The translations under genes were made by a program, and so were the position numbers. Of a DNA stretch of 64,000 bases, positions 1-64,000 are shown in pieces. The notes beneath the pieces were generated by a model. That model made no database searches. It was not told the origin of the DNA and worked only from the letters and a program-made list of their open reading frames with translations. This stretch comes from Pseudoalteromonas prydzensis (GTDB lineage Bacteria; Pseudomonadota; Gammaproteobacteria; Enterobacterales; Alteromonadaceae): positions 1-64,000 of the forward strand of contig NZ_DRGM01000185.1 in assembly GCF_011050055.1 (NCBI RefSeq), written 5' to 3'. Position 1 is the first letter of the stretch; each line of letters begins with the position of its first letter.

Positions 1-452
1 CTGGCTCCATTAACACTGACAAACCCTTTATACAGCACATACTTTTGCCATTTAGTTGGTAGGCTTAGTTGTATTTTACAATTACCGTCTGTGTGAATAA
101 TATTTTTGACCTGTGCGACGCAGTGAATATGACCAGAGACAATATGCCCACCTAGCTCAGTACCAAATGTCATCGAGCGCTCAAAGTTAACGGTGCTGCT
201 AGGGATAAGCTTGCCTAAATTAGTCAATTGTAATGTTTCATCAATGACATCAAAATATACCTCAGCTAAAGCTTGCTCGGTTGTATGCTGAATTTTAACA
301 ACCGTTAAACAGCAACCATTTATGGCAATACTGGCACCTAACTCTAATTTAGCAATGTATTGTGGTGCGACTGCAAGCACTAAACGCATCACACTGTGTT
401 GATAATTATTTGAAATCACCGTTGCTTGTGTTTGCACAATTCCTGTAAACAT
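1..452 (-). CDS. ribE: Riboflavin synthase, alpha chain (N-terminal part, cut by window edge)
   Basis: The first 150 codons are visible and the gene runs off the left edge. The reading starts MFTGIVQTQATV, the classic lumazine-binding start of riboflavin synthase, and includes GASIAINGCCLTV and GHIVSGHIH, both typical of the first lumazine-binding barrel. The second barrel lies outside the window. The enzyme dismutates two 6,7-dimethyl-8-ribityllumazine molecules to riboflavin in the cytoplasm. It is divergent from the norM-like gene, with 162 bases between them that must hold both promoters. I see no FMN riboswitch-like structure in that short gap. Confidence 0.93.
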   Translation of the reverse strand, partial: MFTGIVQTQATVISNNYQHSVMRLVLAVAPQYIAKLELGASIAINGCCLTVVKIQHTTEQALAEVYFDVIDETLQLTNLGKLIPSSTVNFERSMTFGTELGGHIVSGHIHCVAQVKNIIHTDGNCKIQLSLPTKWQKYVLYKGFVSVNGA

Positions 453-614
453 AACTTAAACTGCCTTCTAAAACATGGATGTATTTTTACGCTTTAGTCT
501 AACCGATCTTACTCATTAAAACTGTAATGAATAGCTTTAACTCAGCGCTATAATTTTTTATTCTACGCTTTATCGATTACAATAGCGGCCTCTTCAGTTT
601 ACGTAGCAAGTGAT

Positions 615-1970
615 ATGACTTTTTGTAGTTGGGAAGCCAAACGGCTAGTTTCTCTGGCAATTCCCGTTTTTTTAGCACAAGTAACTCTCGTTTTAATGTC
701 AGTGGTTGACACCATCATGGCCGGGCAAGTCAGTCCGACCGATTTAGCAGCACTGTCAATTGCAACAGGTGTTTGGAATCCAGCAATGCTTGCTCTGCAA
801 GGTATCTTATTGGCCCTGACCGGCATTATCGCGCAATTTTCTGGCGCTAACGATAAAACCGGCATCAGTCATTATTTTCAACAAGGCTTGTATCTTGCGG
901 GCGTATTAAGTGTGTTCGGCTTATCCATCGCCTACTTTGCCGACGTTATTATTTTAAAGCTTGATACCAGTCCTGCTATTGCCAATATGGCCTATGACTA
1001 CATTCACTTTGTAAAGTGGGGGATCATTGGCTTTTTAGTGTTCAGTGTATATCGCAATATCACTGAAGGCATGGGGATGACCAAGCCGGCTTTTTATATC
1101 AGCTTAATTGGCTTAGCGGTCAATATCCCTGCAAATTACATATTTATTTATGGCAAGCTAGGTATGCCAGCACTAGGCGGTGCGGGCTGTGGGATTGCCA
1201 CGGCTTTGGTTTTCAGCGCAATGGCTATTGCGCAAGTCATTTACTGCCAATTGAGTAAAAAAGTAGATGCCAAAACCCTGTTGGCCAACTTTAAAGCGCC
1301 GCAACTCAATACTATGTGGACCATTACTAAAATCGGCATTCCTATTTCTCTAGCGACTTTTTTTGAAGTCACTTTATTTGCCTGTATCCCATTATTTATT
1401 GCGCATTTAGGTGCCGTTGCAGTGGCCGGCCATCAGATTGCTGCCAGTGTTACAACCTTACTGTTTATGATGCCATTGAGCTTATCTATTGCGATCAGTA
1501 TTCGGATTGGTAATTTATACGGCCAGCATCATTTTGAGCAATTAAAAAAAGCAATTTCAACAAGTTATATTCTTGCTATGATCATTGCGGCACTACTTGC
1601 GGCTATCACCTTCTTTGGTCGTGATATCATCAGCCAACTTTATACCGATGATGCTCAAGTCATCGCACTGGCAACATCCATTATGATCTTAGCGTGTATT
1701 TATCAACTCCCTGACGCTCTACAAGTAGCCGCCAACGGTATTTTAAGGGGTTTAAAACATACCGCTCCCATATCCTATATTACCTTTATATCTTACTGGT
1801 TAATTGGTTTTTCATTGGGGTTTGTTTTAGCACGTACCGATTGGATTGTGCCAGCGATGGGGCCGCATGGCTTTTGGGTTGGCATTATTGTTGGCTTAAG
1901 TGTCGCCGCTATTTTATTAATGCTTACTGTTGCAAATAGATTCAAACATGAGCCACTTAAAAACGCTTAA
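615..1970 (+). CDS. norM: MATE family multidrug/Na+ antiporter, NorM type
   Basis: 451 residues, the usual NorM length, with about twelve hydrophobic segments and two pseudo-symmetric halves. The N-terminus (LAIPVFLAQVTLVLMSVVDT) has the conserved pattern of the first MATE helix, followed by IMAGQVSPTDLAALSIA. Family members sit in the inner membrane and export cationic drugs in exchange for Na+ or H+. The ATG at 615 is preceded by only a weak ribosome-binding site. The gene is divergent from ribE. Its last 23 bases overlap the next gene, so the two are probably co-translated. The substrate cannot be told from sequence. Confidence 0.9.
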   Translation: MTFCSWEAKRLVSLAIPVFLAQVTLVLMSVVDTIMAGQVSPTDLAALSIATGVWNPAMLALQGILLALTGIIAQFSGANDKTGISHYFQQGLYLAGVLSVFGLSIAYFADVIILKLDTSPAIANMAYDYIHFVKWGIIGFLVFSVYRNITEGMGMTKPAFYISLIGLAVNIPANYIFIYGKLGMPALGGAGCGIATALVFSAMAIAQVIYCQLSKKVDAKTLLANFKAPQLNTMWTITKIGIPISLATFFEVTLFACIPLFIAHLGAVAVAGHQIAASVTTLLFMMPLSLSIAISIRIGNLYGQHHFEQLKKAISTSYILAMIIAALLAAITFFGRDIISQLYTDDAQVIALATSIMILACIYQLPDALQVAANGILRGLKHTAPISYITFISYWLIGFSLGFVLARTDWIVPAMGPHGFWVGIIVGLSVAAILLMLTVANRFKHEPLKNA

Positions 1971-3015
1971 AAAACCCAACAGGCAAGGTAACCAAATCAA
2001 ACGATTTGGTTACCTTTATAGTTTATTAACGTGTTTACTGTTAAGTGCCTGTAGCGATAAAGCAACGGATATTAATAAGCAGTATCAACAGCGACTCGCC
2101 ACTGCACTAGACAAACCGCTGCCTGATACAGCAATACTCACTAATCTTAAACTATCAACTATTCGCAATACTGATGAGCCAGCAACGGCGCAGCAGTTAA
2201 GCATAGTGCAGCTCGCGCAACTATCTCATTGCAAGCTCAATACCCTTATTGCTGAGCATAATAGTCAACTGGGAAAAGTTGCCACTGCAGCCGGTCAACT
2301 AACTTATCAAATCCAGTTTATTCAACTGGCCCCCAGCTGCTTAGATAAATTAAGCCCTGAATCAAAAAGCTATCACGCAATAAAGCGGGAACTAGCCAAC
2401 AAAAAACAGCAGCTATTAAAGCAGTTCAACCACTTACTTTATAATGATCCAGAGTTAAAACGTACTTGGCAACTCACCAGCTATGCACTTGATACAAACT
2501 TAGCTGGCCTTGTAGAAACAGAGCTTGCCCTGCAAAACTTGCTGACGTTAAAGCAGCAAATAATACAACAGCAATACGCACAAATAGACAGCCAAGCACT
2601 CTACCCGCTGCTATCGGTGCTACGCCAGTTTAACTTTAATCAAGCTTTGGTGAGCGCCGTGCGGCAACAAACATACTTTAATCACAGTACCAGTCGCTAT
2701 TTAGCAAGCATTGAGCTCAATGAACTATGTAACCCACTAAAAAATAAACGCCAAGCGCAAATCGTCAGTAACGTCTTTAAAAAGTATTACTTAGCACAAT
2801 TACAACCCTATCAAGCACAGCTATCAGGCGCTTTAGAGCGATTGATGCCATTATATCAACAGCTTTGGCTCGGCTCGACGACAAATCAGCCTGAGCTTGC
2901 CGCACTGCTGCAACATCAGCCCAATAACTTACTCACTGTATTCAAAGATTCAGCAAAAACGCACGTTACTTGGTGGCAAACGTTTTATAAAACGTGTGAA
3001 ATCAGCCCAATATGA
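1948..3015 (+). CDS. Predicted lipoprotein, DUF3080-like
   Basis: About 355 residues. The likely start is the ATG at 1948, inside the 3' end of norM; an in-frame TTG at 1930 is less likely. The N-terminus is basic and followed by a hydrophobic stretch ending LLLSAC, a good lipobox, so the mature protein should be lipid-anchored at the Cys. The rest is Gln/Leu-rich and largely helical with no catalytic motif that I recognise. Length, lipobox and position after norM resemble the DUF3080 family of gammaproteobacteria; that name is from memory. Function unknown. Confidence 0.75.
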   Translation: MSHLKTLKKPNRQGNQIKRFGYLYSLLTCLLLSACSDKATDINKQYQQRLATALDKPLPDTAILTNLKLSTIRNTDEPATAQQLSIVQLAQLSHCKLNTLIAEHNSQLGKVATAAGQLTYQIQFIQLAPSCLDKLSPESKSYHAIKRELANKKQQLLKQFNHLLYNDPELKRTWQLTSYALDTNLAGLVETELALQNLLTLKQQIIQQQYAQIDSQALYPLLSVLRQFNFNQALVSAVRQQTYFNHSTSRYLASIELNELCNPLKNKRQAQIVSNVFKKYYLAQLQPYQAQLSGALERLMPLYQQLWLGSTTNQPELAALLQHQPNNLLTVFKDSAKTHVTWWQTFYKTCEISPI

Positions 3016-3055
3016 ATAAAAAAACGGCAAACAAACCAAAAATGCATAAACGAGC

Positions 3056-3084
3056 TTGATTCACTCAGGCGCACGCTATATATT
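3056..3084 (+). promoter_or_regulatory. Sigma-70 promoter of the tRNA-Val array
   Basis: TTGATT (3056-3061) and TATATT (3079-3084) are separated by 17 bases. They are followed by a GC-rich discriminator (AGCGTCCG), which is typical of stable RNA promoters under stringent control. The predicted start is about 3091, some 36 bases before the first tRNA. Confidence 0.65.
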
Positions 3085-3126
3085 AGCGTCCGTTGTTAAG
3101 TAATTAACACAACTTAAATTTATGAT

Positions 3127-3203
3127 ACGACCGTAGCTCAGTTGGTTAGAGCATTACCTTGACATGGTAGGGGTCGGTGGTTCGAATCCACTCGGTCGTA
3201 CCA
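3127..3203 (+). tRNA. tRNA-Val (GAC), copy 1
   Basis: 77 bases including an encoded CCA. The acceptor stem ACGACCG pairs with CGGTCGT. The D stem is GCTC/GAGC, the anticodon loop is TTGACAT with anticodon GAC, the T loop is TTCGAAT and the discriminator base is A. This copy has a U27-G43 wobble in the anticodon stem, where the next two copies have C27-G43. Confidence 0.97.
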
Positions 3204-3246
3204 AATTTAAGTAAAAAAATTAAATAAAAGTACCATCGAAGGAAAA

Positions 3247-3310
3247 AGCACTACCTACTCTTGATCACCCGGTCCAAAGGTCAGTAGTTCGAATCCACTC
3301 GGTCGTACCA
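3247..3310 (+). repeat. tRNA-Val 3'-half repeat, unit a
   Basis: The unit starts with AGCACTACC (D stem and anticodon stem 5' strand). The anticodon arm is then replaced by about 23 unrelated bases, and the unit ends with the T arm, acceptor 3' strand and CCA of the valine tRNA. It has no 5' acceptor strand, so it cannot fold as a tRNA. Together with unit b it forms a 106-base direct repeat. Confidence 0.85.
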
Positions 3311-3352
3311 AATTTAAGTAAAAAATTAAATAAAAGTACCATCGAAGGAAAA

Positions 3353-3416
3353 AGCACTACCTACTCTTGATCACCCGGTCCAAAGGTCAGTAGTTCTAAT
3401 CCACTCGGTCGTACCA
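3353..3416 (+). repeat. tRNA-Val 3'-half repeat, unit b
   Basis: Nearly identical to unit a and displaced by 106 bases, including the AT-rich spacer with AAGTACCATCGAAGG. It carries a substitution in the T loop (TTCTAAT), which would spoil a real T loop. This supports relaxed selection on this unit. Confidence 0.85.
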
Positions 3417-3451
3417 AATTTAAGCAAAAGTACACACTTCAAAAAAATTGT

Positions 3452-3528
3452 ACGACTGTAGCTCAGTTGGTTAGAGCACTACCTTGACATGGTAGGGGTC
3501 GGTGGTTCGAATCCACTCAGTCGTACCA
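3452..3528 (+). tRNA. tRNA-Val (GAC), copy 2
   Basis: Full cloverleaf of 77 bases with CCA. The acceptor is ACGACTG paired with CAGTCGT, a compensated C-to-T/G-to-A change relative to copy 1, and C27-G43 is a Watson-Crick pair. The compensation shows it is under selection as a tRNA. Anticodon GAC. Confidence 0.97.
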
Positions 3529-3552
3529 ATCCTAGATATAAAACCTAAAGAA

Positions 3553-3618
3553 AGAACACTACCTACTCTTGATCACCCGGTCCAAAGGTCAGTAGTTCGA
3601 ATCCACTCGGTCGTACCA
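3553..3618 (+). repeat. tRNA-Val 3'-half repeat, unit c
   Basis: Same plan as units a and b, here preceded by a different spacer (AAACCTAAAGAAAG) and with AGAACACTACC at the 5' end. It ends in an intact T arm, acceptor 3' strand of the copy-1 type (CGGTCGT) and CCA. Confidence 0.85.
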
Positions 3619-3651
3619 AATTTAAGTAAAAGTACACTTCAAAAAAATTGT

Positions 3652-3728
3652 ACGACTGTAGCTCAGTTGGTTAGAGCACTACCTTGACATGGTAGGGGTC
3701 GGTGGTTCGAATCCACTCAGTCGTACCA
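3652..3728 (+). tRNA. tRNA-Val (GAC), copy 3
   Basis: Identical in sequence to copy 2 as far as I can read. It is preceded by a near-identical leader ending AAAAAAATTGT, so copies 2 and 3 together with their flanks are a recent duplication of about 200 bases. Confidence 0.97.
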
Positions 3729-3741
3729 ACCCTAAAGAAAA

Positions 3742-3805
3742 AGCACTACCTATTCTTGATCACCCGGTCCAAAGGTCAGTGGTTCGGATCCACTCGGTCG
3801 TACCA
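3742..3805 (+). repeat. tRNA-Val 3'-half repeat, unit d
   Basis: Same 64-base plan, directly after tRNA copy 3. The T loop is changed to TTCGGAT and the unit ends CGGTCGTACCA. Confidence 0.85.
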
Positions 3806-3831
3806 ATCCTAAATATAAAACCTAAAGAAAA

Positions 3832-3895
3832 AGCACTACCTACTCTTGATCACCCGGTCCAAAGGTCGGTGGTTCGAATCCACTCAGTCGTACCA
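3832..3895 (+). repeat. tRNA-Val 3'-half repeat, unit e
   Basis: Same plan with a 90-base period to its neighbours (spacer TCCTAAATATAAAACC). The acceptor strand is of the copy-2/3 type (CAGTCGT), so units have exchanged sequence with both tRNA types. Confidence 0.85.
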
Positions 3896-3921
3896 ATCCT
3901 AAATATAAAACCTAAAGAAAA

Positions 3922-3985
3922 AGCACTACCTACTCTTGATCACCCGGTCCAAAGGTTGGTGGTTCGAACCCACTCTGTCGTACCA
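3922..3985 (+). repeat. tRNA-Val 3'-half repeat, unit f
   Basis: Direct copy of unit e displaced by 90 bases, with divergence in the T arm (TTCGAACC) and in the acceptor strand (CTGTCGT). Last of the CCA-ending units. Confidence 0.85.
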
Positions 3986-4015
3986 ATCTTCAGCAATGAA
4001 ACCTTCAATGAGTAA

Positions 4016-4070
4016 ACTACAGCTCAATTGATCAGAGCACTACCTACTCTTGATCACCCGATGCCATTTT
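4016..4070 (+). repeat. Decayed 5'-half relic of tRNA-Val
   Basis: ACTACAGCTCAATTGATCAG matches the D-arm half of the tRNA with several changes. It continues into the same substituted middle (ACTCTTGATCACCCG) as the other units and then loses similarity. It is the only partial unit that retains the D arm, so it probably marks the original complete unit at the end of the array. Confidence 0.6.
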
Positions 4071-4147
4071 TAGTAATGCAAATCTTCACTCGTAGTTAAT
4101 TATTACCAGTCGCTTTTATGTTGATGCTGAATTAGATCCAATAAAGC

Positions 4148-4164
4148 TGCACTGTTAATGTGCT
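4148..4164 (+). promoter_or_regulatory. Putative NtrC binding site upstream of nirB
   Basis: TGCACTGTTAATGTGCT resembles the NtrC dyad TGCAC(C/T)-N5-GGTGCA with two mismatches in the right half. Its centre lies about 118 bases upstream of the predicted sigma-54 start, within the normal enhancer range. The gap 3986-4148 otherwise shows only the tRNA relic. Confidence 0.45.
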
Positions 4165-4248
4165 TGCACTGCACCATCGTTAAACATTTAATAAAATTAC
4201 CAGACTTCATAAAACACAATTACAAATAAAAACAATGAGATAAAAATA

Positions 4249-4264
4249 TGGCAATGATATTGCT
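4249..4264 (+). promoter_or_regulatory. Sigma-54 promoter of nirBD-cobA
   Basis: TGGCAATGATATTGCT matches TGGCACG-N4-TTGC(A/T), with the required GG-N10-GC spacing exact. The predicted transcript start is about 4275. This places the leader hairpins at the 5' end of the mRNA, as in the NtrC-controlled nasF operon of Klebsiella. Confidence 0.75.
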
Positions 4265-4286
4265 TAGCTAGGTATATAAAAATAAA

Positions 4287-4356
4287 ACTGCTTTTGCAGT
4301 AATGGCAACGAAGCCCGCACACACTAACCGAACGGTTTACTGTGGCGGGCTTTTTT
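4287..4356 (+). promoter_or_regulatory. nirB leader attenuator, probable NasR target
   Basis: Three elements are visible. First, a hairpin ACTGC-TTTT-GCAGT (4287-4300). Second, a short stem GGC-AACGAA-GCC (4304-4315) whose six-base loop has A at position 1 and G at position 4, as in RNA targets of ANTAR proteins. Third, an intrinsic terminator with AAGCCCGC (4311-4318) pairing to GCGGGCTT (4345-4352) and a T run to 4356. The hexaloop stem overlaps the 5' strand of the terminator, so binding there would block termination. nirB begins 41 bases further on. The first hairpin has a tetraloop rather than a hexaloop, so a full dual-hexaloop motif is not certain. Confidence 0.65.
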
Positions 4357-4396
4357 ATTGCCAAAATTTAAACCGTCAGCATGAAGGAAAAAACAA

Positions 4397-6967
4397 ATGC
4401 CACAGAAAATTCTCGTTATTGGCAATGGCATGGTGGGGCACCATTTTGTTGAACAAATGCGTGGTAGCGATGAGCATGCGCAGATCACGGTATTGTGTGG
4501 TGAAGCAAATCTTGCCTACGATCGGGTCTATTTATCAAGTGTGTTTAATGGTAAAACCGCTGCTGATCTAGCGTTAACGACTCATGAAAACTACCAAAAA
4601 CTCAATATTACTGTGCATACAAGCCAGTGGGTTGAACATATTGACGCTACGCAAAAGCAGCTCACCACTGCTGATGGCACAATCTATGACTATGATAAAT
4701 TAGTGTTAGCAACCGGCTCATACCCTTTCGTACCACCCATTAAAGGCAATGATCAATCTCACTGCTTAGTGTATCGCACCCTTGAAGACTTAGAAAAAAT
4801 AAAAAAGTGTGCGGATGATAGTAAGGTAGGCGTTGTAATTGGTGGTGGTTTGCTGGGCTTAGAAGCGGCTAACGCATTAAAACAACTCGGTTTAAATACC
4901 CATGTTGTTGAGTTTGCGCCGCAGTTAATGGCGGTCCAACTTGATCAGCAAGGCGGAAAGCTACTCAGAAATAAAATCGAAAACTTAGGTGTTAGCGTGC
5001 ACACAGGTAAAGCCACCAGTGAGATAGTTGCTGGTGAGCAGTGTCGTTACCGCTTAAATTTTGCTGATGGTAGCCACTTAGAGACCGATTTAGTGTTGTT
5101 CTCAGCAGGTATTCGCCCATACGATACCCTAGGGAATAAAGCGGGGCTTACTTTAGGTGAGCGCGGTGGAATCGTGATCAATAACGCATGCCAAACGTCT
5201 AATAAAGATATTTTTGCGATTGGTGAATGTGCATTATGGGATAAAAAATTATTTGGTTTAGTCGCCCCTGGCTACAATATGGCACGGGTTGCAGCAAGTC
5301 AGTTGTCAGGTGGCGACCTTCAATTTAACGGCGCCGATATGAGCACCAAGCTTAAGTTATTAGGTGTTGAAGTAGGATCTATTGGCGATGCGCATGGCAC
5401 GACAGCCAATGCGAAGGAACTGATATATCAAGATCCAATTCGTGATTGCTATAAAAAAATCGTCCTCAACGAAAGCGGTGATAAGTTACTGGGCGCAGTG
5501 TTAGTGGGTGACACCAGCGACTATGACACGCTGCTCCAGTACATGCTCAATGATATGGCGCTGCCAGAACATCCTGAATGCCTGATTTTACCAGACAGCG
5601 CAGGCGCGCCAACGCTGTCAAGCAGTGCCCTACCCGATACAGCCACTATTTGTTCATGTCATAACGTCTGTAAAAATGACATTATCAGCGCTATCGATAA
5701 TGGCGCAAACGAACTTGGCGCAGTAAAAACTTGCACTAAAGCCAGCACCGGTTGTGGCGGCTGTACCGCATTACTTAAATCAGTGGTAGATGCTGAACTT
5801 GCCGAGCGTGGCGTTGAAGTCAATAACCATCTATGTGAACACTTTGCTTATTCTCGTCAAGAACTATTACACCTTGTTAAAGTTGAAAAAATCAAAACAT
5901 TCGCTGAGCTGCTTAGCAGTCATGGTGAAGGCCATGGTTGTGAGATATGTAAGCCGGCTGTGGGTTCAATTTTAGCTTCAACATGGAATGACTATATCCT
6001 GAGTGAGCAACATGTCAGCCTGCAAGATACCAATGACAACTACTTAGCTAATATGCAAAAAGATGGTTCATATTCCGTGGTACCGCGTATTGCCGGTGGC
6101 GAGGTGACCGCTGAGAAGCTGATTGTACTGGGTGAAGTAGCCAAAGAATTTAATCTATATTGTAAAGTGACTGGTGGCCAACGTATCGATTTATTTGGCG
6201 CACGTCTTGAGCAACTGCCTGTTATTTGGCAAAAGCTGATAGCCGCAGGGTTTGAAACCGGCCACGCTTATGGCAAATCATTACGTACCGTTAAGTCTTG
6301 TGTAGGTAGCACATGGTGTCGTTATGGCGTGCAAGACAGTGTTGCTCAAGCAATTGCTATTGAAGATCGATACAAAGGCTTGCGCTCGCCGCATAAAATA
6401 AAAATGGCCGTGTCAGGATGTACCCGTGAATGCGCTGAGGCGCAAAGTAAAGATATCGGCATCATTGCAACCGAAAGTGGTTGGAATCTTTATGTCTGTG
6501 GTAATGGTGGCATGCGTCCACGTCACGCAGACTTATTTGCAACCGATCTAGACACAACCACTTTAATCACCTATATCGACCGTATTTTAATGTTTTACGT
6601 TAATACCGCAGACAAGCTTCAGCGTACCTCGGTATGGCTTGAGAACCTCGAAGGCGGCTTAGAGTATCTACGCCAAGTCGTGATTGATGACAGCTTAGGA
6701 ATTTGTGCTGAGCTTGAGCAGCAAATGGCGCATATCACTAGCACCTATGCATGTGAATGGCAGCGCACCATTGCAGATCCAAATGCAGTTAAACGCTTCC
6801 GTCAATTTGTGAATAGCCCAGATGCAGATGAAAACATTGTGTTTGTACAAGAGCGAAAGCAAATTCGCCCCGCAACTGAAGCTGAGAAAAGTGCACTTAA
6901 ATACACGCAGCAACGCCCTATCGCAGTAACAGAAATTACACAGGAGCAAGAAGATGTCTTGGTATAA
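4397..6967 (+). CDS. nirB: Assimilatory nitrite reductase (NADH), large subunit
   Basis: 856 residues, normal for NirB. Order: FAD/NADH pyridine nucleotide-disulfide reductase domain (about 1-300, GNGMVGHHF at the start and VIGGGLLGLEAANAL near 150); a BFD-type [2Fe-2S] domain near 418-460 with CSCH and CGGC pairs; then the sulfite/nitrite reductase ferredoxin-like and siroheme-[4Fe-4S] domain, with cluster cysteines in CVGSTWC (about 634-640) and CTREC (about 674-678). It reduces nitrite to ammonium in the cytoplasm with siroheme made through the neighbouring cobA product. It overlaps nirD by 14 bases. The promoter and leader upstream point to nitrogen and nitrate control. Confidence 0.96.
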   Translation: MPQKILVIGNGMVGHHFVEQMRGSDEHAQITVLCGEANLAYDRVYLSSVFNGKTAADLALTTHENYQKLNITVHTSQWVEHIDATQKQLTTADGTIYDYDKLVLATGSYPFVPPIKGNDQSHCLVYRTLEDLEKIKKCADDSKVGVVIGGGLLGLEAANALKQLGLNTHVVEFAPQLMAVQLDQQGGKLLRNKIENLGVSVHTGKATSEIVAGEQCRYRLNFADGSHLETDLVLFSAGIRPYDTLGNKAGLTLGERGGIVINNACQTSNKDIFAIGECALWDKKLFGLVAPGYNMARVAASQLSGGDLQFNGADMSTKLKLLGVEVGSIGDAHGTTANAKELIYQDPIRDCYKKIVLNESGDKLLGAVLVGDTSDYDTLLQYMLNDMALPEHPECLILPDSAGAPTLSSSALPDTATICSCHNVCKNDIISAIDNGANELGAVKTCTKASTGCGGCTALLKSVVDAELAERGVEVNNHLCEHFAYSRQELLHLVKVEKIKTFAELLSSHGEGHGCEICKPAVGSILASTWNDYILSEQHVSLQDTNDNYLANMQKDGSYSVVPRIAGGEVTAEKLIVLGEVAKEFNLYCKVTGGQRIDLFGARLEQLPVIWQKLIAAGFETGHAYGKSLRTVKSCVGSTWCRYGVQDSVAQAIAIEDRYKGLRSPHKIKMAVSGCTRECAEAQSKDIGIIATESGWNLYVCGNGGMRPRHADLFATDLDTTTLITYIDRILMFYVNTADKLQRTSVWLENLEGGLEYLRQVVIDDSLGICAELEQQMAHITSTYACEWQRTIADPNAVKRFRQFVNSPDADENIVFVQERKQIRPATEAEKSALKYTQQRPIAVTEITQEQEDVLV

Positions 6968-7310
6968 AATTGGTACATTAAATGATCTAGTTTTACATAG
7001 TGGTATCTGCGCACAAGTTAATAATCAACAAGTTGCCGTGTTTTATATTCCTAATGATAAGCAGTCTGTATTTGCTATCAGTAACTTTGACCCAATCGGC
7101 AAAGCCAATGTGTTAGCCAGAGGCATTGTTGGCTCACTACAAACGCGCTTAGTCGTTGCTTCACCCTTGTATAAACAGCATTTTTGCCTGACAACCGGTC
7201 AATGCTTAGAAGCAGAAACAATTCGGGTACCTGTCTATAAAACCAAAATAGAACACGATCAGGTTTTTATTAGTAGCCAGCCTGTGTTAACGGCCAGTGC
7301 AATCAGCTAA
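6954..7310 (+). CDS. nirD: Nitrite reductase (NADH), small subunit
   Basis: 118 residues, starting inside the end of nirB, so translational coupling is likely. It has the Rieske-like fold pattern of NirD (SWYKIGTLNDL at the start, then VFAISNFDPIGKANVLARG). It lacks the paired Cys-X-His and Cys-X2-His motifs that bind a Rieske cluster, as is known for the enterobacterial NirD, so it is a structural partner rather than an iron-sulfur carrier. Confidence 0.93.
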   Translation: MSWYKIGTLNDLVLHSGICAQVNNQQVAVFYIPNDKQSVFAISNFDPIGKANVLARGIVGSLQTRLVVASPLYKQHFCLTTGQCLEAETIRVPVYKTKIEHDQVFISSQPVLTASAIS

Positions 7311-7324
7311 AAAGTGAGATAACT

Positions 7325-8188
7325 ATGAGCGTATTTTCATACTTTTCAAGCATCGAGAATAACTGGCTTGATAACATTTTTACTCGATACAGTAGCGGCC
7401 AGAATAGCAGAAATAACACCGGGCAAGTGTATTTGATCGGCGCAGGCCCAGGCGACCCTGAACTTATTACCGTCAAAGCACAACGTATATTAAATAGCGC
7501 AGATGTGGTTTTATATGATTGGCTGGTGGCCGATGAACTCATTACCTCACTACCAGCCAGCTGTAAGCGCGTATTTGTCGGTAAGCGCGCTGGTAAACAC
7601 TCAATGACGCAGCCGCAAATTTGCCAACAACTCGTTAAGTTTGCTCAACAAGGTTTAACCGTTGTGCGTTTAAAAGGCGGCGATCCGAGCATTTTTGCAC
7701 GTATTTGTGAAGAAGCTGAGGCACTACAGCAAGCCGCCATAAAGTTCGCCATTATTCCCGGTGTAACAACCGCATGCGCCACGTCTGCGTATACGGGGAT
7801 CCCGTTAACCAAACGTCACGTAGCGGCAAGCATCACCTTTATGACGGCTCAATTTAGCGACCCTAAAAAACAACCTGACTGGCAAAAATACCGCTATATG
7901 CCTAATGGTGATAATTCCACACTGGTGGTTTATATGGGATTAAATAGATTAGAGCAATTGGTGTCGGGGCTGATTTCGGTTGGTTGGCCAAAAAACACGC
8001 CTATCGCGCTGATTGAGCAAGCAACCACCTTAGAGCAGCGCGTTAATACATCAACCTTGGATAAAGCATACAAAATCCCCTCATCTGAGGCGATCCATGG
8101 TCCTACACTGATTATTATCGGTGAGGTTATCAATCACACGATGCCAATTAGCCCCGAGTTATTAAATGTCACAGCCTATGGCGTTTAA
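7325..8188 (+). CDS. cobA: Uroporphyrinogen-III C-methyltransferase
   Basis: 287 residues. The tetrapyrrole methylase signature starts near residue 37 (VYLIGAGPGDPELITVKA), with VRLKGGDPSIFAR and the PGVTTACATSAYTGIPLT block further on. It uses S-adenosylmethionine to make precorrin-2, the first step from uroporphyrinogen III to siroheme, which NirB needs. It is a single-domain enzyme without the CysG oxidase/chelatase half, so those steps must be encoded elsewhere. The first 36 residues precede the conserved fold and are not recognisable. Third gene of the nir operon, 14 bases after nirD. Confidence 0.93.
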   Translation: MSVFSYFSSIENNWLDNIFTRYSSGQNSRNNTGQVYLIGAGPGDPELITVKAQRILNSADVVLYDWLVADELITSLPASCKRVFVGKRAGKHSMTQPQICQQLVKFAQQGLTVVRLKGGDPSIFARICEEAEALQQAAIKFAIIPGVTTACATSAYTGIPLTKRHVAASITFMTAQFSDPKKQPDWQKYRYMPNGDNSTLVVYMGLNRLEQLVSGLISVGWPKNTPIALIEQATTLEQRVNTSTLDKAYKIPSSEAIHGPTLIIIGEVINHTMPISPELLNVTAYGV

Positions 8189-8213
8189 CGCCTATTAAAA
8201 ACGAATCATACGC

Positions 8214-8257
8214 GCGCTTGCTCTCAATCTACAGGAGTAAAAATACTGAGCAAGCGC
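8214..8257 (+). repeat. Inverted repeat after cobA
   Basis: GCGCTTGCTC (8214-8223) and GAGCAAGCGC (8248-8257) form a perfect 10-bp stem with a 24-base loop, 26 bases after the cobA stop. No T run follows, so it is not a standard intrinsic terminator; it may protect the 3' end of the nir mRNA. The rest of the gap to nasR is AT-rich, and its only other recognisable elements are a TGCACC half-site at 8288 and the sigma-54 promoter. Confidence 0.55.
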
Positions 8258-8418
8258 ACTTTATAAGCATCGTAGCAGTGCATTGCTTGCACCAAAATAC
8301 ATCATGCTAGCCTGTTTACTCGATTTTGCATAATTCAAAGCCTCACAAGTTATTTTTAAGCTTTTGTTATTAATACATTTTAATTTTAATTTTTATAAAT
8401 CTATAGTTTATTTTTAAC

Positions 8419-8434
8419 TGGAATGAAGGTTGCA
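8419..8434 (+). promoter_or_regulatory. Sigma-54 promoter of the nasR-like gene
   Basis: TGGAATGAAGGTTGCA keeps GG-N10-GC and the TTGCA element. The predicted start is about 8445, which leaves a 27-base leader before the ATG at 8472. A half NtrC site (TGCACC at 8288) lies about 150 bases upstream of that start. Confidence 0.6.
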
Positions 8435-8471
8435 ACTGTTAGCATAAATAACAACCCAAAAATAACTATCT

Positions 8472-9743
8472 ATGGCTCACAATAATTCGCTCACTAAAAA
8501 ATTTCTATTAGCTGCTAAATACGAAGAGATCCATGCGTTAGAACAATTACAAAAAAGTTGTTACAACCTGATTAAACTCGGCCAATTTGTGCATCAACTA
8601 CAAAAAGAACGAGCGATGAGTAATATTTACCTCGCCTCAAACAGAACGCTTTTTGAACAGCAACTGCAACAACAAATAAAGCACTCTAATGTATTACAAC
8701 AAGCCTTGTTTGAGTCACTTGCGCAAACCTATTTATGTACCAAACCAGGGGTTGGTAATAGCCGTTTATATAATTTAATAACTATCAGCCTACAATCCCT
8801 CGATACACTTTATTCATTACGTGAAAAAGTAGCCAAACAAGCACTCAGTGCGAGTCAAGCTACACAGTCTTTTACGCAAATAATTACCAGCTTATTAAAT
8901 GTGTTTTTAGAAACCGCGGATGGTGCCAGTGATCCTGTGATCACCCGACTATTAGTTGCTTATTTTAACTTTATGCAAGGCAAAGAGTACGCAGGACAAG
9001 AGCGTGCATATGGTGCAATGGCTTTTGCCAGTAATAAGTTTGATACTGAACAAAAAGCATTGTTAAGCCATTTTCAACACAACCAACAAACCAGTTTTGA
9101 ATTTTTTAGCCAATATGCAGATGAGCAACTCACAGCAAGCTACAAGCTACTGTTACAGGATGAGTCAAACCAAGAAATAGACAAGTTACGCACTATGCTG
9201 CAGCAATTAGCGCCAAACAATAACCAAGAAGTGTCGCAGCTCAGTGAAGTTTGGTTTGACGTAGCTACCGCCCGCATCGATGTTATGCATCAAATAGAGC
9301 AACAAATTTCTAAGCGTTTAATAGCAGCAGCAAAAGAGCAGATAATTGCAGCGAAACAAAGTTTAGACACCCACCAAGGCACGCTCGCTATACTAACTAA
9401 AGACAGCCCAGACTTTAGTATAGCAACCACCGCTACGCTTTTATCTGCTGAGCTAAATGGCTATGCAAACACCAATATTGCCGCCGAAAAACTCGCTGCA
9501 AATAAAACCATGTATGATTTGATAGCCGAGCAAAGTCAGCATATAAAACAGATCAATAATGCACTGAGTGAAGCCAGAAAAGTCATCAATGAACAAAAAA
9601 TCATTAATCAGGCTAAGTTTATATTAATTGAACAGTTAAAATTAACTGAAGCCCAAGCGCATAAAAAATTACAAAAACAAGCCATGGATAACCACATCAG
9701 TTTACATAAAGTCGCAGAGCAAATTATTACGCTGGTAGATTAA
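8472..9743 (+). CDS. nasR: Nitrate-responsive antiterminator, NIT plus ANTAR domains
   Basis: 423 residues. The N-terminal two thirds is an all-helical NIT nitrate/nitrite sensor, with the hallmark LQKERAMSNIYLAS near 40-55 and a second helical half including MQGKEYAGQERAYGAMAF. The last 60 residues form an ANTAR RNA-binding domain: INQAKFILIEQL, TEAQAHKKLQKQAMD and LHKVAEQIITL. This is the architecture of Klebsiella NasR, which on nitrate binding lets RNA polymerase pass a leader terminator. Such a terminator sits in front of nirB in this window. No clear Shine-Dalgarno sequence precedes the ATG. It follows cobA in the same direction but has its own sigma-54 promoter. Confidence 0.88.
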   Translation: MAHNNSLTKKFLLAAKYEEIHALEQLQKSCYNLIKLGQFVHQLQKERAMSNIYLASNRTLFEQQLQQQIKHSNVLQQALFESLAQTYLCTKPGVGNSRLYNLITISLQSLDTLYSLREKVAKQALSASQATQSFTQIITSLLNVFLETADGASDPVITRLLVAYFNFMQGKEYAGQERAYGAMAFASNKFDTEQKALLSHFQHNQQTSFEFFSQYADEQLTASYKLLLQDESNQEIDKLRTMLQQLAPNNNQEVSQLSEVWFDVATARIDVMHQIEQQISKRLIAAAKEQIIAAKQSLDTHQGTLAILTKDSPDFSIATTATLLSAELNGYANTNIAAEKLAANKTMYDLIAEQSQHIKQINNALSEARKVINEQKIINQAKFILIEQLKLTEAQAHKKLQKQAMDNHISLHKVAEQIITLVD

Positions 9744-9910
9744 GTAGAATATTAAGCGCTGCAAACTCGCTATGATGATCGAAGTGGCTTTAAGAAAAAG
9801 ACCTAGCCGGCAACGCAATAAACGACTTTGTTTAGTGATTTAGAGTTGACCATAAACGGTCAAAAAGAACAATAATGCCTATTGGCTAAAGGCTCATATG
9901 TGTTAGCTTT

Positions 9911-10252
9911 TTACTCACCGACATGAATTTTTAACAAAACCTCACTACCATCTAAGTTTTTAACTAGTAATGGTAATATTTCACCTGTTTCTTTAGCCAT
10001 TAGTTTTTTAGCTTTATCCGCTGGGCAGCCTGGGATTTTGCAACCATCCAGTTCAATAACCAATTGACCAGCTTTAATTCCAGCTTTTTCTGCAGGGGAT
10101 CCAGACTGAACGTTATCAATTTTAAACTCGGTTATTTCAGGACTAAAGAATCCATCAACAGACACACCTGCGACAATGCCAATTTTACCTTCGGCGAGAG
10201 CAGCAAATGGTAAAAACAAACTAATTAATATTATCTTCCTAATTGAATTCAA
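9911..10252 (-). CDS. Small exported PDZ-domain protein
   Basis: 113 residues. A signal peptide ends near FAALAEG, so the protein should be periplasmic. The rest is a single PDZ domain with the ligand-loop and helix pattern VQSGSPAEKAGIKAGQLVIELDG. It lacks a protease domain, so it may be an adaptor or ligand-binding protein. Two cysteines in CKIPGC could form a disulfide. It follows an unknown lipoprotein gene on the same strand after a 116-base spacer with strong hairpins. It has no visible link to nitrate metabolism. Confidence 0.75.
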   Translation of the reverse strand: MNSIRKIILISLFLPFAALAEGKIGIVAGVSVDGFFSPEITEFKIDNVQSGSPAEKAGIKAGQLVIELDGCKIPGCPADKAKKLMAKETGEILPLLVKNLDGSEVLLKIHVGE

Positions 10253-10278
10253 ACGCCTTACTCCTTTAAAAACCGAAA

Positions 10279-10327
10279 CACAGCATTAGCTGTGCCAAAC
10301 GCTTGCCATAGTTAAGCAAGCGTTTGG
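10279..10327 (-). repeat. Tandem hairpins between lipoprotein and PDZ genes
   Basis: CCAAACGCTTGC (10295-10306) pairs with GCAAGCGTTTGG (10316-10327), a perfect 12-bp stem with a 9-base loop. Directly beside it CACAGC-ATTA-GCTGTG (10279-10294) makes a second hairpin. On the minus strand they come 42 bases after the lipoprotein stop. There is no T run, so Rho-independent termination is doubtful. They could be an mRNA 3'-end block or a repeat element. Confidence 0.6.
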
Positions 10328-10368
10328 GAACTCCCATAAATGCTTTGTATGCTGTGACTAATGTGATC

Positions 10369-10917
10369 CTATTTCCAACTCATCACACTATCGTAGCCTT
10401 CACAACTCTCGACAGCATCAGATGCATTCGTGATAAAAACTTGTTGCTGCTGCGAAACTGGATAACTTAGATATTCTGAGCATTGGGCGCTTTGACCATT
10501 ACCTACAACAACTTTCGTTCCTGCCTTCAAGGTACATTTCACCAACTTATCGAGCGGTGACCATTGATAACAAATTTCATAGTCTTCTCTATATTTGGCT
10601 GTATTTCCTGACGGGAATTGAAATGACCACCACTGACCAAACTCACTCTGCGGGTTTGTACTGTTCCATGCACGATAGATTGTCACCTCATCTGTACTTT
10701 CATAAACAGTACCCTGACATAACTTGCCCTTTAAGGGCTCACCGATTGCCTGAGCAAGAAGCGCGGGGTCTTGAACCTGCTTAAATTGGTTACCTAAATC
10801 GCCTGCAATCACAGTGCTACCGATACAAGGTGCTGGGGGTAATTGCCCGGTGTCCTTAGGTACATTCGCACATCCTTGTATCACAACGAGCAACGCACCG
10901 ATTAAAATCCTTTTCAT
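10369..10917 (-). CDS. Predicted lipoprotein of unknown function
   Basis: 182 residues. A short signal sequence ends VVIQGC, a lipobox, so the protein should be lipid-anchored at Cys16. The mature part has six further cysteines (around 31, 63, 110, 123, 141 and 169), which suggests disulfides in the periplasm. There is no domain I recognise. It lies downstream of moaE on the same strand, separated by 272 bases that hold a strong palindrome, so it is probably its own transcription unit. Confidence 0.7.
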   Translation of the reverse strand: MKRILIGALLVVIQGCANVPKDTGQLPPAPCIGSTVIAGDLGNQFKQVQDPALLAQAIGEPLKGKLCQGTVYESTDEVTIYRAWNSTNPQSEFGQWWSFQFPSGNTAKYREDYEICYQWSPLDKLVKCTLKAGTKVVVGNGQSAQCSEYLSYPVSQQQQVFITNASDAVESCEGYDSVMSWK

Positions 10918-11001
10918 TTCTTCACCTATATTTAATTAATAGCCGCTACGGCATAACGTTTATTCGATCCAATTTTGGGGGATTATAACCGCCAAAACGG
11001 C

Positions 11002-11022
11002 GTATATTACAGCGTAATATAC
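11002..11022. promoter_or_regulatory. Perfect palindrome, possible operator
   Basis: GTATATTAC-AGC-GTAATATAC is a 9-bp inverted repeat around three bases, 85 bases upstream of the lipoprotein start and downstream of moaE. It is adjoined by CGCC-AAAAC-GGCG (10990-11003). It could be a repressor site for the lipoprotein gene or a terminator stem for the moa operon. No T run is present. I see nothing else in the gap 10918-11189. Confidence 0.45.
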
Positions 11023-11189
11023 TTCCACTAAATCATGTTTATGTAAATAACTTATTGCAAATGTTATAAAATAAACTTGTTGTTACATCCCAAAACGATT
11101 GGTAATCACGTTATTGGACAAAATAACAACCACGGTATATATAAATTTACGCTGATAGATGACTGCGAACTGTTTTGTTGTGTATGGTT

Positions 11190-11651
11190 TCAATCCGCTG
11201 CCCATTTTTGTTGTGCCTGTACATCAGACGCTTTAAATTCAACCCACTGCGATGATTGGCTAAAATGTTCTTTTTTCCAAAACGTGGCTTGGGTTTTTAA
11301 ATAATCCATAATAAATTGCGCACCATCAAAGGCACTTTGCCGGTGTTTGCTACTCACGCCCACAAATACAATTTGCTCGCCAAGGGGGAGATAACCAATT
11401 CGATGATAAATGCTAATTCTGCCCAGTTGCCAACGGTTTTGAGCTTGCTCGGCAATGCTTAAAAGTAGTTGCTCGGTCATTTGTGGGTAATGCTCAAGCT
11501 CAAGTGCCACCACGTTGTCGCCACGACTAAATTCTCTTACTAAGCCTGTAAAAGTAACCACTGCGCCTTGCTGGACGTTACCGATTTGCAGTGCATGATG
11601 CAGCACTGCAATATCAAAATCATCATGGCTGATGATAATTTCAATACTCAT
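11190..11651 (-). CDS. moaE: Molybdopterin synthase catalytic subunit
   Basis: 153 residues with the MoaE pattern: GAVVTFTGLVREFSRGDNV, then LELEHYPQM, ISIYHRIGYLPLGE, VFVGVSSKHRQSAFDGAQ, the terminal active-site KTQATFWKKE. It joins with thiocarboxylated MoaD to insert two sulfurs into cyclic pyranopterin monophosphate. Its start codon overlaps the moaD stop. Last gene of the nas-moa transcription unit. Confidence 0.96.
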   Translation of the reverse strand: MSIEIIISHDDFDIAVLHHALQIGNVQQGAVVTFTGLVREFSRGDNVVALELEHYPQMTEQLLLSIAEQAQNRWQLGRISIYHRIGYLPLGEQIVFVGVSSKHRQSAFDGAQFIMDYLKTQATFWKKEHFSQSSQWVEFKASDVQAQQKWAAD

Positions 11652-11923
11652 TAGCCCCCCGTCACAGGTGGGAAAAAGGCCACTTCATCCCCCCCTTTTA
11701 CAATAGCTTGCTGTTGCGCTATTTGCTGATTAACTGCCGCTATCAGTAAGTCATTATTAAGCGCTGCTTGCCAACTTGGCTGTAAGCTGACTAAGTGTGC
11801 TTTTAACTGTTCAATTGAAAGCGGTTGCTTAATAGCTATAGTATAGCTTGCACATTGTAAGCGCTCTTTAAGTTGACCAAAAAACAATAGCCTAACTTGC
11901 TCAGCGTCGTTGCCAGTCGCCAT
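11651..11923 (-). CDS. moaD: Molybdopterin synthase sulfur carrier subunit
   Basis: 90 residues of ubiquitin-like beta-grasp character ([13 protein letters not shown] at the start, [11 protein letters not shown] at the end). The C-terminal Gly-Gly is the site of adenylation and thiocarboxylation. It overlaps moaC by 23 bases and moaE by one base, consistent with translational coupling. The MoeB-type activating enzyme is not in this window. Confidence 0.95.
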
Positions 11924-12371
11924 GTTGACCTCCTGATTTTTTTATCACCCGAATAGAATGAATTTCCATATCAGGATCAGCGGCTTTGCACATATCAAAT
12001 AATGTCAGTGCGGCTACTGATACTGCGGTGAGTGCTTCCATTTCAACCCCAGTTTTGCCTGCGAGTTTACATAAACTGGTTATTTTTATAGTGCAGTTTT
12101 GCTGATCTAGTTCAAAATCAACCGCCACTTTGGTCAGCGCCAGCGGGTGACACAGCGGTATGAGATCCGCGCATTTCTTTGCCGCTTGAATACCAGCAAT
12201 ACGCGCAACCCCGATCACATCGCCTTTTTTATTCTCATTGGCAACAACCTCTGAAAATGCCAGTTTAGACATCGATATCATCCCTTGTGCCATCGCTTCA
12301 CGGGCAGTGATTTGTTTTAGTGAAACATCAACCATATTCGCTTGGCCGTGTTCATCAATATGACTTAACAT
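11901..12371 (-). CDS. moaC: Cyclic pyranopterin monophosphate synthase
   Basis: 156 residues, standard length. It shows the MoaC signatures [24 protein letters not shown] and [20 protein letters not shown]. The usual KAVDPDM reads KAADPDM. It converts the 3',8-cyclo-GTP made by MoaA into the pyranopterin. Two bases separate it from moaB upstream, and its end overlaps moaD. Confidence 0.96.
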
Positions 12372-12373
12372 GC

Positions 12374-12907
12374 TTACCCCCGAGCTTTACAGCGACTGCC
12401 AATGCTAATATGTGGCACAAAATTACAGGGCTTAAACGTTGCGCTTAATTGCTGCTCAATAATGCCCGTCCACGCTGTTTTGCACGCTCCTGTGGAACCT
12501 GGCATACAAAATATAACGGTGTTATTTGCAAGCCCCGCAAGCGCCCGAGATTGAATCGTCGAGCTGCCAATTTCGCTGTATGAAATATGCCTAAATAGCT
12601 CGCCAAAGCCGTCTACGGTTTTATCAAATAACGGCAGCATTGCCTCCGGCGTTGAGTCTCGCTCAGTAAAACCTGTGCCACCAGTCACTAAAATGGCTTG
12701 AATAGTTTCATCTGCAATCCATTGTGAGGCAATTGCCCGCATTTGATATACATCATCTTTAACGATTTTTTTATCAAGCAATTGATGCCCTGCATCTTGT
12801 AGCGCCTGCACTAAATAATGCCCTGAACTATCGGTATTTTCATTGCGCGTATCACTGACGGTTAGAACCGCGATGTTAACCACGCTGTTATCTGTTGTAC
12901 TAGTCAT
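12374..12907 (-). CDS. moaB: Molybdenum cofactor biosynthesis protein B
   Basis: 177 residues of the MoaB/Mog fold: [36 protein letters not shown] and [15 protein letters not shown]. Members bind molybdopterin; MogA-type proteins adenylate it before molybdenum insertion by MoeA. No separate mogA is visible, so this may fill that role (inference). It overlaps mobA by 8 bases. Confidence 0.94.
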
Positions 12908-13508
12908 GATTTATTACTTCTTTTTTAAATTGATTGATACCGTGCGCTTTACATAATTGGCTGTATTGCACTGGGGTATTAATATTACTAAATGCGTCGG
13001 TTTGTGAGCTGGCAAGCGACTCACCGTGGCATGTTTTTATAAACTGTTTAATAGAGCAATTACTATCAATTGCGCTGAGCGTGGCGCGTAAATAATGCTG
13101 TGTCACTTGGTTATTGTTAATATAAATGGGCAATGGAAACTGGCTAAAATGCGCTAAATTCATGCTTTTATTGTGTATTTTCTGCTGCTCATAAAAATTC
13201 AGTAAACGCGTTAATAACGCGCGATTAAGTAATGGCATATCAATCGCCACGACCAACAAGTCGTTAGCTGTGTGTTTAAGGGCGCTATAAATTCCCCCAA
13301 GCGGCCCCCTATTTGGATATATATCAGGCAGATAATCGGCATTTGCATGACATCCGTTACGACTAATTAATACATCACTGAGCCCCACACTGTGCAATAA
13401 ATCAACACTGCGTTGTTGCAAGGTTTTATCGCCAAACAGCAGCTCGGCCTTATTGGTTTTCATACGTGAAGATTTACCACCAGCGAGCACTAACCCAGTC
13501 ACAGCCAT
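12900..13508 (-). CDS. mobA: Molybdenum cofactor guanylyltransferase
   Basis: 202 residues. It has a nucleotidyltransferase start, VTGLVLAGGKSSRMKTNKAE. In the usual LAGG-x-S-x-RMG-x-DKA motif the Gly is replaced here by Lys and the Asp by Asn. Downstream are PNRGPLGGIYSAL and a VVAIDMPLL metal-binding motif. MobA attaches GMP to Mo-molybdopterin to form the bis-MGD cofactor used by NasA. The altered motif suggests either drift or a slightly different GTP pocket. Four bases separate it from moaA. Confidence 0.92.
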   Translation of the reverse strand: MAVTGLVLAGGKSSRMKTNKAELLFGDKTLQQRSVDLLHSVGLSDVLISRNGCHANADYLPDIYPNRGPLGGIYSALKHTANDLLVVAIDMPLLNRALLTRLLNFYEQQKIHNKSMNLAHFSQFPLPIYINNNQVTQHYLRATLSAIDSNCSIKQFIKTCHGESLASSQTDAFSNINTPVQYSQLCKAHGINQFKKEVINHD

Positions 13509-13512
13509 TGTT

Positions 13513-14496
13513 CTACCCTCCTAACATCGCTAAATGCTTGGTTGCGCCAGTTAAGCGCTTATCAAGCTCGTGACTAATGGTTTTGTTACTCATTGCGCTG
13601 CGGATCAGTTTAATCGTTTGCTCAGCGGCGTGTTCAGTGGTGCCACTATTTAATGCACTGCGTAAGTCGATACCTTGATCAGCAAATAAACACAAATGTA
13701 ATTTACCCAGTGCCGAGACACGTAAACGATTACAGCTTTGGCAAAAGTCTTTGCTGTAAGGCATGATCAAGCCAATACGACCTTGATAATCGGGATGCCA
13801 AAACTCTTGCGCAGGGCCATTTAACTTGCCCTTTACGACTTGTAACCAGCCCGCTGCTAGCAAACTATCTTTAACGCCTTGACCGCTTAAATGGTTTTGT
13901 TCAAAAAATTGCGTGCCATTACCGGTTTCCATCAATTCAATAAAGCGCACTGTTACTCTCTGGTGCTTTATCCAAGCAAGGTAATCTTTTAGCTGATTAT
14001 GATTAAATGCTTTCGCCAATACGGCGTTGACTTTAATGCGCTTAATGCCAATCTGCTGAGCTCGTGCAATGCCGTTTAAAATATGTTGTAGCTTGTCGTG
14101 GCCAGTTATTAGTTTAAACATTTTCGGATCTAAGCTATCGATACTGACATTAATGGCATCAAGCCCTGCCGCTTTATATTCATCAACATTGTTTAATAAG
14201 TTAAACCCATTGGTTGTCAGCGCCACTTCGCTAATTCCGCTGGTGGCTTTACAACGTTTGATGATCTCAGGCAAATCTTTACGTAGGCATGGCTCGCCGC
14301 CCGTTAAGCGAATTTTTTTAGTGCCTAGCTTGGCAAAAGCACTCACTACAGTGGTAATTTCTGCTTGTGTTAAGAACTCACGCGGCGTATCACATTGGTA
14401 GCCATTCGGTAGGCAATAGCTACAACTAAAATTACAGACATCGGTGATCGAGAGTCTTAAATAATTAAAGCGACGTCCAAATTTATCTTCAAGCAT
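13513..14496 (-). CDS. moaA: GTP 3',8-cyclase (radical SAM)
   Basis: 327 residues. The N-terminal radical-SAM cluster is CNFSCSYC (CX3CX2C). The C-terminal second [4Fe-4S] cluster uses CQSC plus the Cys in KLHLC. The protein ends in Gly-Gly, the conserved MoaA tail needed for catalysis. LTGGEPCLRKDLPEI and LTTNGFNL are the standard internal motifs. First step of molybdenum cofactor synthesis. It lies 48 bases after nasA, probably in the same transcript. Confidence 0.96.
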   Translation of the reverse strand: MLEDKFGRRFNYLRLSITDVCNFSCSYCLPNGYQCDTPREFLTQAEITTVVSAFAKLGTKKIRLTGGEPCLRKDLPEIIKRCKATSGISEVALTTNGFNLLNNVDEYKAAGLDAINVSIDSLDPKMFKLITGHDKLQHILNGIARAQQIGIKRIKVNAVLAKAFNHNQLKDYLAWIKHQRVTVRFIELMETGNGTQFFEQNHLSGQGVKDSLLAAGWLQVVKGKLNGPAQEFWHPDYQGRIGLIMPYSKDFCQSCNRLRVSALGKLHLCLFADQGIDLRSALNSGTTEHAAEQTIKLIRSAMSNKTISHELDKRLTGATKHLAMLGG

Positions 14497-14544
14497 AAAC
14501 TGTCCTACTTATTATTTTTATATACATTAGCTGTGGCATAGCAA

Positions 14545-17241
14545 TTACACCGTGATCAGCACATCAATTTGCTGCCCTTTATTAGTCACTGCATGGCGTT
14601 TAATAAGCTGACTTAACTCAGTTTTACATGAGCCACAATTAGTCCCGCACTGCAACTGCAAGCCCAGTTCATCAACCCGATGAGCTCCGGCTTTAATCGC
14701 CTCGACAATTGGTTTTTCTCTAACTTTAAAGCAGCTACAAATTTGTCGCCCTTGGCTAAACTCTTCGTCAGGTGTGGCCGTTAATAATGACTGCAGTTGT
14801 GCATAGTTCAGTGCCGATTGGCTAAACAAGTGATTGATCCACTCAATTGACGTGGTTACTTGCACATCAGTTATCATCGCCACAAACACTAATCGACCAT
14901 TGGCAATACATTGAATACGTTGCGTAGCGCCTTGATAAAAACCTGACCACTGCCCTTTGATGCCACTGCTTTGTTGGCACCAGTAAAGTGCATCTGGCAC
15001 AACGTCGTTAAAAGCGAGCTGATATTGGCTGCAATTGCTGGCATTGATTTTTAGCCAATAGTCACTTTGCACCGTTATGTCAGTCTGGCAGTTGCTTTGC
15101 TTATTAACGAATACATCCATATATTGGCTAAACTCTACCGGTTGCAGCTTTATGGCCGTAAACTTCGTTTCTGGTTGACCTGAAATAGGATCAGCAATGG
15201 ACGAATATAATTTGCCAACATTAGCTGATGATGCAAATTGCTGATTCCAATGGATCGGCATAAAGCACTCACCCGCTCTTTGCGAATCGGTAATTTTGGC
15301 ATTCGCTATCACTTCGCCCACCTTCGACTGCGCTCGCACTAGGTCATCATTGTTGATGCCAAGCCGACTCGCATCTTGTGAATGAAGCTCAATATAAGGG
15401 CGGGTAATATGCGTTGAAAGCGTGGCTGATTTGCCCGTGCGCGTCATAGTGTGCCATTGATCGCGGATCCGCCCAGAGTTCATCACTAACGGATATTCAG
15501 TTGAGGTAACTTGCTTGGGTAGTTGTGGCGTAATGGCAATAAAACGCGCTTTTTTATTCATTGTGCTGAATTGATTTTGGCTGAACACTTGCCCATGCTG
15601 GTAGTTATCGCCTTTAATACACGGCCATTGGATAGGCCTCAAGGCATTATATTCGCGACTGCTCATGCCCGCTAAAGCAGATAAATTAAGCTGCCGTGAC
15701 CCGTTATTTTCAAAGCTCGTTAAACGTGCCCACTCATCAAAAATTTCACTTGGCTGGGTAAAATCAAAACCACTAAAGCCCATGTTTTTAGCTACTTCAC
15801 AGAGTATTTGCCAATCGTTTTTTGCGCCAGCGAACGGCGCGACAATTGCTCTTTGGCGAGAAATACGGCGCTCTGAATTGGTCACTGTGCCTTCTTTTTC
15901 TCCCCAACCAGTGCTGGGTAGTTTGACATGGGCATAATCAAGGGTGTCGTTACTTGCCACGCAATCCGATACCACCACCAGTTCACAGGCTTTCAGTGCT
16001 TCTGCTATCGCATTGGTATTTGGTAGGCTAACCATCGGGTTGGTCGCCATGATCCACACCGCTTTGATTTTGCCAGCGCGGATCGCAGCAAACATATCCA
16101 GCGCTTTCGCGCCTGCTTGCGTGGCGATCGTTGGTGATTGCCAAAAGCGCTTTACTAACGATTGATGCTGCTCGTTCTCAATGTCCAAGTGCGCAGCGAG
16201 TTGATTTGCCAGCCCGCCTACTTCACGTCCGCCCATGGCATTGGGTTGACCAGTAATAGAAAACGGCCCAGAGCCTATTTTTAATAACTTCCCTGACGCT
16301 AAATGGGCATTAATAATCGCATTACATTTATCAACCCCTGACGATGATTGATTAATGCCCATTGAGTAAAAGCTAATTGCTGAGGCGCTATTGGCAAACT
16401 CGCTATAAAATTGGCTAACTTCGTGGCAACTTAGTTCACAATAGCTGGCTACCTCATCTATCGTCCACGATTGCGTTGCTGCTAATGCGGCTGCAAAATC
16501 ATCGGTGTGCTTTGCAATAAAATCATCATCAAGCTGTTGGTTATCCGCTAAGTAACGTAATAAACCGTTATACAGTGCGGCATCTGTGCCTGGCTTTATT
16601 TGTAAAAACGTATCGGCCAGCTCTGCGCTATCGGTGCGTCTTGGATCGATAACCACCACTTTCATGGTCGGGTTTATACGCTTAGCTCGGGCGATACGCT
16701 GGTATAGCACTGGGTGCGTCCACGCCGCATTAGAGCCGATTAAAATAAGCAGTTCGGTGTGCTCTAAGTCTTCATAATCACAAGGCACTACATCTTCACC
16801 AAAAGCGCGTTTATAACCCGCCACCGCAGAAGACATACACAAGCGTGAATTAGTATCAATATTGGCCGAACCAATATAACCTTTCATGAATTTATTGGCG
16901 ATGTAATAATCTTCGGTTAACAACTGCCCAGAGACATAAAAAGCCACCGCATCCGGGCCGTGCTCGGCAATTATTTTGCTGAATTCACTCGCCACATAAT
17001 TACTCGCCACAGACCAGCTTACTTGTTTATTGTTAATTTCTGGTGCGCTAAGGCGATTATCATTGCTGATAGTATCTAATAAATGGCTGCCTTTTACGCA
17101 TAACCGTCCGTAGTTTGCAGGATGTTCAGGCATCCCTTCTAGCTGTGTCGGTTGCTTGCCCGCTAAGGCAACGTCCACGCCGCAGCCCACACCACAATAC
17201 GCACATGTTGTTTGAATTAAACTCTCTTTTAAAGGGGTCAT
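14545..17241 (-). CDS. nasA: Assimilatory nitrate reductase, catalytic subunit
   Basis: 898 residues. It starts with a molybdopterin oxidoreductase [4Fe-4S] domain: Cys in CAYCGVGC and GRLCVKG. SRLCMSSAVAGYKRAFGED is the conserved active-site region, and the molybdopterin-dinucleotide-binding domain includes MNSGRIRDQWHTMTRTGKS. A C-terminal BFD-like [2Fe-2S] domain (CSCF...CGTNCGSC, about 845-890) is the port for electrons from NasC. No Tat signal is present, so it is cytoplasmic and assimilatory. It starts 9 bases after nasC. Confidence 0.94.
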   Translation of the reverse strand: MTPLKESLIQTTCAYCGVGCGVDVALAGKQPTQLEGMPEHPANYGRLCVKGSHLLDTISNDNRLSAPEINNKQVSWSVASNYVASEFSKIIAEHGPDAVAFYVSGQLLTEDYYIANKFMKGYIGSANIDTNSRLCMSSAVAGYKRAFGEDVVPCDYEDLEHTELLILIGSNAAWTHPVLYQRIARAKRINPTMKVVVIDPRRTDSAELADTFLQIKPGTDAALYNGLLRYLADNQQLDDDFIAKHTDDFAAALAATQSWTIDEVASYCELSCHEVSQFYSEFANSASAISFYSMGINQSSSGVDKCNAIINAHLASGKLLKIGSGPFSITGQPNAMGGREVGGLANQLAAHLDIENEQHQSLVKRFWQSPTIATQAGAKALDMFAAIRAGKIKAVWIMATNPMVSLPNTNAIAEALKACELVVVSDCVASNDTLDYAHVKLPSTGWGEKEGTVTNSERRISRQRAIVAPFAGAKNDWQILCEVAKNMGFSGFDFTQPSEIFDEWARLTSFENNGSRQLNLSALAGMSSREYNALRPIQWPCIKGDNYQHGQVFSQNQFSTMNKKARFIAITPQLPKQVTSTEYPLVMNSGRIRDQWHTMTRTGKSATLSTHITRPYIELHSQDASRLGINNDDLVRAQSKVGEVIANAKITDSQRAGECFMPIHWNQQFASSANVGKLYSSIADPISGQPETKFTAIKLQPVEFSQYMDVFVNKQSNCQTDITVQSDYWLKINASNCSQYQLAFNDVVPDALYWCQQSSGIKGQWSGFYQGATQRIQCIANGRLVFVAMITDVQVTTSIEWINHLFSQSALNYAQLQSLLTATPDEEFSQGRQICSCFKVREKPIVEAIKAGAHRVDELGLQLQCGTNCGSCKTELSQLIKRHAVTNKGQQIDVLITV

Positions 17242-17250
17242 GGCGCTCTC

Positions 17251-18774
17251 TTATGCAAGTTCGGTTACGGGGATCAATGCGTCATCACTGAGTCGCTTAG
17301 GCTCTGCTTGAGTGATGGCTAAGCTGTGTTCGGTTAAACTGTGTTCGGTTAAGCTGTGTTCGATAATGCAATTTACTCGGCTTTCGCAACTGCCACAGCC
17401 GGTGCAGGCTTTGGTGACTGTTTGTACGCCAACTAAATCAGTAGCGCCGGCTAACACGGCTTGTTCAATCGTGTGTTTAGTTACTTGGTGACAACTGCAG
17501 ATCAGTGCATCAGCGGCTAACTCTGCGATTGAAATCGTATCTGGTGTTGGCGCAAGCGGTAAAATAAGTGATTCAGGGGCAATATTAAGGGCTAAGTCGT
17601 GCAAGTGATATTGTAGTAAGTTGTCATAATCGCTGGTATCGCCCACCAGTACTGCACCAATCACCTGAGTGCCTGCTTGATTGGTGACTATTTTTTTGTA
17701 AACACCGCTGAGTTGATCGTCAAAAACATAACTACGAGCGCCTTGCGTCCGTGCATGAGCATCACCAATGGAGCCCACTTCAACCCCCATTAGTTTTAAT
17801 TTAGTGCTCATATCAGCACCATTAAATGCATCATCAGTGTTGTTAAATAAAATATGTTTCGCTGCGATTTTAGCCATCGCGTAACCCGGTGCCACTAAAC
17901 CAAAGATAAAATTACCCCACAGCGCACATTCGCCAATAGCGTAAATATTTTGATCTGACGTTTGGCAATAGTTGTTAATAACAATGCCGCCACGCTCACC
18001 AACAGCTAAATCAAATTCTCGGGCTAAATTGTCATAGGGGCGGATCCCTGCGGAAAATAAAATCAGATCCGTTTCAAGTGTCTTACCGCCTTTAAAACAC
18101 ATTTTGTAACGACAGTGTTCGCCATCGACTATTGCTTCTGTGGCCATTGAGGTATGCACCTGCACACCTAATGCGGTAATTTTATCTTTCAGTAATCGTC
18201 CGCCGCCGCCATCGACTTGCACGCCCATTAGTTGCGGGGCAAACTCTACAACATGGGTTTCAAGGCCCAGCTGTTTAAGTGCATTCGCGGCTTCTAAACC
18301 GAGTAAACCACCACCAATCACCACCCCCACTTTACTGCTGCTGGCAGAGTGTTTGATCGCGTTTAAATCAGCAATGGTGCGATACACTAAGCAATGTTCA
18401 CGGTCTTTACCTGGAATGGGTGGTACGAAAGGAAATGAGCCGGTTGCCAATACCAGCTTGTCATAATCAAAGGTTGCACCTTCACTGGTCGTTACTTGCT
18501 GCTTTAGCCGGTTTATATCGGTGACTTTTGCATTGGTGTAAAAACGCACTTGCCAATCCGCATATATTTGCTCGTTAGTTAACGCAAGGTCGTTGGCTGT
18601 TTTGCCAGCAAAAAACGCTGACAAGTGCACTCTATCGTAAGCTAACCGCTCTTCGCCACTGAGTACAGTCACTTCGACACCCGTATTAGGGTTGATAAGA
18701 CTGGTAATTTGCTCTACGAAATGATGCCCAACCATTCCATTGCCGACGACAACGACTCGTTGTTTGCGGTTCAT
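17251..18774 (-). CDS. nasC: Nitrate reductase electron-transfer subunit (FAD/NADH, BFD-type)
   Basis: 507 residues, matching only the N-terminal half of NirB: FAD and NADH domain (GNGMVGHHFVEQI at the start, VIGGGLLGLEAANALKQLGL in the middle) and one BFD [2Fe-2S] domain near 418-460 (CSCH...CTGCGSC). It has no siroheme domain. This is the NasC design of Klebsiella, which passes electrons from NADH to NasA. Much of the sequence is close to the nirB in this window, so the two probably arose by duplication. Near the C-terminus is a 5-residue repeat, EHSLT x3. A good Shine-Dalgarno (AAGGTGA) precedes the ATG. Confidence 0.88.
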   Translation of the reverse strand: MNRKQRVVVVGNGMVGHHFVEQITSLINPNTGVEVTVLSGEERLAYDRVHLSAFFAGKTANDLALTNEQIYADWQVRFYTNAKVTDINRLKQQVTTSEGATFDYDKLVLATGSFPFVPPIPGKDREHCLVYRTIADLNAIKHSASSSKVGVVIGGGLLGLEAANALKQLGLETHVVEFAPQLMGVQVDGGGGRLLKDKITALGVQVHTSMATEAIVDGEHCRYKMCFKGGKTLETDLILFSAGIRPYDNLAREFDLAVGERGGIVINNYCQTSDQNIYAIGECALWGNFIFGLVAPGYAMAKIAAKHILFNNTDDAFNGADMSTKLKLMGVEVGSIGDAHARTQGARSYVFDDQLSGVYKKIVTNQAGTQVIGAVLVGDTSDYDNLLQYHLHDLALNIAPESLILPLAPTPDTISIAELAADALICSCHQVTKHTIEQAVLAGATDLVGVQTVTKACTGCGSCESRVNCIIEHSLTEHSLTEHSLAITQAEPKRLSDDALIPVTELA

Positions 18775-18818
18775 CAGTTCACCTTACTTGCTATGTATTT
18801 ATTGTTATTAACAATTAA

Positions 18819-18834
18819 AGCAAGGGCTATACCA
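18819..18834 (-). promoter_or_regulatory. Sigma-54 promoter of nasC-nasA-moa
   Basis: Read on the minus strand, TGGTATAGCCCTTGCT has GG-N10-GC and TTGCT. The start is predicted near 18808, giving a 34-base leader to the nasC ATG. A TGCACC half-site (18918-18923) starts a 17-base NtrC-sized window centred about 118 bases upstream of that start. The promoter would let nasC-nasA-moa be transcribed separately from narK and the kinase. Confidence 0.6.
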
Positions 18835-18939
18835 AACATTTAAATATAATATATACAACAACTTAACTTTTAAAAAAATATTGAAAGTTAGGTACAGCAC
18901 CACTAGGATCCATTACTTGCACCACAGTGATACTGCTAG

Positions 18940-20712
18940 TTATTTAATGATCAGCACCGTGAGTAAGCAAAGGAACAAACAAATCGCGATCACTTGCCAT
19001 ACCATCACTGGGTTACGCTGATAAAAAGAGGGTTTGTCTATTACCGTCATACTCAGCTGTGAGTTAGGGGTATTGAGGTCGTTAATAAACTCTGAAAATG
19101 AACTATAGCGATGCTCAGGCTTTACCGCCGTGGCTTTCATTAACGTTTGATCGAACCAAAAGGGGATATCACTACGGTAGTCACGAATGCTGCGATAATG
19201 CCAAAAAGTGCTACCTGAAGGTGTTTGTGAAGTAGAAGATAACGATTTATACGGTAACTGCCCAGATAATAGTTCGTAGATAATCACAGCAAGTGAAAAT
19301 AAGTCACTTTTAAAATCGGCGTTTAAAGTGAGTAGTGTTTCAGGGGCTGTGTAACCGAGTGTGCCTTGCGGGCATTCATCCACTATTTGATTAATATCAT
19401 CATGCATGGCGGCAATTTTTACGGTGCCATAATCAATCAAAGTTACGTTACCGTGCGCATCAATCATCACGTTATCTGGCTTTAAATCACGATGAACCAT
19501 ATCGAGGCGCTGAAAAGCGCGCAAAGCTTGCACGATTTGCAAGGCAATATTTCGCACTTGGCTCAGTTGTGGCTCGGGTGTGTCTGCTTGCCATTGTCTT
19601 AGAGTTTGGCCATCCATGTATTCACAAATATGATATAAAAAAACACTGTCGTCGGCAGTGCTAAGCACTTTCATAACATTGGGATGGTTAATACGCTGGC
19701 CAACCCACCCTTCACGCATAAACCCTTGCAAGTAATGGAGGTCTTCTGCAAAGTTTATAGAGGGCGTTTTTAATACTACCGGTGCGGCATACTCGTTACT
19801 TTGCACTAAGTAAATATGTGAACGAGTGCTGGCGTATATTTGCCGCAGTACTTTGTACTGATCAAGCTGCTGACCAACCTGTAATACCGCTGGAATTTTA
19901 CGTTTCGTAAGATCGCGGTATCGTTCATCTAAACATTTTTTGGGGATCTGCTGCACTTTCACCAGTAAACAACTCACGTTGTCGTCACTGCCTTGTGCAA
20001 TCGCACGCTGTGTGATTGCTTTAGCCGCAGCTTCTAGATCATGGTTATTATTAATACACTCTATAAATTGTGTTTGAGTAACAAAGTCGTGCACGCCATC
20101 ACAGCTCAATACATAAATATCATGCTGTTTTAGCTCAAACTGATAAACATCAACCTCTTGATGTAACTCTGCCCCTAATGCTTTGGTTAAATGCTGATTA
20201 ACTTTATGATCCCGGGTTAATTGAGTCAGTTCACCATCGCGTAATTGCGCAACACGCGTGTCACCTAAATGAAAAATATAGCCACTGGTTGATTTTAATA
20301 TCAGTGCACTAAAAGTAGTCATCCAATGGGCTTGACGGTGCATTTGTTGGCTATTGGTCGGCGTTTGCGAATAAAGCCACAAGTTTAAACTGGCCAGCAC
20401 TTTAGAGACTGATTTTTTTACCGACCAACTAGGCTCGGTAGCTAAATATTCATTAATAAAGTGACTGACCGCTAAATTAGCCGCTTCTTTGGCAAATTTA
20501 GCGCTTGAACAACCATCCGCAATACACGCAACAATCCCTTTGTAATCACGCTCATGTCCTTTGGTATGCAGGGCTGCAAAAGCGTCTTGATTATCGGCTT
20601 TATTGCCTGGCGCTGAATGCCCGCCAAATGACACCTGTAGCTCATTTATAGCATGCTCATTAACAATGCGTTTATTAACTTGGCTGCTCGCTTTGGCGGT
20701 TTCAGCTATCAT
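18940..20712 (-). CDS. Fused PP2C phosphatase / Ser-Thr protein kinase, membrane-anchored
   Basis: 590 residues. Residues about 25-255 are a PP2C phosphatase: SAPGNKADNQDAFA, CIADGCSSAKFA, LGDTRVAQLRDG, SCDGVHDFV and SDDNVSCLL supply the metal-binding aspartates. About 285-545 are a Hanks kinase: catalytic HRDLKPDNVMID near 404, DYG in place of DFG (IDYGTVKI), GTLGYTAPE, and Lys in VVLKT near 310. The glycine-rich loop is poor in glycine (YASTRSHIY). A single membrane helix at 568-588 follows, so both enzymes face the cytoplasm. A similar kinase gene stands beside nitrate transporter genes in Pseudomonas, from memory. It lies 10 bases after narK. Targets unknown; regulation of transport or reductase is inference. 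Confidence 0.88.
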   Translation of the reverse strand: MIAETAKASSQVNKRIVNEHAINELQVSFGGHSAPGNKADNQDAFAALHTKGHERDYKGIVACIADGCSSAKFAKEAANLAVSHFINEYLATEPSWSVKKSVSKVLASLNLWLYSQTPTNSQQMHRQAHWMTTFSALILKSTSGYIFHLGDTRVAQLRDGELTQLTRDHKVNQHLTKALGAELHQEVDVYQFELKQHDIYVLSCDGVHDFVTQTQFIECINNNHDLEAAAKAITQRAIAQGSDDNVSCLLVKVQQIPKKCLDERYRDLTKRKIPAVLQVGQQLDQYKVLRQIYASTRSHIYLVQSNEYAAPVVLKTPSINFAEDLHYLQGFMREGWVGQRINHPNVMKVLSTADDSVFLYHICEYMDGQTLRQWQADTPEPQLSQVRNIALQIVQALRAFQRLDMVHRDLKPDNVMIDAHGNVTLIDYGTVKIAAMHDDINQIVDECPQGTLGYTAPETLLTLNADFKSDLFSLAVIIYELLSGQLPYKSLSSTSQTPSGSTFWHYRSIRDYRSDIPFWFDQTLMKATAVKPEHRYSSFSEFINDLNTPNSQLSMTVIDKPSFYQRNPVMVWQVIAICLFLCLLTVLIIK

Positions 20713-20722
20713 CTTATTTGCC

Positions 20723-22192
20723 TTAAGTAACAGAAATTAATTCAACCGAACCGTCTTCATTCACTTCTGTGATATGGCCTTTTGGTTCTTGCATAAACAT
20801 TAACGCTATCAGCCCCACTAATGCACTGCCCGCAATGACAAAAAAGAACATTTGATAGTCAACCATTGATAATACCGTTAAATACACCACCGCCCCAACA
20901 TTACCATAAGCACCTGTCATACCGGCAATTTGCCCAGTTAAGCGACGCTTAATAAGTGGCACCGCCGCAAAAACAGCGCCCTCACCGGCTTGCACAAAGA
21001 ACGAGCACGCCATTGCAGCCACAACAGCTAGCCACAGCGGCCAACTCGCATCAACCAGCCCCATCACTAAATAGCCTACCGCTAAACCTATGGTTAGCAC
21101 AATTAAGGTTATTCTGCGTCCGAGTTTATCGGAGATCCAACCACCACCTGGGCGCGATGCAAGGTTCATAAAAGCATAAGCAGAAGCGAGTAATCCGGCA
21201 TAAACCATATCAAGGGCAAAAACCTCACTAAAAAATAGTGGCAACATAGAAATAACCGCCAGCTCTGAGCCAAACGTTGTAAAATATAAAATATTCAGCA
21301 CAGCAACTTGCTTAAACTCATAGCGCTGTGACTCTGGTACTGGGTGTTTAAAAATGGCTTTATTGATATCGTAGGTTTTATATACTTCATACACATAAAG
21401 TGCAATTAGTAGTACATAAACGCCTGTTACAAAGTTAGCAGAAATAAGATTGGCACCACTGGGCGAAAGTTTCCAACTAAGTAATGCCATAGCCGCATAC
21501 ATAGGAATTTTCATGATCAGCAGTAATACAAAATCGCCTTTACTGGTTACTTCCATTGCGCCTATTTTTTTCGGTTTAAAATAGGTTGCTCCCTTTGGGG
21601 TATCGGTCACATTAAAAAACCAAATAAGGCCAAATAGGATGCTAATTACCCCCGTAACAGCAATCGCATAACGCCAGCCATCTTCACCGCCAAATAGCAG
21701 CGCAATCGCAGGCAGTGACATCGCGGCTGCGGCTGAACCAAAGTTACCCCAACCACCGTAAATACCTTCGGCGATACCAAGCTCATTAGCAGGAAACCAC
21801 TCACTGACCATACGAATGCCGACCACAAAGCCTGCACCAATAAACCCCAGCGCAAAACGTGCAATTGCAGCTTGTTCAAAGGTTGTGGCTGCGGCAAACA
21901 TAAAACACGGAATACTACAGGTAATAAGTAAAGCAGAATAAACAATACGCGGGCCATATTTATCGGTGAGCATACCCACCACCACCCGTGCCGGTATCGT
22001 TAATGCGACATTCAAAATCAGTAAGGTTTTAACTTCAGCCATACTGATCCCCAGTGATACGGCTATTGCACCTAGCATAGGTGCATGATTAAACCAGACA
22101 AAAAATGACACGAAAAAAACCATCCAACTAAGATGAAGCACTTTCATCTTGCCCCGAAATGATAATAAATTGAATCCTGTAGTTTGCTGCAT
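20723..22192 (-). CDS. narK: Nitrate/nitrite transporter, MFS, NarK/NasA type
   Basis: 489 residues, about twelve membrane helices. Family motifs include the nitrate signature regions [23 protein letters not shown] (seen in two overlapping pieces) near 125-150 and [16 protein letters not shown] near 400, and the MFS loop TDKYGPRIV. The assimilatory setting points to nitrate import. It is the first gene of the nas cluster on the minus strand, with CAGGAG as ribosome-binding site, and a sigma-54 promoter lies about 100 bases upstream. Confidence 0.93.
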
Positions 22193-22289
22193 GCGGCACG
22201 CTCCTGACGCTATTTTTATTAGAATAAAATCTTAAAATACTTTTAATACTGTTTTTTAGTTCTAAGTAAGTTAAAAGCAGGTAAGAGCG

Positions 22290-22305
22290 AGCAAATTATA
22301 AGCCA
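22290..22305 (-). promoter_or_regulatory. Sigma-54 promoter of narK
   Basis: Minus-strand TGGCTTATAATTTGCT keeps GG-N10-GC and TTGCT. The start is predicted near 22280, followed by an 88-base leader rich in A/T with no terminator hairpin, so unlike nirB this operon shows no sign of NasR attenuation. Confidence 0.7.
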
Positions 22306-22388
22306 TAAAATTATTTACAATAATTTCAATAAGGTAGGGTTTTAAAATTATAAAAAGTAAGCCTGTTGCACTATTAAAGGAATATTAA

Positions 22389-22405
22389 TGTGCTGTATCG
22401 GTGCA
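22389..22405 (-). promoter_or_regulatory. Putative NtrC binding site upstream of narK
   Basis: On the plus strand TGTGCTGTATCGGTGCA has one perfect half (GGTGCA) and a weaker partner at the right spacing. It is centred about 117 bases upstream of the predicted sigma-54 start. A second half-site TGCAC lies at 22367-22371. Confidence 0.45.
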
Positions 22406-22415
22406 AAATCGCGGG

Positions 22416-23459
22416 CTAAATTGCGTGCAGTTGTGCATACAAGGTTTGCCCTGTTGTTATTGCCAGTTGCTGCCATGCCAGCGGGTTGAGACTGCACAAT
22501 AAAGTTTGCCCATCAACATCAAGATACAGTAGCGCTTCATGCTGCTGCAGCTGACAACCCACAAACGTACATTGCAGGCTATTTATACAGCTGCTATTTT
22601 TTTCCGGCACTGTACTAACACTGATATCATTCGCGTTGACACAAATTTTATAGCTGTTTCGATCATCAAACTGATTGATATAAAGTACTTGTTGGCTTTG
22701 GCTAAGCGTGACTTTTGTTAAATTATACTCAGCTAATTGACTAGCTTGCTGAAAATTAATAAAGCTAAAATGTGTAGTGCCCTGTTCATTATTTATATGT
22801 TGGCTAATAACCTCGGTATCGCCAAATCGAATTATTTTTCCTCGGCTTAATTGCAGTAGTTTATCAGCGCAATAACTAAGCTCTTTCAGGGAATGACTGA
22901 CAATAATAAAAGTAATATTTTTATTCTTTGCTAAGTATTTAATTGCCGAAAGAAAGCGCTGTTTTTTTTGCCAATCGAGCGCAGAAAAAGGCTCATCTAG
23001 CAAAATAATACTCTGGCCAAGTAATAAAGTTCTAGCAAACACAATTCGTTGCTGCTCTCCCCCAGATAAGCTGCCAACCTCACGGTCTAGCAAGTCTTCA
23101 ATTCCTAGTAACGAGACAATCTCGTCGATTGCTAATTGGTTATTATTTTTAGGTCGATGTTTATAGGCAAAATTTAAATTTCCCTGCACATTTAAATGGG
23201 GGAACAACGGACACGCTTGCAATTGTAAGCAAATACCGCGTTTATCTGGTGCAAGCGTTGCTAAATTTAGCTGGTTATTAGTAACAGACTGCCCAGCGCT
23301 GACACCACTAATTGCAGCTAATAAACTCGACTTACCTGCACCTGACGGACCATAAACGCCAACAATCACGCCCTGTTCAATAGCAAACTCGACATCCAAA
23401 ACAAAGTTTTTAAGTGGCCGATTAACATTAACGTGCAGCATTCGACCCTCGAAAGCCAA
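22416..23459 (-). CDS. modC: Molybdate ABC transporter, ATPase subunit
   Basis: 347 residues. The ABC ATPase comes first: Walker A GPSGAGKSS near 38, signature LSGGEQQR, Walker B ILLDEPFSALD. A C-terminal molybdate-binding-like (TOBE/MOP) region of about 100 residues follows, as in ModC. The listed start overlaps modB by 32 bases; an in-frame ATG six codons on (MLHVNVNRP) is an equally good start. It energises molybdate uptake through ModB. Confidence 0.92.
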   Translation of the reverse strand: MAFEGRMLHVNVNRPLKNFVLDVEFAIEQGVIVGVYGPSGAGKSSLLAAISGVSAGQSVTNNQLNLATLAPDKRGICLQLQACPLFPHLNVQGNLNFAYKHRPKNNNQLAIDEIVSLLGIEDLLDREVGSLSGGEQQRIVFARTLLLGQSIILLDEPFSALDWQKKQRFLSAIKYLAKNKNITFIIVSHSLKELSYCADKLLQLSRGKIIRFGDTEVISQHINNEQGTTHFSFINFQQASQLAEYNLTKVTLSQSQQVLYINQFDDRNSYKICVNANDISVSTVPEKNSSCINSLQCTFVGCQLQQHEALLYLDVDGQTLLCSLNPLAWQQLAITTGQTLYAQLHAI

Positions 23460-24120
23460 GGCTTGCTCTATTAAACTTAAACAGTAAAACTAAACAAGCA
23501 AATGAAATTGCAAATAAAATCAGTGATAACTCATGGGCTGCTTGATAATTAAGCGCTTCAACGTGATCATATAAAGCAATTGAAACGACTTGGGTTTCAC
23601 CAGGTATATTGCCGCCAATCATTAACACTAAGCCAAACTCGCCAAGTGTATGGGCAAAACCGAGCGAAAAGGCACTTAAAATCGTACTTTTAAGTAACGG
23701 GATCAATAAATAGAAAAACCGCTTTGCAGCACTAAAGCCAAGCGCAATCGCCGCGTTATTATATTGACTATTTACTTGGTTAAAGCCGACCAATAAAGGT
23801 TGCATAACAAAAGGCAGTGAGTAAATCAGTGAGCCTAATACAATCCCCGAAAAACTAAAGGCGAGCTGATGACCCGTCAGACTTTGCCAAAACTCGCCAA
23901 GCAGTGTGTTAGGTGAAAAAGCCACCAGCAAATAAAAGCCAAGTAATGTTGGGGGTAACACGAGCGGTAGGGCAATAACTGCTTCAAAATACGGTTTCAA
24001 ACGACCTGTATAGTTTGATAATAGCCACGCGATTGGGAAGCAAATAATGAGCAACAACACGGAGGTAATAATCGCTAATTTCACAGTCAAAAATAATGCA
24101 GTAAAGTCTGTCTCTAGCAT
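23428..24120 (-). CDS. modB: Molybdate ABC transporter, permease subunit
   Basis: 230 residues with five to six membrane helices. It has a binding-protein-dependent permease loop (AIALGFSAAKRFFYLLIPLL, the EAA region that contacts ModC) and LPLVLPPTLLGFYLLV typical of ModB. It overlaps modA by 7 bases and modC by 32, so the three are one operon. Confidence 0.94.
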   Translation of the reverse strand: MLETDFTALFLTVKLAIITSVLLLIICFPIAWLLSNYTGRLKPYFEAVIALPLVLPPTLLGFYLLVAFSPNTLLGEFWQSLTGHQLAFSFSGIVLGSLIYSLPFVMQPLLVGFNQVNSQYNNAAIALGFSAAKRFFYLLIPLLKSTILSAFSLGFAHTLGEFGLVLMIGGNIPGETQVVSIALYDHVEALNYQAAHELSLILFAISFACLVLLFKFNRASLGFRGSNAAR

Positions 24121-24863
24121 TGGCTACAGGCCTTTTGATAGCCGAGTTCTGTGATCTCACTTTGCACTGCGGGGGAGAGTAAATAGCTCAGTACCTTATT
24201 AGCGGCGGCTAAATTGTCAGTTGATTTTAACACCACAACTTGTTGCGTTATGGCTGGGTACTGCTGATAAGGGAGCACCGTATATGCTAAATATTTATCA
24301 TTAGCGTGTTGCTGATACGCTGCTTTTAAACTAGCCAAAGCAACAATGCCCTGCCCCGCATTGCCGCTGTCTACAAACTGAAATGCCTGCGTAATATTAT
24401 GCGCCAATACAAATGATAAGTTGGTTTTAAGATGATGGTCGTTATAATATTTTGCAGCTTCGCCATAAGGCGAAGAACGCGGGTTAGCTATGGCTATATA
24501 AGAGTTTGTCGAATTTAGTGCAGGTTGCCAAAGTGCCAGTACGCCAGTTGCGTAAGTACGAGTACTGCCGTTAATAATTAACTCTTGTTGCTTTAGTAAT
24601 GCCGGCCTTTTAGCATCGGCTGAAAAAAACATATCAAAAGGCGCACCATGAATTATTTGCGAATACAATACACCACTTGCGCCAGCTGACAGGGTTATTT
24701 CAATTTCATCAGCAAAAGGGGCTTTATTTAAAAGTTGCTCTAAAGGGGCTTTAAAGTTACTGGCAACAGCAATATGCAGGTTTTCTGTTGCCGATACGCT
24801 ATTAATATTGAGTAATAACACAAACCAAAAATAGTAACAGACTCTATTGTAAAGCATTGACAT
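24114..24863 (-). CDS. modA: Molybdate-binding periplasmic protein
   Basis: 249 residues with an N-terminal signal peptide ending near NSVSATE. Mature motifs LHIAVASNFKAPLEQL, SAGASGVLYSQIIHGAPFD and FFSADAKRP are typical ModA oxyanion-binding loops. It captures molybdate for ModBC, supplying the metal for NasA. It is divergent from moeA with only 47 bases between them; I do not see a clear ModE site there. Confidence 0.95.
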   Translation of the reverse strand: MSMLYNRVCYYFWFVLLLNINSVSATENLHIAVASNFKAPLEQLLNKAPFADEIEITLSAGASGVLYSQIIHGAPFDMFFSADAKRPALLKQQELIINGSTRTYATGVLALWQPALNSTNSYIAIANPRSSPYGEAAKYYNDHHLKTNLSFVLAHNITQAFQFVDSGNAGQGIVALASLKAAYQQHANDKYLAYTVLPYQQYPAITQQVVVLKSTDNLAAANKVLSYLLSPAVQSEITELGYQKACSQC

Positions 24864-24910
24864 TATGAGTATTGTTTTAATTATCTAATGAATATGAAGA
24901 ATCAATATAT

Positions 24911-26131
24911 ATGAATGACTGCTTTAATGCATCCGCTTTATTATCGGTTGAAGACGCAATTGAAAATATCTTATCGACAATAAAACCCATTGCACAACAT
25001 GAACAGCTCAGCCTTTGCAATTCTTTAGATAGGGTTTTAGCCAAAGCGCTGATCTCTGACATAAATGTGCCTATTCATGATAATTCTGCAATGGATGGCT
25101 ACGCTATTTGCTATCAATCGTCATCTAACAGCTATCAACTTGTGGGAACCGTGCTTGCTGGCGAATACTTTGCGCCGCAGTTACGCCCAGGCGAGTGCGT
25201 TAGAATTATGACTGGCGCCCCCATCCCGAAAGGCTGTGATGCAGTCATCATGCAAGAAAACGCCACTAAAGTAGGTAACTGTGTCACGATAAATCAAAAA
25301 ATAACAATGGCCGATAATATCCGCCGCGCCGGTGAAGACATCACTAAAGGTGAAACCGTTTTAACCATTGGCCATAAGTTAACTCCTGTTGATCTTGGTT
25401 TACTTGCCTCGCTGGGCATTGAGCAATTAACTGTCTACAAAAAATTAAAAGTCGCTGTATTTTCAACCGGTGATGAACTAACACTGCCAGGACAGCCATT
25501 AAAAGCCGGTGCAATTTATGAAAGCAATCGCCCGGTACTTATTTCATCACTGCAAAAGCTTGCGTTTGACGTTATTGACTTAGGGATCATTAAAGATACT
25601 AAAACAGCGATAAAAGACGCATTTTTAACGGCTGATGTAACTGCAGATGTCATTATAAGTTCTGGTGGGGTCTCTGTAGGTGATGCTGATTATACTAAGG
25701 AAGTGCTGAACGAGATTGGTGAGATCGGATTTTGGAAAATAGCCATGAAACCAGGTAAGCCTTTTGCGTTTGGTAAACTTCCTAACAGCTATTTTTTTGG
25801 TTTACCTGGCAACCCAGTCTCTGCAATGGTGACTTTTATGCAACTGGTGTGCCCTGCACTTAATTACCTCTCGGCCCAACCTCGCGCAAAACAAACAAAT
25901 AGACTCACTGCTATTACCACTACAGCAATTAAAAAACGCCCAGGGCGCACTGATTTTCAAAGAGCGATTGCAACGATTGATAACGAAGGCTTTTACACGG
26001 TAAGCGCGCTGCCTTATCAAGGTTCTGGCGTGCTGACATCGATGAGTAAGGCAAACTGCTTTATCGTCCTCCCAGCGGATTCAGCAGATGTAGCTGAAGG
26101 CACGCGGGTGGAAATTGAAATGTTTAAATAG
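24911..26131 (+). CDS. moeA: Molybdopterin molybdenumtransferase
   Basis: 406 residues. Typical MoeA blocks: DNSAMDGYAI, GECVRIMTGAPIPKGCDAV, RRAGEDITKGE, VFSTGDEL, SSGGVSVGDADYTKEVL and GLPGNPVSAMVTF, then the C-terminal domain. It inserts molybdenum into adenylated molybdopterin. It faces away from modABC, which places metal uptake and insertion under a shared intergenic region. Confidence 0.96.
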   Translation: MNDCFNASALLSVEDAIENILSTIKPIAQHEQLSLCNSLDRVLAKALISDINVPIHDNSAMDGYAICYQSSSNSYQLVGTVLAGEYFAPQLRPGECVRIMTGAPIPKGCDAVIMQENATKVGNCVTINQKITMADNIRRAGEDITKGETVLTIGHKLTPVDLGLLASLGIEQLTVYKKLKVAVFSTGDELTLPGQPLKAGAIYESNRPVLISSLQKLAFDVIDLGIIKDTKTAIKDAFLTADVTADVIISSGGVSVGDADYTKEVLNEIGEIGFWKIAMKPGKPFAFGKLPNSYFFGLPGNPVSAMVTFMQLVCPALNYLSAQPRAKQTNRLTAITTTAIKKRPGRTDFQRAIATIDNEGFYTVSALPYQGSGVLTSMSKANCFIVLPADSADVAEGTRVEIEMFK

Positions 26132-26243
26132 ATGGGCATTAGCAACTTATTCTTTTTATTAGCTTTAGTTATCGCCTTTTTAAGTTGTTAAATGTACATA
26201 TGCGACTAAGCTGTAAGAATAATTACAAAAACTTATCAAATAA

Positions 26244-27140
26244 ATGAGAAAGTACTTACTCTTTTTATTTTTGTTCAGTGGGTGCACCCACGCGACTATG
26301 ACCACTGTTGCTTATCAAGTCGGTGAGCAAACGATCATTGCACCAGCTGTACGCTATGAATATGGCTATGCTTATAATATTGAGGCCAAAAAACGTTTAA
26401 AGCTAGTCACTTTAAATTGGCCCCCCTATATTGATGAATCACTTTGCAACAATGGCTGGCTTTTTCAACTAACCGTTAAACTACTGCTGCAAAAAGGCTA
26501 TGGTGTGCATATAGAGTTTTTCCCATGGGCGCGAGCGCTTAGAGCTGCGGAATTAGGCAATGCGGATATTTTGTTTCCTGAGTATTTTATTGATGCTGAA
26601 GTTATGTCAGAAAATAGGCAAGGTAAAACACGTAACGACTTAATGGCTTTATCCACGGCTATACCCGGTGGCAACTTGTCACTGATCGGACTAAGCGGCA
26701 GAAAGTCAAACTATGACGGCAGTTTAGAGTCAATAAAAGATCAAACTATTGGTGTCGTTCGCTCGTATAAAAACACCCCAGAACTCGACAAACTGATTAA
26801 CTCAAAACAAATTAGTACCATTGTTGCTAACAATGAGTTCCAGCAAATTCATTTACTCATGAACCTGCGGGTTGACTTGATTGTAGCTGATTTTGACGTG
26901 TTAATTGCAAGTATTGAAAAGTCTCAGCTCTTCGAAACAGAAAAACAGCAAATGAAAAATGCGCTGGTGGCATTGTCCCCTGCACTTGCTTACAAGCCTT
27001 TATATTACTCGGTAAGTAAAGCCAACCCACAGTGGCAGGAAATTTTAGCCGATCTCAATAACGAGATAAATAAAATGAAAGAGCAAGATGAACTTTTAAG
27101 CTATATTGAAGAAAAGAAACACCAGTGTAGCCGCAAATAA
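26244..27140 (+). CDS. Periplasmic amino-acid-type solute-binding protein
   Basis: 298 residues with a signal sequence (LLFLFLFSGC, possibly a lipobox). The fold is the family-3 extracellular binding protein: LVTLNWPPYID near 53, GWLFQLTVKLLLQKGYGVHIE, PWARALRAAELGNADILFP, then a second lobe with QTIGVVRSY. No ABC permease or ATPase lies beside it, so it may be an orphan sensor-like or signalling binding protein, a common type in Alteromonadales. Ligand unknown. It has no visible link to moeA. Confidence 0.8.
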   Translation: MRKYLLFLFLFSGCTHATMTTVAYQVGEQTIIAPAVRYEYGYAYNIEAKKRLKLVTLNWPPYIDESLCNNGWLFQLTVKLLLQKGYGVHIEFFPWARALRAAELGNADILFPEYFIDAEVMSENRQGKTRNDLMALSTAIPGGNLSLIGLSGRKSNYDGSLESIKDQTIGVVRSYKNTPELDKLINSKQISTIVANNEFQQIHLLMNLRVDLIVADFDVLIASIEKSQLFETEKQQMKNALVALSPALAYKPLYYSVSKANPQWQEILADLNNEINKMKEQDELLSYIEEKKHQCSRK

Positions 27141-27143
27141 CTG

Positions 27144-27171
27144 GGCGCTTAAATGTTCGCAAATAAGCGCC
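27144..27171. terminator. Bidirectional terminator between convergent genes
   Basis: GGCGCTTA (27144-27151) pairs with TAAGCGCC (27164-27171), followed on the plus strand by TTTATATTATT. It sits between the stop codons of the binding-protein gene (plus) and the 624-residue lipoprotein gene (minus) and could serve both. Confidence 0.65.
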
Positions 27172-27180
27172 TTTATATTA

Positions 27181-29055
27181 TTAAAACAACGACTCAAATG
27201 TGCCATCAGGGAATAAAATACCCGGTACACCTCTTACCGCTGTTACATCTGCGATTTGCGTGTCGCCAAAATATAATCCGCCACTGTAATTACGGCCTTT
27301 CTGTTTAACGTCTAACCAACGCCCTTGCGCACCTTTGATCACTGCGTTGATATTATTTCCTACCGTACGTAGATTGATTTCAAGCGCCCTATTTTTTAAT
27401 CGTAAGGCAATTTTTGCATTGTTAATCTCAGCTAAACGATTCAAATTGCCCACATACGCAAGTTGAAAATCTTTAGCGCCATTTAATGGCATCATCAATT
27501 GCACAGCAAACACCAGGTTTTGTGTTGCTTCATTAATAAATGGCGTTGCTTCTATAGCTTGTAAATTAAACAGGGTTGTTTGACTAGCACTGTCCAACTG
27601 CCCTTTAAAATCAAAGCCCGCTAACACAGTCACAAGTTCTTCAAAAGGGGTGACAAAGCGATTAGCCGTTAGATTTATATCACCTGTCAGCCTGCTGATC
27701 TCATTTTCTAATGTAACGTTTGTTGCAATTGTTAGTTGCCCGGTAGTGTCACTTTGTTCATCAGAGAATGGATCGTCAGTTCCATCAAATGACACTACTA
27801 AGTCACTCACATCTACATTTAATTGCGTATCTTGGCCGGTTACTTTCGCACTCATAACACCGGAGACTTTATTACCCAACAGTCCACTTATTTGCCACTG
27901 TGGAATAGTTAAATCTATTTCTACAGCATGGTTATCATACTGACCACTAATAGCCCAAGAGTAAGGCGATTGTTGATAATCTATAGTTAGCCCTTGTAAA
28001 GTATAAATACCTGCATCCGTATCATTTAGTGGCGAAAAATTATAGATAACATCATAAAGTACGTTAGCCAGAACGATCAGCGTCTGTTGCGATTCTTCAT
28101 CTAAAATGTCTTTAAATTCAGTTAAATTTTGGAGTAGTTCATCACTGTATTTTTGCTCTTGCAGCCGCGCAACACCTAATATATTACGCACATCTTCTAG
28201 TAGTTCTTTGGAATGTAATTGCTGCTGACTGAGTTCTCGTTGCGCGATGTTTTCAGCATCACCAATACTTGCCAGTTTTTGTTTAACTTCACCAACCACT
28301 GATTGTAGTAACGGGTTACCTTCCACGTTCAGTAAGTTTTCTGACACATAACGCTCTGCATAGGTGCGATAAAATGGCAAACTTGCTAGCTGGGCGGGTT
28401 GTTCGATAACACTATTACCAGTTGTATTTAAACTCTCCTCAATGTCAGCGGCTGTTTTTAAAATAACACCAAAGGTCAATGCGTTAGTTAATAATTCGGC
28501 TTCAAGGTTATCATTTAACTGACTATGCGTAAGATGATAAAAAGGCGTCGCACTTAAACTCTCTAAGGTAATATCTAAATTATCATCGCTAATTAGTGAA
28601 CTGACTGGCGATAAATACAGCTTATTTTCCCCTGGGGCTGCAACAAAGTCAGCCCGATAACTCAATGTCATATCCATCACTTCTTGATAATCAATACGCC
28701 GGTTGCTGTTTTCATCATACGGGTTATCTCTAAAGGTACGACCACAACCAGCAAAGCTTGGGCAAGGTAGCGTTGTGCCATCTGAGACGAATTCAACGCG
28801 ATGAAAATTTAATGTTGCGGCTGGTAACGTGACATTATTAATATCTACAACGTCACTATTTTCTACGCTCCCAGTACTATCATTAATAAGCGTTAACGTA
28901 CCCGATTTAGCCTGCCAAGGTGCAATATAAAAGCTTACCGTTGAAGACGTTTCCAGCATGACAGGTAAAGTATCTGTGGTTTTATCGTCTGACGAGCCAC
29001 CACAACCAACTAATGACATAAGTAAACTAACTGATATAAGTTTTTTAAACATCAC
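27181..29055 (-). CDS. Large predicted lipoprotein, unknown (third gene of unknown operon)
   Basis: 624 residues. A signal sequence ends LMSLVGCGG, a strong lipobox. Near residues 95-105 is CPSFAGCG followed by an Asp/Asn-rich loop (YDENSNRRIDYQE) that looks like a calcium-binding or helix-capping turn. A helical middle (about 200-330) and a beta-rich C-terminal half with alternating polar/hydrophobic strands follow. It starts 6 bases after the barrel gene. The 1023-residue lipoprotein upstream has the same C-x2-F-x-GCG motif at an equivalent place, so the two are probably distant paralogues. No family recognised. Confidence 0.75.
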   Translation of the reverse strand: MMFKKLISVSLLMSLVGCGGSSDDKTTDTLPVMLETSSTVSFYIAPWQAKSGTLTLINDSTGSVENSDVVDINNVTLPAATLNFHRVEFVSDGTTLPCPSFAGCGRTFRDNPYDENSNRRIDYQEVMDMTLSYRADFVAAPGENKLYLSPVSSLISDDNLDITLESLSATPFYHLTHSQLNDNLEAELLTNALTFGVILKTAADIEESLNTTGNSVIEQPAQLASLPFYRTYAERYVSENLLNVEGNPLLQSVVGEVKQKLASIGDAENIAQRELSQQQLHSKELLEDVRNILGVARLQEQKYSDELLQNLTEFKDILDEESQQTLIVLANVLYDVIYNFSPLNDTDAGIYTLQGLTIDYQQSPYSWAISGQYDNHAVEIDLTIPQWQISGLLGNKVSGVMSAKVTGQDTQLNVDVSDLVVSFDGTDDPFSDEQSDTTGQLTIATNVTLENEISRLTGDINLTANRFVTPFEELVTVLAGFDFKGQLDSASQTTLFNLQAIEATPFINEATQNLVFAVQLMMPLNGAKDFQLAYVGNLNRLAEINNAKIALRLKNRALEINLRTVGNNINAVIKGAQGRWLDVKQKGRNYSGGLYFGDTQIADVTAVRGVPGILFPDGTFESLF

Positions 29056-29061
29056 AAGTCC

Positions 29062-30153
29062 TTAAAATGCTAACTTCACATACCAATTAACATTGGCATA
29101 ATAGGCTTTATCAATATCAATATTGTCGGTTTGTATAGTTAAACCAAAATAATCATTTTCGATACCAAGCAAAACAGCTTCACTTTTTGTTTCATAACCA
29201 GCAATCACGGCCCAATGATCCCAAAAATGCATACGTGCTTTTAATTGCGAAAAGGTATCTTGATCAAACCGTTTAACCATCAACTCTGTCGAGAACACAT
29301 CGTTAATACGATAATCCGCATAGACTTTTATGCGCACTGGCATATCAAACTTATGCGTCACTTCGTTACCATATTCAGACGTTGCTAAACGTACTGTTGG
29401 CTCAGTGACAATATCGCCATCGTCGTTTTCGGTAAACGGCACCTCTGTTGTATAACCATTTGCAAAACCACTGTTTTCATACTCGGTTTCATACAGTAAG
29501 TCTTGTGCAAGTATCCCGATGGTTAAATCTTGATTTATTTTCCAATTAACTGCTAAATCAACACTATATCCTAAGCCGGATGGGTTCTCATCAGGAGTAA
29601 ATCGCTTAAATAAAATATCTTTTGAAAAGTAAGAGTCGACTGTTAATGCGCCTTGGATCTCATCACTGTAAACCGTGCCATCGACTTTCAGATCTTGAAA
29701 GTGTGTACTGGCAAAAACGGTTAATTTAGGCGTGATGGTTAATGCCTCAGAATCTAAAAATTGAAAGTCATAAGAAATAAACAATCCATTAGTAGTTGCT
29801 TGCTTACCATCAAGGTAATAAACGTAATTTCTATCTTCAAAAGGCAGGTCATTTTTTTCGGTATGCAAATAACGCGCTGTATCAGCATCAAAGTTTAAAA
29901 CATAGTCAAAACGATTTTGATAACCGACTTTAAAATTTCCATAGCCAACACCAAACTCAAACACATTATAAGTAAATGCGCTGTCGCCTGATGTGAGAGG
30001 AGCATCAAAGTCATCAATAAACGCAGTAACGGGTTGTGTTTCAGTATACACTTCTGAATCAAGGGTGGTGAAAATTTGCAATTGCTCTACTGCGTGACTA
30101 ACTGGGGTGATTAAAAATGCGGAAAATCCTAACGTGAGAATTTTTTTTTTCAT
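29062..30153 (-). CDS. Probable outer-membrane beta-barrel protein
   Basis: 363 residues with a signal peptide ending SHAVEQL. The mature chain is made of alternating amphipathic strands with aromatic belts (for example YNVFEFGVGYGNFKVGYQN, WAVIAGYETKSEAVLLGIEN) and ends VNWYVKLAF, a C-terminal Phe as required for BAM assembly. I do not recognise the family; a barrel of 12-16 strands fits the length. It lies between two lipoprotein genes and is likely to act with them at the outer membrane. Confidence 0.72.
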   Translation of the reverse strand: MKKKILTLGFSAFLITPVSHAVEQLQIFTTLDSEVYTETQPVTAFIDDFDAPLTSGDSAFTYNVFEFGVGYGNFKVGYQNRFDYVLNFDADTARYLHTEKNDLPFEDRNYVYYLDGKQATTNGLFISYDFQFLDSEALTITPKLTVFASTHFQDLKVDGTVYSDEIQGALTVDSYFSKDILFKRFTPDENPSGLGYSVDLAVNWKINQDLTIGILAQDLLYETEYENSGFANGYTTEVPFTENDDGDIVTEPTVRLATSEYGNEVTHKFDMPVRIKVYADYRINDVFSTELMVKRFDQDTFSQLKARMHFWDHWAVIAGYETKSEAVLLGIENDYFGLTIQTDNIDIDKAYYANVNWYVKLAF

Positions 30154-30176
30154 ACTTATTTCACTTGTTATTATGT

Positions 30177-30201
30177 AAGAGGGAGAACAACTCTCCCTCT
30201 T
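30177..30201 (-). repeat. Intercistronic hairpin in the lipoprotein operon
   Basis: AAGAGGGAGA and TCTCCCTCTT form a perfect 10-bp stem with a 5-base loop, in the 57-base gap after the 1023-residue lipoprotein gene and before the barrel gene. No T run follows on the minus strand. It could stabilise the upstream mRNA or lower read-through. Confidence 0.6.
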
Positions 30202-30210
30202 ATTTGTACG

Positions 30211-33200
30211 TTACTTCGATGAATCTAAGAAACTAATATCTGTGTAATCGATAATTTCACCATCGATATACTCAACAGAAATACCATTGGTAATTTCTGT
30301 TACAGTACCGAATTCCGTGATCATACCATTGAAATTGGCATTAACAGACCCAGAGAAATATTCACCATCTGGAGCGCCAATGAACAACTGGTAACCAAAC
30401 CCAGTATGCAATTGAATTTCTAATCCGTAAAAGTCTTCTTGATAGTTACCATCAATAGAAATAGTTGCGGTAAAGTTAAGGCCTGAAGTTAATCCTGAAG
30501 CCGTAATTGCAGCTAAATTAGAGGAGTCGGTTCCTGCTAATGAAAGTGTACCCACAAAACCAGAGTCACCATCAATTATTTCGACTCTGCTCCAACCATT
30601 TACAGCTAATACAGTTCCATCAATCGCCGTATCTGAGTTAACTTCTTCCTCAAAGTCAATTGCTAAACATGAGTCAGATTGCTCTTTTGAGATTGCGCCA
30701 TAGTAAGCATCAACACAATCTTCTAAAGCATCACTCATGTTAGGTAGTGTTTCGATTTTAATAACCGCACCATCTTCGCTTTTTATCATACCACCAAAAG
30801 CAAAAATAAGTGCTTTGTTGTTGATGGAGCCATTCACAGTAACCTTTTCGCCTGTTACTGTATTCATAAGATCCAGCTCTAAATCATCTTTATCAAAACT
30901 GTAAGTCCAAGCTGGATAGCGAGTTGAAACTACATCGATTCCTTCATCGCCATAATCCCATGCTTCAGTCAATACGTCGTAGATTACTTCTGAAATATCA
31001 AATAAAGCTTGGCCACCAGTTTTAGTTATAAGCGTAGCACTACGCGCTTGTTCTGTTCCTGCTTTTACCTTAACTAACAGCTCAAACTTAGCAATTGTGG
31101 ATTTAGCATTTGTTTCAAGAGTTGTAGCAGTTGTAATAGCAGCAGCGGCTTGATCTGCAAGTTCATTTGCAAACGCAGTACTTAATTTTGCAGCTGCTGA
31201 TAATTCAGCGGCCATTGTTTCATCACTTTCTTCGGAAGCAATCGCAGCTAACGATGCTGCAGCAGTTTCAGCTTGGGTAGCAGTACTGGTAAGTTCATTT
31301 GCTTTCGTACTAAGAGCCATAGCCTGGGTAATTGCAGATTGTGCTGATGCAAAAGCAGCTACAGCATTTTCTTTTGTATCGAGCATTGCTGCATCAACAG
31401 CCATCATAGCCATCAATAAATCGGCTTGAGCAACCATTGCAGCTGAATCAGCTGAACCTAGTGCGGTATTAGCAACAATAGCATTACTTTTGGCAGCATC
31501 TAGTGCTAATTCAAATGCTGCTACAGCCTCATTGGAACGTGCTTCTTCTTCTGCAATACCTTCAATTAACGTAGCAACGGCTGAAAGTTGTGCTGTTACG
31601 GCACTAACTAACGCCTCTGATTTATCTGTTAGTTGCTGATATTCATCCCCTAAACCTGCGGCAGTGCTGACAATTGAAGTGGCTGAATTAAGCGCTGCAG
31701 AGAGCTCGACTTGCAACTGGCTATACGCTACTTTATTACCCGATAAAGTGAATACGGCGGAACTGTAAGCAAGTACTTTATCCGTTGTATCTAAACCAGC
31801 ATTCCCCAATTCTTTAACTGTTTTAAGTTCAGCTGTTCCCGCTGAAACGGAAGTAGCTGCAGTTGCTAATTCAGCTGTCATAGCTGTTACTTGTAACTCT
31901 AATTCCGCCGCAACTTTCGCAATAAAATCATCGCCTGCGTCACAGTTGTCATCACAGCCAATTTTCTTAAGTACTTCTTTAAGTTGTTTAGCCGTTTCTT
32001 TTAAGTCTTTATCAAGACCTTTTTCTTTTGCTTTTTCCTGAACTTTCTGTACCGCTTTAGTCGCTTTATCTCTTAACTTTGCAATCGCATCAACATCAGT
32101 AATACCTAAGTTTTCAGCTACTTTCGCAAAAGCTTCATCTACACCTTCACCTGTTACTACTGCGGCAAAAATAAGGCTAGTATTCTCAACTGCTTTTTGT
32201 AGTTCAGCTGCAATCTTTTGCACAATATCATTGTCACTATTGCTTACTTTGCCTTCTTTAACCGCTGCAGATAGGCTTGCAATCAGCTCTTTTAATGAAC
32301 CATTAGCACCAGCGCCAGCAACAGACTGTAAAGAAACAGCTGTTTGCACTAATGCCAAAGTACCTGCATCAAGCGAATCGCCATCACCAATATCACTGAA
32401 ATCAACAGCACCACCTAGTGACACATCACCTAACAAAGCTGCGGCTTTAATTGCAGCTTCAGGACCTAATATTTGGATCAAGGTTTTTAAGCTTGCTGCG
32501 GCAACGGCTTCATCTGACACTGCAGAGCCATCTTTAGCGCCATCAAGAAGCATTTTTGCAGCAATACTTGTGTAAAGAGTCACATTAGCAAAATATTGCT
32601 CAACACCAGTGCCATCACCTTCCGCAAAATTAATACCACGAACACTCGCAGCAACTGGCGATGGCGCCTGAATAAATTTAACAACTTGTAATTCAAGATC
32701 GTCTTTATACCATTCGCCAAAATCAATCGCGCTATCACCATTGTTAACCATACCAGCTACATCTGACACTTCAGGTGCGCTGCCATAAGCACCACAGCCA
32801 GTGAATGCATCACACTTCACCATGCTGTCGTCACCTTCTTTAGATGTGCTAACCGTAATATAAAGTGGACCAGTAAAACCGTCTTCGAGATAAATGCTAT
32901 AACCACCAGTCGCTGATGTTATTACATCAGCGGGATTAGCAGCCGTTAGCATAGCAAGTGCTTTTGCATCTGCATCCGCTTGTGAGGTGGTCGACTCAGC
33001 AGCATAACTGGCATCTGCTGCCGCTTCTAAACGAAATGCAACCGGCACAGATTCACCCGCATCATTTAAAGTAGATACGGTCACTACCGCATTCATCAAC
33101 GACCCTTTTACCGCTTTACCTGATACTTGAGTATTGAAATTAGTACTGACCTCACTTGTATAAACAGTAACTGGATCAGGTGTGTATTTGTTATTATCAT

Positions 33201-33282
33201 TATCTGAACCACAACCGGTTAAACCGAGAGTCAATGCAACCGAGGCCGCAATTGGGGTAAACTTTATTATTCTTTTCGCCAT
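30211..33282 (-). CDS. Giant alanine-rich lipoprotein, unknown
   Basis: 1023 residues. Signal sequence with lipobox LGLTGCG; a strong AAGGAG stands 7 bases before the ATG. Domain plan as seen: beta-rich N-terminal part (about 45-160); motif CDAFTGCG near 155-162; helical region with a Lys/Glu-rich stretch near 410-440; a cysteine pair in GCDDNCD; a long Ala/Ser/Thr-rich helical section about 460-745, probably coiled coil; then a beta-rich C-terminal part that ends in short strands. First gene of a three-gene operon with a barrel and a second lipoprotein. No family recognised. Surface exposure is plausible but not shown. Confidence 0.75.
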   Translation of the reverse strand: MAKRIIKFTPIAASVALTLGLTGCGSDNDNNKYTPDPVTVYTSEVSTNFNTQVSGKAVKGSLMNAVVTVSTLNDAGESVPVAFRLEAAADASYAAESTTSQADADAKALAMLTAANPADVITSATGGYSIYLEDGFTGPLYITVSTSKEGDDSMVKCDAFTGCGAYGSAPEVSDVAGMVNNGDSAIDFGEWYKDDLELQVVKFIQAPSPVAASVRGINFAEGDGTGVEQYFANVTLYTSIAAKMLLDGAKDGSAVSDEAVAAASLKTLIQILGPEAAIKAAALLGDVSLGGAVDFSDIGDGDSLDAGTLALVQTAVSLQSVAGAGANGSLKELIASLSAAVKEGKVSNSDNDIVQKIAAELQKAVENTSLIFAAVVTGEGVDEAFAKVAENLGITDVDAIAKLRDKATKAVQKVQEKAKEKGLDKDLKETAKQLKEVLKKIGCDDNCDAGDDFIAKVAAELELQVTAMTAELATAATSVSAGTAELKTVKELGNAGLDTTDKVLAYSSAVFTLSGNKVAYSQLQVELSAALNSATSIVSTAAGLGDEYQQLTDKSEALVSAVTAQLSAVATLIEGIAEEEARSNEAVAAFELALDAAKSNAIVANTALGSADSAAMVAQADLLMAMMAVDAAMLDTKENAVAAFASAQSAITQAMALSTKANELTSTATQAETAAASLAAIASEESDETMAAELSAAAKLSTAFANELADQAAAAITTATTLETNAKSTIAKFELLVKVKAGTEQARSATLITKTGGQALFDISEVIYDVLTEAWDYGDEGIDVVSTRYPAWTYSFDKDDLELDLMNTVTGEKVTVNGSINNKALIFAFGGMIKSEDGAVIKIETLPNMSDALEDCVDAYYGAISKEQSDSCLAIDFEEEVNSDTAIDGTVLAVNGWSRVEIIDGDSGFVGTLSLAGTDSSNLAAITASGLTSGLNFTATISIDGNYQEDFYGLEIQLHTGFGYQLFIGAPDGEYFSGSVNANFNGMITEFGTVTEITNGISVEYIDGEIIDYTDISFLDSSK

Positions 33283-33367
33283 GAAAATCTCCTTGAGTGC
33301 TTGTTAGCAAATATCATTACTAAAACGTAGCCTAGATTATTATCAACAGTCTTTTAAGTTAAAATTA

Positions 33368-33385
33368 TGTATCAATCTGTATCAA
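33368..33385 (-). promoter_or_regulatory. Direct repeat upstream of the lipoprotein operon
   Basis: TGTATCAA occurs twice with a 10-base period (33368-33375 and 33378-33385), one helical turn apart, about 90 bases upstream of the giant lipoprotein start. This is a possible activator or repressor site. Apart from this and the terminator near 33670, the gap 33283-33702 is AT-rich with nothing else I recognise. Confidence 0.35.
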
Positions 33386-33659
33386 AGCAACCTAATAAAC
33401 TACATTTGTTATTACATGTTATCAACTTACCACCAATATATGACAATTAATGGAAAAATGTAATTTTAATTATTGGTAGGGAAAATTAACTAACTAAATG
33501 CATCGCAGCTAACAAATTAAAAATAAAACCCTTAATAAACAGTTTTTTATGTTGTGAATTTGAATTATTCTACTTTAGAATGAGCAGATACAATGGAGGA
33601 TTGTTAACTGGATGATATAATTATATGCAATGCTGTTTACATTTTTTCACATAAACACA

Positions 33660-33685
33660 GGGGAAAAGTGGCTTGGCAGCCACTT
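33660..33685 (-). terminator. Terminator after prpF
   Basis: Minus strand AAGTGGCT-GCCA-AGCCACTT forms an 8-bp stem closed by a tetraloop, continuing into a short T run (TTTTCCCC). It lies 18 bases after the prpF stop, at the end of the prp operon. Confidence 0.6.
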
Positions 33686-33702
33686 GCAAGTTTATTTGTA
33701 CC

Positions 33703-34881
33703 TTAATTGACTTCAGGCACCCGCACTACACCTTCCATAAGTACTCGAGCGCTTCGACTCATACTGGCTTTTGTTACTTGCCAATCACCATCAATCAGCT
33801 GTGCTTTTGCGCCGACTTTTAAAGTGCCAGAAGGATGACCAAAGTTCACTTCGCTTAGTTGACCGCCGCCCGCAGCAATATTAACGAGCGATCCTGCTAT
33901 CGCAGCTGCTGTGCCGATTGCAACAGCAGCTGTGCCCATCATGGCATGATGCAGCTTACCCATCGACATAGCGCGAACCAGTAGATCAATACTGTCTTGG
34001 CTGATCGCTTTGCCACTTGATGCTACATAGCTGTTTGCCTTACTGACAAAGGCCACTTTTGGTGTATGTTGACGCGCTGCCGCTTCACTAATATGACCGA
34101 TCAAGCCCATTTTTACGGCACCATGAGCACGAATAGACTCAAGCTTAGCTAACGCTTGTTCGTCATTATTTATATCATCTTGCAGCTCAGTGCCGGTGTA
34201 ACCAATATCCTGCGCATTAACAAATATGGTGGGAATGCCGGCGTTGATCATGGTCGCTTTTAGTACGCCAAACTCTGCTACTTCGAGGTCGTCAACAATA
34301 TTGCCTGTAGGAAATAACGCGCCATCACCATCGGCAGGATCGATAAACTCAAGTTTTACCTCAGCGGCGGGAAATGTCACGCCGTCGAGTTCAAAGTCAC
34401 CGGTTTCTTGTACTTCACCATTGCTTATAGGCACGTGTACTAAAATGCTTTTTTTGATATTCGCTTGCCAAACCCGCACTACAGCCACACCGTTCTCGGG
34501 AATGCGGCTAGCGTCAACAAGACCATTGCTAATCGCAAATGCGCCTACCGCCGAGGTTAAATTACCGCAGTTCCCGCTCCAATCAACAAACGCTTTATCA
34601 ATAGCAACTTGGCCAAATAAGTAATCAACATCGTGATCAACTTGCTCACTTTTACTTAAAATAACGGTTTTACTGGTACTAGAAGTCGCCCCGCCCATAC
34701 CATCGGTTTGCTTGCCATATGGATCTGGGCTACCAATCACACGCAATAACAAGTTATCGCGCGCAGAGCCCGCCACTTGGGCAGCCTCTGGCAAATCAGT
34801 TAAATTAAAAAACACCCCTTTACTGGTGCCACCGCGCATATAGGTGGCAGGCACTTTAATTTGTGGTTTAAATGTCATCAC
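33703..34881 (-). CDS. prpF: 2-methylaconitate cis-trans isomerase
   Basis: 392 residues of the PrpF family (VPATYMRGGTSKGVFFNL at the start, WSGNCGNLTSAVGAFAI with the catalytic-region Cys, FGHPSGTL). It isomerises the 2-methylaconitate formed by AcnD so that it can be hydrated to 2-methylisocitrate. It lies 6 bases after acnD. The AcnD/PrpF pair replaces PrpD in this version of the methylcitrate cycle. Confidence 0.94.
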   Translation of the reverse strand: MMTFKPQIKVPATYMRGGTSKGVFFNLTDLPEAAQVAGSARDNLLLRVIGSPDPYGKQTDGMGGATSSTSKTVILSKSEQVDHDVDYLFGQVAIDKAFVDWSGNCGNLTSAVGAFAISNGLVDASRIPENGVAVVRVWQANIKKSILVHVPISNGEVQETGDFELDGVTFPAAEVKLEFIDPADGDGALFPTGNIVDDLEVAEFGVLKATMINAGIPTIFVNAQDIGYTGTELQDDINNDEQALAKLESIRAHGAVKMGLIGHISEAAARQHTPKVAFVSKANSYVASSGKAISQDSIDLLVRAMSMGKLHHAMMGTAAVAIGTAAAIAGSLVNIAAGGGQLSEVNFGHPSGTLKVGAKAQLIDGDWQVTKASMSRSARVLMEGVVRVPEVN

Positions 34882-34887
34882 AATTCC

Positions 34888-37494
34888 TTATACGCTTTGC
34901 GTGGCTTCTAAAAAGTCTTGCGCAAAGCGTTGTAATACACCGCCTGCGGCATAGATAGATAATTCTTCTTGGGTATCGATTCGGCATTTGGTTGGCACCG
35001 TGAGTACTTCGCCATCGACTCGCGTAATGATTAAATTAACGCTTCCACCTGGAGTTAGCTCACCTGCTACGTCGTAACTTTCACTGCCATCTAGCTTAAG
35101 CGTTTTACGGGTAGTGCCCGCTGTAAATTCCAGCGGTAATACACCCATGCCGATTAAGTTAGTACGGTGAATGCGCTCAAAGCCTTCAGCCGCGATAACT
35201 TCAACACCGGCTAAACGCACGCCTTTGGCTGCCCAATCACGTGAAGAACCTTGGCCATAATCAGCCCCAGCAACAATAATTAATGGTTGTTTACGCTGCA
35301 TATAGGTTTCGATTGCTTCCCACATCCGAGTAACTGTGCCCTCTGGCTCAATACGCGCATAAGAGCCTTGTTTCACTTCGCCATTTTCAATCACCATTTC
35401 ATTAAGTAATTTAGGATTAGCAAAGGTTGCCCGTTGTGCCGTTAAATGATCGCCACGGTGCGTGGCATAGGAGTTAAAGTCTTCTTCTGGCACACCCATA
35501 TGTGTTAAGTACTCACCTGCTGCGCTGTTGGCCATAATTGCATTCGAGGGCGATAAATGGTCCGTTGTTATGTTATCGCCAAGCACCGCTAATGCACGCA
35601 TGCCTTTCATGGTGCGCTCACCAGCAAGCGCCCCTTCCCAATATGGCGGGCGACGAATATACGTACTTTGTGGGCGCCAATCGTAAAGTGGGTCGTTATC
35701 TTCACCGTAATCAACGGTTAAATTAAACATTGGCTCGTAAACCTTCTTATACTGCTCAGGTTTTACGCTTTGTTTAATAACCGCATCGATTTCTTCATCC
35801 GACGGCCAAATATCTTTTAGCGTAACATCGTTACCTTGCTGATCTTTACCCAGTACGTCTTTTTCAATATCAAAACGAATAGTTCCTGCAATGGCATAGG
35901 CAACTACTAATGGCGGAGACGCTAAAAATGCTTGCTTAGCGTACGGGTGAATACGGCCATCAAAATTACGATTACCCGAAAGCACTGCCGTGGCGTATAA
36001 ATCACGATCTATCACCTCTTGTTGAATAACGGGATCAAGCGCGCCACTCATACCATTACAAGTGGTGCAGGCAAAGCCAACAATACCAAAACCAAGTTGC
36101 TCTAGTTCTGACAGTAATTTGGCATCTTCAAGATACGATTGCACTGTTTTTGAACCCGGTGCTAATGAGGTTTTAACCCATGGCTTGCGAGTTAAGCCCT
36201 TGGCGTTAGCATTACGCGCAATAAGACCAGCTGCAATGACGTTACGTGGATTACTAGTATTTGTACAACTAGTGATAGCAGCAATAATACAGGCGCCGTC
36301 CGGCATTAAACCTGCTTCATTTTCAACCACTCCAGAGATCCCCTGCGCTGCCAAGTCACTGGTTGCAACACGACGATGCGGATTTGACGGTCCAGCAATG
36401 TTGCGGCCAACGCTTGATAGATCAAATTTTAATACCCGATCATACTGCGCTGTTTTTAGGCTGTCGCTCCACAGACCGGTGGTTTTTGCGTAATTTTCAA
36501 CGAGCGCAATTTGCTGTTCTTCACGCCCTGTAAGGCGTAAGTAATCAATGGTCATCTGATCGATATAAAACATCGCGGCGGTGGCACCAAATTCTGGGGT
36601 CATGTTTGAAATTGTGGCACGATCCCCTAAAGTCAGTGCATCGGCACCTTCACCATAAAACTCTAAATAGCTTGATACTACACGCTGGCCACGTAAAAAC
36701 TCGGTGATCGCAAGCACAATATCTGTTGCCGTAATACCAGGCTGGCGCTTACCACTGAGTTCAACACCAATAATATCAGGCAAACGCATATAAGAGGCGC
36801 GGCCAAGCATCACGCTTTCGGCTTCAAGACCGCCCACACCAACTGCAATCACACCTAACGCATCAACATGCGGTGTGTGGCTATCAGTACCGACTAAGGT
36901 ATCAGGAAAAGCAATCCCATCGCGGTTTTGGATCACCGGCGACATTTTCTCAAGGTTGATTTGATGCATAATGCCGTTACCCGGTGGGATCACATCAATA
37001 TTTTTAAACGCAGTTTTGGTCCAATTAATAAAGTGGAAACGGTCATCGTTGCGTCTATCTTCAATAGCGCGGTTTTTTTCAAAAGCATCAGGATCAAACC
37101 CTGCGTATTCAACGGCTAATGAGTGATCAACAATCAGCTGTGTTGGTACCACAGGGTTAACTTTCGCCGGATCGCCGCCTTTGGCTGCAATGGCATCACG
37201 CAGGCCTGCTAAATCAACTAAAGCGGTTTGCCCTAAAATATCGTGGCAGACTACCCGCGCTGGGTACCATGGGAAATCTAAGTCTTGCTTGCCCTCTATA
37301 ATTTGTTTGAGCGCATCGTTGAGCATATCGGGGTCACAGCGACGCACTAAGTTCTCTGCTAATACACGGGATGTATAAGGCAATGTTGCATATGCGCCCG
37401 GTTTGATAGCATCAACCGCGGCTTGCGTGTCAAAATAATCGACGTTGCTATTTGGTAACGGTTTTCGGTATTGGCTGTTATTAATAATAGTCAT
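34888..37494 (-). CDS. acnD: 2-methylcitrate dehydratase, Fe-S dependent (AcnD)
   Basis: About 868 residues of the aconitase superfamily, starting at the ATG that gives MTIINNSQYRKPLPNS. An in-frame GTG twelve codons upstream (37530) is possible but lacks support from family length. Cluster ligands are in ITSCTNTSNP and GFACTTCNGMSG. The swivel domain has GADYGQGSSRDWAAKG. It dehydrates 2-methylcitrate. Neither start has a good ribosome-binding site. The long gap to prpC holds a terminator-like hairpin. Confidence 0.94.
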   Translation of the reverse strand: MTIINNSQYRKPLPNSNVDYFDTQAAVDAIKPGAYATLPYTSRVLAENLVRRCDPDMLNDALKQIIEGKQDLDFPWYPARVVCHDILGQTALVDLAGLRDAIAAKGGDPAKVNPVVPTQLIVDHSLAVEYAGFDPDAFEKNRAIEDRRNDDRFHFINWTKTAFKNIDVIPPGNGIMHQINLEKMSPVIQNRDGIAFPDTLVGTDSHTPHVDALGVIAVGVGGLEAESVMLGRASYMRLPDIIGVELSGKRQPGITATDIVLAITEFLRGQRVVSSYLEFYGEGADALTLGDRATISNMTPEFGATAAMFYIDQMTIDYLRLTGREEQQIALVENYAKTTGLWSDSLKTAQYDRVLKFDLSSVGRNIAGPSNPHRRVATSDLAAQGISGVVENEAGLMPDGACIIAAITSCTNTSNPRNVIAAGLIARNANAKGLTRKPWVKTSLAPGSKTVQSYLEDAKLLSELEQLGFGIVGFACTTCNGMSGALDPVIQQEVIDRDLYATAVLSGNRNFDGRIHPYAKQAFLASPPLVVAYAIAGTIRFDIEKDVLGKDQQGNDVTLKDIWPSDEEIDAVIKQSVKPEQYKKVYEPMFNLTVDYGEDNDPLYDWRPQSTYIRRPPYWEGALAGERTMKGMRALAVLGDNITTDHLSPSNAIMANSAAGEYLTHMGVPEEDFNSYATHRGDHLTAQRATFANPKLLNEMVIENGEVKQGSYARIEPEGTVTRMWEAIETYMQRKQPLIIVAGADYGQGSSRDWAAKGVRLAGVEVIAAEGFERIHRTNLIGMGVLPLEFTAGTTRKTLKLDGSESYDVAGELTPGGSVNLIITRVDGEVLTVPTKCRIDTQEELSIYAAGGVLQRFAQDFLEATQSV

Positions 37495-37585
37495 GGTAAG
37501 ACTCGCTAAATTGGGTGACGGTGGCTGCACACAGGTAGCGTGTTTAAGGAAAGTTTGAGAAAAACTGTCAGCTCAAGGCTATGTG

Positions 37586-37615
37586 CAAAAAACGGTGGGC
37601 TCATATGCGCCCACC
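37586..37615 (-). terminator. Terminator-like hairpin between prpC and acnD
   Basis: On the minus strand GGTGGGC and GCCCACC form a 7-bp GC-rich stem, directly followed by GTTTTTTG. This has the form of an intrinsic terminator, placed 8 bases after the prpC stop and about 100 bases before the acnD start, inside an operon whose later genes need to be expressed. Confidence 0.6.
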
Positions 37616-37622
37616 CTATGTC

Positions 37623-38747
37623 TTAACGTAATTCAATCGGCGTATAGCTGCGTGCTTCCGGCCCGGTGTAATCAGCACTTGGACGAATAATACGGTTATT
37701 AGCGCGTTGCTCTTTTACATGCGCAGTCCAGCCTGTAACCCGGCTCATCACAAAAATAGGGGTAAATAATTTCGTTGGGATACCCATAAAGTGATACGCC
37801 GAAGCATGGAAAAAATCGGCATTACAGAATAATTTTTTCTCACGCCACATAATTTCTTCACAGCGCACTGACACGGGATAAAGTACCTCGTCACCTACTT
37901 CTGCAGCGAGTTTTTCAGACCATTGTTTAATGATCACATTACGTGGATCTGATTCGCGGTAAATAGCATGACCAAAGCCCATAATTTTATCTTTACGCGC
38001 TAACATGCCCATGATTTCTTGCTCTGCATGATCGGCATCTGTAAAGCCTTCAATCATATCCATCGCAGCTTCATTCGCGCCGCCATGTAGTGGCCCACGT
38101 AACGTACCAATGGCACCCGTTACACACGAATGAATATCAGATAAGGTGGATGCACAGACACGACCGGTAAAGGTCGAAGCATTAAACTCATGCTCTGCAT
38201 AGAGAATAAGCGACACGTTCATCACTTGTGCAAATAATTCAGACGGTGCTTTATCATGTAATAACGTTAGAAAGTGCGCGCCGACTGAATCATCATCAGT
38301 TTGCGTTTCAATACGCACGCCATCATGAGTAAAGCGATACCAGTAACAAATAATACTTGGGAATACCGCAACCATACGGTCAATAGCATCATTCGCTTGA
38401 CTAAAATCATGCTCCATTTCAAGGTTACCCAACATAGAGCAACCGGTACGCATCACATCCATTGGATGCGCGTCTTTTGGAATATTCTCAAGCACTGTTT
38501 TCAGTGCTGTTGGCAAGCCGCGTAGGCTTTTGAGTTTTGCTTTATATTCTGCAAGTTCGGCTGCAGTGGGTAGTTCACCACGTGAGAGTAAAAATGATAC
38601 TTCTTCAAACTGTGCTTTTTTAGCAAGCTCTGCAATATCATAACCACAGTAAGTTAAACCTGAGCCAGTTTGCCCTACTGTACATAATGCTGTTTGACCC
38701 GCTACTTGACCACGTAAACCTGCGCCACCTAATGCTTTATCGACCAT
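37623..38747 (-). CDS. prpC: 2-methylcitrate synthase
   Basis: 374 residues, normal for PrpC and shorter than GltA. Citrate synthase motifs: LRGPLHGGANEAAMDMIEG, IMGFGHAIYRESDPR with catalytic His residues, and a C-terminal RPSADYTGPEAR. It condenses propionyl-CoA with oxaloacetate. It lies 24 bases after prpB. Confidence 0.95.
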   Translation of the reverse strand: MVDKALGGAGLRGQVAGQTALCTVGQTGSGLTYCGYDIAELAKKAQFEEVSFLLSRGELPTAAELAEYKAKLKSLRGLPTALKTVLENIPKDAHPMDVMRTGCSMLGNLEMEHDFSQANDAIDRMVAVFPSIICYWYRFTHDGVRIETQTDDDSVGAHFLTLLHDKAPSELFAQVMNVSLILYAEHEFNASTFTGRVCASTLSDIHSCVTGAIGTLRGPLHGGANEAAMDMIEGFTDADHAEQEIMGMLARKDKIMGFGHAIYRESDPRNVIIKQWSEKLAAEVGDEVLYPVSVRCEEIMWREKKLFCNADFFHASAYHFMGIPTKLFTPIFVMSRVTGWTAHVKEQRANNRIIRPSADYTGPEARSYTPIELR

Positions 38748-38771
38748 GAGTGTTCTCCTTAAATGTTGTTA

Positions 38772-39644
38772 TTATTTATTTGCTGAAAAAAGGCTATCAA
38801 GGGTGTTTTCATAGCTGTGATAGTCTAAAAAGTCATACAGTTCAGCACGTGTTTGCATGTTTTCAATTTGGCTTTGTTGTGAGCCTTCATTTAAAATAGC
38901 TGAATACACATTTAATGCCGCTTTATTCATCGCTCTAAACGCACTTAACGGGTAAAGCACCAGTTGCACACCCACATCACTTAACTGCTCTTTAGTATAA
39001 ATTGGCGTTTGCCCAAACTCTGTAATGTTGGCCAAAACAGGCACGCTAAGCGCTTTGGTAAATGCTTGATAATCAGCAAGGTCGTGTACGGCTTCTGCAA
39101 ATATCGCATCGGCACCGGCTTCAACGCAGGCAGCTGCACGGTCAATCGCGGCATTTAAACCTTCTTTTTGAAACGCATCAGTACGCGCCATAATGTAAAA
39201 ATCGCTATCCGTTTTTGCATCAACCGCCGCTTTAATACGGTCAACCATTTCCGCTTGCGAGACTATTTCTTTATTAGGACGATGGCCACAACGCTTTTGT
39301 GCTACTTGGTCTTCAATATGAAACCCTGCAGCCCCCGCTTTAGTCATTTCTTTTACTGTACGGGCAATATTAAACGCCCCGCCCCAACCGGTATCGGCAT
39401 CCACTAACAGTGGCAAGTCACTGGCACCAGTAATACGGCGAATATCTTCCAGCACATTATCAAGGCTGGTCATACCGAGATCAGGCATACCGAAAGAGGC
39501 ATTCGCCACTCCCGCACCTGATAAGTAAATAGCTTGATGGCCCATTTTTTCAGCCATCATCGCAGTGTATGCGTTGATTGTGCCCACCACTTGCAGTGGA
39601 TGATTATTGGCAATCGCCTGTTTGAACTTTGATCCTGCTGACAT
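38772..39644 (-). CDS. prpB: 2-methylisocitrate lyase
   Basis: 290 residues of the isocitrate lyase/PEP mutase family: [56 protein letters not shown] (KRCGH active-site loop) and MARTDAF. It cleaves 2-methylisocitrate into pyruvate and succinate. It follows the GntR regulator gene by 68 bases. Confidence 0.96.
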
Positions 39645-39712
39645 TGCTGTCTCCTTTGAACGGGGTTGCTCTATAACAACTTGTATTTTTTAATGGTTTA
39701 ATATGACGTTTT

Positions 39713-40417
39713 TTACTGCTCTGCGCGCTCATTTTGCGCGACATGTAAGTTAAATTTTGTTTGTATGTTGGCTTGCGATGCACTGATATGGCGCTTCATT
39801 AATAACTCAGCCAACTCACCATCGTGATTTTCAATCGCATTGATAATAGCTAAATGTTCATCAAACGCTTTTGATACGCGCGGCCCAACCATGCCCATTT
39901 GCACTCGATACATACGAATTAACTGATAAAGCCCGTTACTCAATAAATGAATAAGGTGGTCATTTTTACTGCCTTTAATAATCCGGTAATGAAAATCTAA
40001 ATCGCCCGCTTCTTGGTAGTAAGACTCACCTTCTTTGACTCGCTGAGTTTGTAAATGCTGATTAAGTAATTGTTTTAAACTTTGCACTTCATCGGGTGCC
40101 ATATTGTCGGCAGCTAAACGACAGGCTAAGCCTTCGAGGGCGCTGCGTACTTGGTATACTTCGATTAACCGCTCAGCGGTCAAGGCAACAACCCGACATC
40201 CTACATTGGCTTTTCGCTCAACCAAGTAACAACTTTCAAGGCGGTTTAATGCTTCGCGTAATGTGGCACGGCTTACGCCATAACGCTTTGCCAGCTCCGG
40301 CTCAGAAATTTTACTGCCTTGCTCAATGCTGCCTTCAACTATCTCACGGCGCATATCTACAAACACTTGATCTGAGGCTGTGGTAATGAGTGTTTCGCTA
40401 AAAGCATCTTGGGTCAT
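39713..40417 (-). CDS. prpR: GntR-family (FadR/FCD) regulator of the prp operon
   Basis: 234 residues. N-terminal winged helix (EPELAKRYGVSRATLREALNRLES) and C-terminal all-helical FCD ligand domain (RSALEGLACRLAADNMAP, DLDFHYRIIKGSKNDHL) with likely metal-binding His/Asp residues. First gene of the prp operon and presumably its repressor, autoregulated through three TGTCGACA boxes just upstream. A GntR-type PrpR with a TTGTCGACAA-like box is known from Shewanella comparative genomics, from memory. It is unrelated to the sigma-54-dependent PrpR of enterics. Confidence 0.85.
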   Translation of the reverse strand: MTQDAFSETLITTASDQVFVDMRREIVEGSIEQGSKISEPELAKRYGVSRATLREALNRLESCYLVERKANVGCRVVALTAERLIEVYQVRSALEGLACRLAADNMAPDEVQSLKQLLNQHLQTQRVKEGESYYQEAGDLDFHYRIIKGSKNDHLIHLLSNGLYQLIRMYRVQMGMVGPRVSKAFDEHLAIINAIENHDGELAELLMKRHISASQANIQTKFNLHVAQNERAEQ

Positions 40418-40433
40418 TAATCACTTCTTTAAG

Positions 40434-40445
40434 ATTGTCGACAAT
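40434..40445. promoter_or_regulatory. PrpR operator 1
   Basis: ATTGTCGACAAT is a perfect 12-base palindrome 17 bases upstream of the prpR start codon. It is positioned to block transcription or early elongation of the prp operon. Confidence 0.7.
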
Positions 40446-40519
40446 TCGTATTGACACTATGGTAGTTCGTGCTAACAGAGTCAAGCCTAATTCAGCAGAA
40501 AAATTACAAAAACACAATT

Positions 40520-40531
40520 ATTGTCGACATA
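40520..40531. promoter_or_regulatory. PrpR operator 2
   Basis: ATTGTCGACATA keeps the TGTCGACA core and lies 86 bases from operator 1, about eight helical turns away. Confidence 0.6.
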
Positions 40532-40582
40532 ACTTAAATTTATAATGGTTAATTTGGCCGTTAAATACCGTAAACCAAGAAA

Positions 40583-40594
40583 ACTGTCGACATG
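40583..40594. promoter_or_regulatory. PrpR operator 3
   Basis: ACTGTCGACATG is a third TGTCGACA core, 64 bases from operator 2 and about 80 bases upstream of rsmF. It could touch control of rsmF as well as prp. Confidence 0.55.
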
Positions 40595-40671
40595 GCAAGT
40601 ACTGTTAAAATCTCAACTCAGGCGCTGCTCTTGTGCGTTAAAAGTGCTAAAATGCGCTTTTATTTTTATCT

Positions 40672-42120
40672 GTGAGCTTAGTCTTGGACGCCAACACGTA
40701 TATTCCCCAGCATTTTATCGATGACGTAAACACCTATATACCTGAGCACTTGGATCTCGCTGATTTTATTAGTGCCTGTCGCAGGCCACTGCGTAAATCA
40801 ATTCGCGTCAATACCTTAAAAATGTCGGTTGTTGAATTTAAACGTATTGCTGAACAAAAAGGCTGGCAGTTAACACCTGTGCCTTGGTGCGAAGAAGGTT
40901 TTTGGTTAGAGCGCCCTGCAGAGGAAGAACAAGCACTGGCACTGGGTAATACCGATTTACATTTAAGTGGTGCTATGTATGTGCAAGAAGCAAGCTCCAT
41001 GTTGCCACCTATGGCACTAAAAGAGTCATTAGCCCAGGCACAGCATGTCCTTGATATGGCCTCGGCGCCAGGCTCTAAAACCTCACAGCTCGCCGCACTA
41101 ATGGATAACCAAGGCGTACTGGTTGCCAATGAATTATCGTCATCACGGTTAAAAGTACTCAGTGCCACCTTAAAACGCATGGGGGTGGGTAATTGTGCCT
41201 TATCCCATTTTGATGGAGTGATTTTTGGCGACTACATGTTTGAATGCTTTGACAGTATTTTACTCGACGCCCCCTGCTCAGGCGAAGGTACCGTGCGCAA
41301 AGACGCAGATGCGTTAAAAAACTGGTCAATCGAATCAAATATTGATATCGCAAAAGTACAAAAGGATCTGATCAAAAGTGCCTTTTATGCATTAAAACCA
41401 GGTGGCACGTTAGTCTATTCAACCTGCACATTGACACCGCTTGAAAACCAACAAGTGTGTGAGTACCTTTTAAATGAGTTTCCTGAGCAATTGGCCGTGC
41501 AACCCTTAGATAACTTATTTGCAGGTGCTGAGCGCGCTACAACAGCAGAGGGTTATTTACATGTTTGGCCGCAAACATTCGACAGTGAAGGGTTTTTTAT
41601 TGCTAAATTTAAAAAGCTTGCCAGTTGCGACAACCCCAATCAAAAAGTTAAAAAAGGTGCATTTCCGTTTCAGCCGTTTGACAAAAAGCCCAGCCAGGCT
41701 TTTTACGCTGAATTAAAAAAACAATTTGGCATCACGGCGCTGAGCGGTTCGTTAATGCAACGGGATAAAGAGCTGTGGTTGTTTCCAGAAGAGTTTGCTG
41801 CCATTGAAAATAAAATAAAGTACGCGCGTTTAGGGATCCAGCTAGGCATGATCCATAAAAATGGCGTACGGCTAAATCACGAATTTGCCACTGTGTTTGG
41901 CAATCGTTGTAAAAGTAATCGCTTCGCATTGACTGATCAGCAAGCTAATGATTATTTTCAAGGCAAAGATATCCGTTTAGACAAACCAACCAATACCCTA
42001 GGTGAAGTAGTTCTCACCTTATGTGGCTGTCCGATCGGGCTGGGTAAATGGCAAAAAAATAAAATTAAAAATTCCCTGCCTCGGGATCTGGTACAAAATA
42101 ATCAGTTAATAACCTGGTGA
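40672..42120 (+). CDS. rsmF: 16S rRNA m5C1407 methyltransferase
   Basis: 482 residues. NSUN/RsmF methylase core: [19 protein letters not shown] (SAM site), [15 protein letters not shown] with the catalytic-motif IV Cys, and [12 protein letters not shown] with the nucleophilic Cys. The C-terminal part matches the RsmF PUA-like extension. It methylates C1407 of 16S rRNA. The start is a GTG at 40672; residues 8-26 contain a duplicated NTYIP, which makes the exact start slightly uncertain. It is divergent from the prp operon. Confidence 0.92.
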
Positions 42121-42264
42121 GAATAAGCTGTGCATAAGCTGACCACAAGCAATGGATAAATTTTGTACTGATACGGTGATTTTTATGCAAATAGCTGTTT
42201 TACAAGCAGTATAAAATTTAATCATTTATTGGGCATTTTTACATCTGTTAACTACACTTAATAT

Positions 42265-42377
42265 TACTTTCTACTTCTCCCTTAATGAATTTAGAAGGTG
42301 TTTTTAAAGTTAGCGCAGGCTCACTAGAGCCATCCCCTAAGCCCAGAACAATGCGGATCCGTTCTGGGCATTTTTTT
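42265..42377 (+). ncRNA. Candidate small RNA with two terminal hairpins
   Basis: In the 356-base gap between rsmF and the deacetylase gene, GGCTC-ACTA-GAGCC (42318-42331) is followed by an intrinsic terminator: GCCCAGAAC paired with GTTCTGGGC (42341-42369) and seven T. The terminator is more than 220 bases past rsmF, which is far for that gene. A TAATAT element near 42260 could be a -10 box. The 5' end is a guess. The alternative is simply a distant rsmF terminator. Confidence 0.35.
42341..42377 (+). terminator. Intrinsic terminator before the deacetylase gene
   Basis: GCCCAGAAC (42341-42349), an 11-base loop containing GCGGATCC, then GTTCTGGGC (42361-42369) and ATTTTTTT. A strong Rho-independent terminator. 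Confidence 0.85.
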
Positions 42378-42476
42378 ACCTCGCGTTATTATCCAATAGT
42401 CGTAATTTTTGATAATCGATTGCTTTTACAGTAATTTGTTGCTTCTATAATGAATAAAAAATAACGATGTTCGACC

Positions 42477-43295
42477 ATGTTAAAACGACTATCAATAATA
42501 ACAATGGCTGCACTATTAACCAGCCACACAAGCTTTGCTGCAGAGTCTGATCTCTACCGCGGTTTCCAGTATCCCGATAAAGCGCGTAATGCAGTGAGTA
42601 TCACTTTTGATGATGCCCGCCACAGTCAGGTCGATGTCGGCACCGCTATTTTGGACAAACACCAAGTCAAAGCGACTTTTTATGTTTCCCCTTTTAACGT
42701 TAAAGAACGTCTAACTAAATGGCAAGACGCTGTAAAATCGGGCCATGAAATTGCAAACCATACCAGCAATCATGTCTGTACTGGTAACTTTGAATGGTTA
42801 CGTAAGCAAAACCTGTCACTGGAAGAAACCACCCTAGCTTGGCTTGAAAATGATATTCTCAGTGCGCAAACTTATTTAACGCAGCAATTAGGCGTAACAC
42901 CGCGGGCATTTGCATACCCATGTGGTAACACCTTTGTTGGCCGTGGTGTCAATACCAAAAGCTATGTGCCAATTATTGCTAAACATTTTGACAGTGGCCG
43001 TACGTGGTTAGATGAATCAGCAAATAACCCAAATTTTACCGACTTCGCACAGCTAACGGGGCTAAGAATTGACGGTCTGAGTTTTGCCGAAATCATCACT
43101 ATGCTAGAGCAACTACGAGAAAATAACGCATGGTTGATTTTAGCAGGTCATAATATTGGAAAAGGAGATCAATACACCACAGATGCAAAAGTACTCGAGC
43201 AGTTGCTTGTATATTTGCAAGACCCTAACAATGGATACTGGATTGATACAGTCAGTAACGTAGGTGATTACGTTAAAGCTAACCGTAAAAAATAA
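42477..43295 (+). CDS. Secreted polysaccharide deacetylase (NodB fold)
   Basis: 272 residues with a signal peptide ending TSFAAES. NodB motifs: SITFDDARHSQ (catalytic Asp and metal Asp), EIANHTSNHVC (HxxxH metal site) and AFAYPCGNT. It probably removes acetyl groups from an extracellular or cell-wall polysaccharide such as chitin oligomers, xylan or peptidoglycan; the substrate is not evident. It ends one base before the stop of the convergent phosphatase gene. Confidence 0.88.
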   Translation: MLKRLSIITMAALLTSHTSFAAESDLYRGFQYPDKARNAVSITFDDARHSQVDVGTAILDKHQVKATFYVSPFNVKERLTKWQDAVKSGHEIANHTSNHVCTGNFEWLRKQNLSLEETTLAWLENDILSAQTYLTQQLGVTPRAFAYPCGNTFVGRGVNTKSYVPIIAKHFDSGRTWLDESANNPNFTDFAQLTGLRIDGLSFAEIITMLEQLRENNAWLILAGHNIGKGDQYTTDAKVLEQLLVYLQDPNNGYWIDTVSNVGDYVKANRKK

Positions 43296-43296
43296 G

Positions 43297-45150
43297 TTAA
43301 TTATCGTTTAAATCAAACTCTGTGGTGCGGCTATCGGCATGAATAAGTTGATAGCGGGCAAGCTTTCCTGCTTTTAGATCAATCAAACTGATCGCGGCAT
43401 CACTCACTAAATACTTTTGGCCATCGCCCTTGGTTTGATGTTTATCGACTTCCATCTGCCAACGTTTGGTAAAAAAGTTCAGTGGGCTTTTCGGGGCATA
43501 TAAAATCGAGTCGAGCTTATCAAGAATATTAATTAACTTACGGGGAAACTCATTCTTTATGCCACTGGCGGTTAGTTGCCAAATACGGTTTGGGTGCTTA
43601 CCAAAGCGTTTTTGCACTGAAAAACAAAATGAATAATGCACATCTCCCGATAAAATCAGTGTTTCTTTCGGGGTATCGTCGCGGCGAAAGGTATCGAGTA
43701 ATTTTTTGGCTGAGCCTTCGTGAGCCATCCAGTTTTCTACATCGACCAGCAAAGGTTGCCCACACATGTTAAATAACGCTTGAATAGCTTCAATTGATTT
43801 CACCCCAAACACTGGCGCAGGCGATACTATAATAACCTGCTCATGGGTTAGTAGGCTGTTTTCAAGTTCAGTGAGGCGCTCCCAATCAAGCAAGCCTGAA
43901 GGTTCATTAAAGTTTTGCTCATTACGCCAGCGATGAGTACGCGTATCAAGCACCACTACTTTAGGCACAGTATTGAGCTCATAATGCCAATGATTAAACT
44001 CCAATACCGTTTTATCAAACGCTTTAAATTGCCATTGCTTTTGATTGCTTAAACTGGCTTTAAAATCATCGATTAACGCCCCGGTTTTAACTCCCGCATC
44101 ATTACCAAAGCCTTGCATCAACCAATAACTGATCAAGCCATTATTAACAATACGCCGACTAACTGGGTGTTGATAAATCACTTGCTCCCAGCCTGCGGTT
44201 AAATTCCAATCATCGGTGACATCATGATCATCAAACATCATTAATGTTGATACATTGGCAAATAATCGCTGTACCTCGTGTAGTCCTTCACTAAATTGCG
44301 TTAACGCCTGTTTTTCACTCTCAAACAGTTGTTGGCATTTTGCCGTTTTAGCCTGATAACTGATCGACTCTATCTTGATCAACGACCAAACAACGGGGCT
44401 AAAATTAAGTAAATACAGCGCGATAAATTCTTCAAATGAGACTAAATGATTGGCTGCTTTTAAACTAGAGAAGTGTGGTTCATCTTTTTTTAACCAATAG
44501 CCGACACCTATTTTATTACGCTGTTGCCACGGCACTTTAGGCAAGAAGAGATGACGTTGATAAAGTTGCTCTGCTAAATCGCTAGGCAGTGCAATATCCA
44601 GTGGCTGCTCTTTATAAATGCCCAGCAATTCAATCAGCCGATATATGGCGATTAACATTGCTGCGGCTACATCATCGGCATAGACCTGATCGCCCGACAA
44701 CAATAAAATATCAGCCCCCGCCTTACCTTGGCTGCGCTGCGCTGCTTGCCATCGCTGTGCAGCAACTAAACTATCTTGAGCTGGGTGATGCGGATTACGG
44801 CACGAGCCATGAAATATTTGCTCTAGTGTTTGTGGGATCACAAACTCTGGGGTTGCTTTGCCATCGTAACAAAAATCACTGAGATCAACTTGCTGCTTAT
44901 CGTTATACAGGCGATAACCCAGTAGTACATCCGTAGGTAACTTTTCATGAATCGATTTTAACACTATGAAATGCAAAAATAGCTGGTTACCTAGCGCAAT
45001 GCTGTGATGTTCACTATAAGTTTCAAGGTTATCCAGCTCAATCCGGTATTGCGAAGGGGTGCTGGTGGCAAATTGAAAACACACCCCTTTGGCATCAGCA
45101 CGGCGCACCATAGGCCCCATTAATAATTCAGGGAGTGCTGCTGTGCTCAT
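43297..45150 (-). CDS. PhoD-like metallophosphatase
   Basis: 617 residues. Calcineurin-like motifs in order: FHGSCRNPHH near 112, LLLSGDQVYADD near 150, MMFDDHDVTDDW near 305 and LILSGDVHYSF near 500, giving the binuclear metal site. No signal peptide or Tat motif is seen, so it may be cytoplasmic, unlike classical PhoD. Substrate (phosphodiester or phosphomonoester) unknown. It precedes tatD by 7 bases in reverse order, that is, it follows tatD on the minus strand and may be the last gene of that operon. Confidence 0.85.
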   Translation of the reverse strand: MSTAALPELLMGPMVRRADAKGVCFQFATSTPSQYRIELDNLETYSEHHSIALGNQLFLHFIVLKSIHEKLPTDVLLGYRLYNDKQQVDLSDFCYDGKATPEFVIPQTLEQIFHGSCRNPHHPAQDSLVAAQRWQAAQRSQGKAGADILLLSGDQVYADDVAAAMLIAIYRLIELLGIYKEQPLDIALPSDLAEQLYQRHLFLPKVPWQQRNKIGVGYWLKKDEPHFSSLKAANHLVSFEEFIALYLLNFSPVVWSLIKIESISYQAKTAKCQQLFESEKQALTQFSEGLHEVQRLFANVSTLMMFDDHDVTDDWNLTAGWEQVIYQHPVSRRIVNNGLISYWLMQGFGNDAGVKTGALIDDFKASLSNQKQWQFKAFDKTVLEFNHWHYELNTVPKVVVLDTRTHRWRNEQNFNEPSGLLDWERLTELENSLLTHEQVIIVSPAPVFGVKSIEAIQALFNMCGQPLLVDVENWMAHEGSAKKLLDTFRRDDTPKETLILSGDVHYSFCFSVQKRFGKHPNRIWQLTASGIKNEFPRKLINILDKLDSILYAPKSPLNFFTKRWQMEVDKHQTKGDGQKYLVSDAAISLIDLKAGKLARYQLIHADSRTTEFDLNDN

Positions 45151-45157
45151 ACGCTAC

Positions 45158-45937
45158 TTAACCTTTAGCTACTAAATTAAATAACGAATAAAAATTCGCC
45201 GTAGTCGCCTCGGCCAGTTTTTTGTAACTAACGCCTTTTAGTTCTGCGATATAATACGCGACATCTTGTACATAGGCTGGCTGATTGGTTTTACCGCGAT
45301 ATGGCACCGGCGCTAAATACGGTGAATCAGTTTCAATTAATAGTCTATCAAGGGGAATTTGCTTAACCACGTCTTTAAGCTCAACGGCATTTTTAAAGGT
45401 AACAATGCCTGAAATAGAAATATAAAAACCTAAGTCGATGGCCTTTTTCGCCATTGCCCAATCTTCAGTAAAACAATGAAGTACCCCTCCACAGTTTTCG
45501 GCGTTATGTTCACGCATTAAATTGATGGTATCTTCACGGGCATCGCGGGTATGAATGATCAGCGGTTTTTGTAGCTCGTTGGCGACTTCAATATGACCGA
45601 CAAAACTGGCTTGCTGCACTGCATTGGTGTCTTTTGCATAATAATAATCAAGCCCTGTTTCACCGATTGCCACCACTTTATCATGGCTGGCAAGCTCAAT
45701 AAGACGTTGTTTATCTAAGGCATCTTTTTGATCTAACGGATGTACACCGCATGATGCAGAGACATCACTGTAACCGTTAATTTTTTCCAGCATACTCGGG
45801 AATTGATCAAGTGTAACGCTCACACATAAAAAGTGTTCTACTTGTTTTGCTCTCGCATTATCAAGCACTTGGTCTAAGTTTAAATCAAGTTTATCAAAGT
45901 CGAGGCGGTCTAAATGGCAATGAGAATCTACAATCAC
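45158..45937 (-). CDS. ycfH: TatD-family metal-dependent hydrolase (YcfH type)
   Basis: 259 residues. TatD motifs: VDSHCHLDRLDF at the start, CGVHPLDQ, AIGETGLDYYY, PLIIHTRDA, HCFTEDW and LIETDSPYLAPVPYRGKTNQP. A TIM-barrel nuclease of the TatD family, probably acting on DNA. The gene order holB-pilZ-tatD is the same as in Pseudomonas, from memory. It lies 11 bases after pilZ. Confidence 0.92.
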   Translation of the reverse strand: MIVDSHCHLDRLDFDKLDLNLDQVLDNARAKQVEHFLCVSVTLDQFPSMLEKINGYSDVSASCGVHPLDQKDALDKQRLIELASHDKVVAIGETGLDYYYAKDTNAVQQASFVGHIEVANELQKPLIIHTRDAREDTINLMREHNAENCGGVLHCFTEDWAMAKKAIDLGFYISISGIVTFKNAVELKDVVKQIPLDRLLIETDSPYLAPVPYRGKTNQPAYVQDVAYYIAELKGVSYKKLAEATTANFYSLFNLVAKG

Positions 45938-45948
45938 GGTACTGCTTA

Positions 45949-46275
45949 CTACATGGTATAAGTTGGATTACCAGAGTTTAACATAGTCCCTAGTAGTTTT
46001 TCGATCTTCACATTCAGGTTTGTTTTATCATCAATAAAACTAATACCAATACCCGGTGGATTTGAGCTTTGTGCACCTTGCGGGGTGATCCATGCGACCT
46101 TACCTGTTACCACATCATCTTCAAGTGCATCTGGTAAAGTGACTTTAAGTGCTAGAGAATGGCCCATTTCATACCGCATATTAGTACGCACAAATAAGCC
46201 GCCGGTTTTTAAATACGGCATATAACAGCGGTATAACTCGTCTAAATCATCTATATCGACTAATAATTCTTGCAC
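45949..46275 (-). CDS. pilZ: PilZ-domain protein, type IV pilus biogenesis type
   Basis: 108 residues forming one PilZ domain (LYRCYMPYLKTGGLFVRTNM, GKVAWITPQGAQSSNPPGIG). The N-terminal RxxxR motif needed for cyclic-di-GMP binding is absent, as in the Pseudomonas PilZ, which acts in pilus assembly without binding the nucleotide. Placement between holB and tatD supports orthology with that protein. Confidence 0.88.
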   Translation of the reverse strand: MQELLVDIDDLDELYRCYMPYLKTGGLFVRTNMRYEMGHSLALKVTLPDALEDDVVTGKVAWITPQGAQSSNPPGIGISFIDDKTNLNVKIEKLLGTMLNSGNPTYTM

Positions 46276-46283
46276 AATCTGTC

Positions 46284-47180
46284 CTACTTATGGCTGTTAC
46301 GTAAACGATACGCTAAACGCGAAACTGCTAATGGCAGATTCAATCCGAGTATCTGGGTACTGTTTTGCACAAACTCGGCCAAGGCGTTTTGTGCATTTTG
46401 ATACGAGTCAAAGTCCATTCCAGTGAGCAGTTGTTGTTTTAATTGCTCGCTTAAAAATAAGCTAAATACACGAACACGTTCGTTATCTTTACTAATGATA
46501 TCAACTAACGCACTGAAATTATGGCCTTGTTTTAACTCAGTTGCAAATTTATAAAGTTGCTCAATCACCTCAAGCTGCTGATCTTGTTGCCAGCGTGCAA
46601 CTAACAAGGGCTGCTGAGTAAACATCTTTAACCATGGATAAGCAGGCACGTTTAATTGTGCAATCCACTGCATTGCAGCAGCACTATCATGTACTTTCAC
46701 TTCACTGAGCGCGCAGCGGCTTAAAATAGTTGCTGGTAATTGTGCTGTAGCATTGGTCGTAAGTAGTAAAAATCGCTGTGGGCTTGGCTCTTCTAAGGTT
46801 TTTAGCAGTGCATTTGCAGCAGCCGTGGTCATTTTATGGCAATCATTGATCACCACCACTTTATTGGCATTTTGCGCCGCCGATTGATGCATAAAATCAC
46901 TGACACTACGGATATCGTCAACACCAATACTTTGTCCGTCGGCTTGTACAGTATATTTATCAGGATGAGTAGCGGCTTGATTTAAGTGGCAGCTTTTACA
47001 CTGCCCACACGCGACTAAATTTTGCGCTGTGCTACACAATAAAGCATTAGCCAGTTGTTCAACTAAGGCGCGTTTACCGACACCTTGTTGGCCATTAAAT
47101 AATTGCCCATGATGAAAGCGCCCTGCTTGAAAACTGGCGGTGAGTTGCTGGTGAATATCGTTGAGCCAAGGGTAAATCAT
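46284..47180 (-). CDS. holB: DNA polymerase III delta' subunit
   Basis: 298 residues. P-loop-like GQQGVGKRALVEQLANALLC, a zinc module with CGQCKSC, then KVVVINDCHKMTTAAANALLKTLEEP and an SRC motif (ILSRCALSEV). Part of the clamp loader that places the sliding clamp on DNA. It begins one base after the tmk stop. Confidence 0.94.
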   Translation of the reverse strand: MIYPWLNDIHQQLTASFQAGRFHHGQLFNGQQGVGKRALVEQLANALLCSTAQNLVACGQCKSCHLNQAATHPDKYTVQADGQSIGVDDIRSVSDFMHQSAAQNANKVVVINDCHKMTTAAANALLKTLEEPSPQRFLLLTTNATAQLPATILSRCALSEVKVHDSAAAMQWIAQLNVPAYPWLKMFTQQPLLVARWQQDQQLEVIEQLYKFATELKQGHNFSALVDIISKDNERVRVFSLFLSEQLKQQLLTGMDFDSYQNAQNALAEFVQNSTQILGLNLPLAVSRLAYRLRNSHK

Positions 47181-47181
47181 A

Positions 47182-47811
47182 TTACGGGTTACTTTTTACA
47201 AATTGCTCAAGCACCGCGATGATGTCTTGATGAACGAGTTCCATACTCTGCCCTGCATTGACTGTTTTAATGCGCTCATCGTTATTGGCAAGTGCTAAAT
47301 AGCGCGCTCGAGTGCGTTCAAAAAAGCTTAATGCTTGCTTTTCGATTCTATCAAGCTCACCACGGCCTTTGGCGCGGGCAAGGCCCACTGCGGGGTCAAT
47401 GTCTAAATAAATAGTAAGATCCGGCTTTAAACCTTTTAATACAATATCAGCAAGGGCTGTTAAGCTGCTTGTCGCAATTTCTCTACCGCCGCCTTGGTAA
47501 GCTTGTGATGATAAATCGTGGCGATCCCCTAATACCCACTGCCCTTTTGCAAGCGCTGGGCGAATTACATTATGTAACAGTTGCGAGCGAGCAGCGTACA
47601 TCAACAATAACTCAGTTTCGCTGGCAAGATCTTCATCGTGGCTATCTTTAACTATATTACGTAGCGCTTCAGCAATCGGGGTGCCGCCTGGCTCTCGCAC
47701 ATTAACAAAGTCAATATTGTGTTGTGCTAAAAATTGTTGGCAAATAGCAATTGCCGTTGATTTTCCAGCACCTTCAAGGCCTTCAATCACAATAAATTTT
47801 GCTGCTGTCAT
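47182..47811 (-). CDS. tmk: Thymidylate kinase
   Basis: 209 residues. P-loop [39 protein letters not shown], and [18 protein letters not shown] with a LID region [12 protein letters not shown]. It phosphorylates dTMP to dTDP. It lies between mltG and holB, the usual order. Confidence 0.96.
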
Positions 47812-47837
47812 GATCTCTCTTTTTAGTTTTAAATTCT

Positions 47838-48839
47838 TTAGTCTAATTTGTTTAACTGTTTTAGATAACGTAAATAAGCTTGCACTGCTTTGTTATGTTC
47901 TTTTAAGGTTTTCGAAAACTGATGGCTGCCATCACCTTTTGCAACAAAATACACATACTCAGATTCAGGCGGATTGACTGCCGCTAAAATTGCCGCTTTT
48001 GATGGCATGGCGATCGGGGTTGGCGGTAAACCATTTATTCTATAAGTGTTATACGGTGTATAAGCAGTTAAATCTTTACGCTTAATATCACCATCAAAAT
48101 CAGCGCCCAAACCATAGATAACGGTAGGATCGGTTTGCAAACGCATATTGGAGTTTAAACGATTACTAAATACTGATGCAATCAATGGTCGTTCACTAGC
48201 AAGGCCGGTTTCTTTTTCAATAATTGACGCTAAGATCAACGCCTGATATTGGTTTTCATACGGTAATACGTCTGCTCTTTGCGACCACGCATCATCAAGT
48301 ACGCTCTGCATTTTTTGATAGGCACGCTTTAATACACTACTGGCAGAATCATTGGCATGATAATGATAGGTGTCAGGGAACAACCAGCCCTCTAAATGCT
48401 GTTCAACACCGGTAATTTGCACGCCAAGCTCCGTTGCCTGTAAATTTTGCTGCAGATGTGGGGCTACTTTTATATTGCTCAGCACATCACGCAACATTTG
48501 CCCTTCAATAATAGTGAAACTAAAGCTCACTTGTTGGCCTTGATTAATACGACGAATATTAGCAAGTACAGTGCCCTCATCAAGCTGATATAAACCTGCT
48601 TTTAAATCGGTAAGGGTTGGATCAAGTTTGGCGAGTATTTGATAACGAAAACACCCTTCTAGCCACTTTTTAGCCTGCCACTGTTGGCATAGTTGATTAA
48701 ACCCCGTGCCTTTTTTAACTTCAAAGAACGTACTCGCTGGGGCAGTGAGTGTACTGTTGATAGTGCTTTGTAATTGCTGATAACCAATGCCAGTGACCAG
48801 CAACGCTAACAACACAATAGAGATAATCACTCTTAACAC
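47838..48839 (-). CDS. mltG: Endolytic murein transglycosylase
   Basis: 333 residues with one N-terminal membrane helix, a LysM-like segment and the YceG catalytic block [11 protein letters not shown] (catalytic Glu) followed by [22 protein letters not shown]. It cuts nascent glycan strands to end chain growth. It overlaps pabC by 7 bases. Confidence 0.95.
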
Positions 48840-49636
48840 GCAGACTCCTTGGCTAATAAACCATGCAATAGTTTTAAACTCGTTGTTAAATCAAACTCAG
48901 TATCAGCAATGGCAATGACAGGCACGATTGCCATTAAACTGTTACACAGATACACCGCATCCATTTGCAGTAATTCGGGCAAGGTAATATCAATAAATTC
49001 AATCTCCAACTTATCACACAGTGATTGCAGATAAACCCCTTTGATACCACAGTTTTGTAAATTTGGGCTGACAACACGGCTATTGTGAATAGCAAAAATA
49101 TTCGCAGCAGAGGCTTCAATCACATTATTCTGGTAATCGCAGACCAAAACATCATCACATGTTTGCGCGTCCATCGCGCGTTTGATCATCACTTGCTCTA
49201 ACCGGTTTAAGGTTTTTAAACCCGCAAGTAACGGCTGTGAAGCGAGCTTTATAGGACTGACCGCAAGTTTAAACCCCTGCAGTGCTTGCTGATTATAATG
49301 CGCCGGAAAAGCTAACTGCGATAACAAAATAGTGGTCTGCGGCTGCTCAGGCAATGCATACCCTCGTCCGCCTTCACCCCGAGTGACAACTATTTTTAAC
49401 ACACCAAGAGAGACTGATTGGATATAATCGTTAACGGCTTGCGTTAATGCGCTGATATCTAGTTCGTCAAACCCCAATCGTGCGGCACACTCTATTAGCC
49501 GCGCACAATGTAACGGCCAGTGTTCAACCTCTGTATTTTGTACTTTTGCGGTAGTAAAAAAACCATCGCCATAATTTAGGCCGCGGTCTTTATTACTAAC
49601 GGTGCTCGTTGCATCTGTAAATATAATTGTTTGCAT
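48833..49636 (-). CDS. pabC: Aminodeoxychorismate lyase
   Basis: About 267 residues from the ATG giving MQTIIFTDATSTVSNKDRG. Fold-type IV PLP enzyme: LNYGDGFFTTAKV, the lysine in LKTLNRLEQVMIKR, and EASAANIF. It makes p-aminobenzoate for folate. Upstream in-frame ATGs at 49657 and 49675 would place the N-terminus inside the fabF terminator hairpin, so I choose the third. No clear Shine-Dalgarno precedes it. Confidence 0.9.
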   Translation of the reverse strand: MQTIIFTDATSTVSNKDRGLNYGDGFFTTAKVQNTEVEHWPLHCARLIECAARLGFDELDISALTQAVNDYIQSVSLGVLKIVVTRGEGGRGYALPEQPQTTILLSQLAFPAHYNQQALQGFKLAVSPIKLASQPLLAGLKTLNRLEQVMIKRAMDAQTCDDVLVCDYQNNVIEASAANIFAIHNSRVVSPNLQNCGIKGVYLQSLCDKLEIEFIDITLPELLQMDAVYLCNSLMAIVPVIAIADTEFDLTTSLKLLHGLLAKESAC

Positions 49637-49654
49637 CGGTTTTTGTTTTTTTTG

Positions 49655-49684
49655 CATATAAAAAAGCCCAGTCACAACTGGGCT
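49655..49684 (-). terminator. Intrinsic terminator after fabF
   Basis: Minus strand AGCCCAGT-TGTG-ACTGGGCT followed by TTTTTAT. It lies 28 bases after the fabF stop and ends the fatty acid operon ahead of pabC. Confidence 0.85.
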
Positions 49685-49711
49685 ATTATTTTGTCTCGTT
49701 GTTAAAAAAGA

Positions 49712-50950
49712 TTATACCTTTTTAAATAGCAACGAGCCATTAGTACCACCAAAACCAAACGAGTTACATAATGCGTAATCAAGTTTCGCATCACGAGCGG
49801 TGTGTGGCACATAGTCCAGATCACAGCCTTCGTCAGGATTATCAAGGTTAATTGTTGGCGTTACTTTTTGCTCTTGTAATGACAAAATCGTGATAATTGA
49901 TTCAACAGAACCTGCTGCCCCCAATAAGTGACCCATCATTGATTTAGATGAACTCACCATCACATCTTTTGCTGCATTACCAAAGATTGCTTTAACCGCT
50001 GAGGTTTCAGCTTTATCACCGGCGTTGGTTGATGTACCGTGGGCGTTGATATAACCCACTTGCTCAGCATTTACACCCGCATCATTGAGCGCATTTTCCA
50101 TCGCAAGTGCTGCACCGGCACCATCTTCAGGCGGTGACGTCATGTGATACGCATCACCACTCATACCAAAACCAACTAACTCAGCGTAGATTTTAGCGCC
50201 ACGGGCTTTAGCATGTTCATACTCTTCAAGTACGATTACACCTGCGCCATCAGCCAATACAAAACCATCACGGTCTTTGTCCCATGGACGAGACGCTGCT
50301 TGTGGGTCATCGTTACGGGTTGATAATGCGCGTGCTGCGTTAAAGCCACCCATACCAATCGGTGTCGACGCTTTTTCAGCACCACCGGCAACCATGGCAT
50401 CTGCATCACCGTAGGCAATCATACGCGCCGCATGGCCGATATTGTGCAAACCTGTGGTACAGGCTGTAACAATTGAAATATTTGGACCACGCAGACCGTG
50501 CATAATCGATAAATGACCTGAGATCATATTGATAATGGTCGACGGCACGTAAAAAGGAGAAAGCTTACGTGGGCCACTGTTTAATAGTTTTATGTGGTTC
50601 TCTTCAATCAAAGTTAAACCACCAATGCCTGAACCCACAGCAACACCAACGCGCGGTGCGTTTTGCTCTGTGATCTCAAGGCCAGAATCTTGTAATGCCT
50701 GCACACCCGCTGCTATGCCATATTGGATAAACAAATCCATTTTTTTAGCATCTTTAGGTGACATATAGTTAGATGCATCAAAATCATTCAGCAAGCCTGC
50801 GAATTTGGTGCCAAAACTTGAAGTATCGAAATGCGTGATAGTCTGAATACCACTTTTGCCATTTAACAAGCCTTGCCAGGTTGATTCAACATCGTTACCT
50901 AGCGGTGTCAACATTCCTAAGCCAGTTACGACGACTCGACGTTTAGCCAC
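49712..50950 (-). CDS. fabF: 3-oxoacyl-ACP synthase II
   Basis: 412 residues. Start [17 protein letters not shown]; catalytic Cys in [10 protein letters not shown]; His residues in [11 protein letters not shown] and [14 protein letters not shown]; end [14 protein letters not shown]. It elongates acyl-ACP in type II fatty acid synthesis. It follows acpP by 112 bases with a hairpin in the gap. Confidence 0.96.
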
Positions 50951-51028
50951 GGGTTGCCTCCAATAAGGGAATTATTATTTTAGGTGGGTGTGTACTAACT
51001 TAATTAGTATCATATTATGGATAGATTA

Positions 51029-51050
51029 AGGGCAGCGAATGCTGCCCTTA
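51029..51050 (-). repeat. Hairpin between acpP and fabF
   Basis: AAGGGCAGC and GCTGCCCTT form a 9-bp perfect stem around a 4-base loop, 13 bases after the acpP stop. There is no T run. It is probably a 3'-end stabiliser for the abundant acpP message or a partial terminator. Confidence 0.65.
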
Positions 51051-51062
51051 ATTTGCGATTGA

Positions 51063-51299
51063 TTACTCAGCGTGAGCTGTTACGTAATCGATTGCAGCTT
51101 GTACTGTAGTGATCTTTTCAGCTTCTTCATCTGGGATCTCAGTGTCAAACTCTTCTTCAAGAGCCATTACTAATTCAACAGTATCAAGTGAATCGGCGCC
51201 TAAGTCATCAACGAAAGAAGCTTCATGCTTTACTTCTTCTTCTTTAACACCTAGTTGCTCAATGATGATTTTCTTTACGCGTTCTTGGATGTCGCTCAT
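51063..51299 (-). CDS. acpP: Acyl carrier protein
   Basis: 78 residues from the ATG at 51299 ([18 protein letters not shown]), preceded by AAAGGAAGA. A longer reading from an upstream ATG is not supported. The phosphopantetheine site is [13 protein letters not shown]. Very acidic, as expected. It carries acyl intermediates for FabD, FabG, FabF and PlsX around it. Confidence 0.98.
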
Positions 51300-51350
51300 T
51301 CTTCTTTCCTTTATTAAAAACGCCAATGCGTTATTTTCAGATTGCGGCGT

Positions 51351-51379
51351 AGTTTACGGCGCATAATTCTGTGATTCAA
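51351..51379 (-). promoter_or_regulatory. Promoter of acpP
   Basis: Minus strand TTGAAT (51379-51374), 17 bases, then TAAACT (51356-51351). It is located about 50 bases upstream of the acpP ATG and lets acpP be made in excess over fabG and fabD. Confidence 0.6.
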
Positions 51380-51514
51380 GGATTTGCTGATAAATATTTA
51401 TCTGGTCAAACCTCTTGAGGGTTATTTGTCTCTTTTATCGCTTATTTTCAACGCGAATTCAAGTATGTTTAAAGCAAGATCACAAAAAATTCAACATTTT
51501 TCGACAAACTTATT

Positions 51515-51540
51515 AAAAACAAAAAAGGAACAAAGTTCCT
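51515..51540 (-). terminator. Short terminator at the end of fabG
   Basis: AGGAAC-TTT-GTTCCT followed by TTTTTGTTTTT on the minus strand, overlapping the fabG stop codon. The stem is only six pairs, so termination is probably partial. Confidence 0.55.
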
Positions 51541-52285
51541 ATACCATGTACATAGCACCGTTTACATGCAGGGTTTCACCCGACACATACGCGGCTGCAT
51601 CAGATGCTAAATAGCATACGGCTGCGGCAATTTCATCCGGTTGACCTAAACGTCCAACGGGCACATTAGCAAGCGTAGCTGCTTTTTGCTCATCTGTAAG
51701 CTCATCGGTCATATCTGTTTGGATAAAACCAGGCGCTACCACGTTCACAGTAATGCCACGAGAGGCAACTTCACGTGCCAGTGACTTAGAAAAACCAATT
51801 ACGCCCGCTTTAGCTGCTGCATAGTTAGCTTGGCCTGCATTGCCCATTGTACCAACAACTGAACCGATATTAATAATACGGCCATTTTTCTTTTTCATCA
51901 TCGGGCGTAACACTGCCTTCGATAAACGGAAAATAGAGCTTAGATTCGTATCAATAATATCATCCCATTCAGCGTCTTTCATGCGCATAAGTAAATTATC
52001 ACGGGTAATACCGGCATTATTTACTAATACATCGATATCACCTAAATCTGCTTTTATCGCCGCAAGTGTCGCCTCAATCGATGCAGGATCAGTTACGTTA
52101 AGCGCATAACCTTTACCATTCTCGGCTAAATATTCACTGATATTTGCAGCACCTGACTCGCTGGTTGCAGTACCGGCTACTTTAGCACCTTGTGCCACCA
52201 GCATAGTTGCGATTGCTTTACCAATACCGCGGCTTGCACCAGTAATAAGGACAACCTTGCCCTCTAATGAAAATAAATTTGCCAT
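51539..52285 (-). CDS. fabG: 3-oxoacyl-ACP reductase
   Basis: 248 residues, short-chain dehydrogenase. Cofactor loop VLITGASRGIGKAIA, LVNNAGITRDNL, catalytic Ser/Tyr/Lys in INIGSVVG and ANYAAAKAG, end CYLASDAAAYVSGETLHVNG. NADPH-dependent reduction in the fatty acid cycle. It lies 12 bases after fabD. Confidence 0.97.
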   Translation of the reverse strand: MANLFSLEGKVVLITGASRGIGKAIATMLVAQGAKVAGTATSESGAANISEYLAENGKGYALNVTDPASIEATLAAIKADLGDIDVLVNNAGITRDNLLMRMKDAEWDDIIDTNLSSIFRLSKAVLRPMMKKKNGRIINIGSVVGTMGNAGQANYAAAKAGVIGFSKSLAREVASRGITVNVVAPGFIQTDMTDELTDEQKAATLANVPVGRLGQPDEIAAAVCYLASDAAAYVSGETLHVNGAMYMV

Positions 52286-52297
52286 TGTTTCCTACTC

Positions 52298-53224
52298 TTA
52301 TTTTGCTGCATCAATGCTGGCTTGATCATTTACCGAGCCACACACCATTGCTTTATCAATACGTTTAGCAAGGCCAGTTAGCACTTTACCTGGGCCAAAC
52401 TCGTAGCTTTGCGTAATACCTTGTGCCACTAATGCTTGGACTGTTTCAGTCCAACGTACCGGGCTGTATAATTGACGAACCAAAGCATCTTTAATTGCAT
52501 CCGCTGAATTTGCAGCAGTTACATCAACATTATTAATTACATCACACTTAGGTGTACTAAATGTTAAAGCGGCTAAATCAGCAGCTAATTTTTCTGCCGC
52601 TGGTTTCATTAACTCACAATGTGAAGGCACGCTTACCGATAAAGGCAAAGCACGCTTTGCACCGGCTTCTTTACATGCTTCTGAGGCTCTGTCTACTGCG
52701 GCTTTATGTCCTGCGATCACAACTTGACCTGGAGAATTATAGTTTACTGGTGCAACAACTTCGCCCTGTGCTGAAGCGTCGCATGCAGCTTTGATCTCGT
52801 CATCACCTAGACCAATGATCGCAGCCATAGAGCCAACGCCTGCAGGCACGGCCTCTTGCATGTATAAACCACGGTTTTCTACCAGCTTTACAGCCTGGGA
52901 TAAGCTTAGTACATCTGCACAAACCAGCGCTGAATATTCGCCTAAACTGTGACCTGCCATAGTGACTTCTGCATCTGGATTTGCAGCAAGCCATTGGCGG
53001 TAAATCGCCACTGATGCTGTTAATAATGCAGGTTGGGTACGATGGGTTTGATTGAGTTGTTGTTCTGGACCATTAAGTACTAACGCTGCCAAATCATAAC
53101 CAAGTGCCGCTGATGCTTCTGCAAACGTTGCTTTAACAACGTCAGATTGCTCTAAAAGCTCACTTAACATACCCACTGACTGGGAACCTTGACCTGGAAA
53201 AACAAGTGCAATTTTTTGTGCCAT
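52298..53224 (-). CDS. fabD: Malonyl-CoA ACP transacylase
   Basis: 308 residues. LVFPGQGSQSVGM at the start, catalytic Ser in MAGHSLGEYSALV, VPSHCELMKPAA with the catalytic His, and SYEFGPGKVLTGL. It loads malonate on ACP. It follows plsX by 59 bases, where fabH would normally be found. Confidence 0.97.
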   Translation of the reverse strand: MAQKIALVFPGQGSQSVGMLSELLEQSDVVKATFAEASAALGYDLAALVLNGPEQQLNQTHRTQPALLTASVAIYRQWLAANPDAEVTMAGHSLGEYSALVCADVLSLSQAVKLVENRGLYMQEAVPAGVGSMAAIIGLGDDEIKAACDASAQGEVVAPVNYNSPGQVVIAGHKAAVDRASEACKEAGAKRALPLSVSVPSHCELMKPAAEKLAADLAALTFSTPKCDVINNVDVTAANSADAIKDALVRQLYSPVRWTETVQALVAQGITQSYEFGPGKVLTGLAKRIDKAMVCGSVNDQASIDAAK

Positions 53225-53283
53225 ACTTTGCTCTTTTAATTAAACAAATAAATAAATGTTTAAGTACACATCTGACAAAGTTA

Positions 53284-54327
53284 TTAATCGTCAGTTGCGA
53301 CTTTTTTAGTTGAATGTGTTTGCTCGAAGATAGCTGCTATTTTTTCAGGAAGTTGACGTTCTACTTCCCTGACAGCTTCATCGATAGCAGCATGAAATGC
53401 TTTAGCTGAGGCATTTCCATGGCTTTTTACGACAATACCGCGCAATCCTACCAGAGAAGCGCCGTTATACTGGTCGGGGTTCACCCGTTTATAGAGTTTT
53501 TTTATGACTGGCTGTAGCATAAAGGCCAAACATTTATAAAAAAAGTGTTTCTGTAAGGCTTTGGTAAGCTTAAACATAATAAGTTTGGCAATGCCTTCGC
53601 AGGTTTTTAACGCCACATTACCGACAAACCCTTCGCAGACGATCACATCTGACTTACCAGTGAAAATATCGCTGCCTTCACTGTAACCAATATAATTGAG
53701 ATGATCACATTGCTGCATTAGTTGCGCAGCTTGTTTGATATCTTCATGGCCTTTAATGTCTTCTGAGCCAATATTTAATAAGCTTACTTTCGGGTTATCG
53801 CAACCCAGCGCTTGTCCTGCCACCACGGAACCCATAATGCCAAATTGATATAAGGTTTGCGCATCACAATGCACGTTAGCACCTAAATCAAGTAAGTAAA
53901 CCGGGTTTTTTCGCTCGGTTGGCACCGCCGATATTAATGCAGGGCGTTTTACGCCTGGCAGCATTTTCAATACGTAATGGGCCATGAATAACAATGCACC
54001 GGTATTTCCGGCACTCACGCACGCTTGTGCTTCGCCTGATTTAACTAAATCAAGGGCAACGCGCATGGAAGAATCTTTTTTTGATCGCACAGCAGTAGAC
54101 GGCTCACAGCCATTTGTTACAACTTCACTGCAATGACGAATAATTAGACGAGGATGAGAAAGAGAATCGAGGGACTCGAGTTCTTTAGATATTACTTTTT
54201 CGTTACCACATAAGATTAATCTTAAGTTGGCATTGGCATTTACCGCGTTAACGGCTGCGGGGATAGATGAACGGGGGCCATAATCGCCCCCCATCATATC
54301 TAACGCAATGGTTAGATTGGTCAGCAT
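53284..54327 (-). CDS. plsX: Phosphate acyltransferase PlsX
   Basis: 347 residues. Start [17 protein letters not shown], then [47 protein letters not shown] and [19 protein letters not shown]. It turns acyl-ACP into acyl-phosphate for phospholipid synthesis at the inner membrane. It lies 12 bases after rpmF. Confidence 0.97.
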
Positions 54328-54339
54328 AAAAGCAATCTC

Positions 54340-54510
54340 TTATTTAGAAATTACTTGAACGCCTTTGTAGTAACCATCTGCAGTCACGTGATGACGACGA
54401 TGAGTCTCACCAGATGTTTGGTCTACAGTTAAAGTTGGACCACTGATAGCATCGTGTGAACGGCGCATGCCGCGTCTTGCACGAGACTTTTTGCTCTTTT
54501 GTACAGCCAT
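54340..54510 (-). CDS. rpmF: 50S ribosomal protein L32
   Basis: 56 residues, translated by hand: it starts [17 protein letters not shown] and ends KGVQVISK. This is the usual L32 length and sequence. The zinc cysteines found in some L32 proteins are absent (GETHRRHHV in that region). It is placed between yceD and plsX as in E. coli. Confidence 0.97.
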
Positions 54511-54519
54511 AGTCTTCTC

Positions 54520-55044
54520 CTAAGAATCTTTCTTAAGTTGTTTCAAAATATCAAATGGATTTGGTTTATCCTCTTCCGCTTTTAATACACCAAAGCTGGC
54601 AGGCTTTGCTGAATAACTGCATGAAGCTTCGTTGTGGGTAGCTACTAATGGCACTGCTAAAATTAGTTCGTCTTCGATTAAATCGAACACGTTAATCTCA
54701 CCATTTTCATCAACTGCTACTTCATCGTAGTCTTCTGGAAAATTATCTAACTCTGTATCCTCAGCTACTGGGGAATAAACAAAGTCTTGAACCAAATCCA
54801 ACCCTAAATCACCATTACAACGTTGACAAGTGACAGTTACGTGTGTGGACAAATTGCCTCTAATCACAGCGAAACCTTGCTCATCGTTTTTGCAATGAAT
54901 TGTTACCGCTATTTCACCTACTTCTTCCTGCACAACTTCCCGTAAACGGACAAGTTTTTCAAGCGGGACAATGCCGTCGTACTTTAAACGGTGTTGCGCT
55001 GCTTTGCCTGGATGAAGAGTGATGGGAATTTTCACCTTTTGCAT
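54520..55044 (-). CDS. yceD: YceD/DUF177 family protein
   Basis: 174 residues. It has a CxxC in VTCQRCNGDL, an acidic stretch (EDTELDNFPEDYDEVAVDENG) and FDLIEDELILAVPLV. Family members are linked to 23S rRNA maturation and always sit next to rpmF. First gene of the rpmF-plsX-fab block. It is divergent from maf, with 142 bases between them. Confidence 0.92.
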   Translation of the reverse strand: MQKVKIPITLHPGKAAQHRLKYDGIVPLEKLVRLREVVQEEVGEIAVTIHCKNDEQGFAVIRGNLSTHVTVTCQRCNGDLGLDLVQDFVYSPVAEDTELDNFPEDYDEVAVDENGEINVFDLIEDELILAVPLVATHNEASCSYSAKPASFGVLKAEEDKPNPFDILKQLKKDS

Positions 55045-55186
55045 AGGGGCTGCATCATATAGATAGTTGCTTGGTTAGTCAAAGTAAAAAACCATTTTTA
55101 GCTGGTTTTTCGCGATTCATTCCTTTGTTTTGCCGACGGATCTGATTTATCCTAACTCAATCTGATTTTCATTAGGAAAGCCATCC

Positions 55187-55789
55187 ATGCAGCATCCACT
55201 TATTTTAGCCTCAAGTTCACCCTTTCGTCAGTCTTTATTGCAAAAATTTAATCTACCTTTTAGCACTTTTTCACCTGATGTTGACGAAACAGCAGATCCA
55301 GAAGAAACACCACCAGCGCTTGTAGCGCGTCTCAGTGAGGTTAAAGCCCGTGCCGCTGTGCAACATTTTAGCCAAGGCTTAGTGATCGGCTCTGATCAAG
55401 TCGCGGTGTTCAACCAGCAAATTCTGGGGAAACCACACAATAAAGCAAATGCCATCAAACAACTGAGTTTGTTTAGCGGCAATACAGTGACATTTTTAAC
55501 CGGTTTATGTGTTTATGACATTCAAAGCAATAAAACTAAAACCCTTGTTGAGCCATTTAATGTCACTTTTAGAGCACTCACTCAGGCGCAAATAACTGCC
55601 TACTGCGATGCAGAGCAACCGTACAACTGTGCAGGCAGTTTTAAAAGTGAAGGCCTCGGTATTTGTTTGTTTGAAAAGCTCAGCGGCGATGATCCAAACA
55701 GCTTAATTGGTTTGCCGCTGATCAAACTCAGTCAGTTATTGGCTGAATTTGGTTTAGATGTACTTAATCAACAAGCGCAACTGCGTTAA
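55187..55789 (+). CDS. yceF: Maf-like nucleotide pyrophosphatase, YceF type
   Basis: 200 residues. LILASSSPFRQSLLQKF at the start (the RRxLL motif position), DETADPEETPPALVARLS, VIGSDQVAVF and LTGLCVYD. The pattern is that of the YceF subfamily, which hydrolyses 7-methyl-GTP. It overlaps the convergent HAD gene by 26 bases at the 3' ends. Confidence 0.92.
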   Translation: MQHPLILASSSPFRQSLLQKFNLPFSTFSPDVDETADPEETPPALVARLSEVKARAAVQHFSQGLVIGSDQVAVFNQQILGKPHNKANAIKQLSLFSGNTVTFLTGLCVYDIQSNKTKTLVEPFNVTFRALTQAQITAYCDAEQPYNCAGSFKSEGLGICLFEKLSGDDPNSLIGLPLIKLSQLLAEFGLDVLNQQAQLR

Positions 55790-56429
55790 TTAAAAGTGCA
55801 GACAACTGTTGATACGAGTCAACCGTTGCAATAGGAGCAAGTTCGCTAAGCTGTAACGCATTATGCACTCCCATGGTCACACCAAGGCGGTCAATATTGG
55901 CCGCTTTTGCCATCGCCATATCTATTTTTGTATCACCAATCATCAGCGCATCTTCATGGCTAATATCAAGTTCTTCAAGCAATTGCAATAACATATCAGG
56001 GGCTGGTTTTGACAACGCATCATCACTAGTACGGGTTGCAACAAAATACTTGCTAAGCTTGGTTTCGTCTAACAAACGCTCCAGCCCTGCTCGGCTTTTA
56101 CCCGTTGCCACCGCTAATAGTGTGCCCTGTGATTGCAACGCTGCTAAAGTGCTTGCAACCGCTGCAAACAAAGGCGTGGGTGTTACATCAAGGTATTTAT
56201 ACTGGTGTTTATAACCCGCAATTAACTGCGCATGCAGCGCTTGCTGCTCAGTAAATAGCGTCGCGACGGCACACTGCAATGATAAACCAATAATGTTTTT
56301 TATTGCTTCATCACTTGGCGGCGTTACGCCGCATGCTAATGCAGATTGGTGCATACAGTTAACGATTTTAGGCACTGAATCCATCACAGTGCCATCCCAA
56401 TCAAATATAACTAGCTTATATTGTTTCAC
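55764..56429 (-). CDS. HAD-superfamily phosphatase (Gph-like)
   Basis: 221 residues. Motif I DWDGTVMDS, motif II in AVATGKSRAG, motif III Lys in LSKPAPDM, motif IV MIGDTKIDM, with a helical cap inserted after motif I. It probably acts on a small phosphate ester; phosphoglycolate is one candidate. It overlaps rluC by 4 bases, so the two are co-translated. Confidence 0.9.
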   Translation of the reverse strand: MKQYKLVIFDWDGTVMDSVPKIVNCMHQSALACGVTPPSDEAIKNIIGLSLQCAVATLFTEQQALHAQLIAGYKHQYKYLDVTPTPLFAAVASTLAALQSQGTLLAVATGKSRAGLERLLDETKLSKYFVATRTSDDALSKPAPDMLLQLLEELDISHEDALMIGDTKIDMAMAKAANIDRLGVTMGVHNALQLSELAPIATVDSYQQLSALLINAVALVD

Positions 56430-57385
56430 GATTTTGCAGCACGTAAGGTTTTAATACAGTTAACTAAAGCTTTATCTAGCGGCGCTTCTACGCGCATGGT
56501 GGTTTCATTTTTTGGATGATAGAAACTCAAATCATGGGCGTGTAAAAACAAACGACTTAAACCAATGTTACGCATTGCAGCATCAAACGCTTGATTGCCG
56601 TATTTATCATCACAGGCAATGGCATGACCACGACACTGAGTATGAACACGAATTTGATGTGTACGACCAGTAACAGGCGATGCTTGTACGAGTGAACATT
56701 CAGCAAAACGTTCCAGCACTTTAAAGCGCGTATGAGACGGCTTACCTTCGCTGTTATTAACACGAACTATGCGCTCACCAGATTGCAAAGTGTTCTTCAA
56801 CAACCCTTCGGTAACATTTTTATCTTTTGAATCCCATTGTCCATCAACCAATGCCCAGTAATTTTTTTCCATGGTTTTTTCACGCAATTGTTCATGCAAG
56901 CTGGTCAACACTGAACGGCGTTTCGAGATTAACAAGCAGCCTGATGTATCACGGTCTAAACGATGTACAAGCTCTAAACTGCGTTCATCTGGGCGCAGTA
57001 CCCGTAATGCTTCAATTAAGCCATAACTGAGGCCACTGCCACCATGCACAGCCATGCCTGATGGTTTGTTAATGACGATAAGGTATTTATCTTCAAATAA
57101 AATAGCATCTTCAAGTTTAGTGACTACATCGAGGTTTTTAGGCACAAACTCTTCACGTTCAGCTATTTGTATTGGCGGAATACGAACGATGTCATCGAGT
57201 TGTAATTTATACACAGGTTTGATGCGTTTTTTATTAACCCGCACCTCACCTTTGCGAAGAATTCGGTATACAGCGCTTTTAGGCACCCCTTTTAAATGGG
57301 TAATAAGAAAGTTATCAATCCGTTGACCTAAATGGTCTTCGGTAATCGTGACGAAAGATACTTGTAAGCCGGTTTTTTCTGACAT
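56426..57385 (-). CDS. rluC: 23S rRNA pseudouridine synthase C
   Basis: 319 residues. An N-terminal S4 RNA-binding domain (GQRIDNFLITHLKGVPKSAVYRILR in pieces) is followed by the RluA-family catalytic domain with the aspartate in HRLDRDTSGCLL and TGRTHQIRVH. It modifies 23S rRNA positions 955, 2504 and 2580 in E. coli. It is divergent from rne, as in E. coli. Confidence 0.95.
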   Translation of the reverse strand: MSEKTGLQVSFVTITEDHLGQRIDNFLITHLKGVPKSAVYRILRKGEVRVNKKRIKPVYKLQLDDIVRIPPIQIAEREEFVPKNLDVVTKLEDAILFEDKYLIVINKPSGMAVHGGSGLSYGLIEALRVLRPDERSLELVHRLDRDTSGCLLISKRRSVLTSLHEQLREKTMEKNYWALVDGQWDSKDKNVTEGLLKNTLQSGERIVRVNNSEGKPSHTRFKVLERFAECSLVQASPVTGRTHQIRVHTQCRGHAIACDDKYGNQAFDAAMRNIGLSRLFLHAHDLSFYHPKNETTMRVEAPLDKALVNCIKTLRAAKS

Positions 57386-57742
57386 TGCCTAACCACTGAT
57401 TTAAGTAAAATAATTTTAGTTGCTAACACAGTTATAATAATGGGATAATCATCGTCGCAAATATGTATTTGCAAATAACAACGGTGCTTTTTAACACATT
57501 AAAACATTCGTGATGCACATTCTGGGTAATTGATCATACAGATCCGAGATAAGTTTTCCAAAGCTTTTATACATACCCAGTTTACACGTGCGTTCAATTA
57601 ACTCCGATGCGCGTAATATATCGCCAGTTAAGTTTGAGCATGAAGTGTTATTTAATGTTGATGAAAAAAGCAATTTGAACAGATAATTTGTCTGATCGTG
57701 ACGGCGTACAATACGCCGTTCAGCAGATGTACTGTAAAACAC

Positions 57743-58008
57743 CTAAGTTAATTTAATAAATGGTCGACTCTGGACAGAACTCGAATACGTCACTGTAAAA
57801 AACAGCCGATAGTTTTGGCACCATAATAGAATTTAATAACGTGACAACACGTTATTGTCAGCCAGCACCATAAAGATACTTAAAGTACGAATACAGTACC
57901 AAGCTCCCCACAGATCCAGTCGTGAGACTGTACAAAAAGAAGCGATGGAGCAACTGAACAGGCGAAAAGTTTCGTCATGTCAGCGACATAACACAGTAGA
58001 GTAACAAT
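57743..58008 (+). promoter_or_regulatory. rne 5' untranslated region with hairpins
   Basis: The gap between rluC and rne is 623 bases. Its 3' part holds AATAACGTG-ACAA-CACGTTATT (57835-57856), a perfect 9-bp hairpin, and ATGTC-AGC-GACAT (57976-57988) close to the start codon. In E. coli the rne leader is also long and structured and binds RNase E for autoregulation, so the same role is likely. The 5' part (57386-57742) holds only an unconvincing 83-codon reading on the minus strand and presumably the promoters. Confidence 0.5.
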
Positions 58009-61000
58009 ATGAAACGTATGCTAATCAATGCGACGCAGCAAGAAGAAATGCGCGTAGCACTGGTTGATGGCCAGCGCCTGTATGATTTAGATATCGAAAG
58101 CCCGGGTCACGAACAAAAAAAAGCCAATATTTATAAAGGCAAAATCACACGTATCGAACCGTCATTAGAAGCAGCCTTTGTTGATTATGGTGCTGATCGT
58201 CACGGATTCCTTCCTTTAAAAGAAATCGCCCGTACTTACTTCCCACAAGGTTATACTTTCCATGGTCGTCCGAATATTCGTGACGTGATCAAAGAAGGTC
58301 AAGAAGTGATTGTCCAAGTTGACAAAGAAGAACGTGGCCAAAAAGGCGCAGCGCTTACCACTTTTATCAGTGTTGCCGGTAGCTACCTTGTTTTAATGCC
58401 TAATAACCCACGTGCAGGCGGGATCTCTCGTCGTATCGAAGGTGATGAACGCACCGAACTTAAAGAAGCATTAAGCCGTTTAGAACTGCCTAAAGGCATG
58501 GGTTTAATCGTACGTACTGCCGGTGTTGGTAAATCGTTTGAAGAACTAAACTACGATTTAAAAGCGCTGTTAGTGCACTGGGATGCCATTCAACAAGCAT
58601 CAGACAGCGGTAAAGCACCCTTCTTAATTCACCAAGAAAGTAACGTTATTTTCCGCGCTATCCGCGATTATTTACGCCGTGACATCGGTGAAATTCTGAT
58701 TGATAAAGCCCGTGTATTTGAAGAAGCTAAAGCGCACATTGAGCGTTTTCGCCCTGATTTCATGAGCCGTGTAAAACTTTATCAAGGTGAAGTACCACTG
58801 TTCACTCATTACCAAATCGAAAGCCAAATTGAGTCAGCATTCCAACGCGAAGTACGCTTACCTTCTGGTGGTTCAATTGTTATTGACCCAACTGAAGCAC
58901 TTACTTCTATCGATATCAACTCATCTAAAGCCACAAAAGGCGGCGATATCGAAGAAACTGCGCTGAATACCAACTTAGAAGCTGCAGACGAAATTGCTCG
59001 CCAATTACGTTTACGCGACTTAGGTGGCCTAATTGTTATCGACTTTATCGATATGACGCCACCGCGCCACCAACGTGAAGTAGAAAATCGCTTAAAAGAT
59101 GCTGTTCGTCCAGACCGTGCCCGTGTACAAATTGGTAAAATTTCGCGTTTTGGTTTACTTGAAATGTCGCGTCAGCGTCTACGCCCTTCACTTGGTGAAG
59201 CGAGCCAAGGCCCATGCCCTCGTTGTAGTGGTCAAGGTACTATTCGTTCAAACGAATCGATTGCATTGTCAATCCTACGTTTAATCGAAGAAGAAGCGAT
59301 TAAAGACAATACCTCACAAGTTAATGCCCAAGTGCCTGTTGCAGTTGCTTCATACCTGTTAAATGAGCAACGCCGAAGCGTACATCGCATCGAAAAACGT
59401 CACAACTGTGATGTGGTGATCATTCCAAATAAACATATGGATACACCACACTACGAAGTAATGCGTTTGCGTAAAGATGAAACAATTGAAGCAGCAAGCT
59501 ACGAGCAAATTACAGTACCTGAGCAAGAAGTGTTTGAAACCTCAAAAACACCAACGGTCGCGGTACGTGAAGAGCCAGTGTTAAAAGGCGTGGTTATGCC
59601 ATCAACACCAGCACCACAAGCTCAAGCAGTCCCGGCAGCGGCACCACAAAGCGTTGCAGCCCAGCCGCAAGTAAGCTTATTTACTGCAATTGGTAATTGG
59701 TTTAAAGCTTTATTTGCAACGCCTGCTGAGCAAACAGAAAGTAAAGAGCAACAGCAGCAAAAATCGGCTAGCGAATCTCGTAATAATCAACGTCGTAATA
59801 ACGATGGTGATACTCGTCGTCGTAATAACCAACGTCGTCGTAATAATAATTCGCGCAATAAACCGCAAAGTGAGCGTACAGAACGCGTAGCTGAAGAAAC
59901 GCCAGCAGTTGAAAACACGCAAAACAACGAGCAACAGGAAAGAAACGATAACCGTAACAAACGTCGTCGCAATCCTAACTCGCGTAAACGTAATGACACT
60001 CGTAGCGATGACGGCAAAGTAGTAGCAGAAAAAACAGCAGCAAAAGCTGACGTAAAAGAAGCTGCACCAAGCCAAGATGTCATTGTTGAAGCAACTGAGC
60101 AAAAACCGAAGGTTCGTCGTCAGCGCCGTAACTTACGCAAAAAAGTTCGCTTGCAAGATGAAAATGCACAACCGGCTACAACCAACAATGACGCAGAGCA
60201 ACAAACTGCACCTGTTGTTGATGATAAGCCAGCTAAGCCAGTTGTAACTCAAACTGAAGAAGTTAAAACATCTGTTGAGACTACTTCTGTCGAAACAACG
60301 GCTGTTGCAGCGCCTGAGCAAAAAGCTGAACAAACGGCACCAAACGAGCAAGAAGCTGTAACACCAACTGATGAAGAGCAAGGCCAAACGCGTACGCGTT
60401 CACGCCGCTCACCACGTCATTTACGTGCTGCAGGACAACGCCGTCGTCGTCCTGAGGGTGAAGAAGCTACATCAACGCAAGGTACACAACCGCCAGCATT
60501 TATTCCAGTTGCAGATCAAGCCGCTGCTGAATATGAAGCTGAGTTAAAAGCCAAGCAAGATAAGCAAGCAGCAGAAGTAGCTGAACAAGCACCTGTGGTT
60601 GAAGAACCTACTCCTGAAGTAGTTGAACAAGCGCCTGTGGTTGAAGAGCCTGCTCCAGAAGTAGCTGAACAAGCACCTGTGGTTGAAGAACCTACTCCTG
60701 AAGTAGTTGAACAAGCACCTGTGGTTGAAGAGCCTGCTCCTGAAATAGTTGAACAAGCGCCTGTGATTGAAGAGCCTGCTCCAGAAGTAGTTGAACAAGC
60801 GCCCGTGGTTGAAGAACCTGCTCCAGAAGTAGTTGAAGAAAAACCTATGGTTGAAGAACCTGCTCCAGAAGTAGTTGAACAAGCGCCGGTGGTTGAAGAA
60901 CCTGCTCCAGAAGTAGCTGAACAAGCGCCTGTGGTTGAAGAACCTGCTCCAGAAGTAGCTGAACAAGCGCCTGTGGTTGAAGAACCTACTCCTGAAGTAG

Positions 61001-61413
61001 TTGAAGAACCTGCTCCTGAAGTAGTTGAACAAGCACCTGTGGTTGAAGAACCTACTCCAGAAGTAACTGAACAAGCGCCTGTGGTTGAAGAACCCACTCC
61101 TGAAGTAGTTGAACAAGCACCTGTTGCAGCTGAACCTGTTTCAGAAGTAGTTGTTGAAGAAACGGCACCCGTGGCAGAGACTAAGCCTACTGCAAAACCT
61201 GTAGCGCACACTAAAACAGTGATCACTTCAGGTAAAGCAAGTGCACCAATGGCACAACCTACTGCGGTTGCAGATAGCGACGTTGCCCATACGCCAAAAG
61301 CGATGGCACACGACAAACGTGAAGCGATCCCAGATAGTGGCTTACGTGCCGGTTCTATCAAACCAGCGGGTCGCGCAAATGCAGCAATGACTAAAACCAT
61401 GAGTGTTGACTAA
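58009..61413 (+). CDS. rne: Ribonuclease E
   Basis: 1134 residues. The catalytic half (1-520) has [13 protein letters not shown], an S1 domain, DNase-I-like aspartates in LIVIDFIDM and the zinc link CPRCSGQG near 404. Residues about 555-571 ([15 protein letters not shown]) look like the amphipathic membrane-binding helix of segment A. Then come three arginine-rich RNA-binding stretches (about 588-620, 700-720, 795-820). About 856-1041 are fourteen tandem copies of a 14-residue unit ([14 protein letters not shown], one shortened), and a basic C-terminus ending [14 protein letters not shown] may bind PNPase. It forms the degradosome scaffold for mRNA decay and rRNA processing. Confidence 0.96.
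60574..61130 (+). repeat. 42-base coding tandem repeat in rne
   Basis: About thirteen full units of 42 bases plus one of 24, encoding V(V/A)EQAPVVEEP(A/T)PE. Units differ mainly at A/T in PAPE/PTPE, V/A at position 2 and synonymous sites, in an alternating order that points to copying of multi-unit blocks. One unit reads [14 protein letters not shown]. Confidence 0.9.
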
Positions 61414-61441
61414 CACCTTTGGTTTAGCTTAAAAGCACAGT

Positions 61442-61477
61442 AAAAAGCCGCGTTAATGAAAATTAACGCGGCTTTTT
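61442..61477 (+). terminator. Intrinsic terminator after rne
   Basis: AAAAAGCCGCGTTAAT pairs with ATTAACGCGGCTTTTTT around a short loop, 29 bases after the rne stop. The T run on one side and A run on the other make it able to work in both directions. Confidence 0.9.
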
Positions 61478-61503
61478 TAATTTCAGTTATAAGGTTAAAG
61501 AGT

Positions 61504-61542
61504 AAAGGGAAAAGGGAAAAGGGAAAAGGGAAAAGGGAAAAG
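61504..61542. repeat. Seven-base microsatellite (GGGAAAA)n
   Basis: AAAGGGAAAAGGGAAAAG and on, about five perfect units of GGGAAAA, between the rne terminator and the 3' end of the GFA gene. Non-coding. Likely variable between strains through slippage. Confidence 0.9.
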
Positions 61543-61617
61543 TTTACTAAGCCTAGCTCGACATGGCAAAAATAAACAGCCCATAGCACTTGTTATTAAT
61601 AAAAAGTAACGCTGTAT

Positions 61618-62076
61618 TTATCCTTTTTTTAGCACATATTCATTAAGCAATTCAGGAAACTTTTCTTGCGCTGGAAACTTACAAAAACTGTGCTCTGCCC
61701 CCGTACTCGCCCACTCAAGTTTTTCATCGGTGTAAGTTTCAATGAATGGTTTGTAGGTGCGAGAATCATCTAGCATTGTTGCGCGTACATTTACAAAATC
61801 ATCCAAACCTTCTAGATGGGTAAATAGCCAACTCATGCAATGCTCACAAAAAAAGTGCTGTGTACTGCTATCATGCAGCCCGCCAATAACAGGCGTTCCA
61901 GATGTAATTGAAAAGGCAGCTCGTTGAAATAATGAGCTTAAGCTAAATGCGCTAGACGTCATTTTCTGACAGCCAGTGCAATGACAAGCCATAGTGATCA
62001 TGGGCTGTGCGCTAACTTCAAACTTTACCTGTCCACAACGACAATGCCCTTTCGTTTTATGGGATGTGCTGTTCAT
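61618..62076 (-). CDS. GFA/CENP-V-fold zinc protein
   Basis: 152 residues. Zinc-binding Cys in [18 protein letters not shown] and CEHCMSWLF, the set expected for glutathione-dependent formaldehyde-activating-like (GFA) proteins. Actual substrate unknown for most members. It overlaps the upstream hydrolase gene by 20 bases and so is likely co-expressed with it. Confidence 0.88.
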
Positions 62077-62788
62077 TATAATCTTCCTTTAAGTTCAATT
62101 TTATCAACGCTGATGCTACGTTGAATGCATTACAAATAACCTTAGCGCATGCCACAGGGTTTGATTGCGCTATAAAATGTCCGCCTTCAATCTCAACTTG
62201 GCTGAAGCTGGAGCACATTGACGCTAAGTATTTCACCGCACTAGCACTGATCAGTAAATCTCTGCTAGGGCGAATATAAATCACTGGACAAACTAATACT
62301 TGCTGCTGTTTTGAAAGACCGGCTATGTTGCATAACCTTAATTTGAGTTTACGTTTATTCGCTGTTTGCAGTGAAGCAAATACGGGATAAACCAACGTTT
62401 GGCCACCCATTAAACTAAAACCAAACAGATAAAGTAGCTTGTTACTTAAATAATTTGCTGACAGTAAGCTAACGGGTAAAAAGCCTGTCAACTTAGATAG
62501 CAAACAAGGCGCAGAGATAAAGCTGGCCAAAAATACGATGCCTTTAACACGACTGCCAAGTAGCTTATAAATCTCATAAGCCACCCGTCCAGAATAAGAC
62601 TCGGCGACAATATAGATATCAGTATCTTCAAAACGCTTCGCAAGTTCTGCACCTTGCTCAGCATAAGTTACGCCTTCAAGTGATTCATATGAAATCACTT
62701 CTGTATCAAAGCTTTCAGGAAAGTTTTCCGTCAATTTAGCAAAGAGTAAGCCTGTTCCATCAAGGCCAGGTAGCAGTATGATTTTCAT
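62057..62788 (-). CDS. Alpha/beta hydrolase
   Basis: 243 residues. [15 protein letters not shown] holds the oxyanion-hole region; [12 protein letters not shown] is the nucleophile elbow (Ser in ESYSG instead of the common GxSxG); the catalytic His is probably in [11 protein letters not shown]. Cytoplasmic. Substrate unknown. It is paired with the GFA gene. Confidence 0.82.
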
Positions 62789-62853
62789 GCTTAAATTTGC
62801 TATTTTGTTAGAAAGTGATTATCTGTGACCTTAACTAATTCGCTATACTTCAT

Positions 62854-63111
62854 TTAATCACCTGTTCCAGTGAAATTTGTATTTGTGCTAGCTCCGCCAC
62901 CGAAAGGCTTAGATGGGCTAATAGACGAATCTTGAGTACGATGAAATAGCCATAATCCTATTGCCGCAAAGAATGGAATTAACCAAACCAGCGCTATTTG
63001 CGTTCCCTTTTGAAATCGCTCTAAATCATTCCTTTTAGCTAAAAATACAGAAACAGCTAAATTTATTAAGAATACGATTGCTAAAATGATGTACCAATAA
63101 GTAAAATCCAC
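62854..63111 (-). CDS. Small membrane protein, two helices
   Basis: 85 residues. Two hydrophobic segments (WYIILAIVFLINLAVSVFL and IALVWLIPFFAAIGLWLF) are joined by a short charged loop, with a Gly/Asn/Thr-rich tail. The second helix with a Pro and Trp resembles the short membrane module at the N-terminus of cardiolipin-synthase-like proteins, but no enzyme follows. Unknown function. Confidence 0.55.
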   Translation of the reverse strand: MDFTYWYIILAIVFLINLAVSVFLAKRNDLERFQKGTQIALVWLIPFFAAIGLWLFHRTQDSSISPSKPFGGGASTNTNFTGTGD

Positions 63112-63167
63112 TTAAACCTCCATTGTCTATTACTCGAGCTAAGGCCAAAATGCGTTAGATCTGATTT

Positions 63168-63350
63168 TTATTTTGTATTTTCTTGTAGTGCCGTACCAAC
63201 TGCAAGGCCAATGCCAATAGCTAAACTGAAATGCAATATATTAAAGATCACACCAATAGCCACCCCGATAGCAGTGCCAACTCCACCCCCTATTGCCATA
63301 TAGGCACCTAAGGTCATATTCGCTGACTTGCTTTTGTTTTTGTCACTCAT
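63168..63350 (-). CDS. Small glycine-zipper membrane protein
   Basis: 60 residues. Polar N-terminus (MSDKNKSKSANM), then a glycine-spaced hydrophobic hairpin (GGGVGTAIGVAIGVIF and LAIGIGLAVGTAL), the pattern of glycine-zipper membrane proteins that oligomerise. Unknown function. It lies 56 bases upstream of the 85-residue gene on the same strand, so they may be co-transcribed. Confidence 0.55.
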   Translation of the reverse strand: MSDKNKSKSANMTLGAYMAIGGGVGTAIGVAIGVIFNILHFSLAIGIGLAVGTALQENTK

Positions 63351-63510
63351 ATCAGCCCTTAAATCATCACAGCTATGTCGGCTTATCTACAAGTCTAAAA
63401 AATGACTCGATTTGATTTATTTTCATTTGTAAACCAACCATAGCCTAGTTCCTATTTTGGTTCAATTATTTGGCAGCGGCAAGTCATGTAAATCAACTCG
63501 CTGCACTTAC

Positions 63511-64000
63511 TTAGTCTTTAATTCTCCCTAACAGTTCGATTACTTCTTGCACCACCCTATCTGGTTCATCATTTTGAGGGTAATGATAGCTCTTATCTGT
63601 TAATACGGCTTTGCCTTGTGGAAAAGACTCAGCCCAAGCCGAATGCAATTCGCCCCACATCGTTCGGCCTGCATCGGTAAAAAAGAGTAATGGCGGATTT
63701 TTATACTTTTTCACGGATGCAATAACGGTTACTGGAATATCTGGGATCTGTGGATAATCTGGCAACGGTCTTTTCGCCCAGAAATCCAGATACTGGTTAG
63801 ATATACCATTAGCCATATCATCCAGTTTCACTTGTGCTATTTCTTGCTCAGCTTTGGCAAGATCAATCTGGCGCATAATATCAACATCATGCTCGGAAGC
63901 AGGCTCAATCAGCATAAGAGCTGAAACCCACTCAGGATATGTTGCAGCGAATCGTCTTGCGATATAAGCACCATATGAATGAGCAATATAGACGATTGGT
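63511..64000 (-). CDS. Alpha/beta hydrolase, C-terminal part (cut by window edge)
   Basis: The frame stays open to the right edge, so the start codon is outside. The visible part begins IVYIAHSYGAYIARRFA, a nucleophile elbow (AHSYG), followed by LMLIEPASEHD and later PLLFFTDAGRTMWGE. The usual C-terminal Asp/His strand region is less clear. A 134-codon reading from an internal ATG at 63915 would remove the nucleophile and is not the real gene. Substrate unknown. Confidence 0.8.
   Translation of the reverse strand, partial: PIVYIAHSYGAYIARRFAATYPEWVSALMLIEPASEHDVDIMRQIDLAKAEQEIAQVKLDDMANGISNQYLDFWAKRPLPDYPQIPDIPVTVIASVKKYKNPPLLFFTDAGRTMWGELHSAWAESFPQGKAVLTDKSYHYPQNDEPDRVVQEVIELLGRIKD

Follow-up and report, generated by a model that had tools for sequence, protein, structure and literature searches.

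The ANTAR sites described in the literature consist of two tandem hexaloops with A at position 1 and G at position 4 (PMC3369931; PMC7496416). In the Klebsiella nasF leader, as read in K. pneumoniae, the upstream loop (P1) is CC-AAUGGC-GG and the terminator-proximal one (P2) is GGAU-AAAGGC-GUCC. Klebsiella NasR has an affinity for P2 on its own that is about 12-fold lower than for P1P2, and it binds RNA with nitrite as well as with nitrate; its R340 is near-universal and essential, and both R340 and R366 are needed for RNA binding (PMC7496416). In Pseudomonas, the ANTAR protein NasT, partnered by the sensor NasS, governs attenuation of nirBD under a sigma-54 promoter (PMC12830290), and a 2012 study had predicted such sites upstream of genes for nitrite reductase (PMC3369931). 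Structural work on Enterococcus EutV from 2022 gives one hexaloop as the minimal ANTAR site and ascribes the reading of G4 to Lys149, Glu160 and Met172. It nonetheless reports that the two hexaloops of the dual motif are contacted individually and must each be contacted to prevent termination, and that the role of a single hexaloop needs study (PMC8934654). Literature searches whose coverage leaves out most subscription journals returned no account of NasR, NasT or ANTAR antitermination in Pseudoalteromonas or Alteromonas, the one paper retrieved being on Trichodesmium, and for “single hexaloop” together with ANTAR only the EutV work (PMC8934654).

Here we describe a nirB leader from Pseudoalteromonas prydzensis, found in a 64,000-nucleotide stretch of contig NZ_DRGM01000185.1 (the window; Table 1). 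Judged from sequence, its attenuator resembles NasR/nasF in action, with a NIT-ANTAR regulator, an A1/G4 hexaloop overlapping a terminator and an assimilation operon as target, yet it lacks the dual hexaloop. It also differs in that the target is nirBD-cobA and not a transporter operon such as nasF, in its loop letters (AACGAA versus AAAGGC) and in having Gln at the positions of NasR R340 and R366. With the Pseudomonas nirBD leader (NalA) it shares a sigma-54/NtrC promoter and a leader hairpin relieved by an ANTAR protein, both putative here (PMC12830290), but a one-component NIT-ANTAR protein stands in place of NasS and NasT. EutV at eutP likewise relies on A1/G4 hexaloops and has the same residues for reading G4, although EutV is an ethanolamine response regulator and reads two hexaloops (PMC8934654).

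Table 1 Features of the nirB and narK regions of the window.
Feature	Position (strand)	Details
NtrC-like upstream sites, two	4148..4186 (+)	TGCACTGTTAATGTGCT 4148-4164; TGCACCATCGTTAAACA 4170-4186
nirB promoter, sigma-54-like -24/-12	4249..4264 (+)	TGGCAATGATATTGCT; GG-N10-GC spacing; 10/12 letters
Upstream hairpin at the place of P1	4287..4300 (+)	ACTGC-UUUU-GCAGU; from fold and scan
P2 hexaloop hairpin, putative ANTAR site	4304..4315 (+)	GGC-[AACGAA]-GCC; A1 and G4
Intrinsic terminator	4310..4356 (+)	stem 4310-4353; U-tract 4351-4356 (six U)
nirB, NAD(P)H nitrite reductase large subunit	4397..6967 (+)	NIR_SIR, Pyr_redox_2, Fer2_BFD domains
nirD, small subunit	6954..7310 (+)	Rieske_2
cobA, uroporphyrinogen-III methyltransferase (siroheme)	7325..8188 (+)	TP_methylase domain
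Sigma-54-like promoter of the NIT-ANTAR gene	8419..8434 (+)	TGGAATGAAGGTTGCA
NIT-ANTAR one-component regulator, NasR-type	8472..9743 (+)	PF08376 E 1.5e-49; PF03861 E 2.1e-16
narK, kinase/phosphatase-like, nasC-like, nasA, moaA, further moa/mob-like genes	11190..22192 (-)	ORFs; names inferred
narK-nasCA-moa promoter, sigma-54-like	22290..22305 (-)	no terminator or hexaloop in the leader that follows

The nirB leader

Read directly, positions 4249-4397 comprise a sigma-54-like site, a transcription start that we infer to lie near 4275, an AU-rich stretch, two hairpins, a terminator and, about 40 nt after it, nirB. The segment GAAGCC is common to P2 and the 5' arm of the terminator, and the two structures are therefore mutually exclusive. 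The leader fold has a z score of -5.45, with none of 200 shuffles equally stable, and the terminator by itself one of -5.51. A transcript stopping short of the 3' arm of the terminator is predicted to fold into two small hairpins (-10.4 kcal/mol), with P2 alone contributing 3 bp and -3.6 kcal/mol; the other hairpin has a UUUU tetraloop and no A1/G4 hexaloop. Against TGCACC-N5-GGTGCA, which we take to be the NtrC-site consensus, the two sites upstream of the promoter score 9 and 8 of 12 (shuffle p 0.03 for the better one). A preliminary description of this DNA had proposed a NasR-type nitrate attenuator here, and the reading of 4249-4356 bears out its promoter-like site and its hexaloop overlapping the terminator 5' arm. 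A search of Rfam with the leader gave nothing above the gathering score; RybB (E 0.067) and the other sub-threshold matches were judged to be chance.

Evidence for the element from this single sequence is weak. Twelve sites within the window reach 10/12, the score of the nirB promoter; a match at this level is by itself no proof of a sigma-54 promoter. Scanning the window for a hexaloop on a terminator gave three matches where Markov shuffles led us to expect 0.475, which is not significant, as 14 of 40 shuffles held at least one match. It is conservation, and not the window itself, that marks the element as more than chance.

Conservation and co-occurrence with ANTAR proteins

NirB is encoded in 25 of 108 genomes of the genus, and 21 of these 25 carry GGC-AA(A/C)GA(A/G)-GCC overlapping a terminator immediately upstream of nirB, each with a sigma-54-like site (8-10/12) conserved in place. 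In G214 the attenuator precedes a porin gene which is then followed by nirB. The genomes G207, G251 and G260 have a more distant NirB with sigma-54-like promoters and without terminator or hexaloop; NIT-ANTAR was not found in any of these three. Across the genus, the loop-and-terminator pattern occurs in 23 of 108 genomes (Fisher p 5e-22 for co-occurrence with NIT-ANTAR, uncorrected for phylogeny): all 22 with a NIT-ANTAR protein, and G281, where no matching stem is visible by eye and the match looks like chance. A reversed-pattern control matched 0/108.

In a sample of 196 genomes of the family, 44 carry the pattern. An ANTAR match is present in 42 of these and in 53 of the 152 others (Fisher p 1e-13, a count that, like that for the genus, ignores shared ancestry); just two of 101 ANTAR-less genomes have the pattern, G115 and G136, the latter 88% complete. 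All 16 NIT-ANTAR genomes of the family have it. So do 26 of 79 with a non-NIT ANTAR protein, and the pattern is therefore not diagnostic of NIT-ANTAR.

Alignment A2 joins 15 of the 21 genus leaders, placed through nirB homology, with nine others placed through the motif (24 rows). Its loop is near-invariant: positions 1, 2, 4 and 5 are fixed, position 3 is A or C and position 6 is A or G. The terminator stem is paired in 99.5% of cells and has eight cells changed on both sides, and 0/500 shuffles were as high in either measure. The number of pairs with a change on both sides (two) is unremarkable, being reached by 56/500 shuffles, and six further pair types are reached by 37/500. The preliminary description had named loss of the hexaloop or terminator from orthologous leaders as grounds for abandoning its proposal; both are retained, and a NasR-type reading of the nirB leader is well supported at the sequence level by the genus leaders and by co-occurrence with NIT-ANTAR.

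Some arrangements depart from that of the window. In G214 (L287, 5644) and in the annotated P. donghaensis record (L093, 15636) the attenuator precedes a porin-like gene heading porin-nirB-nirD-cobA, which in the latter record is annotated “alginate export family”; the NIT-ANTAR protein at this type of locus is just 35% identical to that of the window. L093 has a second hexaloop attenuator, at 8596, before a formate/nitrite transporter gene. The loci named here and below were drawn from the top-ranked 80 among at least 485 relatives that had been confirmed.

Most nirB leaders of the family contain one A1/G4 hexaloop

We searched for P1 in the 80 nt 5' of P2 as a C-G-closed A1/G4 hexaloop with at least 3 pairs, in 124 distinct attenuators (131 before removal of duplicates, from 125 loci, with P2 pairing demanded by the attenuator scan itself; loci without a scan match or without a reference gene within 160 nt are left out of the counts). 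Enteric and betaproteobacterial leaders served as positive controls: P1 was found in 2/2 enteric leaders, 35/35 betaproteobacterial nrtA leaders and 3/5 betaproteobacterial nirB leaders. It was found in 1/21 Pseudoalteromonas nirB leaders and 0/1 fnt leaders; in other Alteromonadaceae, in 0/21 nirB leaders (3/21 with looser closing pairs) and 2/11 fnt leaders; and in 5/28 leaders of other gammaproteobacteria. Shuffles gave an expectation of about one or fewer per group, and about two for the betaproteobacteria. The window leader itself has no P1. Thus the dual-hexaloop motif, for which the preliminary description had suggested a covariance search, gives way to the terminator-overlapping hexaloop alone, here and in nearly all of the relatives' nirB leaders scanned.

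The hairpin that precedes P2 in Pseudoalteromonas has, among others, the loops UUUU, GUUAU, AAAAAG, AGAAAC and UUAU. Six leaders keep a C-G-closed hexaloop that starts with A (ACAATA in three, ACACTA, ACTATA and ACAGTA), with G4 in one. In a k-mer search for a substitute P1 motif, words resembling ACAAT were over-represented in leaders of Alteromonadaceae other than Pseudoalteromonas, and not in the leader of the window.

Variants of this architecture occur elsewhere. Marinobacterium sediminicola (L113) has, at one locus, four hexaloop attenuators before nirB-, nrtA-, nasA- and cobA-like genes, and the scan found P1 at none of the four. The nirB leaders of Aquisalimonas (L155, L162) have an upstream 7-nt loop starting AxxG (ATTGATC, ATCGACG), possibly a heptaloop form of P1. 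An extra hairpin is predicted between P1 and P2 in the betaproteobacterial nrtA leaders L136, L165 and L169, where the spacing is 20-23 nt; in Klebsiella (L091) it is shorter, at 9 nt.

The NIT-ANTAR regulator

The genes lie in the order nirB, nirD, cobA, NIT-ANTAR, so the regulator that had been noted four genes on is the fourth when nirB is counted first; 283 nt separate it from cobA, a name borne by the homologue adjoining nirBD in the P. donghaensis record. Both of its domains, as expected of a NasR-type system, score above their cut-offs. The 425-aa frame holds the sole ANTAR match of the source genome (93.84% complete), and a short NasT-like ANTAR protein, as a NasS-NasT system would have, was not found in this assembly. 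The gene probably has its own sigma-54-like promoter, which is seen (9-11/12) in 20 of 22 genus loci, the exceptions being L078 and L090; with such a promoter the regulator could be expressed independently of nirB transcription.

The only solved relative that we found is K. oxytoca NasR (PDB code 4akk), through which residues were mapped (NasR number = chain index - 27; EutV number = NasR number - 198; this numbering is our own derivation and is consistent with the published residue names). The set that reads G4 is retained as K382 (EutV K149, K. oxytoca NasR K347), E393 (E160) and M405 (M172, NasR M370), and the equivalent of NasR K341 is kept too. The aromatic position (EutV Y164, NasR W362) is H397. 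R340 and R366 of Klebsiella NasR correspond to Q375 and Q401. Some alignment rows share one genome, and with this in mind position 340 is Q in 44, H in six and L in one of the 51 Alteromonadales rows with a letter, and R in all others counted (betaproteobacteria 40/40, enterics 2/2, other 26/26). Position 366 is Q in 49/51 Alteromonadales rows, and R in 35/40 betaproteobacterial, 2/2 enteric and 21/26 other rows. RNA recognition by the Alteromonadales NIT-ANTAR proteins may therefore be weaker or different. The arginines R47 and R178 of the NIT domain are conserved in 120/120 rows and R240 in 118; in the NasR structure these reportedly bind nitrate.

Replacement of R340 by Gln as the sole cause of P1 loss was rejected: Arg is kept in every row outside the Alteromonadales, betaproteobacteria and enterics, yet P1 was seen in just 5/28 leaders there, and genomes with short ANTAR proteins that have this Arg also have single-loop nirB leaders (e.g. 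L256, L257). On balance we lean towards the view that in Alteromonadaceae antitermination at nirB works on a single terminator-borne hexaloop, P1 having disappeared or degenerated into a hairpin without function, and that the NIT-ANTAR proteins carry Gln in place of R340 and R366 while keeping the pocket for the flipped G4.

Other ANTAR architectures in the family

A single ANTAR match was present in 94 of 95 ANTAR-bearing genomes of the family. The non-NIT ANTAR proteins (79 genomes) are mostly frames of about 200-260 aa; we call the short ones NasT-like by their size and ANTAR end only. In Alteromonadaceae with a single ANTAR match, in a frame about 200 aa long, nirB is likewise preceded by a GGC-AA(A/C)GAA-GCC leader. 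Leader stretches were taken from 20 of the 26 pattern-bearing non-NIT ANTAR genomes. P1 accompanies the GGC-type P2 in 2/13 of their nirB leaders and, under a looser closing rule, occurs in 4/6 narK, 6/8 nrtA, 2/2 nasA and 1/1 fnt leaders (“nrtA” is used for genes whose products resemble Pantoea NrtA, among which NasS may be included). Three genomes (L257, L258, L273) have a dual nrtA or narK leader together with a single-loop nirB leader; the scan is therefore sensitive in these genomes, and it is the leaders themselves that differ. Inspected by eye, 17 short ANTAR proteins have R at position 366 throughout, and at position 340 R in 13, Q in two (L268, L269), K in L271 and T in L273. The leaders suggest that two ANTAR architectures can act on one RNA gate.

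The narK-nasCA-moa operon

The preliminary description had narK-nasCA-moa without an attenuator, and this holds for 20 close orthologues of narK, each from a genome with NIT-ANTAR: neither terminator nor hexaloop was found in any of their leaders, and each has a sigma-54-like site (9-10/12). Domains were checked for the NasA and NasC-like proteins of the operon. NtrC-like palindromes with p of 0.05 or less in mononucleotide shuffles occur upstream in 19/21 nirB, 9/20 narK and 20/22 nasR cases. Of the other two NIT-ANTAR genomes, G259 gave no narK match. In G214 the narK (L200) is 72% identical and lacks a sigma-54-like site; scanning its leader turned up a single match to terminator plus hexaloop, which by eye consists wholly of G-U pairs. 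The remaining nine narK loci have a hexaloop alone in four cases and a terminator in none.

Relatives place the attenuator otherwise. Seven other Alteromonadaceae stretches have it before an nrtA-like gene (six) or before nirB (one), and in several relatives nirB, nirD and nasA follow an attenuator in one run, so that uptake or nitrate reduction would be gated too. In Pseudoalteromonas, as far as seen, the nitrite step alone appears to be gated; this would be a pathway with its attenuator at one step, unlike the six stretches where an nrtA-like transporter gene is attenuated.

Proposed mechanism and alternatives

We consider the following scheme very probable. The nirBD-cobA operon would be transcribed from the sigma-54-like promoter, with NtrC activation under nitrogen shortage being probable, and the transcript would by default stop at the terminator. 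On binding nitrate or nitrite through its NIT domain, the regulator would catch the nascent hexaloop with its ANTAR domains; the hexaloop can form earlier than the 3' arm of the terminator, and its capture would block the stem and allow read-through into nirB. Transcription of narK-nasCA-moa would begin at a separate sigma-54-like promoter and meet no gate of this kind. Counting against the scheme are the 3-bp stem of P2, the 12-fold lower affinity of Klebsiella NasR for P2 on its own (PMC7496416), the Gln residues equivalent to R340 and R366, and the occurrence of the pattern with non-NIT ANTAR proteins, in counts that are not phylogenetically independent. As for the inducer, restriction to nitrate, as in the preliminary description, is too narrow: nitrite may act too, given the RNA binding of Klebsiella NasR with either ion (PMC7496416), and the simplest role would then be that nirBD is made only with its substrate or precursor at hand in a nitrogen-starved cell. 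The earlier interpretation is in this sense partly supported.

The scheme has to be weighed against the possibility that the leader is a canonical dual-hexaloop attenuator in disguise, its upstream hairpin acting as P1. In the window just 3 nt separate that hairpin from P2, and the six Pseudoalteromonas leaders with an A-starting, C-G-closed hexaloop speak for such a role; yet only one of these has G4, the base that is stacked by an aromatic residue in EutV (PMC8934654). Moreover, in the window P2 is only about 29 nt away from the inferred start, 14 of these being taken up by the UUUU hairpin, loop sizes and letters differ among relatives, and L045 and L046 have no hairpin near P2, all of which makes a disguised P1 unlikely. 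We give far less credence to a terminator that is constitutive, or under another factor, with the hexaloop merely its A-rich flank. The A-tract and GCCC...GGGCTTTTTT are indeed usual terminator anatomy and the scan within the window was not significant, but the pattern tracks ANTAR presence closely, the loop letters stay near-invariant while the stem changes, and the three nirB genomes in which NIT-ANTAR was not found are also without the element.

A tentative alternative, which we rate well above these two, concerns history and signalling: the cis element may have been built for a NasT-like protein, with NIT-ANTAR as a later sensor swap that left the action the same. It draws on the like nirB leaders of those Alteromonadaceae in which a short frame gives the only ANTAR match, and on Pseudomonas NasT working on a sigma-54-driven nirBD leader (PMC12830290).

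If the single-hexaloop reading preferred here is true, it contradicts the published need to contact each hexaloop of a dual motif (PMC8934654). The leaders described are candidate natural single hexaloops with a terminator, in L257, L258 and L273 beside dual-loop leaders, and they make the single-hexaloop question directly testable.

Other RNA genes in the window

Three tRNA-Val (GAC) genes lie at 3127, 3452 and 3652, shortly 5' of the nirB promoter (window 3127-4060). Between and after them sit degenerate tandem copies of tRNA-Val 3' halves, in arrays at 3172-3429 (period 106) and 3497-3988 (period 90). At 42283-42377 the window holds SdsR/RyeB, a small RNA associated with enterics, with 42.9 bits, above the Rfam gathering score.
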